From positions 124,001 to 188,000 of the forward strand of contig JAQYVX010000002.1 of the NCBI GenBank assembly GCA_030145305.1: 64,000 nucleotides of DNA. Reading direction: 5' to 3'. Shown piece by piece: positions 1-64,000 of this stretch. The notes under the pieces were generated by a model. It saw nothing but the letters and a program-made list of their open reading frames with translations. It searched no databases and was not told where the DNA came from. Every line of letters begins with the position of its first letter. Position 1 is the first letter of the stretch. Made by a program: the position numbers and the translations under genes. The stretch comes from Halarcobacter sp. (GTDB lineage: Bacteria; Campylobacterota; Campylobacteria; Campylobacterales; Arcobacteraceae).

Positions 1-248
1 AGAGTATCCCATTTTTCTCCACCAATAGCTCCAAATAAACATGCATCAGAGTTTAAAACACCAGTTACTGTTTCAGTAGGAAGAGGAACGCCAGTTATAT
101 CTATTGCAATTCCACCCATTAAATACTCTTTGTAATCTAATTCAAAGTTAGAAATCCCAGAAACTGCATCTAAAACCTTTATAGCTTCATCAATTATTTC
201 AGGACCAATTCCATCACCTTTGATGATTGAAACATTATACTTTTTCAT
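1..248 (-). CDS. leuB: 3-isopropylmalate dehydrogenase, N-terminal part (cut by window edge)
   Basis: The minus-strand frame starting at 248 encodes MKKYNVSIIKGDGIGPEII, the typical N-terminus of beta-decarboxylating dehydrogenases, with the GDGIGPE motif at residues 11-17 and an FGAIGG stretch near residue 75. The enzyme oxidises and decarboxylates 3-isopropylmalate in leucine synthesis, in the cytosol. The start codon overlaps the leuD stop by one base (TAATG), so the two are translationally coupled. About 82 residues are visible and the rest lies left of the window. Confidence 0.95.
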   Translation of the reverse strand, partial: MKKYNVSIIKGDGIGPEIIDEAIKVLDAVSGISNFELDYKEYLMGGIAIDITGVPLPTETVTGVLNSDACLFGAIGGEKWDT

Positions 249-748
249 TATTTATTAACCTTCATTTCTTTTTTTGCATAATTAATTAATCCACCTGTTG
301 CAATTAATTCTTGCATAAAATCAGGGATTGGAGTAAATTTATAAGTTTTTTGTTTTGTATTATTAGTGATTTCACCATTATCTAAATCAATTGAAATTTC
401 TTCACCCTCTTTTATTTCTAAAGATTCAGGAAGTTCAAAAATTGGTAATCCCATATTGAAAGCATTTCTATAAAAAATCCTTGCAAATGATGGAGCTACA
501 ACAGCAGCAACTCCAGCGGCTTTTAATGCAATTGGAGCATGTTCTCTTGATGAACCACAACCAAAGTTTTCACCTGCAACTATAATATCACCTCTTTTTA
601 ACTTACTTGTAAATAAAGGATCAGCATCTTCCATAATATATTTGGCTAAATGCTCAGGGTCTGAACTATTTAAATATCTTGCAGCAATGATAATATCAGT
701 GTCTACATTAGCCCCAAAATTCCAAACTTTTCCAGTAATCTTATTCAT
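248..748 (-). CDS. leuD: 3-isopropylmalate dehydratase small subunit
   Basis: This 166-aa protein is the short, single-domain form of LeuD that pairs with LeuC to isomerise 2- and 3-isopropylmalate. It shows the small-subunit signatures NVDTDIIIAARYL near the N-terminus and the GCGSSREHAPIAL substrate-recognition loop. The frame is open further upstream, to 769. I chose the ATG at 748 because AAGGA lies 8-12 bases before it and because LeuD proteins begin close to this MNKITGKVW sequence. It lies upstream of leuB in an operon, and leuC is not in the window. The gene diverges from rpoD. Confidence 0.95.
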   Translation of the reverse strand: MNKITGKVWNFGANVDTDIIIAARYLNSSDPEHLAKYIMEDADPLFTSKLKRGDIIVAGENFGCGSSREHAPIALKAAGVAAVVAPSFARIFYRNAFNMGLPIFELPESLEIKEGEEISIDLDNGEITNNTKQKTYKFTPIPDFMQELIATGGLINYAKKEMKVNK

Positions 749-770
749 ATTATTTTTCCTTATTTTCAAT

Positions 771-788
771 ACTTTTTAGTCAAAAAGT
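771..788. repeat. 7-4-7 inverted repeat upstream of leuD
   Basis: ACTTTTT, a 4-base spacer and AAAAAGT form a perfect inverted repeat 23 bases upstream of the leuD start, in the leuD/rpoD divergent region. The position suits a leader hairpin or an operator for leuD. Chance is a real possibility in DNA this AT-rich. Confidence 0.35.
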
Positions 789-884
789 AATTACATAATT
801 TTTTCAAAGAAAGCCATTTTATCTAAAATTTTAAAAATAATAGATTAAATAAAATATATTAATAAGATTTTTAGTAAATTTGGG

Positions 885-919
885 TATAATACATACCTAT
901 CCTCAAAACATATAAGGAA
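885..919 (+). promoter_or_regulatory. rpoD promoter -10 box and ribosome binding site
   Basis: A perfect TATAAT at 885-890, preceded by GGG as in many Campylobacterota promoters, is followed by AAGGAA at 914-919 and the rpoD ATG at 929. The implied 5' leader is about 30 bases. No -35 hexamer is recognisable, which is usual in this phylum. Confidence 0.75.
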
Positions 920-928
920 CTTCAATTT

Positions 929-2785
929 ATGAGCGCAAAAGATTTAAATAAAGATATTGAAACCACTGTAAAAGAATACAAAGAATCAATACTAACATTT
1001 GAAAAACTTATTAAAATCTTTCCTAAAGCTCCTTCAACAGCACATATAAAGAAAATTTTAGCTTTTACTCAACTATATAACGTAACGTTAATTAGTTCAC
1101 AAGAACAAGCAAAAAGAATGAATGCTGAAGAAGCTAGAAGAAAAGAAGATTTAATAAAAAAATTAAAAGAAAATGACGATGATGTATTTGACCTTCTAAA
1201 AAATAAAGAACTTCTAGAGTGGTCAAGATCTGATTCTCCTGTTAGAATGTATTTAAGAGAAATGGGACAAATTCCACTTCTTACAAAAGAAGAAGAAATA
1301 GAAATATCTAAAAAAATTGAAATGGGAGAAGATGTTATTCTTGATGCAATTTGTTATGTTCCATATTTAATAGATTTTATTTTAGAATACAAAGAACCTT
1401 TAGTAAATAGAGAAAGAAAAGTAAAAGAACTTTTTAGAAACTTTGATGATGAAGATTCTGAATCTTCTGATACTACAGAAGAAGTAGAGCAAGTTGAAGA
1501 TGAAAGTGAAGAATCTTTAGATAGTAAAAAAATAAAAAAACTTGATAAAAGAGCAGAAACAATTATTGCTTCATTTAAAATATTAGAAAAAGCAAAAAAA
1601 GATTGGCTTAAATTTCAAGCAAAAGAAGAAGCAAAATCTGATAGTGAAGTAGATCAAATGCTATTTAATTTAGCAGTTGCATTTAAGAAAAAAGTTTTAA
1701 AAGAAGCCTTAATAGATTTAGGACCTACTTCAAAACTTATTACTGAAATTGTTAAAGCTATGGAAACTGCACTTAAATCAGATACAGGTTTCGATATTGA
1801 ATTAAAAAAACTAGAATATAAATTGCCTTTATTTAATGATATTTTATTAAAAAATCACCAAAAGATTTTAGATAATATTATTAATTTATCAAAAGTACAA
1901 ATTACTGCTATGGTACCTGAAGCTACAATGGTTTCTACATATATGGAAATTAAAAAACTTTTCCAAACAGCAGAAGCTTCAAAAGGTGGATTTGATTTAG
2001 AACCTGAAGAACTTATTGATGTTTTAGAACAAATTAAACGTGGTAAAAAAATTACTGATGAAGCAAAAACCAGAATGGCTAAATCAAACCTTAGACTTGT
2101 TGTATCTATTGCAAAAAGATATACAAATAGAGGTTTACCATTCTTAGATTTAATTCAAGAAGGTAATATTGGTCTTATGAAAGCTGTCGACAAGTTTGAA
2201 TATAAGAAGGGATATAAATTCTCTACTTATGCAACTTGGTGGATTAGACAAGCAATTTCAAGAGCAATTGCAGACCAAGCTAGAACTATTAGAATTCCAA
2301 TTCATATGATTGAGACTATTAACAGAATCAATAAAATCATCAGAAAAGGTATTCAAGAAAATGGTAAAGAGCCAGATGTAGATGAAATCGCAAAAGAAGT
2401 GGGACTTCCTGTTGATAAAGTAAAACAAGTAATTAAAATTACTAAAGAACCTGTATCACTTGAAGCTCCAATTGGTTCTGATGATGATGGTAAATTTGGA
2501 GACTTTGTACCAGATGAAAAAGCTCCAACACCAGTTGATAACATTATGAAAGAAGATTTACAAGGTCAAATTGATCAAATTTTAGCGCAACTTAACGAAA
2601 GAGAACAAGCTGTTGTTAGAATGAGATTTGGTCTTATGAGTGATGCAAGTGATAGAACACTTGAAGAAATTGGTAAAGAACTTTCTGTTACAAGAGAAAG
2701 AGTTAGACAAATTGAATCAAGTGCTATTAAAAAGTTAAAGCATCCTAAAGTTGGTAAAAACCTTAAAAATTACGTGGAAAGTTAA
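929..2785 (+). CDS. rpoD: RNA polymerase primary sigma factor (sigma-70)
   Basis: This is a 618-aa group 1 sigma factor, directing core RNA polymerase to housekeeping promoters. Region 1.2 lies at residues 102-135 ([17 protein letters not shown]). An acidic, low-complexity non-conserved insert is centred on residues 172-200. Regions 2.1-2.4 span about 380-460, with the strongly conserved [13 protein letters not shown] and the [12 protein letters not shown] that follows. Region 4.2 near the C-terminus contains the [10 protein letters not shown] helix-turn-helix. The start is fixed by AAGGAA ten bases upstream. The next gene starts 6 bases after the stop and is probably cotranscribed. Confidence 0.98.
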
Positions 2786-2791
2786 TAAAAA

Positions 2792-3478
2792 GTGAATTTT
2801 TTTGAAGAATGGATTGAATTAGATTTAAACCCTATAATCTCTTTCTCTTCATCAGGAAAAATCATTTATTCAAATCAAGAAGCTCAATTTCTATTAAGTA
2901 GAATTAAACAAAAAGAGCTTTTTGATTTAGCTTTAAAATATGCTCCACAATCTTTTGGAGTAGAAACCTCTTATATTGATTTAACAATCAAAAACTACTC
3001 TTTTTATGCAATTACGGTAAAGTATGAAAATGAAGATGAACTTCATACAAAACTTTATAAAAGTGCAATGGTAAAAAAACACTCAAAACTAAGTACTAAA
3101 AATACAAATATTACAAATATTTTTACGCTAGTTGATTTAACAATATCTACTAAAAAAATTAAATCTCCTACAAAATTTATAAAAAATTATGATCCTTCTA
3201 TTCCAGAATTTAAAATAAATGCCAATGAATTTATAAAAGTTTTGAATTTAATTTATGACTTCTTTAGTGATTCAAGTATAATTACTACATCTGTAATACT
3301 TAAGATTGGTGAATATATTAAAATAGATGGGAAAAAACACTCTATTATAAGTGTTGAAGTTTTATCTAATACCAAAGAATATACAGAAACTTTTAACTAT
3401 AAAGATGAAAATTCATCTTTTATAGTAAGTTCAAATGAGAATAAAATTACTGTTGATCTTCCTTTTGTTTTAAAGTAA
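2792..3478 (+). CDS. Conserved hypothetical protein downstream of rpoD; PAS-like N-terminus
   Basis: I do not recognise this 228-aa protein with certainty. The N-terminal 30 residues (LNPIISFSSSGKIIYSNQEA) read like the first strands of a PAS sensor domain. The C-terminal third (FIKVLNLIYDFFSDSS to ITVDLPFVLK) has the helix-then-strands rhythm of a degenerate HATPase fold but no N-box or G-box. There is no signal peptide or membrane segment, so it is probably cytosolic. It begins with GTG six bases after rpoD. Its 3' end overlaps the convergent gene on the other strand by 32 bases. Confidence 0.75.
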   Translation: MNFFEEWIELDLNPIISFSSSGKIIYSNQEAQFLLSRIKQKELFDLALKYAPQSFGVETSYIDLTIKNYSFYAITVKYENEDELHTKLYKSAMVKKHSKLSTKNTNITNIFTLVDLTISTKKIKSPTKFIKNYDPSIPEFKINANEFIKVLNLIYDFFSDSSIITTSVILKIGEYIKIDGKKHSIISVEVLSNTKEYTETFNYKDENSSFIVSSNENKITVDLPFVLK

Positions 3479-4022
3479 TATTAAAAACAAACTTTGTAGC
3501 TAATACTGATAAAGGAACCACACTAATCCCAATTAAGAAGGGAATTACTAGAAATAACTTATTGTTATTTAATGCAAAAAATCCAAAAATCAATAAAGCA
3601 TATCCAAGTATTCTATAAACAGATGCAAAACCGCTAGCTGAAAAAATAGTATTTTTAAAAGAGTTTTTCTTTACTTTTGATTTTTCTTCTTGCAATATTT
3701 GTTTTATTTTCTCAGGAGTTAATTCTTCTTCTGGAACTTCTTCATATTGAGTATATAAATCATAAGGGTCATCTATTTCATCAACTTTATCCCTTTCTTC
3801 ACCACTTTTTGATTTCGAAGTGTCAAGATTTAATAACCTATTTTGAATATTCTTTTTATACGATAAAAAAGAAGCAATAGTTATTAATAATGAAGCAAAA
3901 AAAGCTACTTGAGTATTTAAAACCCAATATAAATCTTGAAAAATAAATGAATAAATAATTAAGCAAAGGTCAACAATAAAAAAGACCTTTGCAAAACTAA
4001 TAATTGTATTTCTAGTCTTCAT
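3447..4022 (-). CDS. Conserved hypothetical membrane protein (four predicted TM segments)
   Basis: A 191-aa protein of unknown function. It has two hydrophobic segments in the first 60 residues (KVFFIVDLCLIIYSFIF; VAFFASLLITIASFL). A charged, acidic cytosolic linker rich in E and D covers residues 70-120, and two more hydrophobic segments lie near the C-terminus. The frame is open upstream, but the ATG at 4022 gives an 11-base overlap with the upstream atpZ-like gene, and initiation further in would bury this start. It is the last gene of the hemL-ppnP-atpZ-like operon and converges on the post-rpoD gene. Confidence 0.7.
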   Translation of the reverse strand: MKTRNTIISFAKVFFIVDLCLIIYSFIFQDLYWVLNTQVAFFASLLITIASFLSYKKNIQNRLLNLDTSKSKSGEERDKVDEIDDPYDLYTQYEEVPEEELTPEKIKQILQEEKSKVKKNSFKNTIFSASGFASVYRILGYALLIFGFFALNNNKLFLVIPFLIGISVVPLSVLATKFVFNITLKQKEDQQ

Positions 4023-4320
4023 CGTAGTCGTCAGACTTATCCCCATATTTTGCTCTATGTGCATATCTTGGGTCATTCTCCATACCTTCATAAGTTTTTT
4101 GGGCTCTTTTATAAGCTCTATAAACATTAAGTACAGCAGCAGCAATTCCCCAAGCAAGGCCTAACCATAAAGTCCAAGTATAACCTGTCCATTGTTTAAG
4201 ACCATATCCAATAGCAAAACCTAAGGCAACTGCAACTACTATTGAAATACCTAAAGATAGACTATCTAGCCCTACTAGCTTATCTTTATGCTTTGGTATT
4301 TTATTTTCTTTATTTTCCAT
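4012..4320 (-). CDS. AtpZ/AtpI-family membrane protein
   Basis: A 102-aa protein with a short basic N-terminus and two closely spaced hydrophobic helices (residues about 22-45 and 50-68: LSLGISIVVAVALGFAIGYG; TLWLGLAWGIAAAVLNVY). The C-terminus is polar and acidic. This hairpin layout is that of the AtpI/AtpZ family, which assists F1Fo ATP synthase assembly or Mg2+ uptake. No ATP synthase genes are present here, so the family call rests on architecture alone. Confidence 0.65.
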   Translation of the reverse strand: MENKENKIPKHKDKLVGLDSLSLGISIVVAVALGFAIGYGLKQWTGYTWTLWLGLAWGIAAAVLNVYRAYKRAQKTYEGMENDPRYAHRAKYGDKSDDYDED

Positions 4321-4339
4321 AATTATCCAATCTTACAAA

Positions 4340-4660
4340 TTATAAATAAGTACAACAATAATCTGTTATCTCATCTACTTTTATTTCAAAACTTGAATTT
4401 GCTGGAATATCAAAAGATTCTCCATCTTTAAAAGTTTCCCAGTTACTATCCATTCCTCCAAATAAAACTTCTACTTTCCCTGATATTATTTCTATATTCT
4501 CAGCAGCTTTTGTATCAAAAGAATAGTCTCCTGGAAGCATTACACCTAAAGATTTAATTACACCTTCGCCATTTGTATAATTTCTACTTGTAATTTTCCC
4601 ATCAAAATATATATTTGCCTTTTTAATTAAGTCGACTCTTTTTTCAATAATATTACTCAT
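4340..4660 (-). CDS. ppnP: Pyrimidine/purine nucleoside phosphorylase (DUF1255 cupin)
   Basis: The 106-aa length, the small beta-barrel pattern and the phrases KSLGVMLPGDYSFDT, EIISGKVEV and FDIPANSSFEIKV match PpnP (E. coli YaiE). PpnP is a cupin-fold phosphorylase that splits several nucleosides with phosphate. The stop of hemL merges into its ribosome binding site (TAAGGAG) 10 bases before the ATG, so it is in the hemL operon. Confidence 0.9.
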   Translation of the reverse strand: MSNIIEKRVDLIKKANIYFDGKITSRNYTNGEGVIKSLGVMLPGDYSFDTKAAENIEIISGKVEVLFGGMDSNWETFKDGESFDIPANSSFEIKVDEITDYCCTYL

Positions 4661-4670
4661 TTAAATCTCC

Positions 4671-5954
4671 TTATAGATTTTTAAAAATTTCATTTGAAGC
4701 TTCTATACAAGCTTCAATATCCTCATCACTTATTACCGTTGACATAAATGCAGCTTCATATTGTGAACAAGCAAAATAGAAACCTTTTTTTATCATTTCA
4801 TGGTGAAATTTTCCAAATCTATCAAAATTACAAAATTCACTTACTTCTTTGAAGTTTTTTGGCATTTCATCTGCAAAGAAAAAACCAAACATCGAACCTC
4901 TTGTATCACCTTGAAAACCAATATTATTATTTTTTGCAACTTTTTTTAAGCCATTTAGTAACTTTTCTGCTTTTCTATTTAACTCTTCATAAATTTCAGG
5001 ATTTGCTTTTAATTTTCTTAAAGATGTTAATCCTGCTGCCATTGCAACTGGATTTCCACTTAAAGTTCCTGCTTGATAAATTGCACCATCAGGAGAAAGC
5101 TCACCCATAATCTTTTTTGAACTAGCAAATGCACCAACAGGCATTCCAGCACCAATTACTTTCCCAAAGGTAATTATATCAGCTTGAACATCTAAAATGC
5201 CACTTGCACCTTTTAATGAAGCTCTAAACCCTGACATAACTTCATCAAAAATAAGTAAGGCATTATTCTTATCACAAAGTTCCCTACAAGCTTTCAAAAA
5301 TTCTGGATCAGCTGGAACAAATCCCATATTTCCAGCAATTGGTTCAATAATAATACACGAAATATCAGAACTATCTTCAAAACATTTTTTTACACTATCA
5401 ATGTTGTTATATTCGCATAAAAGGGTATGTTTTGTTAAATCAGCTGGAACACCAGGAGAACTTGGACTCCCAAAAGTAGCCATTCCAGAACCTGCTTGTA
5501 CTAAAAGTGAATCTGAATGTCCATGGTAACAACCTTCAAATTTAACAATATCCTCTTTTCTAGTAACCCCACGTGCAAGTCTAATAGCTGACATTACAGC
5601 TTCAGTCCCAGAACTTACAAATCTAACCTTGTCAATGTTATCAAACATTTCAACAATTTCACTTGCTAGCTGTGTTTCTAAAAGTGTAGGTGCACCAAAA
5701 GAAAGACCTTTTTTACAAGTTTCAAGTACTGCATCTTCAATATCTTTATCGCAATGTCCAAAAATTAATGGTCCCCAACTTTGTACAAAATCAAGATATC
5801 TATTTCCATCAATATCAATTAGATAAGCGCCCTCACCTCTATCCATAAATGGTGGAGTTCCTCCAACTGATTTAAATGCACGCACTGGTGAATCGACACC
5901 ACCTGGAATTACCTCTTTTGCTTCTTCATAAGCTTTTACAGAATTTTCAAACAT
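4671..5954 (-). CDS. hemL: Glutamate-1-semialdehyde 2,1-aminomutase
   Basis: A 427-aa class III PLP aminotransferase that converts glutamate-1-semialdehyde to 5-aminolevulinate in the C5 haem pathway. It has the GSA-specific N-terminal [11 protein letters not shown], the [15 protein letters not shown] cofactor loop, the metal/PLP aspartate in [12 protein letters not shown], and the catalytic lysine K265 in [11 protein letters not shown]. The length is normal. TAGGA seven bases upstream supports the start. It is the first gene of an operon with ppnP and two membrane protein genes. Confidence 0.97.
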
Positions 5955-6025
5955 TTTTTGTCCTATAGTATTGATTATTAACTAATCTAGTGAAATTAAA
6001 AGTATTATTTTACTACAATTGCGTT

Positions 6026-6829
6026 ATGAAACTGATTATACTAGCCTTTATTTTATCACTATCTTTACATTTTCTATTTATATCCTCATTTAATGAGAAA
6101 AAAGATTTAAAAGAAAAACCGTCAAGCTCAAAAGAAGTAAAGAAATCTTCTGTGAACTTTGTAAGACTTTTACCAAAAGCACCAGAAAAAGTAGCTCCCA
6201 AAACTGAGCCTAAAACTGAGCCTAAAAAAGTTGAAGCTAAAAAAGCGATACCTAAAGAGTATAAAAAAGTTGAAGCTAAAAAAATTATTCCTCAAAAGAA
6301 AACAAGAATTCATAAAAAAGCTAAAAAAATTATTCCCAAGCCTGTGAAAAGAGTTGAAGTTAAACCAACGCCTACTAAAAGACTCCCAATAAAATCTCAA
6401 GAAAAAAGAAAAACTATTCCAAAAAAATCACTTGAAAACTTTTTTCTTGCAGACCCTCTTCCTTTAGATAGAGATATGTTAGATGATATTACAAAAAGCT
6501 ACATAAAACTTTATGGAGAAGAGTATAATTCTTTTACAAAAGTTCAAAAAGTATATTTGCAAAAAAACCTGAAAAATATTGGGCGAATTACACAAAGATA
6601 TTTAAGATATCCTTCTATTTCTATAAGAACAGGTCAACAAGGAATGAATATAGTTGAATTTTTTCTTCACCCAAATGGAGATATAAGTGAATTAAAACTA
6701 ATAAATTCTTCAGGATATTCAGCTCTTGATAAAAACTCTGTAGAGACAATTGAAATTGCATACAAAGATTATCCAAGACCAAAATCAAAAACAAAAATTA
6801 AGATTTATGTTTATTACAAGTTGTATTAA
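6026..6829 (+). CDS. tonB: TonB family energy-transducing protein
   Basis: This 267-aa protein has an N-terminal membrane anchor (LIILAFILSLSLHFLFIS) and a long periplasmic Lys/Pro/Glu-rich spacer containing degenerate PK and EAKK repeats (residues 35-135). The C-terminal TonB domain includes GMNIVEFFLHPNGDISELKL and the final YKDYPRP and IYVYYKLY. It would transmit proton-motive force to outer-membrane receptors. The start at 6026 puts the anchor at the very N-terminus; an in-frame GTG at 5990 is the alternative. A TACAAT at 6014-6019 lies only 6 bases before the ATG and no ribosome binding site is visible. ExbB/ExbD genes are not nearby. Confidence 0.85.
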   Translation: MKLIILAFILSLSLHFLFISSFNEKKDLKEKPSSSKEVKKSSVNFVRLLPKAPEKVAPKTEPKTEPKKVEAKKAIPKEYKKVEAKKIIPQKKTRIHKKAKKIIPKPVKRVEVKPTPTKRLPIKSQEKRKTIPKKSLENFFLADPLPLDRDMLDDITKSYIKLYGEEYNSFTKVQKVYLQKNLKNIGRITQRYLRYPSISIRTGQQGMNIVEFFLHPNGDISELKLINSSGYSALDKNSVETIEIAYKDYPRPKSKTKIKIYVYYKLY

Positions 6830-6883
6830 GTAAAATACATAAAAATAATATATATTATATTTATTAAAAAATTAAGGTAATTG

Positions 6884-7807
6884 ATGTTAACTCAAAAAAT
6901 AAGAGATAAAGAGAGTGGAATTATTCTTTATGGAATTACACCTCCAAAAATAAATCATACAGAAGATGAAATAAAAGATATTGCTAAAAGACACATAGAT
7001 AGAATTTCAAAACTTGATGTGGATGGCTTAGTTTTATATGATATTCAAGATGAATCAGATAGAACTGATGAAAAAAGACCCTTCCCTTTTATTAAAACAA
7101 TAAATCCTTGTGAATATTCAAAAAAATATTTACAAGAATTAAAAACACCAAGAATCATATATAGAGCTGTAGGAAACTACACTACTGAAACATTTACCGC
7201 TTGGTTAAAAGAGACAAAACAAAGTCAAGTTCACTCTGTATTTGTAGGTGCTGCATCCCATGAACAACAAAATAATATTACTTTAAGAGAAGCCTACTCA
7301 TTAAAAAAAGAAGTAAATGATAACTTATGCTTAGGTGGAATTGCAATTCCTGAAAGACATATGAAAAAACAGGATGAGCATTTAAGAGTGATTTCTAAAA
7401 AAGATGATTCTTGTGAATATTTTATTACTCAATGTGTTTATGATTTACACGCAGCAAAAACATTTTTAAGTGATTATGCAAAATATGTAAAAGAAAACAA
7501 CTATAAAGCGGTACCAATTATTTTTACACTAACTCCTTGTGGAAGCACTAAAACTCTTGATTTTATGAAATGGCTTGGAATAAATGTTCCAAATTATTTG
7601 GAAGAAGATTTAAAAGAAGCAGGTGATATTTTACAAGAATCTGTAAAACTTTCACGAGATATTTTTGAAGAGCTTTATAAATATGGTCAAAAAAAAGGAA
7701 TTCCAGTTGGTTGTAATATTGAAAGTGTTGCAATTAGAAAAGCTGAAATTGAAGCTTCTGTTGAACTTCTTGATGAAGTAAAAGGGATAATTAAGAAGTA
7801 TTCTTAA
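6884..7807 (+). CDS. Methylenetetrahydrofolate reductase-like protein
   Basis: A 307-aa TIM-barrel type protein resembling the MTHFR family. The start ILYGITPPK mirrors the FEFFPPK start of MetF, and there are DGLVLYDIQDE, LCLGGIAIPERH and a late FTLTPCGS segment. It would reduce 5,10-methylene-THF using a flavin, but it is a divergent branch and the exact reaction cannot be read from sequence. AAGG six bases upstream favours the ATG at 6884 over the TTG at 6881. It stands alone on the plus strand. Confidence 0.65.
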   Translation: MLTQKIRDKESGIILYGITPPKINHTEDEIKDIAKRHIDRISKLDVDGLVLYDIQDESDRTDEKRPFPFIKTINPCEYSKKYLQELKTPRIIYRAVGNYTTETFTAWLKETKQSQVHSVFVGAASHEQQNNITLREAYSLKKEVNDNLCLGGIAIPERHMKKQDEHLRVISKKDDSCEYFITQCVYDLHAAKTFLSDYAKYVKENNYKAVPIIFTLTPCGSTKTLDFMKWLGINVPNYLEEDLKEAGDILQESVKLSRDIFEELYKYGQKKGIPVGCNIESVAIRKAEIEASVELLDEVKGIIKKYS

Positions 7808-8105
7808 AATTTTTATTTTATGAATTCTATCTTGAAGAACAAGTTCTTCACTTTCTCCCTTTTTAATTGTAAAAAGTGAATATTAAAATGTTATTTAAAG
7901 TTAAATTATCACTTTTTACATACATTATGTATATTAAAGTTCTATATATCAATATAAACTATACATAAAAGCAATGATATTTATAAAAAATATTGTATTT
8001 TGTAATATATTTTTATGAATATCCCTAAAATAAGCTACTTTTATCAATATATAATAAATAAGTGGATTTAAGTACTTTATTTATATAATGTATATTCAAT
8101 AAGTA
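7808..8105. other. AT-rich gap with two inverted repeats; no gene seen
   Basis: About 320 bases separate the metF-like gene from the first accessory gene. A tight GAAGAA/TTCTTC hairpin at 7834-7849 with a T-rich tail may terminate the upstream gene. A perfect 10-base inverted repeat (TAAAAAGTGA) occupies 7870-7879 and 7909-7918. An imperfect long inverted repeat spans 8035-8107. No coding frame with a ribosome binding site was found. Confidence 0.5.
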
Positions 8106-8127
8106 GTTAGGTTTAAAAGGATAAATA

Positions 8128-8727
8128 TTGAGTGAAGATTCAAAGATATATAAAAGTTTTGTTGAACTTGGTATGGATGAAGTTAAAGCTAAAAAAATTG
8201 AAAAAGAGTTAATTAAAAAAGCAAAATCAAATCCAATGTTAACAAAAGATGAACTATCAAAAGAATTAAATAATTTGTCTAAAAAGATAAATAAATTATC
8301 TAATAAATTATCTAATAAAACATCTAATAAATTATCCATTAATTATAATGAAATTATTAATGGACTAATAATTGCAGGAATATTAGAATTATTAGTATTT
8401 CTAAAATCTTGGTTAAGTTGTTTTTTTGCAGGTGTTCCATCTGCGGAGATGGAACATATTATGAAGATAAGAATGCAATTAAGAGAATATATCAATAAAG
8501 GATTTTCTAATGATATATCAGATTCATTACTTGAATATGCTGTAGAATTTGAAATGAATAAAAATGAAATATTATATTCAATGATTTTTGACAACAACAA
8601 AAGTTTAACTTCGAAAGAAATAGAAACTATTAGATATTTTTTAGATGATTTAATTGAACTAGTAGAAACAAAACATATAAAAGAACTAAAGCTAGAAGAA
8701 AACCTAACAAAACCTCGTAGCCAATAA
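8128..8727 (+). CDS. Cassette-borne hypothetical protein with coiled coil and one TM segment
   Basis: Unrecognised 199-aa protein. Residues 15-75 are charged and helical, with a tandem KLSNK/TSNK tract at 54-70 encoded by near-perfect DNA repeats. A hydrophobic segment at about 76-101 (IINGLIIAGILELLVFLKSW) should span the membrane. The rest is polar and helical. It begins with TTG, supported by AAAAGGA seven bases upstream. The stop codon lies inside the attC-like site, as is common for integron cassette genes. Function is unknown; coiled coil plus one TM resembles small membrane effectors or DUF1640-like proteins only in outline. Confidence 0.65.
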   Translation: MSEDSKIYKSFVELGMDEVKAKKIEKELIKKAKSNPMLTKDELSKELNNLSKKINKLSNKLSNKTSNKLSINYNEIINGLIIAGILELLVFLKSWLSCFFAGVPSAEMEHIMKIRMQLREYINKGFSNDISDSLLEYAVEFEMNKNEILYSMIFDNNKSLTSKEIETIRYFLDDLIELVETKHIKELKLEENLTKPRSQ

Positions 8728-8769
8728 ATTACCTAGCGGCAATTTATTAGCTAGAGTCAAACGTTATGT
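8702..8769 (+). other. attC-like recombination site 1
   Basis: ACCTAAC (8702-8708, fits RYYYAAC) and GTTATGT (8763-8769) form the outer R boxes. After 5- and 6-base unpaired spacers come CTCGTAGC (8714-8721) and GCTAGAG (8750-8756), which pair perfectly apart from one extra G at 8717, like the extrahelical base of real attC sites. Inside is an 8-bp perfect stem (AATAAATT/AATTTATT) and a small CC/GG stem with loop TAGC. R' deviates from GTTRRRY at one base. Confidence 0.65.
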
Positions 8770-8804
8770 GCACAAATAAACTTTAAATCAATCTTTAGCT
8801 AAAA

Positions 8805-8810
8805 TACAAT
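8805..8810 (+). promoter_or_regulatory. Possible -10 box in the leader of the RhuM cassette
   Basis: TACAAT follows an AT-rich run 36 bases after attC-like site 1. A second candidate, TAAAAT at 8979-8984, lies closer to the 208-aa gene, whose ribosome binding site is CAGGAG at 8993-8998. About 235 bases between the site and the gene hold no other recognisable element. Confidence 0.35.
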
Positions 8811-9005
8811 ATCAAATTATCAGGCACTAAAATATTACAAAAGAAATATAAAAAAACTACAAATACTTTGATAGTTTAAATCCTGTTAATAAGATAGCGA
8901 TAATGAAGTTAAAATTGTTAAGAGTAATTAAAAATATTACTATATGACATATTTTTTTAAGGAAATTAATTTTTCTGTTAAAATCTCATAAACAGGAGAT
9001 AAAAA

Positions 9006-9632
9006 ATGACTTATGAAAGAATTCAAGAAAGATTAAATACTGAAATTACTGATGAAGAATTAAACTATTTTATTCAAAATAATATTAATTTTCTAGGATT
9101 AAATACTAGTAATATAAGTCAATATTTATTAGCACAATTATATGTATTAAATGATTATATGAATTTTGATATTACAAATATAGTAAATCAAATAAAAAGT
9201 TTAGAAAGTAATAAAAAAAGTTCTACAAAAAAAGAAACACAATTTAATAGAAAACCTCTAAAAGGCTTATGGCATAAACATTTTTTTGATGCACAATATA
9301 TTTTAAAAAATATAGGTGCTGAATTTGGATTGAATTATGATGGTAATAAAAAACTAGATAAATTGTTATCTAAGAATGATTTTAATAAATTTGATGATAC
9401 TATGAATAAAAAAATTATTTATGAAATAGTTGATGATGTTTTTTTAGGTAGACAAAAAAATAGAGAACTTACTGGAGAATGGATAATATTTGCAAAAGGA
9501 AAGGGCTCTAATTACTACTTAACACTTGCAAGACATGAGGAAGATGATTCAATTATTTACAATAGAATTATAAATAATATTACAGAGTTTAAAGAATTAG
9601 ATTTTTTTAATTACTCTAAGACAAGCAATTAA
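9006..9632 (+). CDS. Hypothetical protein upstream of the RhuM-family gene
   Basis: Unrecognised 208-aa protein, soluble, without signal or TM segment. The first 75 residues are helical and charged. The second half contains a compact motif, GEWIIFAKG followed by NYYLTLARHEEDD, near residues 160-185. I have seen similar wording in accessory proteins of mobile regions, but no function is known to me. CAGGAG precedes the ATG by 7 bases. The RhuM-family gene follows after one base, so the two are almost certainly coexpressed, perhaps as a two-component toxin, antitoxin or defence unit (inference). Confidence 0.65.
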   Translation: MTYERIQERLNTEITDEELNYFIQNNINFLGLNTSNISQYLLAQLYVLNDYMNFDITNIVNQIKSLESNKKSSTKKETQFNRKPLKGLWHKHFFDAQYILKNIGAEFGLNYDGNKKLDKLLSKNDFNKFDDTMNKKIIYEIVDDVFLGRQKNRELTGEWIIFAKGKGSNYYLTLARHEEDDSIIYNRIINNITEFKELDFFNYSKTSN

Positions 9633-9633
9633 T

Positions 9634-10647
9634 ATGAAAAAAAAACTAACAATAAGAAACTCAACAGCAGAATTTCTAATCTTCACAACTGCTAACGGAC
9701 AAGATACAATAGAGGTAAAAGTAGAAGATGAAACAGTATGGTTAACACAAAAACTAATAGCTAAACTATTTGATGTAAATGTAGCAACTGTTAATGAGCA
9801 TCTAAAAAATATATTTAAAACCCATGAACTAGATGAAGATTCAGTTATTAGGAAATTCCTAATAACTGCTAGTGATGGTAAAAACTACAATACAAAACAC
9901 TACAATTTAGAAGTAATTATCTCACTTGGATATAGAATAAATTCAAATAAAGCTACAGAGTTTAGAAGATGGGCAACAGAGGTTTTAAAAACATTTGCAA
10001 CTCGTGGTTATGTGCTTGATAATGAAAGATTAAAAAACGGTAGTTATCTAAATCCTCAGTACTACAAAGATTTAATCTTAGAGATAAGAGACATAAGAGA
10101 GAGTGAAAGAAACTTTTATCAACAAATAACAGATATATATGCAACTGCTTTAGATTATGATTTTCAAGCTCCAACTACACAAGATTTTTTTGCAACTGTT
10201 CAAAATAAACTGCATTGGGCTATACATGGGCATACAGCTTCTGAACTCATAGTTGAAAGAGCAGATCATAAAAAAGAATTTATGGGGCTTACAAATTGGA
10301 AAAAAGCACCAAATGGGAAAATATTAAAATCAGATGTAAGCGTAGCTAAAAACTATCTATCGCAAAATGAGATAAAATCACTTGATAGAATAGTAACTAT
10401 GTATCTTGATTATGCAGAAGATCAAGCGGAGAGAAATATCCCCATGACTATGAAAGATTGGAGTCAAAAACTAAATGCTTTTTTACAATTTAATGAACGA
10501 GATATTTTACAAAATTCAGGAAAAGTTACAGCCGTAATTGCAAAAGAGTTTGCTATCAGTGAATTTGAGAAATATAAAGTAATTCAGGATAAATCATATA
10601 AAAGTGATTTTGATAGATTATTAGGTGAATTTGATATTCAGGGGTGA
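9634..10647 (+). CDS. Virulence RhuM family protein
   Basis: A 337-aa member of the RhuM family, named after a Salmonella SPI-3 gene of uncertain function. Diagnostic stretches are EDETVWLTQKLIAKLFDV (winged-helix-like start), DGKNYNTKHYNLEVIISLGYR and FRRWATEVLKTFATRGYVL. The C-terminal half carries the conserved LHWAIHGHTASELI and FLQFNERDIL. Such genes are scattered among mobile islands; a DNA-binding or toxin-like role is often suspected but not shown. The start ATG lies one base after the previous stop with no separate ribosome binding site, so translation is probably coupled. An attC-like site follows the stop by four bases. Confidence 0.88.
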   Translation: MKKKLTIRNSTAEFLIFTTANGQDTIEVKVEDETVWLTQKLIAKLFDVNVATVNEHLKNIFKTHELDEDSVIRKFLITASDGKNYNTKHYNLEVIISLGYRINSNKATEFRRWATEVLKTFATRGYVLDNERLKNGSYLNPQYYKDLILEIRDIRESERNFYQQITDIYATALDYDFQAPTTQDFFATVQNKLHWAIHGHTASELIVERADHKKEFMGLTNWKKAPNGKILKSDVSVAKNYLSQNEIKSLDRIVTMYLDYAEDQAERNIPMTMKDWSQKLNAFLQFNERDILQNSGKVTAVIAKEFAISEFEKYKVIQDKSYKSDFDRLLGEFDIQG

Positions 10648-10650
10648 TAC

Positions 10651-10707
10651 ACACAACAAATCCTAGCACCGAACAGGATACTCTGTCGGTGAAATCAACC
10701 GTTATTC
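10651..10707 (+). other. attC-like recombination site 2
   Basis: ACACAAC (10651-10657) and GTTATTC (10701-10707) flank a hairpin CACCGAACAG/CTGTCGGTG (10667-10676 with 10683-10691) that has one bulged A and a 6-base loop. Its ends match site 1: AACAAATCCT against AACAAAACCT, and TCAACCGTTAT against TCAAACGTTAT, while the centres are unrelated. That is the pattern of attC sites in one array. The R boxes are imperfect, and the L boxes pair less well than in site 1. Confidence 0.5.
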
Positions 10708-10712
10708 CACCA

Positions 10713-11564
10713 CTATTTAACAGTAGCTAAAACCAATTCTCTTAAAATTTTACAAGCAACAGCAGTAGAAACTCCACTTGCATCATATTTTGGGCTTAAT
10801 TCTACAATATCAAGTCCTACAACATTTTCTAATTTGCTTAACATAGCTATAATTTCTAACATTTGATGAAAGTTTATTCCGCCTGGTTCAGGAGTTCCTG
10901 TTCCTGGGAAAACAGAAGGATCTAATACATCTAAATCTATTGTTATATAAACAGGTTTATTTTTCAATCTTCTAACACAAGATTCTAAAGTATTATATGT
11001 AAATTTTTCCAAATGAGTATGTTTTTTTGCCCATTCAAATTCTTCTTTTAGACCAGAACGAATACAAAATTGATTGATTTTTCCATCACCAACTTGGTCA
11101 TAAATTCGTCTTATAACAGTTGCATGACTTAAGGATTCACCTAAATAATCTTCTCTTAAATCTGTATGTGCATCAAAATGAATTATGTTTAAATCATCAT
11201 ATTTTTTAGATAATGCTTTAACAGGAGCTAAGGAAACTAAATGCTCTCCACCAATCATAATTGGAATTTTATTTGCATCAATGATTTCTTGAACTTGTTT
11301 TTGAATCATTCTTAATGCAGTTTTTTTATCTCCAAAAGGTAATTCAAGGTTTCCATAATCAAAAAGTTTTAAATCTTCTAAATCTTTTTCTAAATATGGA
11401 CTATAAGATTCTAATCCCCAAGAATCTTCTCTCATTGCACTTGGGGCAAATCTTGCTCCTGGTTTAAATGAAGTTGTTCCATCAAATGGTGCACCAAAAA
11501 GTACAGCCTTTGATTCCTCAAAATTATCTTCAAACCCTATAAAACTATTACCTTGTTGCTTCAT
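10713..11564 (-). CDS. speB: Agmatinase / ureohydrolase family protein
   Basis: A 283-aa binuclear-manganese ureohydrolase. Metal-ligand motifs are all present: GGEH (near residue 103), DAHTD (near 130) and DLDVLDP near residue 210. The SHATVIRRI loop and the FGAPFDGTTSFKPGARFAP N-terminus favour agmatinase, which makes putrescine and urea from agmatine, over arginase. The start codon overlaps the rodA stop (ATGA), and its ribosome binding site AAGGAGA lies inside the rodA end, so the two are coupled. It converges on the cassette region, and its stop lies 6 bases from attC-like site 2. Confidence 0.9.
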   Translation of the reverse strand: MKQQGNSFIGFEDNFEESKAVLFGAPFDGTTSFKPGARFAPSAMREDSWGLESYSPYLEKDLEDLKLFDYGNLELPFGDKKTALRMIQKQVQEIIDANKIPIMIGGEHLVSLAPVKALSKKYDDLNIIHFDAHTDLREDYLGESLSHATVIRRIYDQVGDGKINQFCIRSGLKEEFEWAKKHTHLEKFTYNTLESCVRRLKNKPVYITIDLDVLDPSVFPGTGTPEPGGINFHQMLEIIAMLSKLENVVGLDIVELSPKYDASGVSTAVACKILRELVLATVK

Positions 11565-12670
11565 GCTAATCTCCTTTCAAAGCTATACATATCCATAAAT
11601 CTAAATGCTAATAAATTTTCTAAAATAGCAAATAAAACAATAAAATTAATAAATGAGCTCCCACCATAGGAGAACATGGGTAAAGGAAGCCCTACAACAG
11701 GAGCATAACCAATTACCATCAAAATATTAATACTCATATCAAAAAATATCAAAAGACCTAATCCGGAGGAAAAGACCCTAATTACAAAATCATCATGAAA
11801 ATAATAATTCATGGACAATAAATGTAATATCAATAAACCATAAACAAAGATAAGTCCAAAGGCCCCTAAAAAACCATATCTTTCTACAAAATATGCAAAA
11901 ATAAAATCACTTGTTGCAATTGGCAAAAATTTAAGTTGGGTTTGAGTTGCTTCTTTTGTATTTTTTCCTGTTAAACCACCATTTCCAATGGCAATAATAG
12001 ATTGTTGTACTTGATAACTAGGTTTTTCAGATAAAAAATCCTGTATTCTTTTTTTCTGATAATCTTTAATTAAATTACCATAAATAAAAGGTGAAGTTAA
12101 AGCAATAGTAACAAATATTGTTGCCCAAATTTTCCAAGAAACTCCAACAATAAATAAAATTCCATATCCCACTAATAATAAAACAAGGGCAGTTCCTAAA
12201 TCAGGCTCTTTTGCAATTAAAATAAAAGGCAATATAATATAAAAAGAAAAATAAATAAAATCTTTACTATTATAGCCGCCCTTTTCAGGCTGCTTCATTT
12301 GGATTAAATAACCAAGCATTAAAATAAATACTGGTTTAAAAAGTTCACTAGGTTGTATTGTTAATCCTGCAATTGGTATAGAAAGCCACCTTTTTGCACC
12401 AAGTCTTGTTTCACCAAAAAACTCCACAGCTAAAAGCAATATAATTCCAAGCCAATATAAAAGAGGAATAAGTCTTATATGCCTTCGTATTGGTAAAATA
12501 AATACTACAAAAAAAGCAAACAAGGATATAGAAAAGTATACCAATTGCTTATTAGCTAATGCCGTATTGGTTTCACTTATCAAATTGTAAGAAAGTAATA
12601 CCAAAGGTAAAATAAATATAATTAATAAATAGTCAAAATGAGATATAATTCTCTTATCAAATAAACGCAT
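11561..12670 (-). CDS. rodA: Rod shape-determining SEDS glycosyltransferase RodA
   Basis: A 369-aa polytopic protein with about ten hydrophobic helices, of the FtsW/RodA/SpoVE (SEDS) family that polymerises peptidoglycan. The GLPLPMFSYGGSSFINF signature lies near the C-terminus. AGLTIQPSELFKPVFIL and AKEPDLGTALVLLL are the conserved substrate-channel segments. The pairing partner, a class B PBP, is not in the window. I chose the ATG at 12670 (MRLFDKRIISHFDYLL) because the upstream extension of the frame runs into the divergent gene, which starts 20 bases away. Confidence 0.93.
   Translation of the reverse strand: MRLFDKRIISHFDYLLIIFILPLVLLSYNLISETNTALANKQLVYFSISLFAFFVVFILPIRRHIRLIPLLYWLGIILLLAVEFFGETRLGAKRWLSIPIAGLTIQPSELFKPVFILMLGYLIQMKQPEKGGYNSKDFIYFSFYIILPFILIAKEPDLGTALVLLLVGYGILFIVGVSWKIWATIFVTIALTSPFIYGNLIKDYQKKRIQDFLSEKPSYQVQQSIIAIGNGGLTGKNTKEATQTQLKFLPIATSDFIFAYFVERYGFLGAFGLIFVYGLLILHLLSMNYYFHDDFVIRVFSSGLGLLIFFDMSINILMVIGYAPVVGLPLPMFSYGGSSFINFIVLFAILENLLAFRFMDMYSFERRLA
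12644..12649 (+). promoter_or_regulatory. -10 box for the pseudouridine synthase-flpA cluster
   Basis: A perfect TATAAT on the plus strand, inside the first codons of the divergent rodA gene, about 40 bases before the ATG at 12690. The two divergent starts are only 19 bases apart, so each promoter must lie inside the other gene. Confidence 0.55.
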
Positions 12671-12689
12671 AGTGAAAGAGTATCGAAAT

Positions 12690-13676
12690 ATGGATAAAAA
12701 TTTTATTGTTAATGAAGTAAATCGCTTAGATAAATTCTTAAGTCTTAACATTGAGGCTTCAAGAAATCAAATTGAACAACTAATAAAAAAAGGTTTTGTA
12801 AAAGTTGATGGAAAGCAAACCCTTAAAAATGGCCTTAAATTAAAAGTAAATCAAGAAATTGAAGTTTCATTTCCAGAAGCAGAAATTTCAAAAATAAAAG
12901 ATGTAGAGTTTGTAAAAGAATCTCTAATGGGCAAAAAAATTAAAATAATTTATGAAGATGAATATATTTTAGTATTAAACAAACCTTATAATTTAACAGT
13001 GCACGATGCTCCAAGTGTTAAAGATGCAACTTTAGTTGATTGGTTAAAACTAAATAATATCTCACTTTCAACAATAAGTGGAGAAGAAAGGCATGGCATA
13101 GTTCATAGACTTGACAAAGGAACTAGTGGGGTTATGGTTGTTGCAAAAACCAATGAAGCACATGCAGGATTATCAAAACAACTTGAAAATAAATCAATGG
13201 GAAGATATTACCTAGCCTTGCTTGATTTTCCTTTAAAAGAGGATTTAATTATCGAAAAACCAATTGCTAGAAGTCCAAGTAATCGTCTTAAAATGGCAAT
13301 TATAGAAAATGGGAAAAATGCGAAATCAGCTTTTTCTAAAATTGAAGTCTCAAATAATGAGAAATATGACCTAATTGCCTGCAAACTTTTTACAGGTAGA
13401 ACACACCAAATCAGAGTTCATCTAAGTTCGATAAATAGGCATATTCTAGGTGATAATTTATATGGATTTAAGGGCGAATTAAATAAAATAAATAGATTTT
13501 ATTTACATGCATATATTTTATACTTAACTCACCCTATTACAAATAAAAAAATGAGCTTTAAAGCCCCCTTGAGTGAAGATATGCATGACTTTTTAGAAAA
13601 CAATTTTAACATGGAGAGTATAAATGACAAAATTAATGAAACTAACATCATTAACAGTTTTAGTTTTACTAGTTAG
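12690..13676 (+). CDS. RluA/RluD-family rRNA pseudouridine synthase
   Basis: A 328-aa protein with an N-terminal S4 RNA-binding domain (RLDKFLSLNIEASRNQIEQL, residues 9-55). The catalytic domain has the family motif GIVHRLDKGTSGVMVVAKT, in which the aspartate attacks uridine, and the late LFTGRTHQIRVHL motif. It should modify uridines of 23S rRNA; the exact site cannot be told. The C-terminal tail overlaps the flpA start by 53 bases in another frame. It is the equivalent of Cj1280c in the conserved C. jejuni cluster. Confidence 0.9.
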   Translation: MDKNFIVNEVNRLDKFLSLNIEASRNQIEQLIKKGFVKVDGKQTLKNGLKLKVNQEIEVSFPEAEISKIKDVEFVKESLMGKKIKIIYEDEYILVLNKPYNLTVHDAPSVKDATLVDWLKLNNISLSTISGEERHGIVHRLDKGTSGVMVVAKTNEAHAGLSKQLENKSMGRYYLALLDFPLKEDLIIEKPIARSPSNRLKMAIIENGKNAKSAFSKIEVSNNEKYDLIACKLFTGRTHQIRVHLSSINRHILGDNLYGFKGELNKINRFYLHAYILYLTHPITNKKMSFKAPLSEDMHDFLENNFNMESINDKINETNIINSFSFTS

Positions 13677-14904
13677 TGGCTGTACTAATAAAGTAAACTT
13701 ATCCCAAATAAAAGCACCAAAAATAGATGAAAGCTTAGAAGTAATTGATTCTAGTTCAATTAGATCAATATCTGATATGAACTCAATTGCTTTAGAATGG
13801 AGAAAAGTGGATGATCCAAGAGTTGTTGGATACCATTTTTACAGAGCAAATATGCAAAAAGATGGAGCAAAACTAAAACTAATTGATACTCTTGAAAATA
13901 GATATAAAACTCACTATTTAGATGAAGATTTAGAACCAAATACAAAATACGTATATAAAATATCAGCAGCAACAGAAGGTGAAGTTGAATCAAGAACAAC
14001 AAATGATTATGTAGTAGCGACTCTTCCTAAATTTGAAGGAGTGAGTTTTATACAAGCAATTTCAAATCTTCCAAGACAAATAAAAATTATTTGGAGACCT
14101 CACCAAAATGAAAGAGTAAACTCATACAAAATTGAAAGAACAAGCCCTCAAACTAGTGAATGGGAAGAAGTTGGTAGCGTTGAAGGAAGATTACAAGCTG
14201 AGTTTATTGATGAAGACTTAGATGATAATGTAATTTATAATTACAGAGTTACTTCTATATCTTTTGATGGTATTGAATCACAAGCTAGTGAAATTGTTAA
14301 AGCTCAAACTAAGCCTTTACCTGAGGGGATTTTAAGTCTAAAAGCAACAAATGATTTACCAAGAAAGATCACATTAAATTGGAAGCCTTCAGAATCATCT
14401 GATGTAATCAAATACAATATTTATAGAAGTACAAACGCAAATAATTTCTTTGATATTGTTAAAGTAGTAAATACTCAAACTCTTGAATTTAATGATTTTG
14501 TAAATGAAGATGGAAAAGTTTATTTTTATAAAGTTAGTTCTGTTGATAAAGATGGTTTAGAAAGTGATTTAAATATAAACTCTGTAATGGGAGTAACATT
14601 AAGTAAATTAAATAAACCTATTATTACTTTAGCTCAAATCCAAGGTGAAAAAGCAATTTTAAACTGGCAAGCAGGAGATAAAAGAGCAGTTTCTTACAAT
14701 ATAATTAAAAAAATAAAAGAGAATTTCTTTAAATCAAAAACTCTTAAAATTGAAGGAATTAAAGCTTTAAGATATGAAGACAAAGATATTGTAAGAGGTG
14801 TTGAGTACAGTTATGCACTTCAATCTGTTGATGAATTCGGGATAGTGTCGGAAATGACAAATAAAACGGAATTAGTATTACCAAAATTGAAAGAGTTAAA
14901 TTAG
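13624..14904 (+). CDS. flpA: Fibronectin type III domain lipoprotein, FlpA-like adhesin
   Basis: A 426-aa lipoprotein with signal peptide and lipobox LVSGC (Cys near residue 20), followed by four FN3-type domains of about 95 residues. Each shows the W...YxIxR and Y.Y.V/I....D..G.ES.. pattern. Sequence and position (after the pseudouridine synthase, before trmB) match FlpA of C. jejuni (Cj1279c), a surface lipoprotein that binds fibronectin. GGAGAG just upstream supports the start at 13624 despite the 53-base overlap. Whether this organism uses it for host adhesion or cell-envelope work is open, since free-living relatives also carry it. Confidence 0.85.
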   Translation: MTKLMKLTSLTVLVLLVSGCTNKVNLSQIKAPKIDESLEVIDSSSIRSISDMNSIALEWRKVDDPRVVGYHFYRANMQKDGAKLKLIDTLENRYKTHYLDEDLEPNTKYVYKISAATEGEVESRTTNDYVVATLPKFEGVSFIQAISNLPRQIKIIWRPHQNERVNSYKIERTSPQTSEWEEVGSVEGRLQAEFIDEDLDDNVIYNYRVTSISFDGIESQASEIVKAQTKPLPEGILSLKATNDLPRKITLNWKPSESSDVIKYNIYRSTNANNFFDIVKVVNTQTLEFNDFVNEDGKVYFYKVSSVDKDGLESDLNINSVMGVTLSKLNKPIITLAQIQGEKAILNWQAGDKRAVSYNIIKKIKENFFKSKTLKIEGIKALRYEDKDIVRGVEYSYALQSVDEFGIVSEMTNKTELVLPKLKELN

Positions 14905-14907
14905 CAT

Positions 14908-16104
14908 ATGCCACATATAGTTTTTGATAAATATAATAAAAAATTAGAAACGCCATCAAAAAAAGATGGCGTTGGATTCAACTTTGTAGCAAAGTCGTTT
15001 AACTTTACTCAAAAAAAAAGAAATACTGAATACAAAATTTGTGCTTTTAAAGATGAAAAAGAGTTCTTATTAACTCTAAGAGAAAAAGATGAAAGCTACT
15101 TACTAAAAGCTGATAAAGTTACAAGAGTTTCTCCTCTTCATCTTATAAAAGATGCTTTAAACTCTTATGCTTCTTCAATAGAAGCTAATATTACTTTTTC
15201 AAATACTCATAATGTAAATCAAAAAGTAAAACCTAATCAAGGGTATTTAAAAGATATTGATTATTTTATAAATGATTTTGAAACAAAAAGAGAGATTCAA
15301 ATAGAGATTGGATTTGGAAGTGGAAGACATCTTTTACATCAAGCAAAAGCCAATCCTGATATTCAATTTATAGGTCTTGAAATTCATAGTCCTTCAATAG
15401 AACAACTACTTAAGCAATTAGAAATACAAAATATTGATAATATTTTAGTTGTTAATTATGATGCTAGATTATTTATGGAATTTATTGATTCAAATAAAGT
15501 AGGGAAAATATTTGTACATTTTCCTGTTCCTTGGGATAAAAAACCACATAGAAGAATATTCTCAAATGCCTTTATAAATGAAGCTTTAAGAGTATTAAAA
15601 CTTGAAGGAACACTTGAACTAAGAACTGATAGTAGAAAATATTTTGACTATTGTACCCAATTACTTACAAATTTAAGTACAGGAAAAATTGTAATCGATA
15701 TAAATAAAGATTTACCAATTTCAAGTAAATATGAAGATAGATGGAAACTACAAGGTAAAAATATTTATGATGTCACTTTATTTTGTAATCAAGAAGATAA
15801 AGCTATTGATTTAGATTATGATTTTACATTCAAAGATGACATTAATTTTGATGAAATAATAAAAACAATTTCTACAAAAGCTATTGTAGGAGAAGACTAT
15901 TTTTTACACATAGAAGATATTTTTACAATTGAAGATAAAAAAGATTCAGGCTTAATTCAAATTACTTTTGGAAGTTTTGATAGACCTTTAAGTAAATATA
16001 TTTTAGTTGAAAATAAAAAAGCAAAATATTTTCAAGATTTACCACTTCCTACAAGTTCAAATATGAAAGCCCATAATAAATTTAAAAAGATGTTAAAAGC
16101 ATGA
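14908..16104 (+). CDS. trmB: tRNA (guanine-N7-)-methyltransferase, long form
   Basis: TrmB makes m7G46 in tRNA using SAM. The methyltransferase core lies in the middle: EIGFGSGRHLLHQA (SAM motif I), FIGLEIHSPSIEQLL, and VHFPVPWDKKPHRR, the TrmB equivalent of the FPDPWPKKRH motif. At 398 aa it is nearly twice the usual length, with about 125 extra N-terminal and about 90 extra C-terminal residues, as in Campylobacter. It starts 3 bases after flpA and overlaps ftsE by 4 bases. Confidence 0.92.
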   Translation: MPHIVFDKYNKKLETPSKKDGVGFNFVAKSFNFTQKKRNTEYKICAFKDEKEFLLTLREKDESYLLKADKVTRVSPLHLIKDALNSYASSIEANITFSNTHNVNQKVKPNQGYLKDIDYFINDFETKREIQIEIGFGSGRHLLHQAKANPDIQFIGLEIHSPSIEQLLKQLEIQNIDNILVVNYDARLFMEFIDSNKVGKIFVHFPVPWDKKPHRRIFSNAFINEALRVLKLEGTLELRTDSRKYFDYCTQLLTNLSTGKIVIDINKDLPISSKYEDRWKLQGKNIYDVTLFCNQEDKAIDLDYDFTFKDDINFDEIIKTISTKAIVGEDYFLHIEDIFTIEDKKDSGLIQITFGSFDRPLSKYILVENKKAKYFQDLPLPTSSNMKAHNKFKKMLKA

Positions 16105-16763
16105 TTAGAGCCAAGAATATATATCTTTCATATGATGAAAATAAATACATTATCAAAAAAGGTAATTTTTCCATAAAAGAGAAAGAGTTTATATTCATTG
16201 GCGGAACAAGTGGTAGTGGAAAATCTACTCTTTTAAAATCTTTTTATGGTGATATTTCTTTAAAGCATGGAAGTTTAATAATTGCAGGACAAGAAGTTTT
16301 TGGAGTAAAAGGAAAACCTCTTAGACATCTTAGAAAAGATATTGGAATTATATTTCAAGATTATAAGCTTATTAAAGAGTGGACTATTGAAGAAAACATT
16401 ATGATTCCTTTGAAAATCAATGGTTATTCTCATGACATATCAAAAGAGCAAGCAGTAAAATTGTTAGCACATGTAAAACTTTCCCATAGGCAAGGATATT
16501 ATCCAAATGAACTAAGTGGAGGAGAACAACAAAGAGTTGCAGTTGCCCGTGCTTTAGCTCATAATCCAAAAATTATAATAGCTGATGAACCTACTGGAAA
16601 CCTAGATGATTATTCAGCTGATGTAGTTTGGAATTTATTAAAAGGGGCAAACGAACAATTAGGAATTACAGTTGTAGTTGTAACCCATAGAGTTCCAAAA
16701 AACTTTGGAATTAGATTTAGACAACTATCAATTGAAGACGGAATAATTTATGAAGTTTCTTAA
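16101..16763 (+). CDS. ftsE: Cell division ATP-binding protein FtsE
   Basis: A 220-aa ABC ATPase with Walker A GGTSGSGKST near residue 40, Q-loop FQDYKLI, signature LSGGEQQRVAVARAL and Walker B IIIADEPTGNLD. The length and adjacency to an FtsX-like permease and an EnvC-like protein identify FtsE, which powers activation of septal murein hydrolases. Its ATG overlaps the trmB stop (ATGA), and the ftsX start lies 14 bases inside its 3' end. Confidence 0.93.
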   Translation: MIRAKNIYLSYDENKYIIKKGNFSIKEKEFIFIGGTSGSGKSTLLKSFYGDISLKHGSLIIAGQEVFGVKGKPLRHLRKDIGIIFQDYKLIKEWTIEENIMIPLKINGYSHDISKEQAVKLLAHVKLSHRQGYYPNELSGGEQQRVAVARALAHNPKIIIADEPTGNLDDYSADVVWNLLKGANEQLGITVVVVTHRVPKNFGIRFRQLSIEDGIIYEVS

Positions 16764-17568
16764 GAACACTTTTGCATTTGTTATTCCTTTAACTGCAATG
16801 TTAATTTCTTTTAGTATTTATTTATTTTCATCAAATATTTTAAATAACTATAAACTTACAATTGCCAATGACTATTCTATTGTAGTTGTGACAAATACCC
16901 CACTTATTAAAGAAGATATTACAAAACTAGCTGGTATTCATGTAGAAAGAATTATCACCCTTGAAAAAGATAAAATCATTACAAATATAAAATCAAGTCT
17001 TTCAAACTCTTCTATTGAGTTATTAAAAAGAAAACTTCCTCATTTTTATAAAATAAAACTAGAAGTTTTTCCTACAACAAGCGAACTTGAAACAATAAAA
17101 AATCAACTATTGCAAAATAAAAATATTAGAAAAGTTGAAATTTTTTCTAAAAACCATAATAGTGTTTATCTACTTTTATTACTACTTAGTCAAATAAGTT
17201 TTATACTATTTAATATTATTGCAATTTTTTCAATTATTATGATTTCAAAACAAATAAGAATTTGGTTTTACGAACATCATGAAAAAATTACTATTTTGAA
17301 ACTTCATGGGGCTTCTATTTTATATAGCTCTTCAACTATTTTAAAATATGCAATTTTTAGTTCTTTAATCTCCTTTTTAATTGTATCAGCAATGTTTTTT
17401 TACTTAATTGATAATATTGGAGTTTTACTACCAAATGATTTAGCAAATATAGTCGTTGTTAGTTTGACTTTAGAAAACTCTTTAATTAAGATTTTCTTAC
17501 TTTCTTTTGGAATTTCAATATTGACAATTTTAGGTGTACTAATAAAATATAAAATGAAACATGATTAA
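16750..17568 (+). CDS. ftsX: Cell division permease FtsX-like protein
   Basis: This 272-aa protein has the FtsX topology. TM1 is at residues 5-27, then a periplasmic loop of about 115 residues, then three TM segments (about 136-163, 195-216 and 243-265). The soluble loop would bind the EnvC-like coiled coil encoded next. The similarity to E. coli FtsX is low and the call leans on topology and context. It overlaps both neighbours (14 and 8 bases). Confidence 0.82.
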   Translation: MKFLKNTFAFVIPLTAMLISFSIYLFSSNILNNYKLTIANDYSIVVVTNTPLIKEDITKLAGIHVERIITLEKDKIITNIKSSLSNSSIELLKRKLPHFYKIKLEVFPTTSELETIKNQLLQNKNIRKVEIFSKNHNSVYLLLLLLSQISFILFNIIAIFSIIMISKQIRIWFYEHHEKITILKLHGASILYSSSTILKYAIFSSLISFLIVSAMFFYLIDNIGVLLPNDLANIVVVSLTLENSLIKIFLLSFGISILTILGVLIKYKMKHD

Positions 17569-18865
17569 AAATTTAATTCTTATTTTGCTAATTATCTCTT
17601 TTGCTAGTGCTTCTACAAAGAGTATTGAAAAAAAAATACAAAATAGTCAAGAGATATTGCAAAGAAATACTTCAAACCAAAAGAAAACTAATTTACAAGT
17701 TAAAATTCTTGCAAAACAAATTACTAATCAAAATAAAGAATTAACAAAATTAGAAAAAAATATAGACTCAATTAATAATGATATTAAAGAGCATCAAGAG
17801 AAGTTAGAAAAAGCAAGAAAAGATCTAGGTTCTCTTCAGAAAAATACTAAAACTCTAATCAAAGAGAAAAAAGATAGTGAAAATCAAATTGTAAAAGTTA
17901 TTATTGATGATTTTTCTTCTTCAATTGCTTTAAAACTCGCAAGAGAAAGTAGTCTTAGCGAATTAATCGACTCAGAAATATATACTATTCTTTCCCAAGG
18001 TTCAAAAGATGAAATCTTGAAATTGAACAATAGCTATGAACTCCTTACTCAAAATAAAAAAGACAATCAAAAAAGAATAGAAGAAATTAGTGATTACATT
18101 GAAAAAAGAAAAAAGAAAAAGAAAATACTAAACTTATTAAAAAATAAATACTCAAAATCTTTAACTTCTTTAGAAAACAAACATAAAGACTATCAACAAG
18201 AACTAAAAAACACTATCCAGAAGCAGAACTCTTTAAAAGAATTACTTGGTAAACTAAATATTTTAAAAAAAGAAGAATTAGTAAAAGAAAAAAGAGAAAG
18301 AATTGCAAAAGCTAGAAAATTAGCTCTTGAAAAGAAAAAAAAAGCTAAAAAAAGTAAAAAAAGTAAAAAAGACGATTATAGTGTAGATGATACAAGAAAT
18401 AACAAGTACGCAAATAATATTGATGTCGACGTTAGAATGATAGGTTCTTCAACTTCAGGAGTTAAAATATCAAGATATAGAGGAAGAAAAACAATTTCGC
18501 CTTTAGACTCCTTTGTAGTTATAAAAAAGTTTGGAAAATATTTTGATCCTGTTTATAAGATTGAGCTTTTTAATGAATCTATTGTTTTAAAAACAAAGAA
18601 GAAACAAGCAAAAGTGAAATCAATTTTTAAAGGCAAGATTGTATACGCTAAAAAAGATGCAGGAATGCTTGAAAATGTTGTTATTATTCAACATCCAAAT
18701 GGACTTCATACTATTTACTCACATTTAGATCAAATCTCTCCCTCTTTAAAAGTAGGACGTTGGATTAAAAAAGGTTATGTCGTAGGAAGAGTTAATGACA
18801 CACTTACTTTTCAAGCAACTAAAAATGAGATGCATATAAATCCAAAAGATCTTTTTAGAATATAG
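17561..18865 (+). CDS. EnvC-like murein hydrolase activator with degenerate LytM domain
   Basis: A 434-aa periplasmic protein: signal peptide (LILILLIISFASAS), a coiled coil over residues 20-260 rich in K, E, Q and N, a very basic KKKAKKSKKSKK linker near 265, and a C-terminal LytM/M23-type domain (about 310-434). The domain keeps the fold landmarks VVIIQHPNGLHTIYSHL and VGRWIKKGYVVGRV. It lacks the zinc-binding first His...Asp pair and the HxH that active peptidases need. That fits EnvC, an activator recruited by FtsEX rather than an enzyme. It is the last gene of the cluster, equivalent in position to Cj1275c. Confidence 0.82.
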   Translation: MIKNLILILLIISFASASTKSIEKKIQNSQEILQRNTSNQKKTNLQVKILAKQITNQNKELTKLEKNIDSINNDIKEHQEKLEKARKDLGSLQKNTKTLIKEKKDSENQIVKVIIDDFSSSIALKLARESSLSELIDSEIYTILSQGSKDEILKLNNSYELLTQNKKDNQKRIEEISDYIEKRKKKKKILNLLKNKYSKSLTSLENKHKDYQQELKNTIQKQNSLKELLGKLNILKKEELVKEKRERIAKARKLALEKKKKAKKSKKSKKDDYSVDDTRNNKYANNIDVDVRMIGSSTSGVKISRYRGRKTISPLDSFVVIKKFGKYFDPVYKIELFNESIVLKTKKKQAKVKSIFKGKIVYAKKDAGMLENVVIIQHPNGLHTIYSHLDQISPSLKVGRWIKKGYVVGRVNDTLTFQATKNEMHINPKDLFRI

Positions 18866-18933
18866 TTTTAATAATTGTTCAAAATAGCAATTTATCATGA
18901 CTAAACAAGCATTAAAAGTAAAAGGAATTTTAA

Positions 18934-20781
18934 ATGAAAAAAAATATTATTATTATTAATTCAATTATATTAATTGTCTTAATATCCTTAACTATAACAG
19001 CACTAAGTTTATATAACTTACGAACTGCTGGAATAAAATCAGCAATACACAATGCAGAATCAATCTCAGAAGTAGTAAAAAGTGGATTAACTAGCCATAT
19101 GATAAATAATAATATGGATAAAGTTGGTACTTTTATTAATAGTGTCTCAGATATAAAAAATATAGAAGAATTATGGCTTGTAAGAAGTCCTTTAATAAAT
19201 GAACAATTTGGGGATAAAGATAGAAATATTCCTAGAGATAAGTTAGACAAAGAAGTATTAAGAACGGGCAAGATAGCTTATGAAATAGATGAAAGTATAA
19301 CAAATACTTCAGTTCGAGTTACAATTCCATATAACGCAGTTGCGGAAAAAGGAATCAATTGTTTAAACTGCCATAATGTTAAACAAGGTTCAACTTTAGG
19401 AGCTGTTTCTTTAGTCTTAGATATAAGTGTACTAAAAGAAATTGGAATAAAATCTTTATATATAATTTCTTTTTTAATATTAATAACTATAATACTTTTT
19501 CTTATTTTTAGTAAAAAAATTCTAAACCCTTATTTTTCATTATATAATAATTTTAGAATTAATATGGAAGATGCATCAAAAGGAACATACAATAAAATAG
19601 GACTTCCTTCAGGTTTATCAAAAGAGATGATAAATATTACAGATGACTATAATAATTTAATGGTAGTATTTAAAGAGACAGTAGAAGATATTGAAAAGAA
19701 ATTACAAGGTTTTATTGGGCATCAAATTTCAGATAAAAATCAAAATCCTCTTGCTGCGTCTAAAGATATTATTAGTAATCTTTCGGACCTTTACCAATTT
19801 AAAAAGCAAGTGGAATTGGATAATTCAAAAGAAGAGATATATAATAGAATTTCTCAAATCTTTTTAAATAAATTTAATATAAAAAATTTTACATTTATAG
19901 AAATTGATACATTAAAACAAAAAATGCAAAAGATACAAGAAGTTGGAAACTCTTTTCATTGTTCTAAAATTATGAATGATAGACCAGAAAAGTGTAGAGC
20001 TGCTAGAACAAAAAATGATATTATATCAATTGATTTTCATAATTCTTGTCCCTATTTTGAAAACAAAGAAAAATCTTATTATTGTATGAATATCGACATT
20101 GCAAAAAATCTACAACTAATAATAAATTTTGTGTGTGACTCGAAAGAAGAATTAGAATCCCTAAAAAACAAAATTGTTTTTATAAAAAGTTATCTAGCTG
20201 AAGCTGCTCCTTCGCTTGAAGTAAAACTATTAATGATTGCCCTACAAGATTCTGCATTTAGAGATGGATTAACAGGACTTTATAATAGAAAATTCTTTGA
20301 AGAACACTCTAAAAAACTCATTCCTCAAATTGTTAGAGAAAATAGTAATATAGGTGTTTTAATGCTTGATATGGATCATTTTAAAGCAGTTAATGATGAA
20401 TATGGCCATGATATTGGGGATAAGGTCCTTAAGGAATTATCTTCAATATTAATGAATACAGTAAGAGAATCTGATGTTGTAATAAGATATGGTGGGGAAG
20501 AATTTATAATTCTTTTAGTTGGAGTAAAAACAGAAGAAGATGCTTTATTTGTTGCAAATAAAATTGGTAAAAGAGTTAGAGAAAATGAAATTGATGTATA
20601 TGCAGGAAATAAGCTTAAAAAGACTGTTAGTTTAGGTTTATCAATGTTCCCAAAAGATTCAAGCTCCTTTGATTCTGTTGTTAAAAATGCAGATATTGCA
20701 CTTTATGAAGCTAAAAATAGTGGTAGAGATAAAGTTGTAAGATTTGAGGAAGAACATGTTTCAAGTGTTGATTTATTTTAA
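18934..20781 (+). CDS. Membrane diguanylate cyclase with periplasmic c-type haem motif and Cys-rich middle domain
   Basis: A 615-aa sensor enzyme making cyclic di-GMP. TM1 (7-27) and TM2 (174-194) enclose a periplasmic domain whose end carries CLNCH at 143-147, a CxxCH c-haem attachment motif. A HAMP-like linker and a cytosolic GAF-like domain follow, with four cysteines at 343, 354, 372 and 384. The GGDEF domain starts near 440, with active site GGEEF at 520-524 and an RxxD inhibitory site (RESD, 511-514). It probably senses redox, O2 or NO through haem (inference). AAAAGGAA precedes the ATG. It is monocistronic and ends at a strong terminator. Confidence 0.88.
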   Translation: MKKNIIIINSIILIVLISLTITALSLYNLRTAGIKSAIHNAESISEVVKSGLTSHMINNNMDKVGTFINSVSDIKNIEELWLVRSPLINEQFGDKDRNIPRDKLDKEVLRTGKIAYEIDESITNTSVRVTIPYNAVAEKGINCLNCHNVKQGSTLGAVSLVLDISVLKEIGIKSLYIISFLILITIILFLIFSKKILNPYFSLYNNFRINMEDASKGTYNKIGLPSGLSKEMINITDDYNNLMVVFKETVEDIEKKLQGFIGHQISDKNQNPLAASKDIISNLSDLYQFKKQVELDNSKEEIYNRISQIFLNKFNIKNFTFIEIDTLKQKMQKIQEVGNSFHCSKIMNDRPEKCRAARTKNDIISIDFHNSCPYFENKEKSYYCMNIDIAKNLQLIINFVCDSKEELESLKNKIVFIKSYLAEAAPSLEVKLLMIALQDSAFRDGLTGLYNRKFFEEHSKKLIPQIVRENSNIGVLMLDMDHFKAVNDEYGHDIGDKVLKELSSILMNTVRESDVVIRYGGEEFIILLVGVKTEEDALFVANKIGKRVRENEIDVYAGNKLKKTVSLGLSMFPKDSSSFDSVVKNADIALYEAKNSGRDKVVRFEEEHVSSVDLF

Positions 20782-20798
20782 ATAAAAATTGCACAAAT

Positions 20799-20831
20799 AA
20801 AAAAAGGGAAGATTAATATCTTCCCTTTTTT
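20799..20831. terminator. Bidirectional intrinsic terminator
   Basis: A 14-bp stem (AAAAAAGGGAAGAT with ATCTTCCCTTTTTT) around a TAAT loop lies between the convergent diguanylate cyclase and dapD genes. It has A and T tracts on both sides, so it can end transcription in both directions. Confidence 0.9.
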
Positions 20832-20852
20832 ATTTATTTTTATTAAATATAA

Positions 20853-22040
20853 TTAGTGTAAATCAGCGTTTAATTTAACTTCTCTTGTTGATCTCATTGC
20901 TATAATTTGACCATTTACAGAGTTTTGTCTAAAATGAACTCCATTTACTTTTTGGAAATCCATACCTCTCATAAGTGTTTTTATTTCTTTATCCGGGTTA
21001 ATTTCTTTTAAAGCAGCAACAGCTTTTTCAGATAAAGTAATTTTTGTTCCAGGTAAGATTGTAACACCTGCATCTAAGATACAAGAATCACCAATAGCAG
21101 TTCCAGTACAAGAGTTTGCACCTAAAAGTGTATTTTCTCCAATTGAAACAGGAATACCATCAGTTCCTGAAAGAACTCCTAAAATCGAAGCTCCACCACC
21201 AACATCAGAACCAGCACCAACAACAGCTGAAGAAGATATTCTTCCTTCTACCATAACAGAACCTTCCGTTCCAGCATTAAAGTTAATATATGCAGCACCA
21301 GGCATTACAGTTGTTCCAGCTGCTAATTGTGCTCCAAATCTAACTTTTGAAGTTTCAAGAATTCTTGTATTATCAGCAGGAATTACATGAGATAAAAATC
21401 TTGGAAACTTATCTACCATTGTAATTTCAGGATATCTTCCAATTAATTTTAATGAAATTTCATTTTCTCTTAACCAATCTAATTCTAAAGGCTCATTTCC
21501 AACCCATGCACAGTTATGTAATGCTCCAAAGATACCATTTAAGTTTAAAGATCTTAAAGCAGCTTTTCCAGTTGAAAGTGCATATAATTTTAAATATGCA
21601 GCTTCTACTGATTCAACAGCCTCATCAGCAAAAATAAATACAACTTTATAATCATCAGAAGTAAATCCAGAATCTATTGGTAAAGATGATAATTGAGAAA
21701 CAACTTGAACATTTTTATGTTCTTGCCCTTTTGCTTCTGGAATAAATGGTCTAAATGATTCAATTGCAGTTGTTAAAAACTTGTCATTAACATTGCAAAC
21801 TAATTCAGATTTTGAAGTATCAATTTCACAACCAGCTTCTTTTAAAGCATTTAAAAAAACTGCCGCACTTCCATTATTTTCATTCCAATTAATTACAGGA
21901 TAAGTTGCTTGTAATATTTTATCAGGATTTAATTGTCCTCTATCTACTCTTGCAATACCAAATCCAATTGGGTTTTTATACCAAGATTGAGATTGAATAT
22001 CTTCAACTAATTTTTTAAAATCGTCTTTTGTAAATGCCAT
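20853..22040 (-). CDS. dapD: Tetrahydrodipicolinate N-succinyltransferase (Campylobacter type)
   Basis: A 395-aa enzyme of the lysine and meso-diaminopimelate pathway that succinylates tetrahydrodipicolinate. The C-terminal half is a left-handed beta-helix with hexapeptide repeats (VMVEGRISSSAVVGAGSDVG; SIGENTLLGANSCTG). The long N-terminal region and the end MRSTREVKLNADLH are those of the long DapD form found in Campylobacterota and Actinobacteria-type relatives, not the 274-aa E. coli form. AAGGAAG lies just before the start. Convergent to the cyclase gene. Confidence 0.92.
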   Translation of the reverse strand: MAFTKDDFKKLVEDIQSQSWYKNPIGFGIARVDRGQLNPDKILQATYPVINWNENNGSAAVFLNALKEAGCEIDTSKSELVCNVNDKFLTTAIESFRPFIPEAKGQEHKNVQVVSQLSSLPIDSGFTSDDYKVVFIFADEAVESVEAAYLKLYALSTGKAALRSLNLNGIFGALHNCAWVGNEPLELDWLRENEISLKLIGRYPEITMVDKFPRFLSHVIPADNTRILETSKVRFGAQLAAGTTVMPGAAYINFNAGTEGSVMVEGRISSSAVVGAGSDVGGGASILGVLSGTDGIPVSIGENTLLGANSCTGTAIGDSCILDAGVTILPGTKITLSEKAVAALKEINPDKEIKTLMRGMDFQKVNGVHFRQNSVNGQIIAMRSTREVKLNADLH

Positions 22041-22103
22041 TAATCTTCCTTATTTTTTTGGCATTATACTCTAAATTTGCTAAAGATATATTAAAAGAAA
22101 AGA

Positions 22104-23963
22104 TTAATAAATAGTATCCATATCAATGCTAGCCATAGCAGAATCTATACCATGAAGGGCTACAATTAAAGCTTTTGCATCAGTTGACCTTAAAATTATT
22201 TCATACCTATATTTATTTGCCATCTTAAAAATTGCACACTCTCCAAAACCTACAACTTCTATGTTTTTATTCTGCTTTAAAAGGTAAATATATTTATCTA
22301 ATTCTTCTTTTACTTTTAAGCCATTTGCATGTGAAAAAATTACTTTTGCCATTTTTAAATATGGAGGATATAAATCTTCTCTAAATTCTAGCTCTGATTC
22401 TAAAAACTCTTCATAATCACTTTCTTGTAAATAATAATTAAAAAACTCTTCATTTTGCGTTTTTACAATTACTTCACCCGCACCTTTTCTTCCACTTCTT
22501 CCTGCTATTTGAATTAATAAAGAAAGTGCTCGTTCTCTTGATTTGTATGAATTCATATTTAAAACCGAATCAATACCAAGAACAACTGCTAATTTTACAT
22601 TATGATAATCGTGTCCTTTGGAGAGCATTTGAGTTCCAACTAAAATATCAATTTTATTTTTATTAAAATCATTTAAAACTGCTTTTAATTTTGTATCTGT
22701 TTTAATTTCATCTCTATCAAATCTTTTTATAGTTTTATTTGGAAACAACTCTTTTAATTGAGTCTCAATTTCAGCAGTTCCAACTCTTAAATTGTGAATA
22801 ATTCCTGTTTTACAAGAAGGACAAAATTCAGGTATTTTTGAACTCCAACCACAGTAATGGCATTTTAAAGCCATAGTATTTTTATGTAAACTCATTGAAA
22901 CAGAGCAATAAGGACATTCAACTGATTTCCCACAAGAAGTACAAATTTGATATTTAAAATTTGCACGTGTTGGTAAAAATATAATTACTTGATTCTCATT
23001 TTTTAAAGTTTGTGTAATCTTATTTAAAATCATTGCTGATAAATCTGTTGAAGAATCATCGAAAAGTATTTTCTTACTTGTATCAAAGAAAGTCTCTTTT
23101 AATCTTACAAAAGGCAATTTTTGAAAAGAAGAAATTGAAGCGGTTGCACTTCCTAAAATTAATCTTAAATCATATTTTTTTGAGATATAAATAGCCAAAT
23201 CTTTTGCATGATATCTAGGCTTACTATCACTTTTATATGATTCATCATGCTCTTCATCTACTACAATTAATTTTAAATTATTTAGAGGAAGGAAAAGTGC
23301 TGATCTTGCACCTGCAATTAGTTTTATTTCCCCTTTATAAATTCCTTCTAATATCTCTTGCTTTTTCTTTTTTGTAACTTTTGAATGCCAAATAGCTAAG
23401 GTATTTCCAAAAACTTTCTCTAGACGCTTTTGCATTTGTGGAGTTAAAGAAATTTCAGGCATTAGTAAAAGTGCATCACCGCCACTATTTAAAATTTTTT
23501 CTATGGTTTTAATATATATTTCTGTTTTTCCACTTCCTGTATTTGCAAATAGAAGTGCTTGCTTTTTCTCTTCACAAAAAAAATAAGCTTTCTCTTGTTC
23601 TTTTGAAAGTTTAATTTGTGAGTCAAAAGTTTTTAATTCAAATTCTTCTTTTTTTTCTTTATTATATGGATGAAATATACTTAAAGCCTCACCTAAGGAA
23701 GAAACGTAATACTGTGAGGTAAATTTTGCAATTTCAAGCATTTTTTTATCATAATAAAAGGCTAAAATTTCAGATATTTCAACACATTTAAAAGCAGGTT
23801 TTTCTACTTTTTTTACAATAACAGCTTCACTTAAACTTTTTCTACCACGAAGTTGCACTAAGACTTTTGATCCTACTTCAATATCTTCTTTACTTTGGTA
23901 AGTTAAAGAAGCTAGAGGTGATTTTAAAAGTGAAACTTCGTAAAAATTTTTATTTTCATTCAT
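22104..23963 (-). CDS. priA: Primosomal replication helicase PriA
   Basis: A 619-aa superfamily 2 helicase that restarts stalled forks. It has an N-terminal 3'-DNA-binding domain, Walker A NTGSGKTEIYIK near residue 140, DEEH box VVDEEHDESYKSD, and a zinc region with paired CxxC motifs (CTSCGKSVECPYC; CHYCGW; CPSC). The helicase C motifs GTQMLSKGHDYHNV and IQIAGRSGRKGAGEV follow. It is shorter than E. coli PriA (732 aa), as usual in this phylum. It lies 5 bases downstream of the pseudopilin gene. Confidence 0.95.
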   Translation of the reverse strand: MNENKNFYEVSLLKSPLASLTYQSKEDIEVGSKVLVQLRGRKSLSEAVIVKKVEKPAFKCVEISEILAFYYDKKMLEIAKFTSQYYVSSLGEALSIFHPYNKEKKEEFELKTFDSQIKLSKEQEKAYFFCEEKKQALLFANTGSGKTEIYIKTIEKILNSGGDALLLMPEISLTPQMQKRLEKVFGNTLAIWHSKVTKKKKQEILEGIYKGEIKLIAGARSALFLPLNNLKLIVVDEEHDESYKSDSKPRYHAKDLAIYISKKYDLRLILGSATASISSFQKLPFVRLKETFFDTSKKILFDDSSTDLSAMILNKITQTLKNENQVIIFLPTRANFKYQICTSCGKSVECPYCSVSMSLHKNTMALKCHYCGWSSKIPEFCPSCKTGIIHNLRVGTAEIETQLKELFPNKTIKRFDRDEIKTDTKLKAVLNDFNKNKIDILVGTQMLSKGHDYHNVKLAVVLGIDSVLNMNSYKSRERALSLLIQIAGRSGRKGAGEVIVKTQNEEFFNYYLQESDYEEFLESELEFREDLYPPYLKMAKVIFSHANGLKVKEELDKYIYLLKQNKNIEVVGFGECAIFKMANKYRYEIILRSTDAKALIVALHGIDSAMASIDMDTIY

Positions 23964-23968
23964 CTTAA

Positions 23969-24400
23969 TTACTCATAATTATTGCACAAAGAAATAGTAC
24001 TTTTACAAATAAAAGAATCATCTATAAAACTAAATTCTAAATTTTCATCATCTTTTGTAAAAATCATATATTTTTTATCACTTACTTTAATCCACTTTCC
24101 AGGTTCTTTTTTCTCTTTTGTAGTTGAAATAAGAGGAAAATCTAAGATATTAGAAAAAAGTTTACTTTTTTCTATATTTACAGAAGCTTTATCTAAAACT
24201 ATTAAAGAGTCATTTTTAAGTAGAATATTTTTTGTTTTTGTTTTTGCTATTTGATTTCTAATAAGTGCAATTTCTGATTTAACTTTTGTTTTTACTGAGC
24301 TGTTTATGCTATCATTTACTTTAGAAATAACAAAACTTGAGATTATAGAAATAACTACTATAACAATGATAAGTTCAAGTAGTGAAAAAGCTTTTTTCAT
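23969..24400 (-). CDS. Type IV pilin-like / type II secretion pseudopilin
   Basis: A 143-aa protein with a class III signal. The short basic leader MKKA is followed by FSLLELIIVIVVISIISSFV, where the conserved F+1 and E+5 mark cleavage and methylation by prepilin peptidase. The remainder is a small soluble domain with two cysteines near the C-terminus (FICKSTISLCNN) that could form a disulphide. No other pilus genes are near, so its partner machine is unknown; a role in DNA uptake or type II secretion is possible. Confidence 0.85.
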   Translation of the reverse strand: MKKAFSLLELIIVIVVISIISSFVISKVNDSINSSVKTKVKSEIALIRNQIAKTKTKNILLKNDSLIVLDKASVNIEKSKLFSNILDFPLISTTKEKKEPGKWIKVSDKKYMIFTKDDENLEFSFIDDSFICKSTISLCNNYE

Positions 24401-24405
24401 TTTTA

Positions 24406-24615
24406 TTATAATTTTGGGATTTTATCAGATAAAACTTCTAAATCTTGTTTTAAATTATACAGTTCACCTGTAACACGAAGATAAGCCGCTAAAACTTCTC
24501 TAGTATCAAGGTTTTTATCTGAAGACAAATGTTTAACTACATCTTCTCTAAATTTATCATCAACTGTAATAGTATAGGCCATATTATTAATATGAAAAGT
24601 TAAATTATTTTCCAT
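24406..24615 (-). CDS. Small protein, ZapA-like in outline
   Basis: A 69-aa protein: two short beta strands (NNLTFHINNMAYTITVDD) then helices ending in a heptad-like stretch (LRVTGELYNLKQDLEVL). This strand-strand-helix-coiled-coil order is that of ZapA, the FtsZ-ring stabiliser, although it is shorter. It overlaps the 3' end of the preceding coiled-coil gene by 11 bases. The family call is tentative. Confidence 0.5.
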   Translation of the reverse strand: MENNLTFHINNMAYTITVDDKFREDVVKHLSSDKNLDTREVLAAYLRVTGELYNLKQDLEVLSDKIPKL

Positions 24616-24808
24616 TATGTTTAGCCTGTAAAAAAGTTACTGTACTATCAATTCGCAAAAGCATATCCTGATTATTTCTTTCTAATTCATCATTTTTATT
24701 TTTTAAAGCATCTAAATCTTGACGTAAGTTTTCATTCTCTTTTTTTACTAGTTCAAATTCGTAAATTAATTTGTCAATTTTCATATTTAATTTTTCAATG
24801 ATATTCAT
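24605..24808 (-). CDS. Small coiled-coil protein, ZapB-like in outline
   Basis: A 67-aa protein that is almost one continuous coiled coil: LNMKIDKLIYEFELVKKEN and then LRQDLDALKNKNDELERNN show clear heptads. Size and composition resemble ZapB, the FtsZ-ring associated coiled coil, but any short coiled coil would look alike. It is the first gene of a minus-strand run with the ZapA-like gene, the pseudopilin and priA. Confidence 0.5.
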   Translation of the reverse strand: MNIIEKLNMKIDKLIYEFELVKKENENLRQDLDALKNKNDELERNNQDMLLRIDSTVTFLQAKHNGK

Positions 24809-24853
24809 AAGAGCTATTCTATCTAAATTAAGCTAGTAAAATTATTTAAATTT

Positions 24854-25258
24854 TTATTTATCTTCAATAAAAAGTTTACCTTTATGATATTGTGCAGCAA
24901 CATCTTTCCCCCATTGAGAACAAAACTCTAAGTTTTCAGGCGATAATTTAAAAATATCATTAATATTTGAAATTAAAGCTTTCTCTTTTAAATCAAATTT
25001 ATCATCAGCATGAATTAAAATCATTAATTCCAAGATTACAATTTTTTTACTTTTTTTTGTTTTAAAATCTTTAAGTACTTCATCTAGTAAAAATTGATCA
25101 TTTTCAAAATTTTCATCATTTTCAATACCCATTTCAGCGCAATATTCTAATATTATTTCTTGTTCTTTTTCTCCATAATCATTATCAATTCGAGCTAAGT
25201 AGTGGGCAAGTTGTAAAAAAGAGAATTTCTCTTTTGTAGAAAGTTTCATTAAAAGCAT
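24854..25258 (-). CDS. TerB-like protein
   Basis: A 134-aa all-helical soluble protein. The pairs DNDYGEKEQEIILEYCAEMGI and ILELMILIHADDKFDLKEKAL have the D..hs..E...I pattern of the TerB family, first known from tellurite resistance and now linked to stress signalling. No other ter genes are close. TAGGA seven bases before the ATG at 25258 supports the start. Function unknown. Confidence 0.6.
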   Translation of the reverse strand: MLLMKLSTKEKFSFLQLAHYLARIDNDYGEKEQEIILEYCAEMGIENDENFENDQFLLDEVLKDFKTKKSKKIVILELMILIHADDKFDLKEKALISNINDIFKLSPENLEFCSQWGKDVAAQYHKGKLFIEDK

Positions 25259-25344
25259 TTATATCCTATATATTTGTTTGTATTTATAAATGCAATTATA
25301 ATCAAAAAAAGTTAATCATTGATGAATCATCATTTATTTTTTAT

Positions 25345-25920
25345 CTAATAAACATCATAACGAACAATTTCTTCAAAAAATTTATCCTCAAATTCATAAG
25401 ATAAGGTAAGCTCAAAAGTATCACTATCTACCCATTCATGAAATACAAATTGAGGCTTATCAATATCTTTAAATTCATAAGTTTTACCTTTTAAATATGT
25501 GTTCCAAATATCTCTTTTAAGTCTTCTTTTTACTCTTTTAAATCGACTACTTTCTTTTTTAGAGAAAAGTTCTATTGTTTGTAAATTGTTTGTTTTTAAT
25601 ATATCTACCACTAAAACTTTTTTATCACTTGAAAGATGGGCATTATAATCTAATCCACGAGAAGATAATACATATTCTTTTTTTCCATCAAAAATAAATA
25701 AGAGTCCATCTTCATTTATTATCTTCATCTCTTGAGTATTTATTTCTAGTTTTTTTTTTAAAGTTGAAACAACTTCATTTTTTATAGAAACTTTATTAGT
25801 ATTTTTTAAGTTTTCATTCTTCATAGTAGGAGTTAAAACTTGCTGGCTCTCTGCACATCCAGCAAAAAAAATCAAACTAAATGTTAAAAAAACAAGCTTA
25901 ATATATTTTATTTTTTCCAT
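25345..25920 (-). CDS. Hypothetical lipoprotein, last gene of the giant-protein operon
   Basis: A 191-aa protein with a signal peptide and lipobox FFAGC (Cys at 22). The mature part is polar, basic and beta-rich, without a domain I recognise. It overlaps the FN3 gene stop by 13 bases and has AAAGGAA upstream, so it is cotranslated with the multi-FN3 protein. As a lipoprotein it may anchor other products of this operon to a membrane (inference). Confidence 0.7.
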   Translation of the reverse strand: MEKIKYIKLVFLTFSLIFFAGCAESQQVLTPTMKNENLKNTNKVSIKNEVVSTLKKKLEINTQEMKIINEDGLLFIFDGKKEYVLSSRGLDYNAHLSSDKKVLVVDILKTNNLQTIELFSKKESSRFKRVKRRLKRDIWNTYLKGKTYEFKDIDKPQFVFHEWVDSDTFELTLSYEFEDKFFEEIVRYDVY

Positions 25921-27842
25921 AAAATTTCCTTTGTATCACTTTTCTTTATATTTCCTATTTTATCATAAACCCATAATTGATACCAATATTTTGTGTCTTT
26001 TGACAATGTTTTATCAATATAAGAATTTGTCTTTATAAAATTTGATACTTTATAAAACTCTAGACTTTTTCCACTACTTCTATAAACTTCAAATCCATTA
26101 TAGTCACTATCTTTTACATCTAAAGAAATTTCAATACCTTCTTTAGTTTGAGAATATTTACTACTTTCTATTATAGGAGCTTTTGTATCACTTTTACTTA
26201 ATAAAATATGTTCATTCAAAGAAGATTCGTTTCCATTTTTGTCAACAGATGTTACTATAAACTTTTTTAGACCATTTAAAGTATAGTTATTAAGTTCAAA
26301 TTGCGTTTTTAAAATATTATTAAAATTTAATTTTACCAGTTTATTACCTTCTTGAGTATAAATATTATAATGGCTTAAATCAAAATCATAAATTGGATTC
26401 CACTGTAAATATATTTTATTGGTATATACTTTATACATAGAAAAAATTGGTTGTTTTGGAGCAATTACATCGGGAAGTTTTACAGTGATAATTTTAGAAT
26501 CTATACTTTCATTAAAACGTTTATCTACTGCTGTTACTTTATAATAATAATGAAATCTACTTAAACCTTTTGGCAAGACATGAGTATAACTATTATTTTT
26601 GATTATCTCATCATTAACTCTTGCATAATATTTATCATCTTTTTTCATTGAAAAGTAAATGCGATAACCAATTAAATTATTATCCTCAATCTTATTCCAA
26701 GTTAAGTTTACTTTTCCCGGACTTACTTCAGTTTTTATATTTTCAACTTTATTTGGTGCCATTACATCTAAGGCTGAAACAAGTCTTTTTGAAGATGGCT
26801 TTGATTCGCCTAAAGGAGATACTGCTGTTACATAATAATAATAATTTCTTCCAGAACTTGTAGTTTTATCAACATAAAAGTTTTTTGTAATATCTTTTAA
26901 ATTTACTTTCTTATACTTACCATTAATCAAATTACTTCTGTAAATATTATAAAAGATTTTTTTATCTTTTGATTCATTCCATAAAAGTTTTACTCTAGAG
27001 TTATTTATAGAAGCATTTAAATATTTAATCTTTGGAGTAGAAAAACCTTCTTTAAAATATGCTGTTACAGGAGAACTATAAGCACTCTCTTCACCAAAAG
27101 AATCTATAGTTGTTACTTTATATTCTGCTGTTTCATATTTTTTAAGTGTTTTATCTTTATATAAAATAGAACTTTTGCCATTTACAATTATTGGGTATTT
27201 ATTAAGCCTTACAAACTTACTTGAAGGACTTTTCTTAATATAAATATTGTATTCATAATATAAAGAATCAACTTGCCAAGTAAAAGTGAAAGCATCCTTT
27301 TCTTCTGTTGCTTTAAGACTTAAAGGTGTAGGAGATAATGCTTTTTTATAAGTATACATATTAAAACTCTTAGAAGCAACTTTCTTATCCTTTTCAAATA
27401 CTTCAATTTCATAAGTATATTTTTGTTTTAGACGTACTGTTTTATCTTCATAATAAGTACCAAAAGCTTTTGCTAATTCTGTTTTAGTTGAAATAATTGA
27501 AGGAAGCATGTTTTTAATATCATTTAAAAAAAGTTTGCTTTTCATCTTTTGTACTAATGTTTTGTCATTTTTATATGGAAAAAGCGCAGATAAAATCTCT
27601 TTATCAAACTTATTCTTCACTTCTTCATATGATTTTTTCTTTAAAGTTGTTAATAATATACGATTGTTATTATTTGTTCTAAAAATCTTATAAGTAAACC
27701 CTCTTTCTAAATCTGGAGTAGTCCATTTTATTAAAATAGCATTACCATCATATTTAGAAAAAACTAGTACTTTATCCTTCATTAATTCACTTGCAGATAA
27801 ATTCATAAAGATAAGATACATAAAAAATAAAATTCTTACCAT
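25908..27842 (-). CDS. Secreted multi-FN3 protein
   Basis: A 644-aa exported protein with an N-terminal signal peptide (ILFFMYLIFMNLSA). It is built mostly of five or six fibronectin type III domains, seen as repeated pairs such as KVNLTWNKIEDNNLIGYRIY ... YYYKVTAVDKRFNES and IYLQWNPIYDFDLSHYNIY. A charged, helix-like insert (residues about 60-125) interrupts the first part. No lipobox, catalytic motif or sortase signal is present. Its ATG overlaps the stop of the giant gene by 7 bases, and that gene's 3' end supplies a GGAGGA ribosome binding site. It is a likely partner of the giant protein at the cell surface (inference). Confidence 0.8.
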   Translation of the reverse strand: MVRILFFMYLIFMNLSASELMKDKVLVFSKYDGNAILIKWTTPDLERGFTYKIFRTNNNNRILLTTLKKKSYEEVKNKFDKEILSALFPYKNDKTLVQKMKSKLFLNDIKNMLPSIISTKTELAKAFGTYYEDKTVRLKQKYTYEIEVFEKDKKVASKSFNMYTYKKALSPTPLSLKATEEKDAFTFTWQVDSLYYEYNIYIKKSPSSKFVRLNKYPIIVNGKSSILYKDKTLKKYETAEYKVTTIDSFGEESAYSSPVTAYFKEGFSTPKIKYLNASINNSRVKLLWNESKDKKIFYNIYRSNLINGKYKKVNLKDITKNFYVDKTTSSGRNYYYYVTAVSPLGESKPSSKRLVSALDVMAPNKVENIKTEVSPGKVNLTWNKIEDNNLIGYRIYFSMKKDDKYYARVNDEIIKNNSYTHVLPKGLSRFHYYYKVTAVDKRFNESIDSKIITVKLPDVIAPKQPIFSMYKVYTNKIYLQWNPIYDFDLSHYNIYTQEGNKLVKLNFNNILKTQFELNNYTLNGLKKFIVTSVDKNGNESSLNEHILLSKSDTKAPIIESSKYSQTKEGIEISLDVKDSDYNGFEVYRSSGKSLEFYKVSNFIKTNSYIDKTLSKDTKYWYQLWVYDKIGNIKKSDTKEILWKK

Positions 27843-30800
27843 GCGCTATATCCTCCTTGATTGTAATATGGTTGATTAGGTGTATAAGTTCCTGGATTAA
27901 CTGTTGAAGGATAATCCGTGTTAGATTCTTCAGGTCTTTCTACATTTTCTAATTTTGGATCTAAGATTACTATTTCTTTAGTAACAACAGGTTCAATTCT
28001 TCCTTCATTTAATAAGGTTCTAAAAGTATTTTCTTCGGCTACATAATACTTCACTCTTGCACTTTTTATTTTTTCTATTCCTTCAAATTCCATTTGATAG
28101 AGATTATCAATTATATTATTATATAAAACTTGATAACTTTTTTCAAAAGTAATCTCTGGATTCAATTCATCTTCAAAAACAACATCAATTACAGAAAAGA
28201 CATTAGGATATTCACTTCTATTTATTCCAGAATACACTGTTATTTTATTTATATTTGGTGAAGGAACTTCTAATTGTTTAAGCGCTAAAGCTCTATGCGT
28301 TTTACAATCTCCACACGTAGCACAAGTTCGAGACATAGGATTTCCATGTTGTGCTGCTATTTGACCTATTCCTTGGTCTGCTGCACAAGGTGGAAATTCG
28401 GGAGCTCTGAACTCAAAACTATTCCAAATCTGTTGATAACGACTACTTTGTCCATCTATAACTTTATTAGTTCGTTCTACTTCAATCTTAGCTTCTAAAG
28501 CATTAATATTGTTTGTAAGATAAACAAATTGATCACCTTGATTTCCAGATTGTTTTGCCTCAAAAGATGAGATAAAGACAACTCTATCTTTACTTTGATC
28601 TATAACTTTTATCATGTATTTACTTGTTGTATAATATGTAAAAGAATCATTTGAAGATGTTGGTGCTCCTAAATTTAAATCGGTAAATAACTCAGATGAT
28701 ATTCCTAACGATAAAGCAGTAGGTCTATTTACATTCGCAGAAGCAGTACCAAATCTAGCAGTAGAATTCAAACTTCTAGTAGAGTTTGCACTCATTTGTA
28801 CATCTGATGTATTAGTATTATTTACTTCTTCTCCATCTACTGAATATTCTCTAAATGGATTATAATATTTTCCATCTGAGCGTATAACTGTCTCTTTTAT
28901 TTCACCTGTTGTATTATTTAAACAAAAATGATAAGAAGAAAAAGGCTTATTAGGAGTAAAGACTTTTAAAATTAAATTAGCTGGATTAGATGATGAATAA
29001 GTACTATCCCAAGTACCTGGAACATCTTTATTTTTACCATCAATTACTTTTATAATATAGTTATTCACCATACTTGTTAATCCTTTTGCTTTATCTGAAT
29101 ACCTAATATAAACTTTAGCTCTAGCACTTACATCTTTTTCACTAGCTTTTGGTTCAATCTTACTAACTAGTTCACTAAAAGATAATATTGGTTCAGCAGT
29201 TGTAGTAAATATTTTCTCAATAGAATCAATTCTTTCTAATACATCAGTTCCAACATTATTTTTACTTAACCATTGAACATTAGCAGTAAACTTATATTCA
29301 GTATTTGGATTTAAAGGATTTGGCGGCATGTAAGTTATAGTTTGTTCATCTACTCTTTTTGGATAAAGATTAATTCGTGTTGTAGGATTACTTGTTTTAA
29401 CTAGCTTACTATTAACTATAGAAAAAGTATAATCCTTATTTGCAATATTTGTAACTGTTCCATCATTTGGTACAAATGTTCCAATTTTAATAATTGGTTT
29501 TAAAGATATTTCCGTATCACCATAAGGCTCAACATCCTTAAGTATGTTTATATTTGCTTCATCTGAAGCACTTGGTTTACTTCCCACTACATAAAAAGTA
29601 TGACTTGCACATTTACCAAATCCACAACCTCTTAAATATAGACTAAACATAGTAGGGTTTGGTGTTCTAAATCTTACTTTTCCATCAACACTTGCTAAAT
29701 CAAACCAACCATACACAGGGACTCTAGCTTCTATAGCCATTCGTAAAGTAGCTTGTAAATCTATATATACTTTTCTTCCAAATCCAGCTTCAACATCAAA
29801 ACCAATTAGAGTATCATAACCAACACCAAAGCCCCATTTACTGTATTTTTTACTTGATGTAAACCTACTTCCTATTGCAAATAAATCACTTTCTAAAACT
29901 AAATATGATTGAGCTTCAGCTAAATCAAATATTCTTGAAGTAATAGGCTCAGCTTTTGTACCAATATGAATATACTTTCTAGCACTTGTATAGGCAAGAG
30001 CACCATTTCCATGTAAGTGAACCAGTTCAAAATCTGAAGCAAGATATTTAATATTCATTCCACCATCAACAGAAATCTCAAAAGGAGAAGTTCCTAATAC
30101 AACTTCTGCAGTTATTATTCTTTCTTCTGGACTTAAGTTTAAATCACTTAAAAGATAAGATACACCTGTTAATGTTGTAGTACCTGAACCTAAATCTAAA
30201 TCAACTCCTAAGTTTCCATGCCAGGTATATCCTACATCACTTGTACCCATTTTAATAAGTCCTGAAACAATAATATTATCAGTTCCAGTTGGAACAAAAG
30301 TAGATGTAAAACTACCTTCTGGTCTAACTATTTCCATACCATATGCTGCCCCACCGCCAAAGCCATAGAGCGATATAGGAATTGGAGTTAAAGGAACTCC
30401 TGCTGTACTTGTATAAATAGCTCTTGCCATCCAATATCGACTTGAATTTTTCTCACCTATTTTAAAATCACCTTCAACATTAAATATTCCACCAATACCT
30501 AAGTTTAGACCACTAGCAGAGAAACCCTCTCCATATGTAACATCACCATCATACCAATCAAATTTACCAGACATTACAATTGCTGGTTCACTTACATTAA
30601 GTTCAATTTGATTAATATCGTATGTGCCATTACTATAAAAAGTCATTCCAGCACCAGCTTCAGTAATACCTAATCCTAATAAACCAGAAGCTTTAAAAAA
30701 TAAAAGTTTATCCGAAACTTTATAACCAAGTCCAAGTTCTGTCAAAGTTAAAGTCATACCTGCCAAATTAAAACTAGCACCAGTGATTGTTTTTGTTGAA

Positions 30801-33800
30801 GAAATTGAATCTACACTTATTCCACTTCTTGAGATTTCTAATCCATCAAACTCAACAGCACTTAAAGACTTTAATAAGTCATGTGTAGGTTGAAGTGTTC
30901 CATTAAAAGAAAGAGAGAAATCTTCCATATCTAAATTACTTGTCACACCTAATAAATTCATATTTGCAAAGTTTTGTATTGGTATTGATTGTAAAGCATT
31001 TGAATCTAATGTGAATTTATCTATTCCCTCTAATGAGAGTTGTGCTCCCATATCAAAAATAAACTCTGTTTCAGAGCCTAAAAAGCCATCTTTTGAATAA
31101 TGCATTTTAATATTTCCTGATACATTAGATGTATCAACAAAATTAACATTAAGCTCATTAATATCTAAATTATCTATTGATGTTGATAATTTTGTACCCT
31201 CTGCTAATCCAATTTCTCCGGATACACCTTTTGATGAAATAGTAAATTCACCTAATTCAAGATTTATATTTTCCCATTCTTTATAGCCAAAGTTTCCATT
31301 TAGACTCATTGAAAGTTTACCTAAAGAATCAATATTAAAAGCTCCACTTAAATTTTTAAATTCAAACCTATTATCTTTTCCTAGATGTAAAATTTCAGTA
31401 CCAAAATCAAATATAAGCTTGGAATTAGCGAAACCTAAGGCTGTTTTTGCATAATTTTTAGACTCATTAAATAAAACAGATAAATCAACATTCCCAACTA
31501 TACTATTAAGTTTTATAGGTATACTTGCTTTTGAATCAATACTAACTCCAATAGAAGTTAAAGAAAGGCTAACTTTATCACCAAAGAAGGTATGCTCTTG
31601 AATAGGTGAGAATGTTGTAGAAAGATTTGCTTTAAAACCTGATGTATTAATTTTAAGTCCACTTAAATCAATATTAGAAACACCTATATTTTTCATAATA
31701 TCAGTAAAAAATTGTGCATTTCCTGTAAATTTAACTTCATAAGAGCCATTGACTTTTTTAATACTTCCTGTTGGGTTTATAATTTTCAATGAAGTGTTTT
31801 CGTATGTATAATTTAATGTTTGAGTAGAAGAAAAAGTATATTTACCTCCATCATATGCTAAAGTAATTGGCTCTACATTAGCATCAAAAAGTTTATTACC
31901 TAAGAATAATGTCCCAGCTGCTGAACTAATCTGCGACCCAGAGGAACCCGTACTTGCATTAATATTAAATAATGCAACTCTAACATCTTCATCTTCTGTA
32001 CCTAAATCTAATACTGTAAAATCAGTGCTTGCATTTTTAAGTGCCAAATTCCATTTAATACCTGATTTTGAAATTGTTGCTTTTTCAACTTCTACTAAAG
32101 CATCAAAATTAAAACCTTCTAAAGTATAATTACTAAAATCAGCTGTAGTATGAAAATCAATAATTGGATTTATTAAACTTTTTAGATTAACTTCTCCTCC
32201 AATATTAGAAACCATTATAGAACCATTTCCATCAGATAAAAAGTTGTGTGAACTTGATAAGTTCCAAGTATAAATACCATTAAAGTCTTGAATCTTTTTA
32301 ACAGCAGAGGCAACTTCTTTAAATTCTTTTACCTTAGATTGTATTTTTGTAGCACTTGATGTAGCTAAATTTGTTGCAGTTAAATTTCTAGCATTATTAA
32401 AACTATTTTTTAAAGCACTTATCTGACTATTAGCTTTTTTATTCAAGGTTAAAATTTGTCCTCCAAGTAATTCACCAAAATCAATACTTGCAGAAATATT
32501 TTCTACTCCAAAATCTATACCTTCTCTATTTACAGCAAAAGCAAAAGTAGGAGTTACACCATTATTAAAAACCAATTTAACCTGTTTCTCTTGATAAATC
32601 ATAATATCATCAAGTTGTGCTGATAACTTAGTTTCAAATGATGATTTTGTTATTTTTGCATCTATTAAAGATATATCTCCAATTTGCTCAAACCTCGTAG
32701 AGTAAGTACTTAAATTTATAGCACCATCGAGTTCTATTATTGGATTTCTAATATCACTTAAATTTAATGAACCATATAAATTTTTTAGAGCAATAGTTGT
32801 ATCAAGTAATTTTTTTTCTGTATTCCCTAAATTCCAAGAAAAAGTACCGGAACTTAAAGTTTGGATCTCTGCTTTTGCATTTTTAATCAATGTACCAAAG
32901 TCAAGGTCTGCATTAAATTCATCTAAACTTAATTGAAAGCCACTTGATAATACACTTAAAGATAACTTCTGAATATCATTTTCATCAAAATCAAGCTTTA
33001 CATTTTTTTCATTCCAAATTGGTATATCACTTAATTGTGTTTCAATTTGTGAAGAAAAACCTTTTTTTGATATATGAGCATTTATAAGTTCGACATTTTG
33101 AACATATGAATGTAAAAAGCTACTTTCATTAAATGCTACATTTGCATTTAATGAAATAGAAGGATTTGATAAAGTAGAAAAATCAATTGTTCCCATTAAA
33201 GTACTTAATGAAACTTCATTCCCATATAAATTATAAGAACCTGTAAGTTCCCACGAATATATCGAATTATCTTCAATAAAGGATTGACCCTCATTTGTTA
33301 TATCTTCAGCAGTAGAAATTGCATCTTGTACATCAGAATTATTTAAAACTCTTCCAATTGTTGCTCTAGCATCAGGTAAAAGTGTACCAAAATCAATAGA
33401 AGCATCTAAATTTGATAAACCAACTTTATATCCATTTGTTGTAAGAGAAAACTTTAAAGTAGGATTCTTATTGAATTTTAATTTCACATTTTTATCTTTA
33501 TAAATATTTATATTATTTATTTCTAAAGAAGTTTGTGCACTTAATCCCTTTTTTGAAATCTTAGCATTCATTATTTTTGCATTATTTATACTAGCTAGTG
33601 ATCCACCATAAGCACTTAAATTTAAGTCTGAATTAAAAGTTATACTTGGGTTTTCAAAATCTAATAAATCAAGTTTTCCACTTAAATTATTTAATACAGC
33701 TTTTGCATCTGATACAATTTTTTTGCCATCACTTAAAGACCAAGAATAAGTATTGTTAATGATATTACCTGTTTCATCTTTTAAGGCAGTTAACTCTGCT

Positions 33801-36031
33801 GTAGCTTTATTAAATAAATCTCCAAAATCTAATGATGCATTTAAATTATTTAAAGAAAAGTCTAATTTATCACTTATAATTAAAGAAAAACTAGGGGTTT
33901 TAGAAAAACTAAGTTTAACTTTTTTTTCATCCCAAATATTAATATCTCTAAGACTTGCCATTGCTGTTGCCTCTAAACCAGCTTTTGAGATTAAGGCATT
34001 TGATATAGAAAGATTTCTAACTTGAGATAAGATTCCTGTATATCCTGATAGTTTTAAATTTGAAGAAAAAGATATTTTAGGATTAGCTAAATTTGATAAA
34101 TCTAAAGACGCAGCTAATTGTTCCAATTTATTTTTTTGATTTAACAAATATATAACTTTTGAATTATCAAAAGTTAAATTCATAATACCATCTTCTAAAC
34201 CATCTAAACTTGCAACAGTATCAGGTAAAAGTGTACCAAAATCAACACTAGCAGATAATCCATCAAAGCCAAAGTTTAATTCTCCAGATGAACTAAGACT
34301 TAAATTTAAAGAAGGCATACTCTCTTCAGCAAAATGAAGTTTAACTCCTTTTTCTTTCCAAATATCTAAAGAATCAATTAAAATACCTAAATTAGCAGAT
34401 AATCCATCACTTGAGATTTGTGCATTTGAGATTGCAGCGCTTTTTACTTTTTCAATTAATCCACCATAAGAACTTAAATCAGCATTTGCATTAAAAGTAA
34501 CAATCGGTTTTGTAAGTTTAGATAAATCTAATTCTCCTGATAGTTGATCTAAAATAATATTAGCATCACTTTTAAGATTTTTACCTTCAGCTAATGCCCA
34601 AGAAAAATTAGATGCTATAGATTCCCCTACTTCGTCAATAAGAGGTGTTAAACTTGCTGTTGCTGAATCAAATAAATTTCCAAAATCTATTTGCATATCA
34701 CCTGTATTAATATCTATATCAAGTCCAGAAGTTTTTAACTCTAAGCCTATATCAATTTGACCATCAAATACTAATCTAACATTTTGTTCATCCCAAATTG
34801 ATATAGGATCTAGATTTGTAGAAAATGTTGAACCTAAACCATTTTTAGAAATTACCATATTTTCAGCTGTTATATTATTCATATTTGAAAACAATTCACT
34901 ATATTCGCTTAAATCTAAAGTAGTATTAAAAATAATCTTTGGATTACTAAAGTCATTTAAATTAAGAGTTCCTATAGTATTTGATAAAAATACATTTTTA
35001 TCATTTATTAATTTTTTCCTAGAACTCTCTGCCCATTCAAATATACCATTTATATTTTTACCAAATTCATCTTTTTTCATAGCTAAAGTTTTTTGCGATG
35101 AACCTAATAAATTACCAAAATTAAGAGATGCATCTAAGTTTGATATATTTAGCCTAAGTCCAGTAGTCATAAGTAATGAAAAATTAAGACTTAGACTTCT
35201 AAAAGCTATTTTAACATCTTGTGCAGACCAAATATTAAAATTAAAAGTATTGGAATAATCTATTGTTCCAACTATTCCTTTTGTGTCAAAAGATAAAGAA
35301 GTAATATCTACATTAGGAAGAGAAGACAATAAAACATTTGAAGTTGATGAAAGTTTTGAGACAAGACTATTTCCTGTATTATTTGCATTAAAAACAAGTT
35401 CTGAAATATCAAGTTTAATATCTTCATAATTTATTGTCATATTAGATAAATAAGAAATAAATCCTGAAGTAATTCTATCTTCTGTAAATCCAAGATTTTC
35501 AAAACTTACGTCAATATTTCCATTAAGACCAAAACTTTCGAGCCAAGGTACATAAAGAGAACCTGATCCGGAAGTAATTCTATCTCCCTCACGTACATAA
35601 TCATTTGCTAAAGTTAAAACAAAACCTGAAATATTAAATTGAGAAGGAAATTCATTGTTATTATCTAAGGTTGAACTCTCTCTAACAATACGTAAAGAAA
35701 ATGCATATGTAAATCCAAGTTTAGGAGTAAAAGAAAACTCCCAATCTTTATGACCACTTGTTCTTTTCCAACTTTTTCCACCATTCTTACTTATTTCAAC
35801 AAATAAATCATTTTCATCTACATTTTTATCAGTAGACTCAAGAAGTCCTTGAATAATAATCTTTCCATTCTGTAAATCTTCTTCATAAAACTCAATAGTT
35901 CTTTGTTCTAATGATTCGAATTCTCTACCATTTATGGTTATATCATCAACAAAACCTATATCATCAGCATTTTGTACATTTCCAAATAAAGAAATATTTA
36001 GCAAAACTAAAATTATTATTCTTTTTAACAT
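27836..36031 (-). CDS. Giant secreted repeat protein (2731 aa)
   Basis: Not a family I can name. It has a signal peptide (MLKRIIILVLLNISLFG) and then about 150 residues of Ig or sialidase-like beta structure. Next come about seven tandem repeats of roughly 143 residues (residues about 170-1290). Each has the order DIxIWDEKNVKLxF, a hydrophobic strand pair, NLDASIDFGTLL, FSWSL, LSGxLDLSxLxNPxIxFN and ISKKGL. A second beta-rich, glycine-containing region follows (about 1290-2150; IPISLYGFGGGAAYGM). Near the C-terminus are Ig-like modules (TFVPNDGTVTN; PLNPNTEYKF) and a cysteine cluster at about 2548-2580 (CATCGDC). GAGGGAG precedes the ATG. There are no TM segments besides the signal. Possible roles are an adhesin, a surface filament or an envelope-spanning rod. 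Confidence 0.85.
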   Translation of the reverse strand: MLKRIIILVLLNISLFGNVQNADDIGFVDDITINGREFESLEQRTIEFYEEDLQNGKIIIQGLLESTDKNVDENDLFVEISKNGGKSWKRTSGHKDWEFSFTPKLGFTYAFSLRIVRESSTLDNNNEFPSQFNISGFVLTLANDYVREGDRITSGSGSLYVPWLESFGLNGNIDVSFENLGFTEDRITSGFISYLSNMTINYEDIKLDISELVFNANNTGNSLVSKLSSTSNVLLSSLPNVDITSLSFDTKGIVGTIDYSNTFNFNIWSAQDVKIAFRSLSLNFSLLMTTGLRLNISNLDASLNFGNLLGSSQKTLAMKKDEFGKNINGIFEWAESSRKKLINDKNVFLSNTIGTLNLNDFSNPKIIFNTTLDLSEYSELFSNMNNITAENMVISKNGLGSTFSTNLDPISIWDEQNVRLVFDGQIDIGLELKTSGLDIDINTGDMQIDFGNLFDSATASLTPLIDEVGESIASNFSWALAEGKNLKSDANIILDQLSGELDLSKLTKPIVTFNANADLSSYGGLIEKVKSAAISNAQISSDGLSANLGILIDSLDIWKEKGVKLHFAEESMPSLNLSLSSSGELNFGFDGLSASVDFGTLLPDTVASLDGLEDGIMNLTFDNSKVIYLLNQKNKLEQLAASLDLSNLANPKISFSSNLKLSGYTGILSQVRNLSISNALISKAGLEATAMASLRDINIWDEKKVKLSFSKTPSFSLIISDKLDFSLNNLNASLDFGDLFNKATAELTALKDETGNIINNTYSWSLSDGKKIVSDAKAVLNNLSGKLDLLDFENPSITFNSDLNLSAYGGSLASINNAKIMNAKISKKGLSAQTSLEINNINIYKDKNVKLKFNKNPTLKFSLTTNGYKVGLSNLDASIDFGTLLPDARATIGRVLNNSDVQDAISTAEDITNEGQSFIEDNSIYSWELTGSYNLYGNEVSLSTLMGTIDFSTLSNPSISLNANVAFNESSFLHSYVQNVELINAHISKKGFSSQIETQLSDIPIWNEKNVKLDFDENDIQKLSLSVLSSGFQLSLDEFNADLDFGTLIKNAKAEIQTLSSGTFSWNLGNTEKKLLDTTIALKNLYGSLNLSDIRNPIIELDGAINLSTYSTRFEQIGDISLIDAKITKSSFETKLSAQLDDIMIYQEKQVKLVFNNGVTPTFAFAVNREGIDFGVENISASIDFGELLGGQILTLNKKANSQISALKNSFNNARNLTATNLATSSATKIQSKVKEFKEVASAVKKIQDFNGIYTWNLSSSHNFLSDGNGSIMVSNIGGEVNLKSLINPIIDFHTTADFSNYTLEGFNFDALVEVEKATISKSGIKWNLALKNASTDFTVLDLGTEDEDVRVALFNINASTGSSGSQISSAAGTLFLGNKLFDANVEPITLAYDGGKYTFSSTQTLNYTYENTSLKIINPTGSIKKVNGSYEVKFTGNAQFFTDIMKNIGVSNIDLSGLKINTSGFKANLSTTFSPIQEHTFFGDKVSLSLTSIGVSIDSKASIPIKLNSIVGNVDLSVLFNESKNYAKTALGFANSKLIFDFGTEILHLGKDNRFEFKNLSGAFNIDSLGKLSMSLNGNFGYKEWENINLELGEFTISSKGVSGEIGLAEGTKLSTSIDNLDINELNVNFVDTSNVSGNIKMHYSKDGFLGSETEFIFDMGAQLSLEGIDKFTLDSNALQSIPIQNFANMNLLGVTSNLDMEDFSLSFNGTLQPTHDLLKSLSAVEFDGLEISRSGISVDSISSTKTITGASFNLAGMTLTLTELGLGYKVSDKLLFFKASGLLGLGITEAGAGMTFYSNGTYDINQIELNVSEPAIVMSGKFDWYDGDVTYGEGFSASGLNLGIGGIFNVEGDFKIGEKNSSRYWMARAIYTSTAGVPLTPIPISLYGFGGGAAYGMEIVRPEGSFTSTFVPTGTDNIIVSGLIKMGTSDVGYTWHGNLGVDLDLGSGTTTLTGVSYLLSDLNLSPEERIITAEVVLGTSPFEISVDGGMNIKYLASDFELVHLHGNGALAYTSARKYIHIGTKAEPITSRIFDLAEAQSYLVLESDLFAIGSRFTSSKKYSKWGFGVGYDTLIGFDVEAGFGRKVYIDLQATLRMAIEARVPVYGWFDLASVDGKVRFRTPNPTMFSLYLRGCGFGKCASHTFYVVGSKPSASDEANINILKDVEPYGDTEISLKPIIKIGTFVPNDGTVTNIANKDYTFSIVNSKLVKTSNPTTRINLYPKRVDEQTITYMPPNPLNPNTEYKFTANVQWLSKNNVGTDVLERIDSIEKIFTTTAEPILSFSELVSKIEPKASEKDVSARAKVYIRYSDKAKGLTSMVNNYIIKVIDGKNKDVPGTWDSTYSSSNPANLILKVFTPNKPFSSYHFCLNNTTGEIKETVIRSDGKYYNPFREYSVDGEEVNNTNTSDVQMSANSTRSLNSTARFGTASANVNRPTALSLGISSELFTDLNLGAPTSSNDSFTYYTTSKYMIKVIDQSKDRVVFISSFEAKQSGNQGDQFVYLTNNINALEAKIEVERTNKVIDGQSSRYQQIWNSFEFRAPEFPPCAADQGIGQIAAQHGNPMSRTCATCGDCKTHRALALKQLEVPSPNINKITVYSGINRSEYPNVFSVIDVVFEDELNPEITFEKSYQVLYNNIIDNLYQMEFEGIEKIKSARVKYYVAEENTFRTLLNEGRIEPVVTKEIVILDPKLENVERPEESNTDYPSTVNPGTYTPNQPYYNQGGYSAW

Positions 36032-36053
36032 AAGGACTCCCTCATTTATTTTA

Positions 36054-37631
36054 TTAGAAATTATATACGTATGATAATTTCCCTATATGTTCATTGTAAC
36101 TACTAGCTGAATCATCTTCAACGTCATTATCTTGTTTTTCTAACAATAATCTAACTGTTTGCTTACCTTTATCATCTAATCGATAAGTAGTTCTAAATTG
36201 ATAAGTAGAATTAACTGAATCATTGGAATCATCTCTATATGTATTTCTAGAAACATATGATAAGTCCATAGATAGTTTTTTATTTACTTGATATCCCGCA
36301 TCAAGTTTTAAACCATACCTATCTTGGTCATTTCCATTTTGACTGACATTTTGTGCATCAACAGTTGCAGTTATACGATATGAACTTTCACCTTCAAGTT
36401 TTTGTTTATATCCTATGATAAACCTAACATTATTAATTGTTTGAGAAGAACTTGCAGTATTAGAATCTGTTAAGTCTGAATAATCGTAACCTAAACCATA
36501 TCTAAAGCCAGTTGTTGTTCTATAGTTTCCATTAACTCCAGCTGTAAATTGATTCGTATTTGCACCTCTTCCTTGAACATCTTTATTTGTAAATTTAAAA
36601 TCAACAGTTGCTCTTTTTATTGATTCAGGTTTATATAAAAAACTTAAAGATTCATAATATGTGTTTTGAGTATCTCCTAAGGCACCATCTAAATTATCTC
36701 TACTTGATTTCAAACTTAATTTAGTAGTTAATTGTTTATTTATTGTCCAAGAAGTTGAATTTTCAAGTTTTTCATTATCTGCATTAACTGAACCTGCTGC
36801 TGATATAAAATCTGCAGATATTCTTTTATACATAAAATTACTTTTTACAGAAGAAAGTACAGGTCTTGTTAACAATCTTAATTGTATTGCATTTTCAGTT
36901 TCTGAGTCTTTGTCTCCTCTTAAATCATCTGTACTATGAGATACGGCCGCACGACCTTTTAAAGTTATATACTTATTAAATCTCCATTTTGCATCAATTC
37001 CAAGTGTTGTTCCCTTTTTTCCTGGAGCTGTCTCGTTATATCCGCTGCTAAGATCATTTTTTAAAGTTGCTAAACTAAGAGTAATCTCTTTTGCTCTTTC
37101 ATATGTATAATTAGCTTCAAAAGCAGCTACATAAGTATCAAGACCTTCATCTTCTACAGTTTGATATGTTTCTCTCCATTGGGCTTTTCTTACACCTGTA
37201 ATAAACTTATAATCCCATTTATCATCTTTTTTACTACTTTTATATTCGGTTTTTATTCCCTTAACTGATCCACCAAAAACATATGGATTCATAGAAGCTG
37301 CTACATCCCCTATTTCATGGTTCCAAATTTTATCAGTGAAATATCCTTTTAAAAATAAAAGATGTTCATTGTTTTTTTGAACACGCTCATCATTAGATTC
37401 TCTTACTCTTGCCTCAATACTAGCATTTCCATGATATAGTGGCCCATGGAATTTAATATCAAGTTCATGTGATTGAGTAAACCCTTCTTTACTATTTGTT
37501 CCATTCTCAACATCTACATTTTGTAAATACCCACTAAGTCTTCCCTCAACTATCCATTTGTCTTCTTGTTTAAAATCAGACGCACTTACTATACTTACTA
37601 GTCCAATCAATGTTAGGTTTAAATATTTCAT
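36054..37631 (-). CDS. Outer-membrane beta-barrel protein
   Basis: A 525-aa protein with a signal peptide (LNLTLIGLVSIVSAS). The mature chain consists of alternating polar/hydrophobic strands with short turns and ends in YVYNF, the terminal aromatic residue that BAM recognises. Many strands pair as in a large porin-like barrel of around 20 strands or more. Paralogy to MtrB/PioB barrels is possible in outline, but the CxxC of MtrB is absent. It sits between the CARDB-protein gene and the giant gene with gaps of 8 and 22 bases, so it is a candidate outer-membrane conduit or anchor for the giant protein (inference). Confidence 0.8.
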   Translation of the reverse strand: MKYLNLTLIGLVSIVSASDFKQEDKWIVEGRLSGYLQNVDVENGTNSKEGFTQSHELDIKFHGPLYHGNASIEARVRESNDERVQKNNEHLLFLKGYFTDKIWNHEIGDVAASMNPYVFGGSVKGIKTEYKSSKKDDKWDYKFITGVRKAQWRETYQTVEDEGLDTYVAAFEANYTYERAKEITLSLATLKNDLSSGYNETAPGKKGTTLGIDAKWRFNKYITLKGRAAVSHSTDDLRGDKDSETENAIQLRLLTRPVLSSVKSNFMYKRISADFISAAGSVNADNEKLENSTSWTINKQLTTKLSLKSSRDNLDGALGDTQNTYYESLSFLYKPESIKRATVDFKFTNKDVQGRGANTNQFTAGVNGNYRTTTGFRYGLGYDYSDLTDSNTASSSQTINNVRFIIGYKQKLEGESSYRITATVDAQNVSQNGNDQDRYGLKLDAGYQVNKKLSMDLSYVSRNTYRDDSNDSVNSTYQFRTTYRLDDKGKQTVRLLLEKQDNDVEDDSASSYNEHIGKLSYVYNF

Positions 37632-37639
37632 AATTGTCC

Positions 37640-38449
37640 CTAGTTAAGTATATATTCATTATTTGATTCATCATCTTCTTCAATGAAATTATTAGGGTCA
37701 ACAATCACTGTATTACCGTTATAGCAATCACCATTTTTATTTATAAGAATACTTTGTCCAGGAGTTAAATTTCCAACATATTCAAAGGTAGAGAAAAAGG
37801 CACTTCCACCGTAATAAATACTTCCACTTGTAGTTGCACTATCTCCGATATTTGTAATTGTAATATCAATTGGCATTGCTCCCCCGAAGCCTGATGAACA
37901 GTTTGCCAAAATAATAAGATCAGGTAGCCCTTTTTCCAAAGGAATTACGTCGGGTTCTTGTCCTGCAATTTGTGGAACTTCTTCTTTCCAATCTGATAAA
38001 GAATTTCCCCATAAATGATTTCCTGCTAATTCTATTAACTTATATTGACCATTTATCTCGTCAAATAAAAATCTTGAATATCCTCTTTGATTAAGTTGAG
38101 TTCTTCCATCATTTGTTTCATAACGTTTTTCCCATCTTACATAAAGATATCTTTTTACTCCATCAGTTGTGATTTTATCAATCCAAGTATCAACACTTAC
38201 AATTTCATATTTTCTAAAATCTTCATCAATTGCTTCTGAAAAAGTCATATAATCTTGAATAAAACGTTCTTCTGATATTAATTTAAAAAAAGCATGAGAA
38301 TCTTCTTCCTCATAATTTTGCATCAACTCACTAAATACAATCTTCACTTTATCATCTCTTGATTGATCAAGAACGATAATATCTTTATCATAGTCACTAC
38401 TTGCATGTAAATTAAATAGTAAAGCAATAAGTATTAAAATTTTTGCCAT
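37640..38449 (-). CDS. Exported protein with C-terminal CARDB-like domain
   Basis: A 269-aa protein with a signal peptide (AKILILIALLFNLHAS). Residues 25-160 form an alpha/beta domain (KIVFSELMQNYEEED; YLYVRWEKRYET) of the NTF2-like kind in outline. After a proline-containing linker, the C-terminal 90 residues form a CARDB-like beta-sandwich (LPDLIILANCSSG ... PIDITITNIGDSATTSGSIYYGG, ending FIEEDDESNNEYIL). The ATG at 38449 was chosen over upstream codons because GGAGG lies seven bases before it. It is the first gene of the operon behind a promoter with tandem 11-bp repeats. Confidence 0.78.
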   Translation of the reverse strand: MAKILILIALLFNLHASSDYDKDIIVLDQSRDDKVKIVFSELMQNYEEEDSHAFFKLISEERFIQDYMTFSEAIDEDFRKYEIVSVDTWIDKITTDGVKRYLYVRWEKRYETNDGRTQLNQRGYSRFLFDEINGQYKLIELAGNHLWGNSLSDWKEEVPQIAGQEPDVIPLEKGLPDLIILANCSSGFGGAMPIDITITNIGDSATTSGSIYYGGSAFFSTFEYVGNLTPGQSILINKNGDCYNGNTVIVDPNNFIEEDDESNNEYILN

Positions 38450-38477
38450 TTCTTTCCTCCGCATAATAATATAATTA

Positions 38478-38514
38478 ATTGTAAGAAGTAACTGTTGCAA
38501 AAATGTTGCAAAAA
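38478..38514 (-). promoter_or_regulatory. Promoter with two perfect tandem 11-bp repeats
   Basis: On the plus strand TGTTGCAAAAA occurs twice back to back (38493-38503 and 38504-38514). On the minus strand a TACAAT -10 box (38483-38478) follows nine bases downstream of the repeats, so they cover the -20 to -45 region. Adjacent direct repeats with 11-bp spacing are the usual binding mode of OmpR-type regulators, and one is encoded immediately upstream. Confidence 0.6.
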
Positions 38515-38558
38515 CAAGAAAAATGATGATTAATTATGTAAAAAGAAGATTTTGAAGT

Positions 38559-39242
38559 TTATATATTGATTCGATATCCAAAAGAAGGAATTGTTTCAAT
38601 GAATTTATATTTTATTTTAGAACGTAATCTACTAACTAAAGCTCTACGAGTGCTTTCATTTGGAGCTTTATCAGGCCAAATTTCATTTTCCATTTCATAG
38701 ATTGAGACTATTGAATTTTTAGATTTGATTAAAAGATTTATTAATTGAACTTCTCTTTTTGTAAGATGAATATACTCACAATAATGTATTAATTGTGAGT
38801 TTTTTGTATCATATGAAAACTCATCATCGAATATTAAATCTCCTTTTTTTAAGATTAAATCCTTTTTATTCTTCTCATAAGTATATGCGGCGATTCTTAA
38901 TGAAGCAAATAATTCTTTTTTATTAAATGGTTTTGTTAAATATCCACTAGGATTAGTTTTGATAGCTCTACCTACTGTTTCTTCATCACAATAAGCTGTC
39001 AAATAAATAATAGAAGTATTTAATTCATTTAATATTTTTGTAGCTGCATCTATTCCATCAATTTCACCTTTTATTTTTATATCCATTAAGATAATGTGAG
39101 GTTTATAGTCCAGGGCTAATTCATAAGCACTTTTTGCATTATTTGCTATACCTATTACACTAAAATTTAAAGAACTTAAATAACTCTCTATTTCCATTGA
39201 AACAATACTTTCATCTTCTACTATCAAAATTGGCGTTTTCAT
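38559..39242 (-). CDS. Two-component response regulator, OmpR-like
   Basis: A 227-aa regulator. The receiver domain (1-120) has the acidic pair E9-D10, phosphoacceptor D54 in ILMDIKIKG and the lysine in YLTKPFNKKE. The C-terminal winged-helix DNA-binding domain includes LTKREVQLINLLIKSKNSIVS and ends ETIPSFGYRI, the OmpR/PhoB pattern. Its ATG overlaps the kinase stop by 4 bases. The giant-protein operon begins about 110 bases downstream on the same strand, making that operon its probable target (inference). Confidence 0.9.
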   Translation of the reverse strand: MKTPILIVEDESIVSMEIESYLSSLNFSVIGIANNAKSAYELALDYKPHIILMDIKIKGEIDGIDAATKILNELNTSIIYLTAYCDEETVGRAIKTNPSGYLTKPFNKKELFASLRIAAYTYEKNKKDLILKKGDLIFDDEFSYDTKNSQLIHYCEYIHLTKREVQLINLLIKSKNSIVSIYEMENEIWPDKAPNESTRRALVSRLRSKIKYKFIETIPSFGYRINI

Positions 39243-41008
39243 ATTCTAAACCTTATATTATATTCACATTTATTTATAATATTTTCTTCTATCTTTCCAG
39301 AGAGTTGATCAACGACTAAATTATTTACCAAGAGCAAACCTAAAGATTTTTTTGATATATTTTTTTTATCATAACCGGAGCCATTATCAATAATATCTAA
39401 ATAAAAATACTCTTCTTTTTTATATAAGTTTATAGTTATTTTATCACAAGAAGAAGCATACTTAATACTATTTGTAAGCAGTTCATTTATTATAATGCCA
39501 ATATAAACTGCTTCTCTTAAGGGCATTTTCACTTCTGTTCTAATAGTAGTATTAATGCTATTGTTATCAAAAGAAATATTAACATCTTCACTTAAACTAT
39601 ATATATATTCATACATATCAATTTTTTCAATATCATCATTCAAATATAAAATTTCATGAGTTTTTGCTATTGATTTTATACGATTTTCCAGTTTTTGAAA
39701 TTGTTCTTTCAAAATATTATTATTGAACTTATCCCCTTGCAGTCTAATTATTGATAGCATAATTTGTAAATTATTCTTTACTCTATGATGAAGTTCTCTA
39801 TAAAGATTATTTAACATTTTTGTTCTACTTTTTACTTCTTGCTCAACAATTATATTTCTTTTTTGTAATTCATCTAATAACTTTTTATCTGTATCATTTT
39901 TTTCTTTTTGTAAGATACTTAGTTTATCAACAAAAGCTAAAAGTAAAAAAAATGCTTCAAAAGTTGTACAAAGTAAAACTAAACTTGTCATATTATACAT
40001 AATAGAGTAAATACCCAAAGCATCTATTATTGATAAAAAAAAGCCAAAAAGAACAAATCCCCAGCCAAGTATAAAAAATCTTGCTTGCTTATTTCCTTTT
40101 TTATAAACATAAATGGCTGCATAAAAATTAAAAATAATAAAAAATAAACCTGTTAATACAGTAATTTCTGGATAATAAAAATATGGTGTTGATAAAAAAA
40201 GAATTTGTAGAAATACAATAAAAATAAGAATTTTATAAACTTTATCTATTTTAGGATAAAACTTAGTTTTTAGAAAACTCCTTGCAAAGATTATTGCAGA
40301 AATAATTATAATTCCAACTTTAGGAACAACTATTAAATTATCTATATAGGTAAACTCTCTTGGCATATATAAAGGTAAAAAGCCTACATATGTTAATTGT
40401 TGAAAAAGCAAAGCTAAAATATAAAATGCATAAAGAAAATAGCTTCTATCTTTTGTAAAAAAATATAAAGCTATTGCATATATTAAAAATGCAATTATTG
40501 CTCCTGCAAATAAAATTATAAGAAATTGATTTTGCCTATCTTTTTTAAATTCACTTTCTTTGTCTAATAAGTTTATAGAAAACTGTAATGCCGTTGTTGA
40601 ATTTAAAATTTTTAGATAATAAGTTTTGTTGCTTCTCTTATCAATACTAATTTTAAAAGATGGATTTATAAATTTCCTAGAATCATCTATATATAACATT
40701 CCTGATTTATAAATTTCATTATTTGAATACAAAAATATTTTTTCTAATAAAGGATTATTAATCTCTAAAATCTTATCTATACTAATGTTTGAATTATTCC
40801 GAATATCAAGCTTTATCCATACTATACTTTTTTGGGCAAAACCTAAATTAACATGCTTCTCAGATAAATTTATAAAATCTTTTTTTATACTATTTTCATA
40901 AGTTTGATTATTTTTATCAATATAAATTGATTGTTTTATTTCTAACTTAGATATGTCAGAATAGAGAATTGATATAAAAAGAATTAATATTAAAATAGTT
41001 TTTTTCAT
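39239..41008 (-). CDS. 7TMR-DISM sensor histidine kinase (HisKA_2 type)
   Basis: A 589-aa membrane kinase with a signal peptide and a periplasmic 7TMR-DISMED2 carbohydrate-binding-like domain (to about 175: LGFAQKSIVWIKLDIRNNS). Seven TM segments (about 180-365) follow, then a coiled coil and a HisKA_2 dimerisation domain with phosphohistidine motif ELHHRVKNNLQ near residue 405. The HATPase domain has ELLTNSIKYA (N box) and DNGSGYD (G1 box). The DISM domain suggests a soluble carbohydrate-like or envelope ligand. It is coupled to the following response regulator. Confidence 0.9.
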   Translation of the reverse strand: MKKTILILILFISILYSDISKLEIKQSIYIDKNNQTYENSIKKDFINLSEKHVNLGFAQKSIVWIKLDIRNNSNISIDKILEINNPLLEKIFLYSNNEIYKSGMLYIDDSRKFINPSFKISIDKRSNKTYYLKILNSTTALQFSINLLDKESEFKKDRQNQFLIILFAGAIIAFLIYAIALYFFTKDRSYFLYAFYILALLFQQLTYVGFLPLYMPREFTYIDNLIVVPKVGIIIISAIIFARSFLKTKFYPKIDKVYKILIFIVFLQILFLSTPYFYYPEITVLTGLFFIIFNFYAAIYVYKKGNKQARFFILGWGFVLFGFFLSIIDALGIYSIMYNMTSLVLLCTTFEAFFLLLAFVDKLSILQKEKNDTDKKLLDELQKRNIIVEQEVKSRTKMLNNLYRELHHRVKNNLQIMLSIIRLQGDKFNNNILKEQFQKLENRIKSIAKTHEILYLNDDIEKIDMYEYIYSLSEDVNISFDNNSINTTIRTEVKMPLREAVYIGIIINELLTNSIKYASSCDKITINLYKKEEYFYLDIIDNGSGYDKKNISKKSLGLLLVNNLVVDQLSGKIEENIINKCEYNIRFRI

Positions 41009-41116
41009 TAGATATTCTTTTTCTAATTAATTTACATCATTGTAAATTATAATATCATTTAGATAATATAAATATTAATTTAAAAAAATTAATTAAATTT
41101 ATTTTTAAAGTTTTAT

Positions 41117-41148
41117 AAAAAAAGGGATTCAAAATTGAACCCCTTTTT
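41117..41148. terminator. Intrinsic terminator after livF
   Basis: The stem AAAAAGGG-TTCAA pairs with TTGAA-CCCTTTTT around a 2-base apex with one A.C mismatch, a few bases past the livF stop. A and T tracts flank it on both strands. Confidence 0.85.
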
Positions 41149-41150
41149 AA

Positions 41151-41846
41151 TTATGCACCTAAATATTTTTTTCTAATTTCGTCAGAAGAAATTAATTTTG
41201 AAGCTACATCTTCAAGTGCAACTTCTCCATTTTCCAAAACATAAGCATAATCAGAAATTTCAAGTGCCGCGAAAGCATTTTGTTCTACAAGTAAAATTGT
41301 AATACCTTCTTCTCTAAGTTTTGTAATAGTTTCAAAAAGTTCACCTACTATTTTTGGCGCTAAGCCTAAAGAAGGTTCATCTAACATTAATAATGTTGGA
41401 GAACTCATAAGTGCCCTAGCAATTGCAAGCATTTGTTGTTCCCCTCCACTCATAGTTCCACCTAGTTGTCCTTTTTTTGCAATTAACCTAGGAAAAAGTT
41501 TAAACATTCTTTCTTGTAATTCTTCATATCTCTCACTATTATTAAAAGCACCCATTCTCATATTTTCTTCAATTGTCAAGTTTTGAAATACTCTTCTTCC
41601 TTCTGGAACTAAAGAAATTCCTTCTTGAATAATATGATGTGTTTTCAAATCCGAAATTGTTTTATCTTTAAAATGAATATCACCAGTTTTTTTAACATCA
41701 TTTACAATTGATTGTAAAGTTGAAGTTTTTCCTGCACCATTAGAACCAATTAAAGAGACAATTTGTCCCTCTTCAACATCGATATTTATACCTTTTACAG
41801 CTTTTATTAATCCGTAATATACTTCTAAATTTCTAATCTTAAGCAT
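41151..41846 (-). CDS. livF: Branched-chain amino acid ABC transporter ATPase LivF
   Basis: A 231-aa ABC ATPase of the LivF type. It has Walker A SLIGSNGAGKT near residue 40, signature MSGGEQQMLAIARALM, Walker B LLMLDEPSLGLAP and the LivF-specific ISLVPEGRRVF and LLVEQNAFAALEIS. It energises uptake with LivG. The start at 41846 (MLKIRNLEVYYG) gives an 8-base overlap with livG; a few upstream codons in frame are less likely. It is the last gene of the operon, before a terminator. Confidence 0.95.
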   Translation of the reverse strand: MLKIRNLEVYYGLIKAVKGINIDVEEGQIVSLIGSNGAGKTSTLQSIVNDVKKTGDIHFKDKTISDLKTHHIIQEGISLVPEGRRVFQNLTIEENMRMGAFNNSERYEELQERMFKLFPRLIAKKGQLGGTMSGGEQQMLAIARALMSSPTLLMLDEPSLGLAPKIVGELFETITKLREEGITILLVEQNAFAALEISDYAYVLENGEVALEDVASKLISSDEIRKKYLGA

Positions 41847-42606
41847 GTTTAAAATCTCCAAGGTAAGCTTTTATAACTTCTTCATTTTTAATTGCATCTT
41901 TGATATCACCTTCAAAGATTGTTTTCCCATAATCTAAGACCATAACTCTATCACACAGTTTATTTACAAATTTCATATCATGTTCAATTAATAAAATTGT
42001 AACATCAAACTCATCTCTAATTTTAAAGAAAAGTTCTGCTAGTTCATGTGTTTCTTGGGGATTCATACCAGCTGCTGGCTCATCTAAAAGTAGAAGTTGT
42101 GGGTTTGCAGCAAGGGCACGAGCAATTTCAACTTTTCTCTGACTTCCATATGAAAGAGAAGTTGCTAATTCATCTGCAAACTCAGCAATTCCTAAAACCT
42201 CCATAATTTCAAAGGCTCTTTCTCTTACTCTTCTTTCTTCTTTAAAAAATCTAGGTAGTCTAAGTATTGCTTCAAAATATGTGTACGTAGCTTGATAATC
42301 AAATCCAATTAAGACATTATCCAAAACTGTCATAGATTTAAATAATCTAATATTTTGGAATGTTCTAGCAATTCCTCTATGTACAACTTTATAAGGTTTA
42401 ATACCATCAATTCTTTGTCCATGAAATTTAACAGAACCAGCTGTTGGCTCATAGTTTCCTGTAATTATATTAAACATTGTTGTTTTACCAGCACCATTAG
42501 GGCCAATAAGTCCATAAATCTCTTTTAAATTTACATGAAATGAAGTATCTTTAATTGCAGTTACTCCACCAAATTTTTTAGTTACATTGCAAACTTCTAA
42601 AATCAT
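41839..42606 (-). CDS. livG: Branched-chain amino acid ABC transporter ATPase LivG
   Basis: A 255-aa ABC ATPase with Walker A LIGPNGAGKTTMFNIITG, the LivG-type IARTFQNIRLFKSMTVLDNVLIG, signature SYGSQRKVEIARAL, Walker B LLLLDEPAAGMNP and the H-loop LLIEHDMKFV. It pairs with LivF on the cytosolic side of the LivHM permease. Its ATG overlaps the livM stop (ATGA). Confidence 0.95.
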   Translation of the reverse strand: MILEVCNVTKKFGGVTAIKDTSFHVNLKEIYGLIGPNGAGKTTMFNIITGNYEPTAGSVKFHGQRIDGIKPYKVVHRGIARTFQNIRLFKSMTVLDNVLIGFDYQATYTYFEAILRLPRFFKEERRVRERAFEIMEVLGIAEFADELATSLSYGSQRKVEIARALAANPQLLLLDEPAAGMNPQETHELAELFFKIRDEFDVTILLIEHDMKFVNKLCDRVMVLDYGKTIFEGDIKDAIKNEEVIKAYLGDFKHA

Positions 42607-43646
42607 TTGTTTGCCTTTTTCTTTTTAAATAAATCTTTTAACTCTTTTTTACCCATTAAACCTTCTCTTGCAAATAACATTACAAGAATAAGAATTAATG
42701 AGAAAACAACCATTCTCATTCCAGGTGTTCCTTCTGTTTCAATTCCCATGAAACTAATTGGTTCATCTAAGAATCTCATCCATTCTAATCCTGCCATTAC
42801 AAAAATTGTTCCTAAAATTGCTCCTGTTGTAGAACCCAATCCTCCAAGAACAATTATAATTAGTAATTGGAAAGTTAAGAAGAATGTAAATAAATCTGGA
42901 CTTATTGAAGTTAATAAAGCGGCTAATAATCCACCACCAATACCTTCAAAAAATGCCGAAGTAGAAAATGCTAAAGTTTTGATTTTAAATGTATCAACAC
43001 CCATCGCAGTTGCCGCATCTTCATCATCACGAACTGCTTTCATAGCCCGCCCATATTTTGAATATATAATATTTAAAATCGCAATTACTGTAATAATAGC
43101 TGCTCCCATTGTCCAATATAGATAGTTAGAATACTCAGGAATATCATTTATACCTAAAGAACCATTTGTAACTGTAGGAGAATTAATAGCTAAAATTCTA
43201 ATAATAAATCCAAAACCAAGAGTTACAATAGCTAAATAATCTCCTCTTACTCTAAATACAGGAAAAGATAAAGATAGTGCTAATAATGCTGAAATAATTC
43301 CCGCGAGTAATAAAGCCCAAATAAACTCAGCTTGCATAGCTAAAACCCAAGCAGAAGGATCTTCAATATCATATTGATAAAGCATTCCTTCTGCATCAAC
43401 TGTTAAAATAGCAACAACATAAGCACCAATTGCGACAAAGCCATTTGGTTCAAGTGAAAACTGACCAGTTACACCATTAATAAGATTATATGAAACTGCT
43501 AAAATAATAAAAATAGCAACATTATTTATAATTCTTACAGTGTATTCATCTAAAGTATTTTGAGCATACCAAGTGAACCAAATAGCTGTTATTATAATAC
43601 CAAGATTGATTAATCTTTGTTTTGTAAAAATTGCATCGTTCATCAT
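42603..43646 (-). CDS. livM: Branched-chain amino acid ABC transporter permease LivM
   Basis: A 347-aa polytopic permease with about ten hydrophobic segments. It carries the LivM signatures YNLINGVTGQFSLEPNGFVAIGAY near the N-terminus and the cytosolic coupling loop YGRAMKAVRDDEDAATAMGV. Two adjacent ATGs are possible starts. livH ends 2 bases upstream. Confidence 0.94.
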   Translation of the reverse strand: MMNDAIFTKQRLINLGIIITAIWFTWYAQNTLDEYTVRIINNVAIFIILAVSYNLINGVTGQFSLEPNGFVAIGAYVVAILTVDAEGMLYQYDIEDPSAWVLAMQAEFIWALLLAGIISALLALSLSFPVFRVRGDYLAIVTLGFGFIIRILAINSPTVTNGSLGINDIPEYSNYLYWTMGAAIITVIAILNIIYSKYGRAMKAVRDDEDAATAMGVDTFKIKTLAFSTSAFFEGIGGGLLAALLTSISPDLFTFFLTFQLLIIIVLGGLGSTTGAILGTIFVMAGLEWMRFLDEPISFMGIETEGTPGMRMVVFSLILILVMLFAREGLMGKKELKDLFKKKKANK

Positions 43647-43648
43647 GA

Positions 43649-44545
43649 TTAAAACCTACTCTTTTCTAAATCTTCACCCATTATTCCAGTTGGTTTAAAT
43701 AAAAGCACCAAAATTAAAAATACAAAAGCAAAGGCATCTTTATAACCACCCATTTCAGGCCAGAATGCAATTACTACTACTTCTGTAAATCCAATAATAA
43801 AGCCACCTAATACAGCACCTGTTACAGAGCCAATTCCTCCTACAACAGCTGCGGCAAAGGCTTTAAGTCCAACTAGAACTCCCATCATTGGCTCAACAGA
43901 AGGATAATTAATAGCCCAAAAAAGTCCCCCAACAGCTGCAAGACCAGAACCTAGAGCAAATACTAAAGCAATAATTGTATTTCCATCAATACCCATAAGG
44001 TTTACTGTTTTAATATCAAAAGATAAAGCTCTAATAGCCATACCGTATTTTGTTTTATATAATACATACAAAATACCAAGTAATAAACCTAAAGTAACAA
44101 TAGGAACAGCAATTGATGAAGTAGTAAAAGTAACACCAGCTACATTAAAAATATTTTCCATATAAGAAGGCACTGGAAAAGCACGAGGAACTCCACCTAC
44201 AAATACAGTAAAGGCATTCTCTAAAAAGAAAGAGATACCAATTGCAGTAATTAATAAAGAAATTTTTGGAGCTTCTCTTAATGGCTTATATGCAATTTTA
44301 TCCATTAACATGCCTAATAAGGCAGATAGCGTAACTGATAAAAGTACAGCCACTGGAAAAGGTAAAGCAAAAACAACCATAAATGTATATCCTAAAAAGG
44401 CACCAACCATCATAATATCCCCATGTGCAAAGTTAATAAGCCTTAACACACCATAAACCATTGTATATCCTATTGCAATTAAAGCATACATAGATCCTAA
44501 AGAAAATCCATTTACCATTTGTTGCATAAATATTAATATATCCAT
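43649..44545 (-). CDS. livH: Branched-chain amino acid ABC transporter permease LivH
   Basis: A 298-aa permease with about eight hydrophobic segments. It has the LivH hallmarks QQMVNGFSLGSMYALIAIGY, INFAHGDIMMVGAF and the coupling loop YGMAIRALSFDIKTVNLMGI. The ATG at 44545 follows GGGGAG by five bases and is preferred to the in-frame GTG one codon earlier. It is separated from the upstream binding protein gene by a terminator-like hairpin. Confidence 0.94.
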   Translation of the reverse strand: MDILIFMQQMVNGFSLGSMYALIAIGYTMVYGVLRLINFAHGDIMMVGAFLGYTFMVVFALPFPVAVLLSVTLSALLGMLMDKIAYKPLREAPKISLLITAIGISFFLENAFTVFVGGVPRAFPVPSYMENIFNVAGVTFTTSSIAVPIVTLGLLLGILYVLYKTKYGMAIRALSFDIKTVNLMGIDGNTIIALVFALGSGLAAVGGLFWAINYPSVEPMMGVLVGLKAFAAAVVGGIGSVTGAVLGGFIIGFTEVVVIAFWPEMGGYKDAFAFVFLILVLLFKPTGIMGEDLEKSRF

Positions 44546-44635
44546 CACTTCTCCCCAAAAGTTTTTCGTTCTTTATAATAAGTAATTACCATAAGAAAGA
44601 TAAATGTAAAAGATAAAAATTTATTTTATTATGGC

Positions 44636-44669
44636 AAAAAAAAAGTCTAGCAAAAAAATGCTAGACTTT
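44636..44669 (-). terminator. Terminator hairpin between livJ and livH
   Basis: A perfect 11-bp stem (AAAGTCTAGCA with TGCTAGACTTT) is followed on the minus strand by a run of nine T. It lies 18 bases after the livJ stop. Partial read-through would give more binding protein than permease. Confidence 0.85.
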
Positions 44670-44686
44670 ATAAAATTAAATTTCTA

Positions 44687-45802
44687 TTATGGATTAACCG
44701 TAGCTTTAAAGCCTGCTTTTCCATTTCTAATTTCTTTAATAACAGCAGATCTAGTTGCATTACCATCTTTATCAATCGTAATTGCTCCTGATACACCATC
44801 AAAGTTAATTGTTTTTTTAATTTGTTCATTAATACAAATTGAATTTGTAGGATCTTCACAATTATTCATTGCATTGATTAATACATTGTATGTATCGGCT
44901 CCAAGTGCAGTGAATGAATTCATTTCTTTATTTCCCGTCTCTTTTTCATGAAAAGCTACAAACTCAGCAGATTTTTTTGATGGAGGATTTAAAGAATCAA
45001 AGAAGTCTGTAAACATATAACCTTCAACAGATTCTCCACCTAAATCAATAAATGTTTGGTTTGCAACACCATCACCACTAAACATTGGCTTAATTAAACC
45101 TAATTGCTTAGACTGTCTTGCAATCATAGATGCTTCTGGATGATATAATGGTAAAAATAAGAAATCTGGATTCATTTTCTTAATTTGAGAAACTACAGCT
45201 TTAAAGTCCTTATCCCCAGAAGTAACTTTAATTTTTTTAATAATTTTTCCACCATTTGCTTTAAATGCATTTTGAAAAGCTTTTGATAATCCTAAAGAAT
45301 AAACTTGTGCTTGATCAACAACTACGACAGCAGTTTTATAACCTTGTTCTTTAGCATAATTCGCAACAACTTCACCTTGGAAACTATCTGTAAAACAAAC
45401 TCTATTAGCATATGTTCTTCTTGCAGTTAGTTTATCATTTGTAGCAACTGAAGCAATAACTGGAATTTTTTTCTTATCAGCAATAGCTATTGTTTGAGCT
45501 GTATTTGTAGATGTTAAAGCCCCTAAAATAGCAACAACCTTATCTGAAGAAATTAATCTTGTAGTTGCAGTTGCAGTCTCAACTTTATCCCCTTTGTTAT
45601 CAACTAATACTATTTTAATAGTATCACCATTTTTTAAAGTTGGTTGTAATTTTTGTGCTAATTCAACACCTAAATTTGTAACTTGTCCATAAGCTGCCAA
45701 TGGCCCCGACATTGGCATAACAGCTCCTATTTTAATTTCTTTTGCCATTGCAACCCCGCAAGTTAATGCAGAAGCAAGAGCTAAACTCATAACTTTTTTC
45801 AT
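44687..45802 (-). CDS. livJ: Periplasmic branched-chain amino acid (or related) binding protein
   Basis: A 371-aa type I periplasmic binding protein with a cleavable signal (VMSLALASALTCGVAMA). The mature start KEIKIGAVMPMSGPLAAYGQ is typical of the Leu/Ile/Val-binding family. Later landmarks are VAILGALTSTNT, VVVDQAQVYSLGLSKAF and the hinge YHPEASMIARQ. It delivers substrate to LivHM; family members also bind amides or other amino acids, so the exact ligand is not assured. AAGGAG precedes the ATG. Confidence 0.92.
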   Translation of the reverse strand: MKKVMSLALASALTCGVAMAKEIKIGAVMPMSGPLAAYGQVTNLGVELAQKLQPTLKNGDTIKIVLVDNKGDKVETATATTRLISSDKVVAILGALTSTNTAQTIAIADKKKIPVIASVATNDKLTARRTYANRVCFTDSFQGEVVANYAKEQGYKTAVVVVDQAQVYSLGLSKAFQNAFKANGGKIIKKIKVTSGDKDFKAVVSQIKKMNPDFLFLPLYHPEASMIARQSKQLGLIKPMFSGDGVANQTFIDLGGESVEGYMFTDFFDSLNPPSKKSAEFVAFHEKETGNKEMNSFTALGADTYNVLINAMNNCEDPTNSICINEQIKKTINFDGVSGAITIDKDGNATRSAVIKEIRNGKAGFKATVNP

Positions 45803-45934
45803 TCACACTCCTTAAAATTTGTCTTTAGATGGTAACATAACAAAACATAAAATTTAAATAAAGTTTAAATAAATTGCATGAAAATTGCAATAATAAATAA
45901 AGGAAGTGTTTCGAATTTACTTACTTTTTATTTT

Positions 45935-47842
45935 TTATCTAACACATGATTTACCATCACTTTTTGCTTTGTATAAAGCTTCATCTGCTCTTCTTAAAAT
46001 TGATTCAATATTGGTATCTTCTTTTTGATATTCTCCAACTCCAATGCTAACATTAAAATTAATCTTCTTTTCTTCTAAGTGATTAGTGGTATTAATATTT
46101 TTAATAATTTTTTCACCAATCTTTTTTGCATTATATATATCGCTACTTGGAAGTAAAACAATAAATTCATCTCCACCATATCTTACAAGAATATCATTAT
46201 CTCTAATTACATTATTAATTCTTGTAACTAAGTCTTTTATAACAGTATCTCCAACTTCATGACCATAAGTATCATTTATATTTTTAAAATCATCAATATC
46301 GATAACAAGCAAAGATAACTTTTTTCCCTCACGCTTTAGAATTTTTAAATAATTATTAGAGAAATCTTCCAAAAACCTTCTATTATAAACATCTGTAAGA
46401 GCATCAGTATTTGCAAGTTTTTCATTCAAAAGTCTTTTTGTTTCAGATTCAACAAGTTTTCGTGTTCTTTCTTCTAATTCATTTGACAAATTATTAAAAT
46501 TTTCACTTAAAGTATCTAATTCAAGAATACCACAAGCTTCTAGTTTCTTATTTTTCTTATTTTTCCCTAAACTTTTAGTCATCTCAATAATTTTTAAAAT
46601 TGGTGTATTTATTGTCAAAACAAAACTTTTTGATTTAATGTATAAATAAATAAAAAATAGAATATAAAATATACATATAAATAGAATAATCAAATATCCT
46701 AATTCTTTATAATAGTTTTCTAATTCAAGAACTTCTGAAATGATTTCTTCTTCATCTATTAAAGATATTAAAAACCATGAAGTTTTTTCTATTTTTTTTG
46801 AAAAAAGCATATATTTATTATCATTTATAATATTCTCATGAGAAAAGGTTGAACCATTTACTATTTTTTTTAAATTATTAACAAACTTTTCATTTGGATA
46901 TTCAAATATATTATTTTCTTTATTCTCATATCTTTTATTTTTTATCTTTTTATTTTCTAAAAATTGATATTTTGAACTATTTTTTATATTAAAAATTTCT
47001 TTGATTTTTTCAGTCATTGCGATAATTTTTCCATTCTTATCTATTAAAAAAGATGAACCATTATATGGTAACTCAAAATCTAGGAAATTATTTATTATTG
47101 AATTAACAGTTAAATCAACTCCTATAACACCTTCTAAAAAACCATTATTATATACTGGTGCAATTACACTTAACATCCAACCTTTTCCTACTGGATCTAA
47201 ATAAATATCAGTCCAAACTAACTTTTTTTTAGGATTATTCTCTAAATTTGCTTTATAATAAAAATTATAATTTTTCATATCTATAACTGATGGAAATACA
47301 TTAAATATATCTTCTATAAAAGGATAATATCTAACAATATTATCATGTGAATTGAAATATGCTGAAGTTATCATTTCATTATTTTCAACAATTAACTTGA
47401 TTGTATTATCTAATAATTCACTATTTTCTAGTTTTGATTTTATTTTAGGAGTTATAATAGTATTTTTTGAAACTACAACTGAAGAGCCCAGATTATTAAT
47501 TGATTTAAAATACATTCCATTTTCGGAGTATTTGAAAACTGGATTAGTTGAATTTCTTAATTTGTAATTATTTATAAAAAAATTCTGATGTTCATTTTGA
47601 AGTAAAGTAACAGCATTCTCTATATCATGAAATCTATGTTCAGTCATTGAGGTTAAATTATTTACATTTATATAAGCGCTTTTTTTTACATCATTTAAAA
47701 TAAAATTAATACTTGAATCAACCATATTTCTATTAGCACTAAAATATATTATGACTAAAATGATTTCTATAAATAAAATAGAGGTTAATGCAGTTTTTAA
47801 ATAGTTTTTGTATATAAGTTTCTCTAGGATTATTTTATTCAC
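45935..47842 (-). CDS. Cache-domain diguanylate cyclase
   Basis: A 635-aa membrane signalling enzyme. TM1 at about 15-35 and TM2 at about 380-400 enclose a large periplasmic double-Cache domain (VWTDIYLDPVGKGWMLSVIA; GVIGVDLTVNSIINNFLDF), the usual amino-acid or organic-acid sensor fold. A HAMP-like linker and the C-terminal GGDEF domain follow, with active site RYGGDEF and an RxxD inhibitory site (RDND) just before it. It would make cyclic di-GMP in response to an external ligand. It lies alone between liv and hyp genes. Confidence 0.9.
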   Translation of the reverse strand: MNKIILEKLIYKNYLKTALTSILFIEIILVIIYFSANRNMVDSSINFILNDVKKSAYINVNNLTSMTEHRFHDIENAVTLLQNEHQNFFINNYKLRNSTNPVFKYSENGMYFKSINNLGSSVVVSKNTIITPKIKSKLENSELLDNTIKLIVENNEMITSAYFNSHDNIVRYYPFIEDIFNVFPSVIDMKNYNFYYKANLENNPKKKLVWTDIYLDPVGKGWMLSVIAPVYNNGFLEGVIGVDLTVNSIINNFLDFELPYNGSSFLIDKNGKIIAMTEKIKEIFNIKNSSKYQFLENKKIKNKRYENKENNIFEYPNEKFVNNLKKIVNGSTFSHENIINDNKYMLFSKKIEKTSWFLISLIDEEEIISEVLELENYYKELGYLIILFICIFYILFFIYLYIKSKSFVLTINTPILKIIEMTKSLGKNKKNKKLEACGILELDTLSENFNNLSNELEERTRKLVESETKRLLNEKLANTDALTDVYNRRFLEDFSNNYLKILKREGKKLSLLVIDIDDFKNINDTYGHEVGDTVIKDLVTRINNVIRDNDILVRYGGDEFIVLLPSSDIYNAKKIGEKIIKNINTTNHLEEKKINFNVSIGVGEYQKEDTNIESILRRADEALYKAKSDGKSCVR

Positions 47843-47935
47843 TAAAAAGCCTTTATATAATCGTTTCAGCGCTTATTATATCGAAGTAATAATATTTATT
47901 ACTATTAATCTTAATATCTAATTTATTTATTTAAG

Positions 47936-48277
47936 TTATTCCATTTCTAAACTCATAAGATACATATCTTCACCATCTATTACTTTTACTTCCTTTGATT
48001 GACAATTGGGACATAAAAATTCATTCTTTTCTAGTGTAGATTCTTGATTACAAAATAGACATGTAATAACAACTTTTTGGCGATTAATTATAAATTCTGC
48101 TTTATCACATACGGTTTGTTCTTTAAATGTATCAAAGGCTGTTTGAAGTAAATCAGGTTCAACTCCAGATAAAACTCCAATTTTTATAATAACTTTTGTA
48201 ACATTTGTTGAGTTGTTTTGTTTTGCGTGTTCTTCACAACTTTCTAATAATGATTGAACAATACTATATTCATGCAT
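47936..48277 (-). CDS. hypA: Hydrogenase/urease nickel incorporation protein HypA
   Basis: A 113-aa nickel metallochaperone. The invariant MHEYSIV start provides the Ni ligands His2 and Glu3, and the zinc site is two CxxC pairs (CLFC and CPNC). It hands Ni to the hydrogenase large subunit with HypB. It is the last gene of the hypBCDE-hypX-hypA operon, one base after hypX. Confidence 0.96.
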   Translation of the reverse strand: MHEYSIVQSLLESCEEHAKQNNSTNVTKVIIKIGVLSGVEPDLLQTAFDTFKEQTVCDKAEFIINRQKVVITCLFCNQESTLEKNEFLCPNCQSKEVKVIDGEDMYLMSLEME

Positions 48278-48278
48278 T

Positions 48279-49925
48279 TTATAATTCCTTAAATCTTTTT
48301 AAACTATTTTTATTCTCTTTTTTATAAACAAAGGCATTTCTTAATTTATGAAAAGAGCTTTTTTTATCCCAAAACTCAGGATACATTTTTTGAAGTTCTT
48401 TCTCTTTCAATTTTTCTATTTTTTCTTCATTATCAAATAAAAAATCTTTCTTTGAATCTATAAAATCTTCAAATTTTTCTTCATCATTTACTAAATCTTC
48501 TAGAAATGTTTCTAGATTTTTATTATAATCCATACTTGAAAATACCTCATCAAGCATTCCAATTTTTTTAGCTTCATTACTTCCTATAACTAAGCATTTA
48601 TTTAAAATCTCATCTGCAATATCTTTTTTAACTCTTTTATAAAATGAAAAAGTATGATATTCACTACCACTTAAACCCATAGTTTTATAATGAGGATTAA
48701 AAACAACTCCATCTTGAGCAAAACAATAATCACAAGCAAGCCCTAGAAAAACCCCACCTGCTCCAGCATTTTTTGAAAAAGATGCAATTGTAATAATATC
48801 TTGGGCGAATAAAATTGATTTAACAACATCATTCATAGCATTGATATTACTCCAGCCATCTTCTCCTTGTTTTTTACTATCTTCTAAAATATTAAGATGA
48901 ATACCATTTGAAAAAAATTCATTTGCTCCCATAAGTACTAAAATTTTACACTCTTCTTTTAAATATTCAATTGCATATTTAAGTCTTATTGCTTGCTCTG
49001 CATTCATAGCCCCATTGTGAAAATCAAAATGTAAATAAGCAATATCTTCTTTTTTTTCTACATAAATTTCATGAAAAGTATTTCTATTATCTGAGTTAAG
49101 TATCAAAGGTATTCTTTGTTCTTTTACACCTTTGATATTTTCTTTTAAAACATAAGTAGAGGGAAGTTTAATTCCACCTTCTTTTTTTAAATGACTTATC
49201 CAGATTGCCCCATCAAGAGTACCTATACAAATAGCTCCATCTCTTTTTGCTATTATCTCTTTTGCACTTGATTTAAGTTCATTTTCTTTGTGTGCTCCAT
49301 ACATAAAACAATCAATTCCAAAAAAGTTTTCTTTTACACCAGGATAAGAATCACTCATATTAATTTTTTTAATTATTGTTTCACTTGTGTCTTCTTCCCA
49401 ATTTATCTTTCTATCATTTTGTTTTAATGTTAAATGAATGCTATTTTTAATTTGAGGAAATGGCTTAAAGTATGGATTTTTAAAATTTGCAAGTAAAGTT
49501 TTTAAAGCTTTAGCTGTAGCCTCACTAATTTCATTTCTATATATTGAGCTTTTACTTGCCTTTCTCATTTTAAATTCACTTGAAGCATAAATATCTCCAC
49601 CATCTAGCTCTTCATTTGCTTTTAAAATTACTACTCCCCACTCTTTTCTTTCATCATTTATAGCATGGTCTAAAGATTGATGTCCTCTATCTCCTCTCAT
49701 TCCTGGATGTAAAATAAAAGTAGGATAAGATTTATAGATTTTAGAAGGCAGATATTTTTTTAAATAGGGACAAAAAATTATATCTGGGTTTATTTGATTT
49801 ATATTTTCTAGTAGATTTTCTTGATTTTCAAGACAAATACTTACTTCATAATTCAACTCTTTTAATTGACAATATACTCTTTGAGATAATGAATTAAAAG
49901 AAGAAATTAGAAGTAAGATTTTCAT
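48279..49925 (-). CDS. hypX: HypX/HoxX hydrogenase maturation protein (CO-ligand synthesis)
   Basis: A 548-aa two-domain protein. The N-terminal half is like methionyl-tRNA formyltransferase, with the HPGMRGDRGHQSLDHAI motif near residue 73 and the family GDIYASSEF. The C-terminal half is a crotonase-fold domain (AYLHFDFHNGAMNAEQAIRL; NAGAGGVFLGLACDYCFAQ). In Aquifex and Cupriavidus HypX this pair makes CO from a formyl group on CoA, giving the CO ligand of the NiFe centre under air. It lies 9 bases after hypE, inside the maturation operon. Confidence 0.88.
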   Translation of the reverse strand: MKILLLISSFNSLSQRVYCQLKELNYEVSICLENQENLLENINQINPDIIFCPYLKKYLPSKIYKSYPTFILHPGMRGDRGHQSLDHAINDERKEWGVVILKANEELDGGDIYASSEFKMRKASKSSIYRNEISEATAKALKTLLANFKNPYFKPFPQIKNSIHLTLKQNDRKINWEEDTSETIIKKINMSDSYPGVKENFFGIDCFMYGAHKENELKSSAKEIIAKRDGAICIGTLDGAIWISHLKKEGGIKLPSTYVLKENIKGVKEQRIPLILNSDNRNTFHEIYVEKKEDIAYLHFDFHNGAMNAEQAIRLKYAIEYLKEECKILVLMGANEFFSNGIHLNILEDSKKQGEDGWSNINAMNDVVKSILFAQDIITIASFSKNAGAGGVFLGLACDYCFAQDGVVFNPHYKTMGLSGSEYHTFSFYKRVKKDIADEILNKCLVIGSNEAKKIGMLDEVFSSMDYNKNLETFLEDLVNDEEKFEDFIDSKKDFLFDNEEKIEKLKEKELQKMYPEFWDKKSSFHKLRNAFVYKKENKNSLKRFKEL

Positions 49926-49934
49926 ATCTTAGTT

Positions 49935-50924
49935 TTAACAAATTCTTGGAAGTAATTCACCCGTTGGTAACTCTAAAAATCTTTTAGTTCCCCAAGCAGA
50001 ATTTAATACTACTTTTCCAATATATTGATCGCTAACCGTTCCAATAATACTTGCTGTTTCATTTGTACGCTTTAAAATTTCTAATGCCTTAGAGGCATCT
50101 TCTTTCTCAATTGCTAAAACAAAAGTTCCTTCATTTGCTAAAGCCATAGCTTCAAAACCAAGTAATTCACAAATACCATTAACCTCATCAGAAATTGGAA
50201 TTTTATCTTCTTCAACTTCTACACAAATATTAGATTGGCTTGCCCATTCATTTAAAACAGCGGCAACTCCTCCTCTTGTAGCATCTCTTAATGCAGTTAT
50301 TTTAATATCTGCATCAATTAAAGCTTTTACTTGAGGATATAAAGAAGCACAATCACTTTGCAAAGAACTACTCATATCAATACCTTCACGGCTTGCAAAA
50401 ATAGTTGCCCCATGAGCTCCTATATCTCTACTTACTAAAATTACATCTTTTTTTGTGATGTTATTTGAAGAGATACCTTTTTTTTGTATTTCCCCAATAC
50501 CTGTTGTATTTATAAAAATTTTATCAACACTACCACGTGGTACTACTTTTGTATCACCACTTACAACTATCGCACCATTTACTTCAAGCTCTTTTTTCAT
50601 ACTACGTACAATTTTCTCTAAACTTCTAAAGTCAAAACCTTCTTCAATAATTACAGAACAAGTTAGGTACTTTGGCTTTGCCCCCATCATGGCTAAGTCA
50701 TTACAAGTTCCACAAACTGCAAGTTTTCCAATATCAGAACCAGGAAAAAACAAAGGACTCACAGTAAAAGAATCAGTAGAAAATGCCAACTTACCATTAT
50801 GAATAACAGCAGCATCTTCACTTTTCTCTAAAATATCATTTTTAAAAGCCTTATAAAAAACTTTTGAAATAAGTTCATTATTCTCTTGCCCACCATTTCC
50901 ATGGGCTAATGTAATTGTTTTCAT
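49935..50924 (-). CDS. hypE: Hydrogenase maturation protein HypE
   Basis: A 329-aa PurM-fold enzyme that dehydrates the carbamoylated C-terminal cysteine to a thiocyanate, the cyanide source for the NiFe site. The chain ends in PRIC, the required terminal Cys. N-terminal landmarks are LAHGNGGQENNELI and the ATP-site FSTDSFTVSPLFFPGSDIGK. The ATG at 50924 overlaps the hypD stop (ATGA), so the longer open frame upstream is not the start. Confidence 0.96.
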   Translation of the reverse strand: MKTITLAHGNGGQENNELISKVFYKAFKNDILEKSEDAAVIHNGKLAFSTDSFTVSPLFFPGSDIGKLAVCGTCNDLAMMGAKPKYLTCSVIIEEGFDFRSLEKIVRSMKKELEVNGAIVVSGDTKVVPRGSVDKIFINTTGIGEIQKKGISSNNITKKDVILVSRDIGAHGATIFASREGIDMSSSLQSDCASLYPQVKALIDADIKITALRDATRGGVAAVLNEWASQSNICVEVEEDKIPISDEVNGICELLGFEAMALANEGTFVLAIEKEDASKALEILKRTNETASIIGTVSDQYIGKVVLNSAWGTKRFLELPTGELLPRIC

Positions 50925-52066
50925 AATAAATTCCCATATTTGTAATATGCTGCACATGCACCTTCTGAGCTTACCATACAAGAACCAATTGGGGTACTTG
51001 GTTTACAAGCTGTTCCAAAAATTGTACATTCAGGAGGACTAGCCATTCCTCTTAAAATATCTCCACAAATGCAAAGCTTATGATCTTCTATCTCTGCAAT
51101 TGGTAAAACATTTTTATATATAACTTCAGCATCATATTTAGCAAATTCATCTCTTAATTTAAGTCCAGAATCTTTTACATTTCCTAAACCTCTCCATTTA
51201 AATAGATTTATTTTTTCAAAATATTTTGCAATTAAATTCTGTGCTTTTATATTTCCATCATAAGAGACTAATCTTTTATATTCTACTTCAAGTTCACATC
51301 TATTTTCAATAAACTGCTTAACTATCATTGAAATTGATTGCATCACATCTACAGGTTCAAAACCACCTACTACAACAGGAATCTTATAATCTCTTGGAAA
51401 TTCTTCATAAATCTTACTACCACTTATAACTGAAACATGAGAAGGGCCTAAAAAAGCATCAATTTTATGATTATATGAATCTACATGTTCATCTCTACTA
51501 TCTATTAACTCTCTCATTACTTCAGGAACTGTAACATGATTTATATGAAAGAAAATATTTTTAATATCTTGTTTTATTACGGTATCAATTAAAGCAGCTG
51601 TCATAGGAGTAGTAGTTTCAAAGCCAATTGCAAAGAAGATTATTTTTTTATCTTTATTTTCATCTGCAATTTTTAAACAATCTAAAGGAGAGTATATAAA
51701 TCTTACATCAGCACCTTTACTTCTTGCATCTTGCAAACTTCCATTAGATCCTGGAACTTTTATCATATCACCAAGAGTTACTAGGATTACATCTTCTTGC
51801 ATACTTAAGACATAGGCATGGTCAATTCTTTCTTTTGGCATAATACATACAGGACACCCAGGGCCATGTATGAAATTAATATTTTTAGGTAAAATTTGAG
51901 GAATACCATATTTCATAATAGTATGAGTATGACCCCCACAAACTTCCATTATATTAATTGGATGTGTTAATTTTTTTGCATCTTCTTCTATAATTTTTTT
52001 ATATGCTTTTATAGTATCAGGATCTCGAAAACCATCATATAAATCTTTTAGTTCTAAATTATTCAT
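50921..52066 (-). CDS. hypD: Hydrogenase maturation protein HypD
   Basis: A 381-aa iron-sulphur scaffold that binds the Fe(CN)2CO unit with HypC. It has the conserved motifs MEVCGGHTHTIMKYG (Cys42 region), GPGCPVCIMP and the 4Fe-4S cysteines toward the C-terminus (CICGDILRGMASPPEC then GTAC). It lies between hypC (2-base gap) and hypE (4-base overlap). Confidence 0.97.
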   Translation of the reverse strand: MNNLELKDLYDGFRDPDTIKAYKKIIEEDAKKLTHPINIMEVCGGHTHTIMKYGIPQILPKNINFIHGPGCPVCIMPKERIDHAYVLSMQEDVILVTLGDMIKVPGSNGSLQDARSKGADVRFIYSPLDCLKIADENKDKKIIFFAIGFETTTPMTAALIDTVIKQDIKNIFFHINHVTVPEVMRELIDSRDEHVDSYNHKIDAFLGPSHVSVISGSKIYEEFPRDYKIPVVVGGFEPVDVMQSISMIVKQFIENRCELEVEYKRLVSYDGNIKAQNLIAKYFEKINLFKWRGLGNVKDSGLKLRDEFAKYDAEVIYKNVLPIAEIEDHKLCICGDILRGMASPPECTIFGTACKPSTPIGSCMVSSEGACAAYYKYGNLL

Positions 52067-52068
52067 AA

Positions 52069-52353
52069 CTAAGCCCTATTTTGGCAGTTATCATCATCTA
52101 AAATTGCTTGGCGCCTATCTTCTTCTTCCATTTTTTCTATGATTTCTTTATATATTTCTAAAGAAGCCAAGGCATCTTCTTCATTTATTTTATTCATTGC
52201 AAAACCAATATGAATAAGTACATAATCTCCAACTATAACAGGTTCATCAATTAAGTCTAAAGAAGCTTTTCTTTCAACTCCCATGGTGTCTATTGTTGCT
52301 ACATTATGTTCTTCGTCTATATGAGTTACTTTTGAAGGGATTGATAAACACAT
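52069..52353 (-). CDS. hypC: Hydrogenase assembly chaperone HypC
   Basis: A 94-aa chaperone whose N-terminal MCLSIP exposes the essential Cys2 that carries the iron unit from HypD to the large subunit. A beta-barrel (ATIDTMGVERKASLDLI; VGDYVLIHIGFAMNKI) and an acidic C-terminal helix follow. One base separates it from hypB. Confidence 0.97.
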   Translation of the reverse strand: MCLSIPSKVTHIDEEHNVATIDTMGVERKASLDLIDEPVIVGDYVLIHIGFAMNKINEEDALASLEIYKEIIEKMEEEDRRQAILDDDNCQNRA

Positions 52354-52354
52354 A

Positions 52355-53134
52355 TTATTGTCTCAGCTTTCTTTTAAAATTAATCCAGTCTACAACTGCT
52401 TGCAAACTCTTTTCATCTTTTGTTGATACCTCTAAAATATCTACATTTGGTTTTAGTTTTCTAGCTTCATTTTTTTCTTTTTCAACATCATATTCAAAAT
52501 AAGGAAGTAAATCAGTTTTTGTAATTAAAATTAAATCTGCACATCTAAACATAACAGGATATTTTATAATTTTATCTTCACCTTCAGGAACAGAAACTAG
52601 GACAATATTTAAATGAGTCCCCACATCATAAGAAGCTGGACATACAAGATTTCCTACATTTTCTACAAAACATACATCTAAATCATCTAAAGGCATATCA
52701 TGAAGCCCTTTATGAACCATAAAAGCATCTAAGTGACAAGCACTTCCTGTTTGTATTTGAATAGCCTTAATACCTTTTTCTTTTAACCTATCAGCATCTT
52801 TAGAAGTTTCTAAATCACCTTCAACAACACCAAATTTAAAATCTGCAATATCAATTATATGCTCTAATAAAGTAGTTTTTCCACTTCCAGGACTTGACAT
52901 AAGATTAATACCTAAAACCTTATGATTATCAAAGTGAGCTCTATTATGAGCTGCTTCCTGATCATTTTTATCTAAAATCTTTTTAATCACTGAAATTGTT
53001 TTACTATCATTTAATTGAGGGTTATGATGTAAAGTTTCATGAGCTGCTTGGTGGTTATGACTATGAGAGTGTTCATGACTATGTTCATGGTCATGATGAT
53101 GGTCTGTTATACTACATCCGCAATCTTGGCACAT
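52355..53134 (-). CDS. hypB: Hydrogenase nickel incorporation GTPase HypB
   Basis: A 259-aa GTPase that loads nickel. It begins with the high-affinity Ni motif CQDCGC, followed by a histidine-rich stretch (residues about 11-38, more than a dozen His) that can store nickel. The GTPase P-loop is MSSPGSGKTTLLEH, and ENVGNLVCPASYD and LLPYF mark the G3/G4 area with its metal cysteine. It is the first gene of the operon, preceded by AAGGAAG and a TATAAT inside a palindrome. Confidence 0.97.
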   Translation of the reverse strand: MCQDCGCSITDHHHDHEHSHEHSHSHNHQAAHETLHHNPQLNDSKTISVIKKILDKNDQEAAHNRAHFDNHKVLGINLMSSPGSGKTTLLEHIIDIADFKFGVVEGDLETSKDADRLKEKGIKAIQIQTGSACHLDAFMVHKGLHDMPLDDLDVCFVENVGNLVCPASYDVGTHLNIVLVSVPEGEDKIIKYPVMFRCADLILITKTDLLPYFEYDVEKEKNEARKLKPNVDILEVSTKDEKSLQAVVDWINFKRKLRQ

Positions 53135-53148
53135 TTATCTTCCTTTTT

Positions 53149-53167
53149 TTATTCATTATATGAATAA
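53149..53167 (-). promoter_or_regulatory. hypB promoter embedded in a perfect 8-3-8 palindrome
   Basis: TTATTCAT, TAT, ATGAATAA is a perfect inverted repeat. On the minus strand its centre supplies TATAAT (53160-53155), which places transcription start about 14 bases before the hypB ATG. A repressor on the palindrome would cover the -10 box. Related ATTCAT/ATGAAT half-sites occur just upstream of hydA. Confidence 0.55.
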
Positions 53168-53296
53168 TTGTTCATTTTCTTTAGTTTATTGTAAAAGAAC
53201 TAAAATAGAACTAATAGTGCCTATATCTTGTGTATTTTTAGAACTATTAAGTATTTCTTTTATATGATTAGTAAACTTTTTTAAATAGGAAATAAA

Positions 53297-54397
53297 ATGG
53301 CTGGAATTTTAGGATACCTTTCCATACTAAGTGATGATATAAGTACCTTAGCTGGAAAAACAATAGTAACTGCGTCAAAATCTCTAGCTACTTCTTTAGA
53401 TGATGTTGGAATTTTATTTGACGATATTGTAACTTATACAAAATTAGCTGGAATTAAATCCTCAGGTATTTTAGTAGATGATTTAGCGGCAATCTCTTCT
53501 TTTACAAATGAAACTACAAGTGATATTTTAAAAAATGAGTTAAAAAAAGCCCATAATGTAAAAGAATTAAAACAAAATATTGAGAAATTAGAAAAAAAAT
53601 CTAAAGATGAAGTATTAAAAGAACTTGAAAATATAAAAAAACAAGCCATAAGAAAAGCTCAAAAAAATGCAGCAGCAAGAGAGTTACCAATTGTATATAA
53701 AATTGCAAAAGGAAGTTTATTAAATAAACTTATTATTATTCCAATAGTTTTAATAATAAGTGCTATTGCTCCTTGGCTTATGTCACCTGCTTTAATATTA
53801 GGTGGTATTTATTTATGTTTTGAAGGAGTTGAAAGTATACTTGAGAAACTACACAAAAATAATCATATTGAAGAAAAAATAGATAATAGTTCCCTTTCAA
53901 ATGAAAAAATAGAAGAGGCAAAAATAAAAAGTGCTATAAAAACAGACTTTATTTTATCTTTTGAAATTATTGTTATAACACTTAGCTTACTTTCAGATTC
54001 AGATTTTATAACTAAACTTTCTGTATTAATTATTATTGGAATTTTAACAACTATTGCTGTTTATGGAATCGTTGCTTTAATAATAAGACTTGATGATATA
54101 GGATTTTTTCTTCAAGAGAAAAAATCTTTTTCTTTAAAAAAGATGGGAGATGTTTTAGTTAACTCAATGCCTATTATTATAAAAACTATTTCAATTATTG
54201 GAACAGTAGCAATGTTAGCAGTTGGAGGGGGAATTATTTCCCATGAAACACATGCCTTGAGTTTTCTTGAAAAGATATTTAATTCTAGTCTTATTAATTT
54301 TATAATTGAAATTATATTTGGCCTTATAATTGGATATTTAAGTGTAAAAATATTGCCCTTCTTTGGAAATATTCTTAAAAAATTAAAAACAAATTAA
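53297..54397 (+). CDS. DUF808 family membrane protein
   Basis: A 366-aa protein that starts with the unmistakable DUF808 (YedI) opening MAGILGYLSILSDDISTLAGK and continues VTASKSLATSLDDVGILFDD. About four to six hydrophobic segments fill the C-terminal two-thirds. A charged coiled coil lies at about 85-125. Function of the family is unknown. It is divergent from hypB, with AGGAA upstream of the ATG. It has no evident link to hydrogenase. Confidence 0.88.
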   Translation: MAGILGYLSILSDDISTLAGKTIVTASKSLATSLDDVGILFDDIVTYTKLAGIKSSGILVDDLAAISSFTNETTSDILKNELKKAHNVKELKQNIEKLEKKSKDEVLKELENIKKQAIRKAQKNAAARELPIVYKIAKGSLLNKLIIIPIVLIISAIAPWLMSPALILGGIYLCFEGVESILEKLHKNNHIEEKIDNSSLSNEKIEEAKIKSAIKTDFILSFEIIVITLSLLSDSDFITKLSVLIIIGILTTIAVYGIVALIIRLDDIGFFLQEKKSFSLKKMGDVLVNSMPIIIKTISIIGTVAMLAVGGGIISHETHALSFLEKIFNSSLINFIIEIIFGLIIGYLSVKILPFFGNILKKLKTN

Positions 54398-54419
54398 GTT
54401 TTTTACAAAGTAATAAATT

Positions 54420-55085
54420 ATGATTAAAAGTATGGAAATTACAAAATGTCCTTTTTGCAATGCAAGAAGATTGTACACCTTACAAAATAATTATAAAAAA
54501 TGTAGTTCTTGTTATAAAAAGTTTTCATTAAAAAAAGTTGAAACTGATTATGTAATTATTAGTTTTTTTTGTAATAATATAAGTGCACATAAATGTGCTA
54601 AGATTTTAAATATTAACTATAGAACAGTACAAAATAGATATATTTTCTTTAGAAAACTAATTGCTACTTATTTAGAAAATGAATATTATAATTCAATTTT
54701 AGATAATAGTTCATATGAAGAATTTTACTATTTTACAGAAAAAGAAAAAAAGAATAAAAAAAGATCTTTATACAATGCAATTAATCTTTTAGGCTTTTAT
54801 TCCAATAGAAAAATATTTACACTTTTAATGCCCAAACTTCCACAATATAATAGTCAAGAAGATAATCAAATTTTTGAAAAATATTTAAAATGGCATAAAA
54901 TTTATTCCCAAGATTCTTATACAACTCCTTTAAATGTATTTTGGAGATATTTAGAAGAAAATTTAAAAAAATATAAAGGAATAAATGAAAAAAACTTTTT
55001 TTATTACTTAAAAGAGTGCGAATTTAAATTTAATTATCTACAAAATAAACAAATTGAAATACTTAAAAGTTTATTTTATAATTAA
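54420..55085 (+). CDS. IS1595-type transposase-like protein, catalytic core decayed
   Basis: A 221-aa protein. The N-terminus is a zinc ribbon (CPFC at 11-14 and CSSC further on), and a helix-turn-helix region (SAHKCAKILNINYRTVQNRY) follows, as in IS1595/ISXO2 transposases. The C-terminus also matches their ending: NVFWRYLEENLKKYKGINE and YYLKECEFKFN. Between them the acidic DDE landmarks (DESYFGG and the DG/N positions) cannot be found, and the middle is shortened. The frame is intact with no stops, which argues for a retained DNA-binding role over a fresh pseudogene. No terminal inverted repeats were seen. An alternative start is the ATG at 54432. Confidence 0.65.
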   Translation: MIKSMEITKCPFCNARRLYTLQNNYKKCSSCYKKFSLKKVETDYVIISFFCNNISAHKCAKILNINYRTVQNRYIFFRKLIATYLENEYYNSILDNSSYEEFYYFTEKEKKNKKRSLYNAINLLGFYSNRKIFTLLMPKLPQYNSQEDNQIFEKYLKWHKIYSQDSYTTPLNVFWRYLEENLKKYKGINEKNFFYYLKECEFKFNYLQNKQIEILKSLFYN

Positions 55086-55167
55086 GTGTAATTAATAATA
55101 ATTTTTTCTAAAGGATAATATAACTTTATCTTATTATAATAAGAAAAAAATATAGGAGATTATATTT

Positions 55168-55476
55168 ATGTTAAGGACAGTCTTAAATCGTTTTAGAGTT
55201 ATCTCTGCAATTGAAGGTTTATCATATTTATTACTTGTATTTATTGCAATGCCAATAAAATATATGGGAGAAAATCCTTATCCTGTTAAATTATTAGGCA
55301 TGATTCATGGAGTATTATTTATAATATTCATGATTTCTTTATTTGAATCTAAGATAAGAGAAAAATGGGACATAGGACTAATGTTTCAACTTTTTGTATT
55401 ATCATTACTTCCTTTTGGTGCATTTATTATAGAAAAAAGAGTTAATCCTAAATCTGCGAATAAATTTGACCAATAG
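55168..55476 (+). CDS. DUF3817 family small membrane protein
   Basis: A 102-aa protein with the DUF3817 pattern: FRVISAIEGLSYLLLVFIAMPIKY, then PVKLLGMIHGVLFIIFMISLF and a third helix FVLSLLPFGAFIIEKR. Three TM segments; function unknown. AGGAG lies about 11 bases before the ATG. Its last 29 bases overlap the end of the convergent hypF gene. Confidence 0.85.
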   Translation: MLRTVLNRFRVISAIEGLSYLLLVFIAMPIKYMGENPYPVKLLGMIHGVLFIIFMISLFESKIREKWDIGLMFQLFVLSLLPFGAFIIEKRVNPKSANKFDQ

Positions 55477-57694
55477 AAATACCACTATCATTTAATGGTA
55501 TTTTTTTTGAATAATAATACTCTTTATTCATGTTTTCTAATCTTTTACTTATAAGCTCTAAAAGTGTTTTATTTTGGAAAACTCCTCCTGTTAATATAAT
55601 AGGAAGATTATCATATTTCTTTGAAAGTGAAATTATAATTTCAACTAACATGTTTATAAATTTACTACAAATTTGTTCTTTATTTTTGTCTTTTATAATC
55701 TCTTTTATAGCTTTTTTTAAATCAATTTGATTATCATTAATATCAAAAGAATAAAATTCTTTTATATTTTTATTATATGCCATCTCAATTTGAAGTCCAG
55801 TTTCACCTTCATATGTTTGAGTTTGAGTAAGGGAAGCAAAACTTGCAATTGCATCAAAAAGTCTTCCAACTGAACTTGTTAATGGAGTATTTAAAGATTT
55901 TTGCCAAACTGCATGCATTAACTTTACTTCAATTGTAGAAAAAGCTTTTACACAAGAATTGTCTAAAGATAAAACTTCTTCAAGAGAAAAGACTTCAAAC
56001 AAAAGAGAAAGTGCTACTCTTTTTGGTTCTTTTATTGATTTTTCACCACCTAATAATTTGAAATATTTAATATGATTAACCCGTTTATACTCTTTATTAT
56101 TTGCAATAAAAACTTCGCCACCCCAAATATTTCCATCATCTCCATATCCTGTTCCATCAAAACAAAAAGCTAAGACATCTTTGTTTAAATTATATTCAGA
56201 CATGCAAGATAAAACATGAGCATAATGATGTTGAATTTGTATTAATTTAATATTTTGTGTTTTTGCCCATTTTGTACTTTCATAATTTGGATGTTTATCA
56301 CAAACTAAAATATCAGGTGTAAAATCATAAAATCTTTTAAAAGTTTCTATAGTTCTTGTAAAATATTCCAAAGAACTAATAGAAGCTAAATCTCCTATAT
56401 AAGGAGATAAAATAAGATTATCCTCAAAAGCTAAAGCAATAGTAGATTTTTGATTAGCTCCAAGAGCTAGTATTTTTTTAGAATTCTTTCTCTTTATAGT
56501 TTTATCTAATTTAAAAGAGCTTGGAGCATAACCTCTTGCATTTCTTAAAATCAAAATATCATTATTTGCAACTTGAACTACAGAATCATCACAAGCATTT
56601 ATAATATTTCTATTAAAATCTAGTATAAAATCAACTACATTTCCAAGCTTATTTATTATTTCATCTTTAAATCTTAAAATTGGTTCACCTGCTAAGTTTG
56701 CACTTGTCGCGATAATTGGCACATCTAAGTATTTGAATAAAATATGATGTAAAGGAGTATAAGCAAGAAAACAACCTAATCTATTAATATTTGGAGCAAG
56801 ATATTTACTTAATTTTGACTCTTTTTGATTTAAATCTAGGTCTACTAAAGTAATAGGTTTTTCTTTTGAGTTAATTATTTCTTCTTCTTTTTTTGAAATA
56901 TTTGCATATTTTTTTATTTCATCTATATTTTTAAACATCACTGCAAAAGGTTTTGTAGGTCTATTTTTTCTTTTTCGTAAATTATCTACACTCTTATTAT
57001 TTGTTGCATCACAAACTAAATGAAAGCCTCCTAAGCCTTTTATAGCAACAATTTCACCCTCTTTTATTTTTTTTGCAATATCAATAATTGCTTTTAAATT
57101 TGAAGAGAGTTCAATATTTTTATTATCATATAAAGCTATTTTAGGGCCACAGTCTTCGCAAGAAACAGGTTGAGCATGATATCTTCTATTAAGAGGATTC
57201 TTATACTCTTGTTCACATTTCTCACACATTATAAATTCACTCATAGAAGTATTAACTCTATCATAAGGGACAGTTTTAATAATAGAATATCTAGGACCAC
57301 AATTTGTACAATTTGTTAAAGCATACGAAAATCTAAAATTTTCATCATCATTTATATCCTCAATACAATCCTTACAAATTGCCATATCTGGTGAGATTAT
57401 TGTACTTTTACTTGAAGTATTTAAACTTTTTTTTATATCAAAAGAAGAGAAGTTTTCAAATATTTTTTCTTTTATAATAATTGAATCTATTTTAGATAAA
57501 GGGGGAGGAGTTTTTTTTAAGGTTTTAATAAATATATCAACAGAAACTTTATCACCTTCAAGAGCGATATTAACTCCTTGGTCGTCATTATTTACCCAGC
57601 CATAAAGTTTATTTATTATGGCTAAGTTATATACAAAAGGTCTAAATCCAACACCTTGGACTATTCCTTTTATTTGAATTTCAATAGAGTTCAT
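55448..57694 (-). CDS. hypF: Carbamoyltransferase HypF
   Basis: A 748-aa protein that makes the cyanide precursor from carbamoyl phosphate. An N-terminal acylphosphatase domain (KGIVQGVGFRPFVYNL) is followed by a zinc-finger region (CKDCIED; CTNCGPRYS; CEKCEQEY; CEDCGPKI), a YrdC-like domain (LRKRKNRPTKPFAVM) and a Kae1-like carbamoyltransferase domain (IQHHYAHVLSCMSEY; LTGGVFQNKTLLE). The full length and all motifs are intact. It is the last gene of the hydABCDE operon, 23 bases after hydE. Confidence 0.97.
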   Translation of the reverse strand: MNSIEIQIKGIVQGVGFRPFVYNLAIINKLYGWVNNDDQGVNIALEGDKVSVDIFIKTLKKTPPPLSKIDSIIIKEKIFENFSSFDIKKSLNTSSKSTIISPDMAICKDCIEDINDDENFRFSYALTNCTNCGPRYSIIKTVPYDRVNTSMSEFIMCEKCEQEYKNPLNRRYHAQPVSCEDCGPKIALYDNKNIELSSNLKAIIDIAKKIKEGEIVAIKGLGGFHLVCDATNNKSVDNLRKRKNRPTKPFAVMFKNIDEIKKYANISKKEEEIINSKEKPITLVDLDLNQKESKLSKYLAPNINRLGCFLAYTPLHHILFKYLDVPIIATSANLAGEPILRFKDEIINKLGNVVDFILDFNRNIINACDDSVVQVANNDILILRNARGYAPSSFKLDKTIKRKNSKKILALGANQKSTIALAFEDNLILSPYIGDLASISSLEYFTRTIETFKRFYDFTPDILVCDKHPNYESTKWAKTQNIKLIQIQHHYAHVLSCMSEYNLNKDVLAFCFDGTGYGDDGNIWGGEVFIANNKEYKRVNHIKYFKLLGGEKSIKEPKRVALSLLFEVFSLEEVLSLDNSCVKAFSTIEVKLMHAVWQKSLNTPLTSSVGRLFDAIASFASLTQTQTYEGETGLQIEMAYNKNIKEFYSFDINDNQIDLKKAIKEIIKDKNKEQICSKFINMLVEIIISLSKKYDNLPIILTGGVFQNKTLLELISKRLENMNKEYYYSKKIPLNDSGISIGQIYSQI

Positions 57695-57717
57695 AAATTT
57701 TCTTTTTATTCAATTTT

Positions 57718-59403
57718 TTATAATTGTATTGGAAAATCCTTATTGTAATATAAATTAAAGTTACTTGTAATTGCTTTAGTTATTAGTTTATAAAATAGCT
57801 CATTTGATATTAAATCACCAGATAAACTAATTCCATCAAGAGGAAACTCACTATTAGTAGAATCAATAATATCTGCTAAAAAGTAAGCATAACTTTCAAG
57901 ATATCCAAAAGATAAAGTTTTATCATCAACGCCAGCTAGTTTAAAGCTTATTCCACTTTTGATAAATTTTGTTAAATCAAACTCTTTATTAAATAATTTA
58001 TCACTTTGTTTTAACTTATAATCAATTCTTGGCCCTTTTTGTAGAATTGCTTTTTGAGCATTTTCAAGAAGGATACTTCCAAAAGTTGTATTTGTATTTT
58101 CCTTATCAAAGCCTAAAACAACCGCAGCATAATCCCAAAGAACAAATATAGAGTTTTTTTCTCTTTTACTAATTTGATAATTAGTGGCTTCTTCAAAATT
58201 TAAAGGAAATTTTTCTTTATAGTTTTTCAATAATCTCTTACCACTATCTTCTAGTGCAATTTCTTCAAAAATTGTGTTTAAAGAAGAGGGAACATCATAG
58301 TTCAAAATATCAATAACTCCATCAATTCTTTTAGAGTATAAAGAGATATTATCATTATACTTAGATGTAGTAAAAATATTTAAGATTGATTTCTCATAAA
58401 GTTTGTTCTCTTCAATTAAAACCATAAGTTGAGATTTTGATTTTGACTTAAATTTATTATAAACATCATCTAATTTTTTGTCATAATTTTTATTTTCTAA
58501 AAGTAATATTTTTTCATCATAAATAGAAATATATGGAGTAGTTAAAGTTTCTAACTCATCATTTAAACTATCATAATTTAATTCATAATCAAAACTATCT
58601 GATTCTTCATATGTAAGAAAATCTACTTCTAACTTTTGTAATTCTAAAGATAAAAGATATAAAGTTAAATCATAAGCATATCTGATTTTAACAGTATCAA
58701 AATCAAGTTCATTATTCAATTTATATACAGCATTTAAAACAAAATCAATCATTGGTTTTTCTATACTTAAAAGTGCTACTGTTTTACTTTTTGAAGTGAC
58801 TGTCAATTTTGAAAGAGAGTTAATATTTGTACAAAGTACTTTTTCATCTTTTGATTTTAGTTTAGAAGTTTTATAAAAAACAAAACTTCTTAGTTTTGTT
58901 TTAATTTTTACTCTTTTATTTTCAAATAGTTTTAAAGCTAAAAATTCAAATACTTCTTTATTATTTAGAAAATCTATTAAAGAGTTTTCATTAGAAGCTT
59001 TTTCTTGTAAAATTAATGTTTTTTCATTAGAACTAGACCCACAAATATTACATTTAAAAAAAGGATTATAATAATCACTAGACTCTTTATTCTCAACATT
59101 TTTAACACATATTGGACAATAAGGAAGATTAAAATCTTCTTTTATTTGAAGTTTATCTTTATTTGGAATTTCTAAAACTACTTCTAAAGAATAATCTTTT
59201 AAAAATATAGACATAGGTAAATGTGTAGAAAGTTTATCTGAAACTTCTAAAAGCTCATTTTCTTCTGCTTTTATATACAAATATATAAAATCTTCTTCTC
59301 TAAAAATTTCAAAAGCAAGGTTCATTTCACTTACAATTGCTTTTAAAAATTTTATTAAAGTATTATTATTTGAAAGATATTTAAACTTATATTCTAGGAC
59401 CAT
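57718..59403 (-). CDS. hydE: Hydrogenase accessory protein HydE, degenerate HypF paralogue
   Basis: A 561-aa protein in the position of HydE of Wolinella and Helicobacter hydABCDE operons, where it is needed for hydrogenase activity. It looks like a HypF relative. It has a cysteine pair CPIC near residue 95 and a later CNIC, like half of the HypF zinc region. The ending SLSGDLISNELFYKLITKA aligns with HypF LTGGVFQNKTLLELISKRL. The YrdC-like and histidine-rich carbamoyltransferase motifs are missing, so catalysis is unlikely. It overlaps hydD by 17 bases. Do not confuse it with the radical-SAM HydE of [FeFe]-hydrogenases. Confidence 0.78.
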   Translation of the reverse strand: MVLEYKFKYLSNNNTLIKFLKAIVSEMNLAFEIFREEDFIYLYIKAEENELLEVSDKLSTHLPMSIFLKDYSLEVVLEIPNKDKLQIKEDFNLPYCPICVKNVENKESSDYYNPFFKCNICGSSSNEKTLILQEKASNENSLIDFLNNKEVFEFLALKLFENKRVKIKTKLRSFVFYKTSKLKSKDEKVLCTNINSLSKLTVTSKSKTVALLSIEKPMIDFVLNAVYKLNNELDFDTVKIRYAYDLTLYLLSLELQKLEVDFLTYEESDSFDYELNYDSLNDELETLTTPYISIYDEKILLLENKNYDKKLDDVYNKFKSKSKSQLMVLIEENKLYEKSILNIFTTSKYNDNISLYSKRIDGVIDILNYDVPSSLNTIFEEIALEDSGKRLLKNYKEKFPLNFEEATNYQISKREKNSIFVLWDYAAVVLGFDKENTNTTFGSILLENAQKAILQKGPRIDYKLKQSDKLFNKEFDLTKFIKSGISFKLAGVDDKTLSFGYLESYAYFLADIIDSTNSEFPLDGISLSGDLISNELFYKLITKAITSNFNLYYNKDFPIQL

Positions 59404-59950
59404 TAACTATTTCCCTCTTAAATGAAATTAATGCAATATCTTCAATTGTAATATTATCATTTTTTACCACTAATTCTATATCTAATTTTTTTAATGCTTT
59501 TATAATTGTATCTTCCATAGTATCAACTGCTTTTATGATTTCAAAACTTAATTCAAAAGTCGTATCATCCGCAATTCTTTTAGGAATTACACCTAAAACA
59601 TCTGTACTTGGAAGATCTCCATTCATTTTTATCATATTAAGTGTTTGAAGCATTTCAACTTCATGAGCACTTCCTTGCCAATCTATTTCAGAAGGTGCAT
59701 TTAAATAATCGAAAAAATAAACATCTCCTGGCTTAGAATTTAAAGCATCAATACAATCAATTACAAAAACCTTATCATATTTAACAATAATAGGAATTAA
59801 TCTTTGTGCTAAAGTTCCACCATCCACAATACTAATAGTATTTGAAGAGGAATGGAACTCATATTTTTCATCTAAATAATGTATAAAATGAGCTCCAATT
59901 CCTTCATCCTGGAATAGGATATTTCCTATTCCTAATATTAAAATATTCAT
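59387..59950 (-). CDS. hydD: Hydrogenase maturation protease HydD
   Basis: A 187-aa nickel-dependent endopeptidase that trims the large subunit C-terminus after metal insertion. Landmarks are the N-terminal GIGNILFQDEGIGAHF, with the Ni-ligand Glu at 16, KVFVIDCIDAL and SAHEVEMLQTL with its His ligand. The ATG at 59950 overlaps the hydC stop by one base (TAATG). The longer frame upstream lies inside hydC and is not used. Confidence 0.95.
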   Translation of the reverse strand: MNILILGIGNILFQDEGIGAHFIHYLDEKYEFHSSSNTISIVDGGTLAQRLIPIIVKYDKVFVIDCIDALNSKPGDVYFFDYLNAPSEIDWQGSAHEVEMLQTLNMIKMNGDLPSTDVLGVIPKRIADDTTFELSFEIIKAVDTMEDTIIKALKKLDIELVVKNDNITIEDIALISFKREIVNGPRI

Positions 59951-60624
59951 TAATGTTTCTTTTTCTCTACATCCCATCTGTAACCAGAAATAATAGAATC
60001 CATCGCTCCACTTTTCCCATATACAGAATTAAAAATTGCTAAATAAACATGAATAGGTAAGAAAATAATAAATACCCACATAAAAATATGATGTAATTCT
60101 CTAACTACTGCTAGTCCACCTAACATAACTTCAATAGGACTCATAAAGCTGTATAAAAATCCCCCTAGTCCTTCATGATATACATGAACATATAAAATTA
60201 GACCAGTTAAAGATATTGCTATTATAGAAACATAAATTCCTACATAAGCTAAAAATTGTAATGGATTATAAACTCCTTTTCCATGAGGATGTTTTCCAAT
60301 TAACAAATAATATTTAATTTGCTTAAACCAAATTTTTGGATTAATAAAATCCCAAAAAGAGGCTCTTTCTTTTCCACTTTCTTTATCGAAAATAAATAAA
60401 TAAAACTTACCAATGGTTACAGCAATTAATAAAAATCCTAAAATCACATGCCAACTTCTTGATAATGCATATAAGAAATTAACAGGTTCTCCACCACTAT
60501 GGCTTGCTGATAAAAACGGATAAGCTAAGTAAAAACCTGTAGCTGTTAGAATCACTATTGATAGTGCTCTAAGCCAATGAGTGATTCTAAGCCAAGCCGA
60601 AAATTCGTAATGTTTCTTAATCAT
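59950..60624 (-). CDS. hydC: [NiFe]-hydrogenase cytochrome b subunit
   Basis: A 224-aa dihaem cytochrome b that anchors the periplasmic hydrogenase and passes electrons to menaquinone. It has four TM segments with histidines placed for haem b: RITHWLRALSIVILTATGFY, LSRSWHVILGFLLIAV and LHHIFMWVFIIFLPIHVYLAIF. It lies 9 bases after hydB. Confidence 0.95.
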   Translation of the reverse strand: MIKKHYEFSAWLRITHWLRALSIVILTATGFYLAYPFLSASHSGGEPVNFLYALSRSWHVILGFLLIAVTIGKFYLFIFDKESGKERASFWDFINPKIWFKQIKYYLLIGKHPHGKGVYNPLQFLAYVGIYVSIIAISLTGLILYVHVYHEGLGGFLYSFMSPIEVMLGGLAVVRELHHIFMWVFIIFLPIHVYLAIFNSVYGKSGAMDSIISGYRWDVEKKKH

Positions 60625-60633
60625 AACTTGCTC

Positions 60634-62364
60634 CTAACAACTGCTTCCATAAATAGGATCTACTTTGTATGTCCCTAAATCTTTGCCTTTTGTATCCATT
60701 ACGTGAACGGCACAAGCAATACAAGGGTCAAAACTGTGAATAACTCTAATGATTTCAAGAGGTTTAGAAACATCTTGTACTTTCATTCCAATTAAATTTG
60801 ATTCATAAGGTCCATGTTGCCCTGAAGCATCAATTGGTCCTGCATTCCAAGTTGAAGGAACTACTGCTTGATAATTTTCAATAACTCCATTTTTAATTCT
60901 AACCCAATGAGATAACATACCTCTTGGAACATCACCTATAAATCTACCTTTATACTCTTTATTTTTATCAATATGATAAGGAGCACAAGTATCTTGGTCA
61001 ACTTTTAAATTTTCAATTAATGTATTAAAAGTTTCCATTCCATTGTCAATAATTATTTTTGTTTGTAAAGCTCTAGCTGCTGTTCTTCCTAAAGTTGTAA
61101 ATAGCGCAGATACAGGAAGTCCTGTTGCTTCTAAAAATTCATCAACAACTTTTATTACTTTTTTATTTCCACTTGCATATGATACTAAAGTAGCTGCTAA
61201 TGGTCCAACTTCTATTGCTTTTCCATCATATCTTGGAGATTTAATCCAAGAGTATTTTCCATTTTCGTCAATAGATTTAGAAGCAATATCATTACCATCA
61301 GGACCAACAGTCATTCTCTCTTGCATTCCTGTATATTTAGGATTTGTTTTCCCATCATATGGATGTAAAGGTTCATTATCTTCATACCAAGAGTGAGTTG
61401 CTTCTTCAGTAATTAAATCTTCATTAATTGGATGAACTTTTGAAAGATCTCCATTCATAATAATTCCTGAATCAAATAAGAATTCAGTTCTGTTTAATTG
61501 CATTTCTTTACAAGCCATGAAATTCATAGTTCCAGCTTCACTTGTAACACTTGGTTCTTTAGCATAAGCACCACCTGCCATAAGAACGTCTGCATAATAT
61601 GCATTTTGAATAAAGTCAGAAACTTCTTTATATTTTGTTATAAATTCACCCATTCGTGAAGGATCCATTAAATCCATAATACATGTAACTCCACCAACAG
61701 TTAAACTTTGAGGATGGGGTTGTTTAGCACCAAAAATAGCCATAAGTTGTGCTGCTGTTCTTTGGATTTCTAAAGCTTTTAAATAATGAGAAGCTACTAT
61801 TAAATTTTGCTCAGGAGTTAATTTAAAAGTACTATGTCCCCAATAAGCATTTGCAAAAGGTCCAAGTTCTCCTTTATCAACGAAAGCTTTTAATTTGTCT
61901 TTTACTCTTAATAAATCACCCTCACCAGCGGCAACTGGGTATTTTGTATATTTAAAAGCTTCTTTAGCTGCAAGTGCTGGATCAGCACTTAAAGCTGAAA
62001 CTATATCACACCAATCTAAACCATGTAAATGATAAAAATGAACAGGATGATCATGCATAAATAATGCTTGACTCATTAATGATCTAGTTAATTTTGCATT
62101 TAAAGGAGGAGTAATATTAAGAGCATCTTCAACTGCTTCAATTCCTGCTTTATAGTGTGAATATGTACAAACACCACAAATTCTTTGCATTAAAAAACCT
62201 GCATCTCTTGGATCTCTATTTTTTACAATAGTTTCTAATCCTCTCCATAATGTAGAAGAAGAAAATGCATTTTGTATTACGTTATTTTCATCAACTTCAA
62301 CTTCAATTCTTAAATGTCCTTCAATTCTTGTAATTGGGTCAACGATTACTCTTTTATTTGCCAT
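60634..62364 (-). CDS. hydB: [NiFe]-hydrogenase large subunit
   Basis: A 576-aa group 1 uptake hydrogenase large subunit. The four NiFe-binding cysteines are in RICGVCTYSH near residue 60 and DPCIACAVH near the C-terminus. HydD is expected to cut after that His, releasing a 22-residue tail that ends in IYGSSC. IDPITRIEGHLRIEVEV-type N-terminal wording is intact (VDPITRIEGHLRIEVEVD). Three bases separate it from hydA. Confidence 0.97.
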   Translation of the reverse strand: MANKRVIVDPITRIEGHLRIEVEVDENNVIQNAFSSSTLWRGLETIVKNRDPRDAGFLMQRICGVCTYSHYKAGIEAVEDALNITPPLNAKLTRSLMSQALFMHDHPVHFYHLHGLDWCDIVSALSADPALAAKEAFKYTKYPVAAGEGDLLRVKDKLKAFVDKGELGPFANAYWGHSTFKLTPEQNLIVASHYLKALEIQRTAAQLMAIFGAKQPHPQSLTVGGVTCIMDLMDPSRMGEFITKYKEVSDFIQNAYYADVLMAGGAYAKEPSVTSEAGTMNFMACKEMQLNRTEFLFDSGIIMNGDLSKVHPINEDLITEEATHSWYEDNEPLHPYDGKTNPKYTGMQERMTVGPDGNDIASKSIDENGKYSWIKSPRYDGKAIEVGPLAATLVSYASGNKKVIKVVDEFLEATGLPVSALFTTLGRTAARALQTKIIIDNGMETFNTLIENLKVDQDTCAPYHIDKNKEYKGRFIGDVPRGMLSHWVRIKNGVIENYQAVVPSTWNAGPIDASGQHGPYESNLIGMKVQDVSKPLEIIRVIHSFDPCIACAVHVMDTKGKDLGTYKVDPIYGSSC

Positions 62365-62367
62365 TAT

Positions 62368-63528
62368 CTACTCCTCGCCTTCTTTTGGATTTTTAAATTT
62401 AGAAATTGCTGCATGAGCTGCAATTCCGACACCAGTTAGAGCTAATAAGCCAATACCGATTTTATCAGCAGTTGCATCAGCACCTAAGCCACCAAAAGTA
62501 GTATTATAAAGTTTATTTGCAACTGGTTCTTCAAATGGTCCCATTGTATCCCAAAAATCAGGTTCAGAACATCCAATACAACCATGTCCAGCTTGAACTG
62601 GCCAAGAAGTATGTTGATTAAATTTATTTTTTGCACAGTTGTTAAAAGTATATGGTCCTTTACAACCTACTTTATATAAACAGTAACCTTTTTTTGCACC
62701 TTCATCACCAAATTGTTCAACAAACTCACCAGCATCAAAACGACCTCTTCTTTCACACATGTCATGAATTCTAAGTCCATATGCCCATTTTGGTCTATTA
62801 TATGCATCAAGAGATGGAAGTGTTCCATAAAGGATATATTGTAAAAGTGTTCCTACGATATTTTTCTCACTTGGAGGACAACCTGGAACATTAATTACAG
62901 ATTTATTTGTAACTTTTGAAAGAGGAACAGTTCCTGAAGGATTTGGAATAGCAGCTTGCACTCCACCAAATGAAGAACAAGTACCAATTGCAAAAATAGC
63001 TTTTGCATCTTCACATGCAATTTTTGCATTATGTTCTCCTGTATGACCATGACCACCTATTGTTAAATAAAAGTCATTTTTACCTGCTGGAATTCCACCT
63101 TCAACCATTAAGATGTAATTACCTTTATGTTTTTTTAATGCATTTTCCAAATTTTGTTCTGCTTGCCAACCTGCACTTGCCATTAATGTTTCATGATATT
63201 CTAAAGATATATAATCAAAAATCAAAGAGTCTATTGTTGGAGCATCAGTTCTTAATAATGACTCTGAACAACCTGTACACTCTGCCATATGTAACCAAAT
63301 AATTGGTAACCTATCACTCAGTTCAGCAGCTTTAGCAACTAAAGGTGTGAAGTTTCCAGGAAGTGCTAACATAGCTGTAATAGCAGTTGCCCACTTCATA
63401 AAATCTCTTCTTTCTATACCTTTTTCTTCTAAAACTTCAGGTATTGATTTCGCCTCATTCAACTTAGGTAATTGCTCTAAGTCTTCTAAACGCTTAGACA
63501 ATTTTTTAAATAAATTTAAATCTTCCAC
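62368..63528 (-). CDS. hydA: [NiFe]-hydrogenase small subunit, Tat-exported
   Basis: A 386-aa electron-transfer subunit with three FeS clusters: CTGCSESLL, GTCSSFGG and GCPPSEKN for the proximal cluster, and HDMCERRGRFDAGEF, KKGYCLYKVGCKGP, NNCAKNKFN and GHGCIGCSEPDFWD for the others. A twin-arginine signal (RRDFMKWAT) follows a 40-residue cytosolic lead, and a C-terminal TM helix (IGIGLLALTGVGIAAHAAI) anchors it. I prefer the GTG start at 63528, six bases after AAGGA, to the ATG at 63564, which has no ribosome binding site. The proximal site has four, not six, cysteines (CTGC). Confidence 0.93.
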   Translation of the reverse strand: MEDLNLFKKLSKRLEDLEQLPKLNEAKSIPEVLEEKGIERRDFMKWATAITAMLALPGNFTPLVAKAAELSDRLPIIWLHMAECTGCSESLLRTDAPTIDSLIFDYISLEYHETLMASAGWQAEQNLENALKKHKGNYILMVEGGIPAGKNDFYLTIGGHGHTGEHNAKIACEDAKAIFAIGTCSSFGGVQAAIPNPSGTVPLSKVTNKSVINVPGCPPSEKNIVGTLLQYILYGTLPSLDAYNRPKWAYGLRIHDMCERRGRFDAGEFVEQFGDEGAKKGYCLYKVGCKGPYTFNNCAKNKFNQHTSWPVQAGHGCIGCSEPDFWDTMGPFEEPVANKLYNTTFGGLGADATADKIGIGLLALTGVGIAAHAAISKFKNPKEGEE

Positions 63529-63558
63529 GTATTTTCCTTTTAAAGTTTTTAAATAAAT

Positions 63559-63594
63559 ATTCATTAATTAAGCTTAAATGAATGAATACTCATT
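63559..63594. promoter_or_regulatory. Overlapping inverted repeats upstream of hydA
   Basis: ATTCATT and AATGAAT form a 7-11-7 inverted repeat (63559-63583), overlapping a second, AATGA-ATAC-TCATT (63581-63594). The half-sites match those of the hypB palindrome. They lie 30-65 bases before the preferred hydA start. The rest of the 63565-63800 gap is AT-rich, and no gene or clear -10 box could be fixed in it. Confidence 0.4.
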
Positions 63595-63800
63595 TTTATG
63601 TCTATCAAAATACTACATTACTTAAACTTAACTTTAACTAAATTAATAACTTATTTTTTAAATACTTTCATAATAATAAATTCTTATACATGGAGGTAAC
63701 ATAAATTTAGGTTTTTAGGCTCTTCTATAAAATAATAATAAATACGTTTTTTGCATTTATTCAATTATTATTATAATATTTTTTAATATTTTCTCTTAAA

Positions 63801-64000
63801 TTAGTAGTCTAAAGGATACTCTTTTGGAATTATAATATTCATAGAATCATTAGCTTTTTTTATTTCTGAAAGTAATATTTGATTAGAAAAAAGATCACCA
63901 CATAATATTAGATTTTCTGCATTTAATTCTTCATTAATTAGAATGACATTTGTATTAATAAATTCAGCTAAACTTTCATAAAAAGAGTATGCAAGCTTAG
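63801..64000 (-). CDS. HypF/HydE-like protein, C-terminal fragment (cut by window edge)
   Basis: An open minus-strand frame enters from the right edge and ends at 63801. About 65 residues are visible. NLILCGDLFSNQILLSEIKK and the ending IIIPKEYPLDY align in position with the C-termini of HydE (SLSGDLISNELFYKLITKA) and HypF (LTGGVFQNKTLLELISKRL). It therefore appears to be another accessory gene of the HypF family upstream of hydA. The call rests on a short stretch only. Confidence 0.5.
   Translation of the reverse strand, partial: KLAYSFYESLAEFINTNVILINEELNAENLILCGDLFSNQILLSEIKKANDSMNIIIPKEYPLDY

What the first reader, a model, noticed from the sequence alone, without database searches (positions are those of the whole stretch)
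25345..41008. Candidate undescribed surface system: kinase/regulator plus CARDB protein, beta-barrel, giant repeat protein, FN3 protein and lipoprotein
Seven same-strand genes form a self-contained unit, and the five downstream genes overlap or nearly touch. Every product of the operon is predicted to be exported, including one outer-membrane barrel, one very large rod-like protein and one lipoprotein. The sensor has a 7TMR-DISM periplasmic domain. This is what a regulated secretion or surface-display machine would need, and I know of no named system with these parts.
Basis: partly seen in the sequence, partly recalled or inferred. Interest (0 to 1): 0.65.

Follow-up and report, generated by a model that had tools for sequence, protein, structure and literature searches.

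The report
Undescribed four-gene outer-membrane giant-protein operon
A set of genes for a wide outer-membrane pore, a small partner protein, a giant repeat protein and the giant's companion occurs in the same order in 13 of 13 fully visible loci in two bacterial phyla, and looks like an undescribed machine that shows exchangeable giant proteins at the cell surface, although nobody has tested what it does.

Summary
In detail: seven same-strand genes at 25345-41008, with CARDB, barrel, giant, FN3 and lipoprotein genes overlapping or nearly touching. The conserved unit is smaller than reported. Four genes (CARDB-barrel-giant-FN3) keep this order in 13 of 13 fully visible loci in Campylobacterota and Desulfobacterota. 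Among 214 Desulfuromonadia genomes the 11 with the giant are exactly the 11 with the barrel. The two-component pair is Campylobacterota-only and variable. The lipoprotein was seen only in the window's family. In the window's genus the unit is an island missing cleanly from 9 of 15 readable sites.

The barrel is predicted as 26-stranded (pLDDT 89). The giant has a constant Ig-like N-domain, nine ~145-aa repeats and a beta-rich core. Giant body and FN3 partner were exchanged together behind that N-domain while barrel and CARDB stayed. In a sister system the giant's N-domain is fused to the CARDB protein's conserved domain, beside a related barrel and large proteins with a constant C-terminus and unalignable bodies.

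Best reading: an undescribed outer-membrane platform that docks constant domains and exports or displays variable giant cargo. Conservation and architecture are shown; surface location and transport are inferred. No known secretion class fits.

The parts
39239..41008 (-). Sensor histidine kinase (7TMR-DISM extracellular + 7TM, HisKA_2/HWE); accessory regulator
   Evidence: same gene in the related Campylobacterota loci; absent in Desulfobacterota loci
38559..39242 (-). OmpR-type response regulator; accessory regulator
37640..38449 (-). CARDB protein (core gene 1): signal peptide, conserved ~150-aa domain without a Pfam name, C-terminal CARDB domain
   Evidence: adjacent to the barrel in all loci
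37955..38395 (-). Conserved domain of the CARDB protein (residues ~19-165), found fused to the giant's N-domain in the sister system
36054..37631 (-). Outer-membrane beta-barrel (core gene 2), 26 predicted strands, C-terminal F
27836..36031 (-). Giant exported protein, 2731 aa (core gene 3)
35672..35974 (-). Constant Ig-like N-domain of the giant (residues ~20-120)
   Evidence: also present behind FecR in L038/L039/L069
31232..35284 (-). Nine tandem ~145-aa repeats of the giant (residues 250-1600)
29582..31234 (-). Beta-rich C-terminal core of the giant (residues 1600-2150); related giants have sub-threshold DUF6603 matches
25908..27842 (-). FN3-domain exported protein (core gene 4), co-travels and co-diverges with the giant body
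25345..25920 (-). Lipoprotein (lipobox FAGC), accessory, seen only in the window's family

Best explanation
An undescribed outer-membrane platform for variable giant proteins. All products are made with signal peptides and would cross the inner membrane by Sec (inferred). The barrel forms a wide 26-strand outer-membrane channel (predicted). The CARDB protein and the giant's Ig-like N-domain form a docking complex at the barrel (inferred from their fusion in the sister system and their strict company). The body of the giant, a long beta-repeat chain, is then passed through or held by the barrel and exposed at the surface, with the FN3 protein as its dedicated companion or cap (inferred). Body and FN3 protein can be replaced together while the platform and N-domain stay. 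Local two-component systems (7TMR-DISM kinase here; FecR domain on the giant plus CHASE2 kinase elsewhere) tune expression or sense assembly.
For: Gene order CARDB-barrel-giant-FN3 in 13/13 fully visible loci in two phyla; giant and barrel genome sets identical, 11 = 11 of 214, p about 1e-18 if genomes were independent. Passenger exchange: RR, CARDB and barrel put the window with L011/L012 (71-86% identity) while giant and FN3 put it with L007/L009 (65-72% against 34-41%); trees conflict with strong support (barrel 98/97, giant body 100/100); identity to L012 falls from 92/78% to 38% right after the N-domain. Sister-system fusion of the N-domain (98%, 5e-15) with the CARDB protein's conserved domain (98%, 2e-13) next to a related barrel. 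There, the neighbouring 1078-1403-aa proteins share a constant C-terminus (41-92%) with bodies at 10-23%; two tandem ones at L084 are 92% against 21%. Repeat number varies 3, 4, 5 with length 2669, 3214, 3634 aa. Barrel model 26 strands, pLDDT 89.
Against: No localisation data. The giant shows an amphipathic beta pattern and its model matches LptD, ApoB and barrel sheets rather than known adhesin rods, which could mean a hydrophobic groove or a membrane-embedded part. No plug, POTRA or usher-like domain was recognised on the barrel, so how cargo would be driven through is unknown. The sister system's constant C-terminus is only weakly tied to the CARDB protein's domain (54% to the fusion protein, 4% to the CARDB family directly).
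Confidence: 0.5

Rival explanations
1. A hydrophobic-substrate bridge: the giant is a long amphipathic beta groove in the periplasm that carries lipid or another hydrophobic substrate to the barrel, working like TamB/AsmA-type or Lpt proteins.
For: Beta-amphipathicity of repeats and core well above shuffles (Z 5-10), like DUF748/AsmA controls; Foldseek's best matches are ApoB100 and LptD; DUF748 genes lie directly upstream in two Desulfuromonas loci.
Against: The giant has a signal peptide and no transmembrane anchor, unlike AsmA-like proteins. The body swaps and diverges to 34% while the barrel stays at about 80%, odd for a transport bridge. Model pTM is 0.38 and TM-scores are about 0.1.
Confidence: 0.2
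2. A periplasmic or outer-membrane sensing and scaffold complex: the giant stays in the periplasm, anchored to the barrel, and reports envelope state to the kinase.
For: A FecR domain is fused to the giant in L069 and to the N-domain in L038/L039, always with a CHASE2 protein nearby; FecR + CHASE2 kinase + regulator is a known signalling set (PMC5192318). The kinase heads the operon in the window.
Against: Regulators are missing from all Desulfobacterota loci. A 2700-3600-aa repeat protein of variable length is hard to justify for sensing.
Confidence: 0.15
3. A trans-outer-membrane conduit like MtrCAB, with the giant or another protein inside the barrel.
For: The best structural match of the barrel is MtrB (Z 20.2, 444 residues aligned, rmsd 5.6).
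Against: No CxxCH haem motif in any product checked; no profile relation to MtrB_PioB (6%).
Confidence: 0.05
4. Ordinary exported proteins that happen to be neighbours.
For: Ig-like, FN3 and CARDB domains are common.
Against: Strict order in two phyla, identical genome sets, co-divergence of giant and FN3, fusion of two parts.
Confidence: 0.03

Closest known systems
Two-partner secretion (type Vb, FhaC/TpsA)
   Same: A large exported beta-repeat protein encoded beside its own outer-membrane barrel, with a constant N-terminal domain on the cargo
   Different: Barrel has 26 predicted strands and no POTRA domains recognised; the N-domain is Ig-like; two further regular partners (CARDB protein, FN3 protein)
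Type IX secretion
   Same: Cargo with variable bodies and a constant terminal domain (seen in the sister system)
   Different: No Spr/Por genes found beside it; the constant domain matches no named CTD; found in Campylobacterota and Desulfobacterota
Chaperone-usher pili
   Same: Wide barrel with the FimD/PapC usher among its better structural matches (Z about 17-18); Ig-like partners
   Different: 26 strands, no usher plug or N/C domains recognised, no pilin or PapD-type chaperone; cargo is one giant protein
MtrCAB conduit
   Same: Barrel fold closest to MtrB (Z 20.2)
   Different: No haem proteins; no profile-level sequence relation
FecR/CHASE2-kinase operons such as BiofilmReg (PMC5192318)
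   Same: FecR domain, CHASE2 histidine kinase and regulator in the Sulfurospirillum version
   Different: Here FecR is fused to the giant; BiofilmReg as described has no barrel, CARDB, giant or FN3 gene

Membership tests
Two-partner secretion (type Vb) | 16-strand TpsB barrel with POTRA domains, and TPS domain on the cargo | tested here: not met
   Pfam finds no POTRA/TpsB or TPS domain; barrel model has 26 strands starting at residue 27 with no periplasmic domain before it
Type IX secretion | T9SS CTD on cargo and Spr/Por genes | tested here: inconclusive
   No T9SS CTD or Por match in Pfam/NCBIfam for the window's proteins; the rest of the genome was not scanned for Spr/Por genes
Chaperone-usher | Usher with plug and N/C domains, PapD-like chaperone, pilins | tested here: not met
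   No such Pfam matches; barrel lacks extra domains
MtrCAB / MtrB_PioB | MtrB_PioB sequence family | tested here: not met
   No PF11854 match in the barrel; hhalign probability 6%; PF11854 hits in the same genomes lie elsewhere
MtrCAB / MtrB_PioB | Multihaem cytochrome partners | tested here: not met
   0 CxxCH motifs in the module proteins of 10 loci
AsmA/TamB/DUF748 bridge proteins | N-terminal membrane anchor and family match | tested here: not met
   Signal-peptide-like N-terminus, no other strongly hydrophobic segment; no AsmA/TamB/DUF748 Pfam match
AsmA/TamB/DUF748 bridge proteins | Hydrophobic beta groove fold | tested here: inconclusive
   Amphipathic beta pattern present; model confidence too low to decide
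DUF6603 | PF20248 match above the gathering score | tested here: not met
   Best 20.8 bits against a cut-off of 27, in related giants only

The most novel reading that the evidence does not exclude
A new type of outer-membrane secretion or display pathway: a 26-strand pore whose substrates carry a constant Ig-like docking domain and a freely exchangeable giant body with its own cognate FN3 partner, with a sister branch in Desulfobacterota in which a constant domain sits at the C-terminus of hypervariable cargo.
Probability: 0.35. Interest if true: 0.85.

Novelty: categorically new. Interest (0 to 1): 0.62.

Why it matters
If the platform reading is right, it adds an outer-membrane export or display route unrelated to the named types, in sulfur- and metal-cycling bacteria whose surface machinery is poorly known. 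The natural passenger swap gives a ready experiment: body and FN3 partner are separable from the platform at a mapped junction. Even without that, it assigns four gene families of unknown function to one strictly conserved unit and links them to FecR/CHASE2 signalling.

Tried and rejected
Peptide-pattern search of the genome collection with the giant alone found nothing; the CARDB alignment succeeded. No hit of the barrel on plasmids, no RNA family or tRNA in the window, so no sign of a plasmid or tRNA-borne island. Solved-structure sequence searches found only CARDB-type domains for the CARDB protein and nothing meaningful for barrel or giant. The promoter scan gives as many sites as shuffles, so no operon promoter is claimed. 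Viral structure search of the giant gave no usable match. Text searches of the open-access library found no description; subscription papers are not covered. An Mtr-type conduit was taken seriously because of the fold match and dropped for lack of haem motifs and sequence relation. I first called the CARDB protein's conserved domain 'NTF2-like' from its pattern; no database match supports that name, so it is not used as a claim.
Full report
WHAT IS THERE. The window lies in a 3.0-Mb genome whose relatives at this locus are Campylobacterota. Pfam confirms a 7TMR-DISM histidine kinase (HisKA_2), an OmpR-type regulator, a CARDB protein, a weak barrel match and FN3 domains; the 2731-aa giant and the lipoprotein match no family. 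All five downstream products begin with a signal-like segment, the last with a lipobox, and the barrel ends in F. Gaps and overlaps between the five are between -13 and +22 bp.

CONSERVATION. In the window's family 5 of 104 genomes carry the giant, and the same 5 carry the barrel. Four of them show the whole seven-gene order; the fifth lies on a short contig that agrees as far as it goes. Another family of the order has kinase-regulator-CARDB-barrel-giant-FN3 in a different genomic place, with a broken second copy of the CARDB gene. A scan with the CARDB alignment reached Sulfurospirillum, Sulfurimonas, Desulfuromonadaceae, Desulfoluna and Desulforapulum. All loci long enough have CARDB then barrel, and where there is a giant and the contig continues it is followed by the FN3 gene. 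To avoid the bias of that query I searched with the giant's body only in Desulfobacteria and Desulfuromonadia; all contigs long enough again show the four genes in order. In total 13 loci show all four genes and all 13 have the same order: window, L007, L009, L011, L027, L063, L069, L045/L062, L064, L131, L132, L134, L136 (L063 has one extra PKD/CARDB lipoprotein gene in between). In 214 Desulfuromonadia genomes the 11 with a giant are the 11 with a strong barrel match, chance about 1e-18 if genomes were independent, which related genomes are not. One Desulfobacteria genome has CARDB and barrel without a giant (L082).

ISLAND. In the window's genus, 9 of 15 genomes whose site could be read have the amino-acid ABC gene (41151-41861 here) directly beside the TerB-like gene (24854-25258), with nothing between; two have an unrelated gene, one is rearranged, three carry the module. 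So the seven genes were gained or lost as one block.

TWO CO-TRAVELLING PAIRS. Among the five close loci, the regulator, CARDB and barrel genes group the window with L011/L012 (71-86%), while giant and FN3 group it with L007/L009 (65-72%; only 34-41% to L011/L012). The trees disagree with strong support. In L012 the first 120 residues of the giant are 92/78% identical to the window and the next stretch drops to 38%. The giant body, with its FN3 partner where that can be seen (L011), was therefore exchanged behind a constant N-domain (L012's contig ends before the FN3 gene). Consistently, where the body is missing (L038, L039: FecR plus N-domain, then a CHASE2 protein) no FN3 gene follows, while CARDB and barrel remain.

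SISTER SYSTEM. Distant barrels in Desulfobacterota (L068, L084, L085, L086, L088, L191, L193-L195) are followed by a ~440-aa protein that fuses the giant's N-domain (hhalign 98.4%, 5e-15) to the CARDB protein's conserved domain (98.0%, 2e-13). In L084, L191 and L193-L195 1078-1403-aa proteins follow that share a ~118-aa C-terminus (41-92% identity) with unalignable bodies (10-23%); two tandem ones in L084 are 92% against 21%. One body carries nine PASTA domains. This C-terminus resembles the fusion protein's second domain only moderately (54%, and BLAST 3e-6) and the CARDB family hardly at all (4%).

STRUCTURE. The barrel is predicted with 26 strands at pLDDT 89. Its best solved match is MtrB (Z 20.2, 444 residues, rmsd 5.6), with TonB-type receptors and FimD/PapC ushers below it; by profile it is not MtrB_PioB and no module protein has a haem motif. 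The giant has nine ~145-aa repeats in the window and most Campylobacterota giants; in Desulfuromonadia the detected repeats number 3, 4 and 5 in proteins of 2669, 3214 and 3634 aa. Residues 960-2150 are modelled as all-beta at pLDDT 73 and pTM 0.38, too uncertain to name a fold; similarity to LptD, ApoB and barrel sheets and the strong in-out residue pattern suggest amphipathic beta sheet. Related giants give sub-threshold DUF6603 matches.

REGULATION. The 7TMR-DISM kinase and regulator were found only in Campylobacterota loci. In Sulfurospirillum UBA6810 the giant carries an N-terminal FecR domain and the operon ends with a CHASE2 histidine kinase and a regulator. FecR, CHASE2 kinase and regulator form a described operon with a role in biofilm formation in Burkholderia (PMC5192318). 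FecR and CHASE2 are periplasmic sensor domains, which suggests that the giant's N-terminus faces the periplasm (inference).

MECHANISM. Shown: conserved order, identical genome sets, exchange of body with partner behind a constant domain, fusion of the constant domain with the CARDB protein's domain. Predicted: the 26-strand barrel. Inferred: docking at the barrel, passage through or anchoring in it, surface exposure, role of the FN3 protein as companion. I put 0.5 on an export or display platform, 0.2 on a hydrophobic-substrate bridge, 0.15 on a periplasmic sensing scaffold.

NOVELTY. Of the known classes tested, none was met (type IX remains inconclusive because only the window's proteins were scanned), and no paper in the open library describes the system. 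It works like passenger-and-platform systems but shares no recognised platform part with them. I rate it categorically new as a system, with function unproven.

Noticed in passing
window 13624-14904 (+): A second FN3-type lipoprotein with BLAST similarity to the operon's FN3 proteins, encoded apart from the module.
   Followed up: no
L030:4413-12140: A 1915-aa protein with N-terminal CARDB domains and a C-terminal stretch like the giant's core, followed by an FN3 protein, beside an MtrC/MtrF-like multihaem cytochrome and without the barrel: a distant cousin of the giant-FN3 pair.
   Followed up: partly
L043:1-2673 and L132:535-4176: DUF748 (AsmA-like) genes directly upstream of the module in two Desulfuromonas-type genomes; weaker DUF748 matches 4-9 kb away in Desulfoluna.
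   Followed up: partly
L032, G144:C135:20586-20765: A stop-interrupted scrap of the giant's N-domain with no module nearby, possibly a remnant.
   Followed up: no
L136:18750-19184: A small exported protein whose start looks like a FecR domain just upstream of the module, suggesting FecR coupling also in Desulfuromonadia; not tested against Pfam.
   Followed up: no
L182-L190: Weak barrel-profile matches inside 1870-2015-aa open frames in nine Desulfuromonadia genomes.
   Followed up: no
L191:5413-9624: A sister-system passenger with nine PASTA domains, a cell-wall-binding type unexpected in such an exported protein.
   Followed up: no
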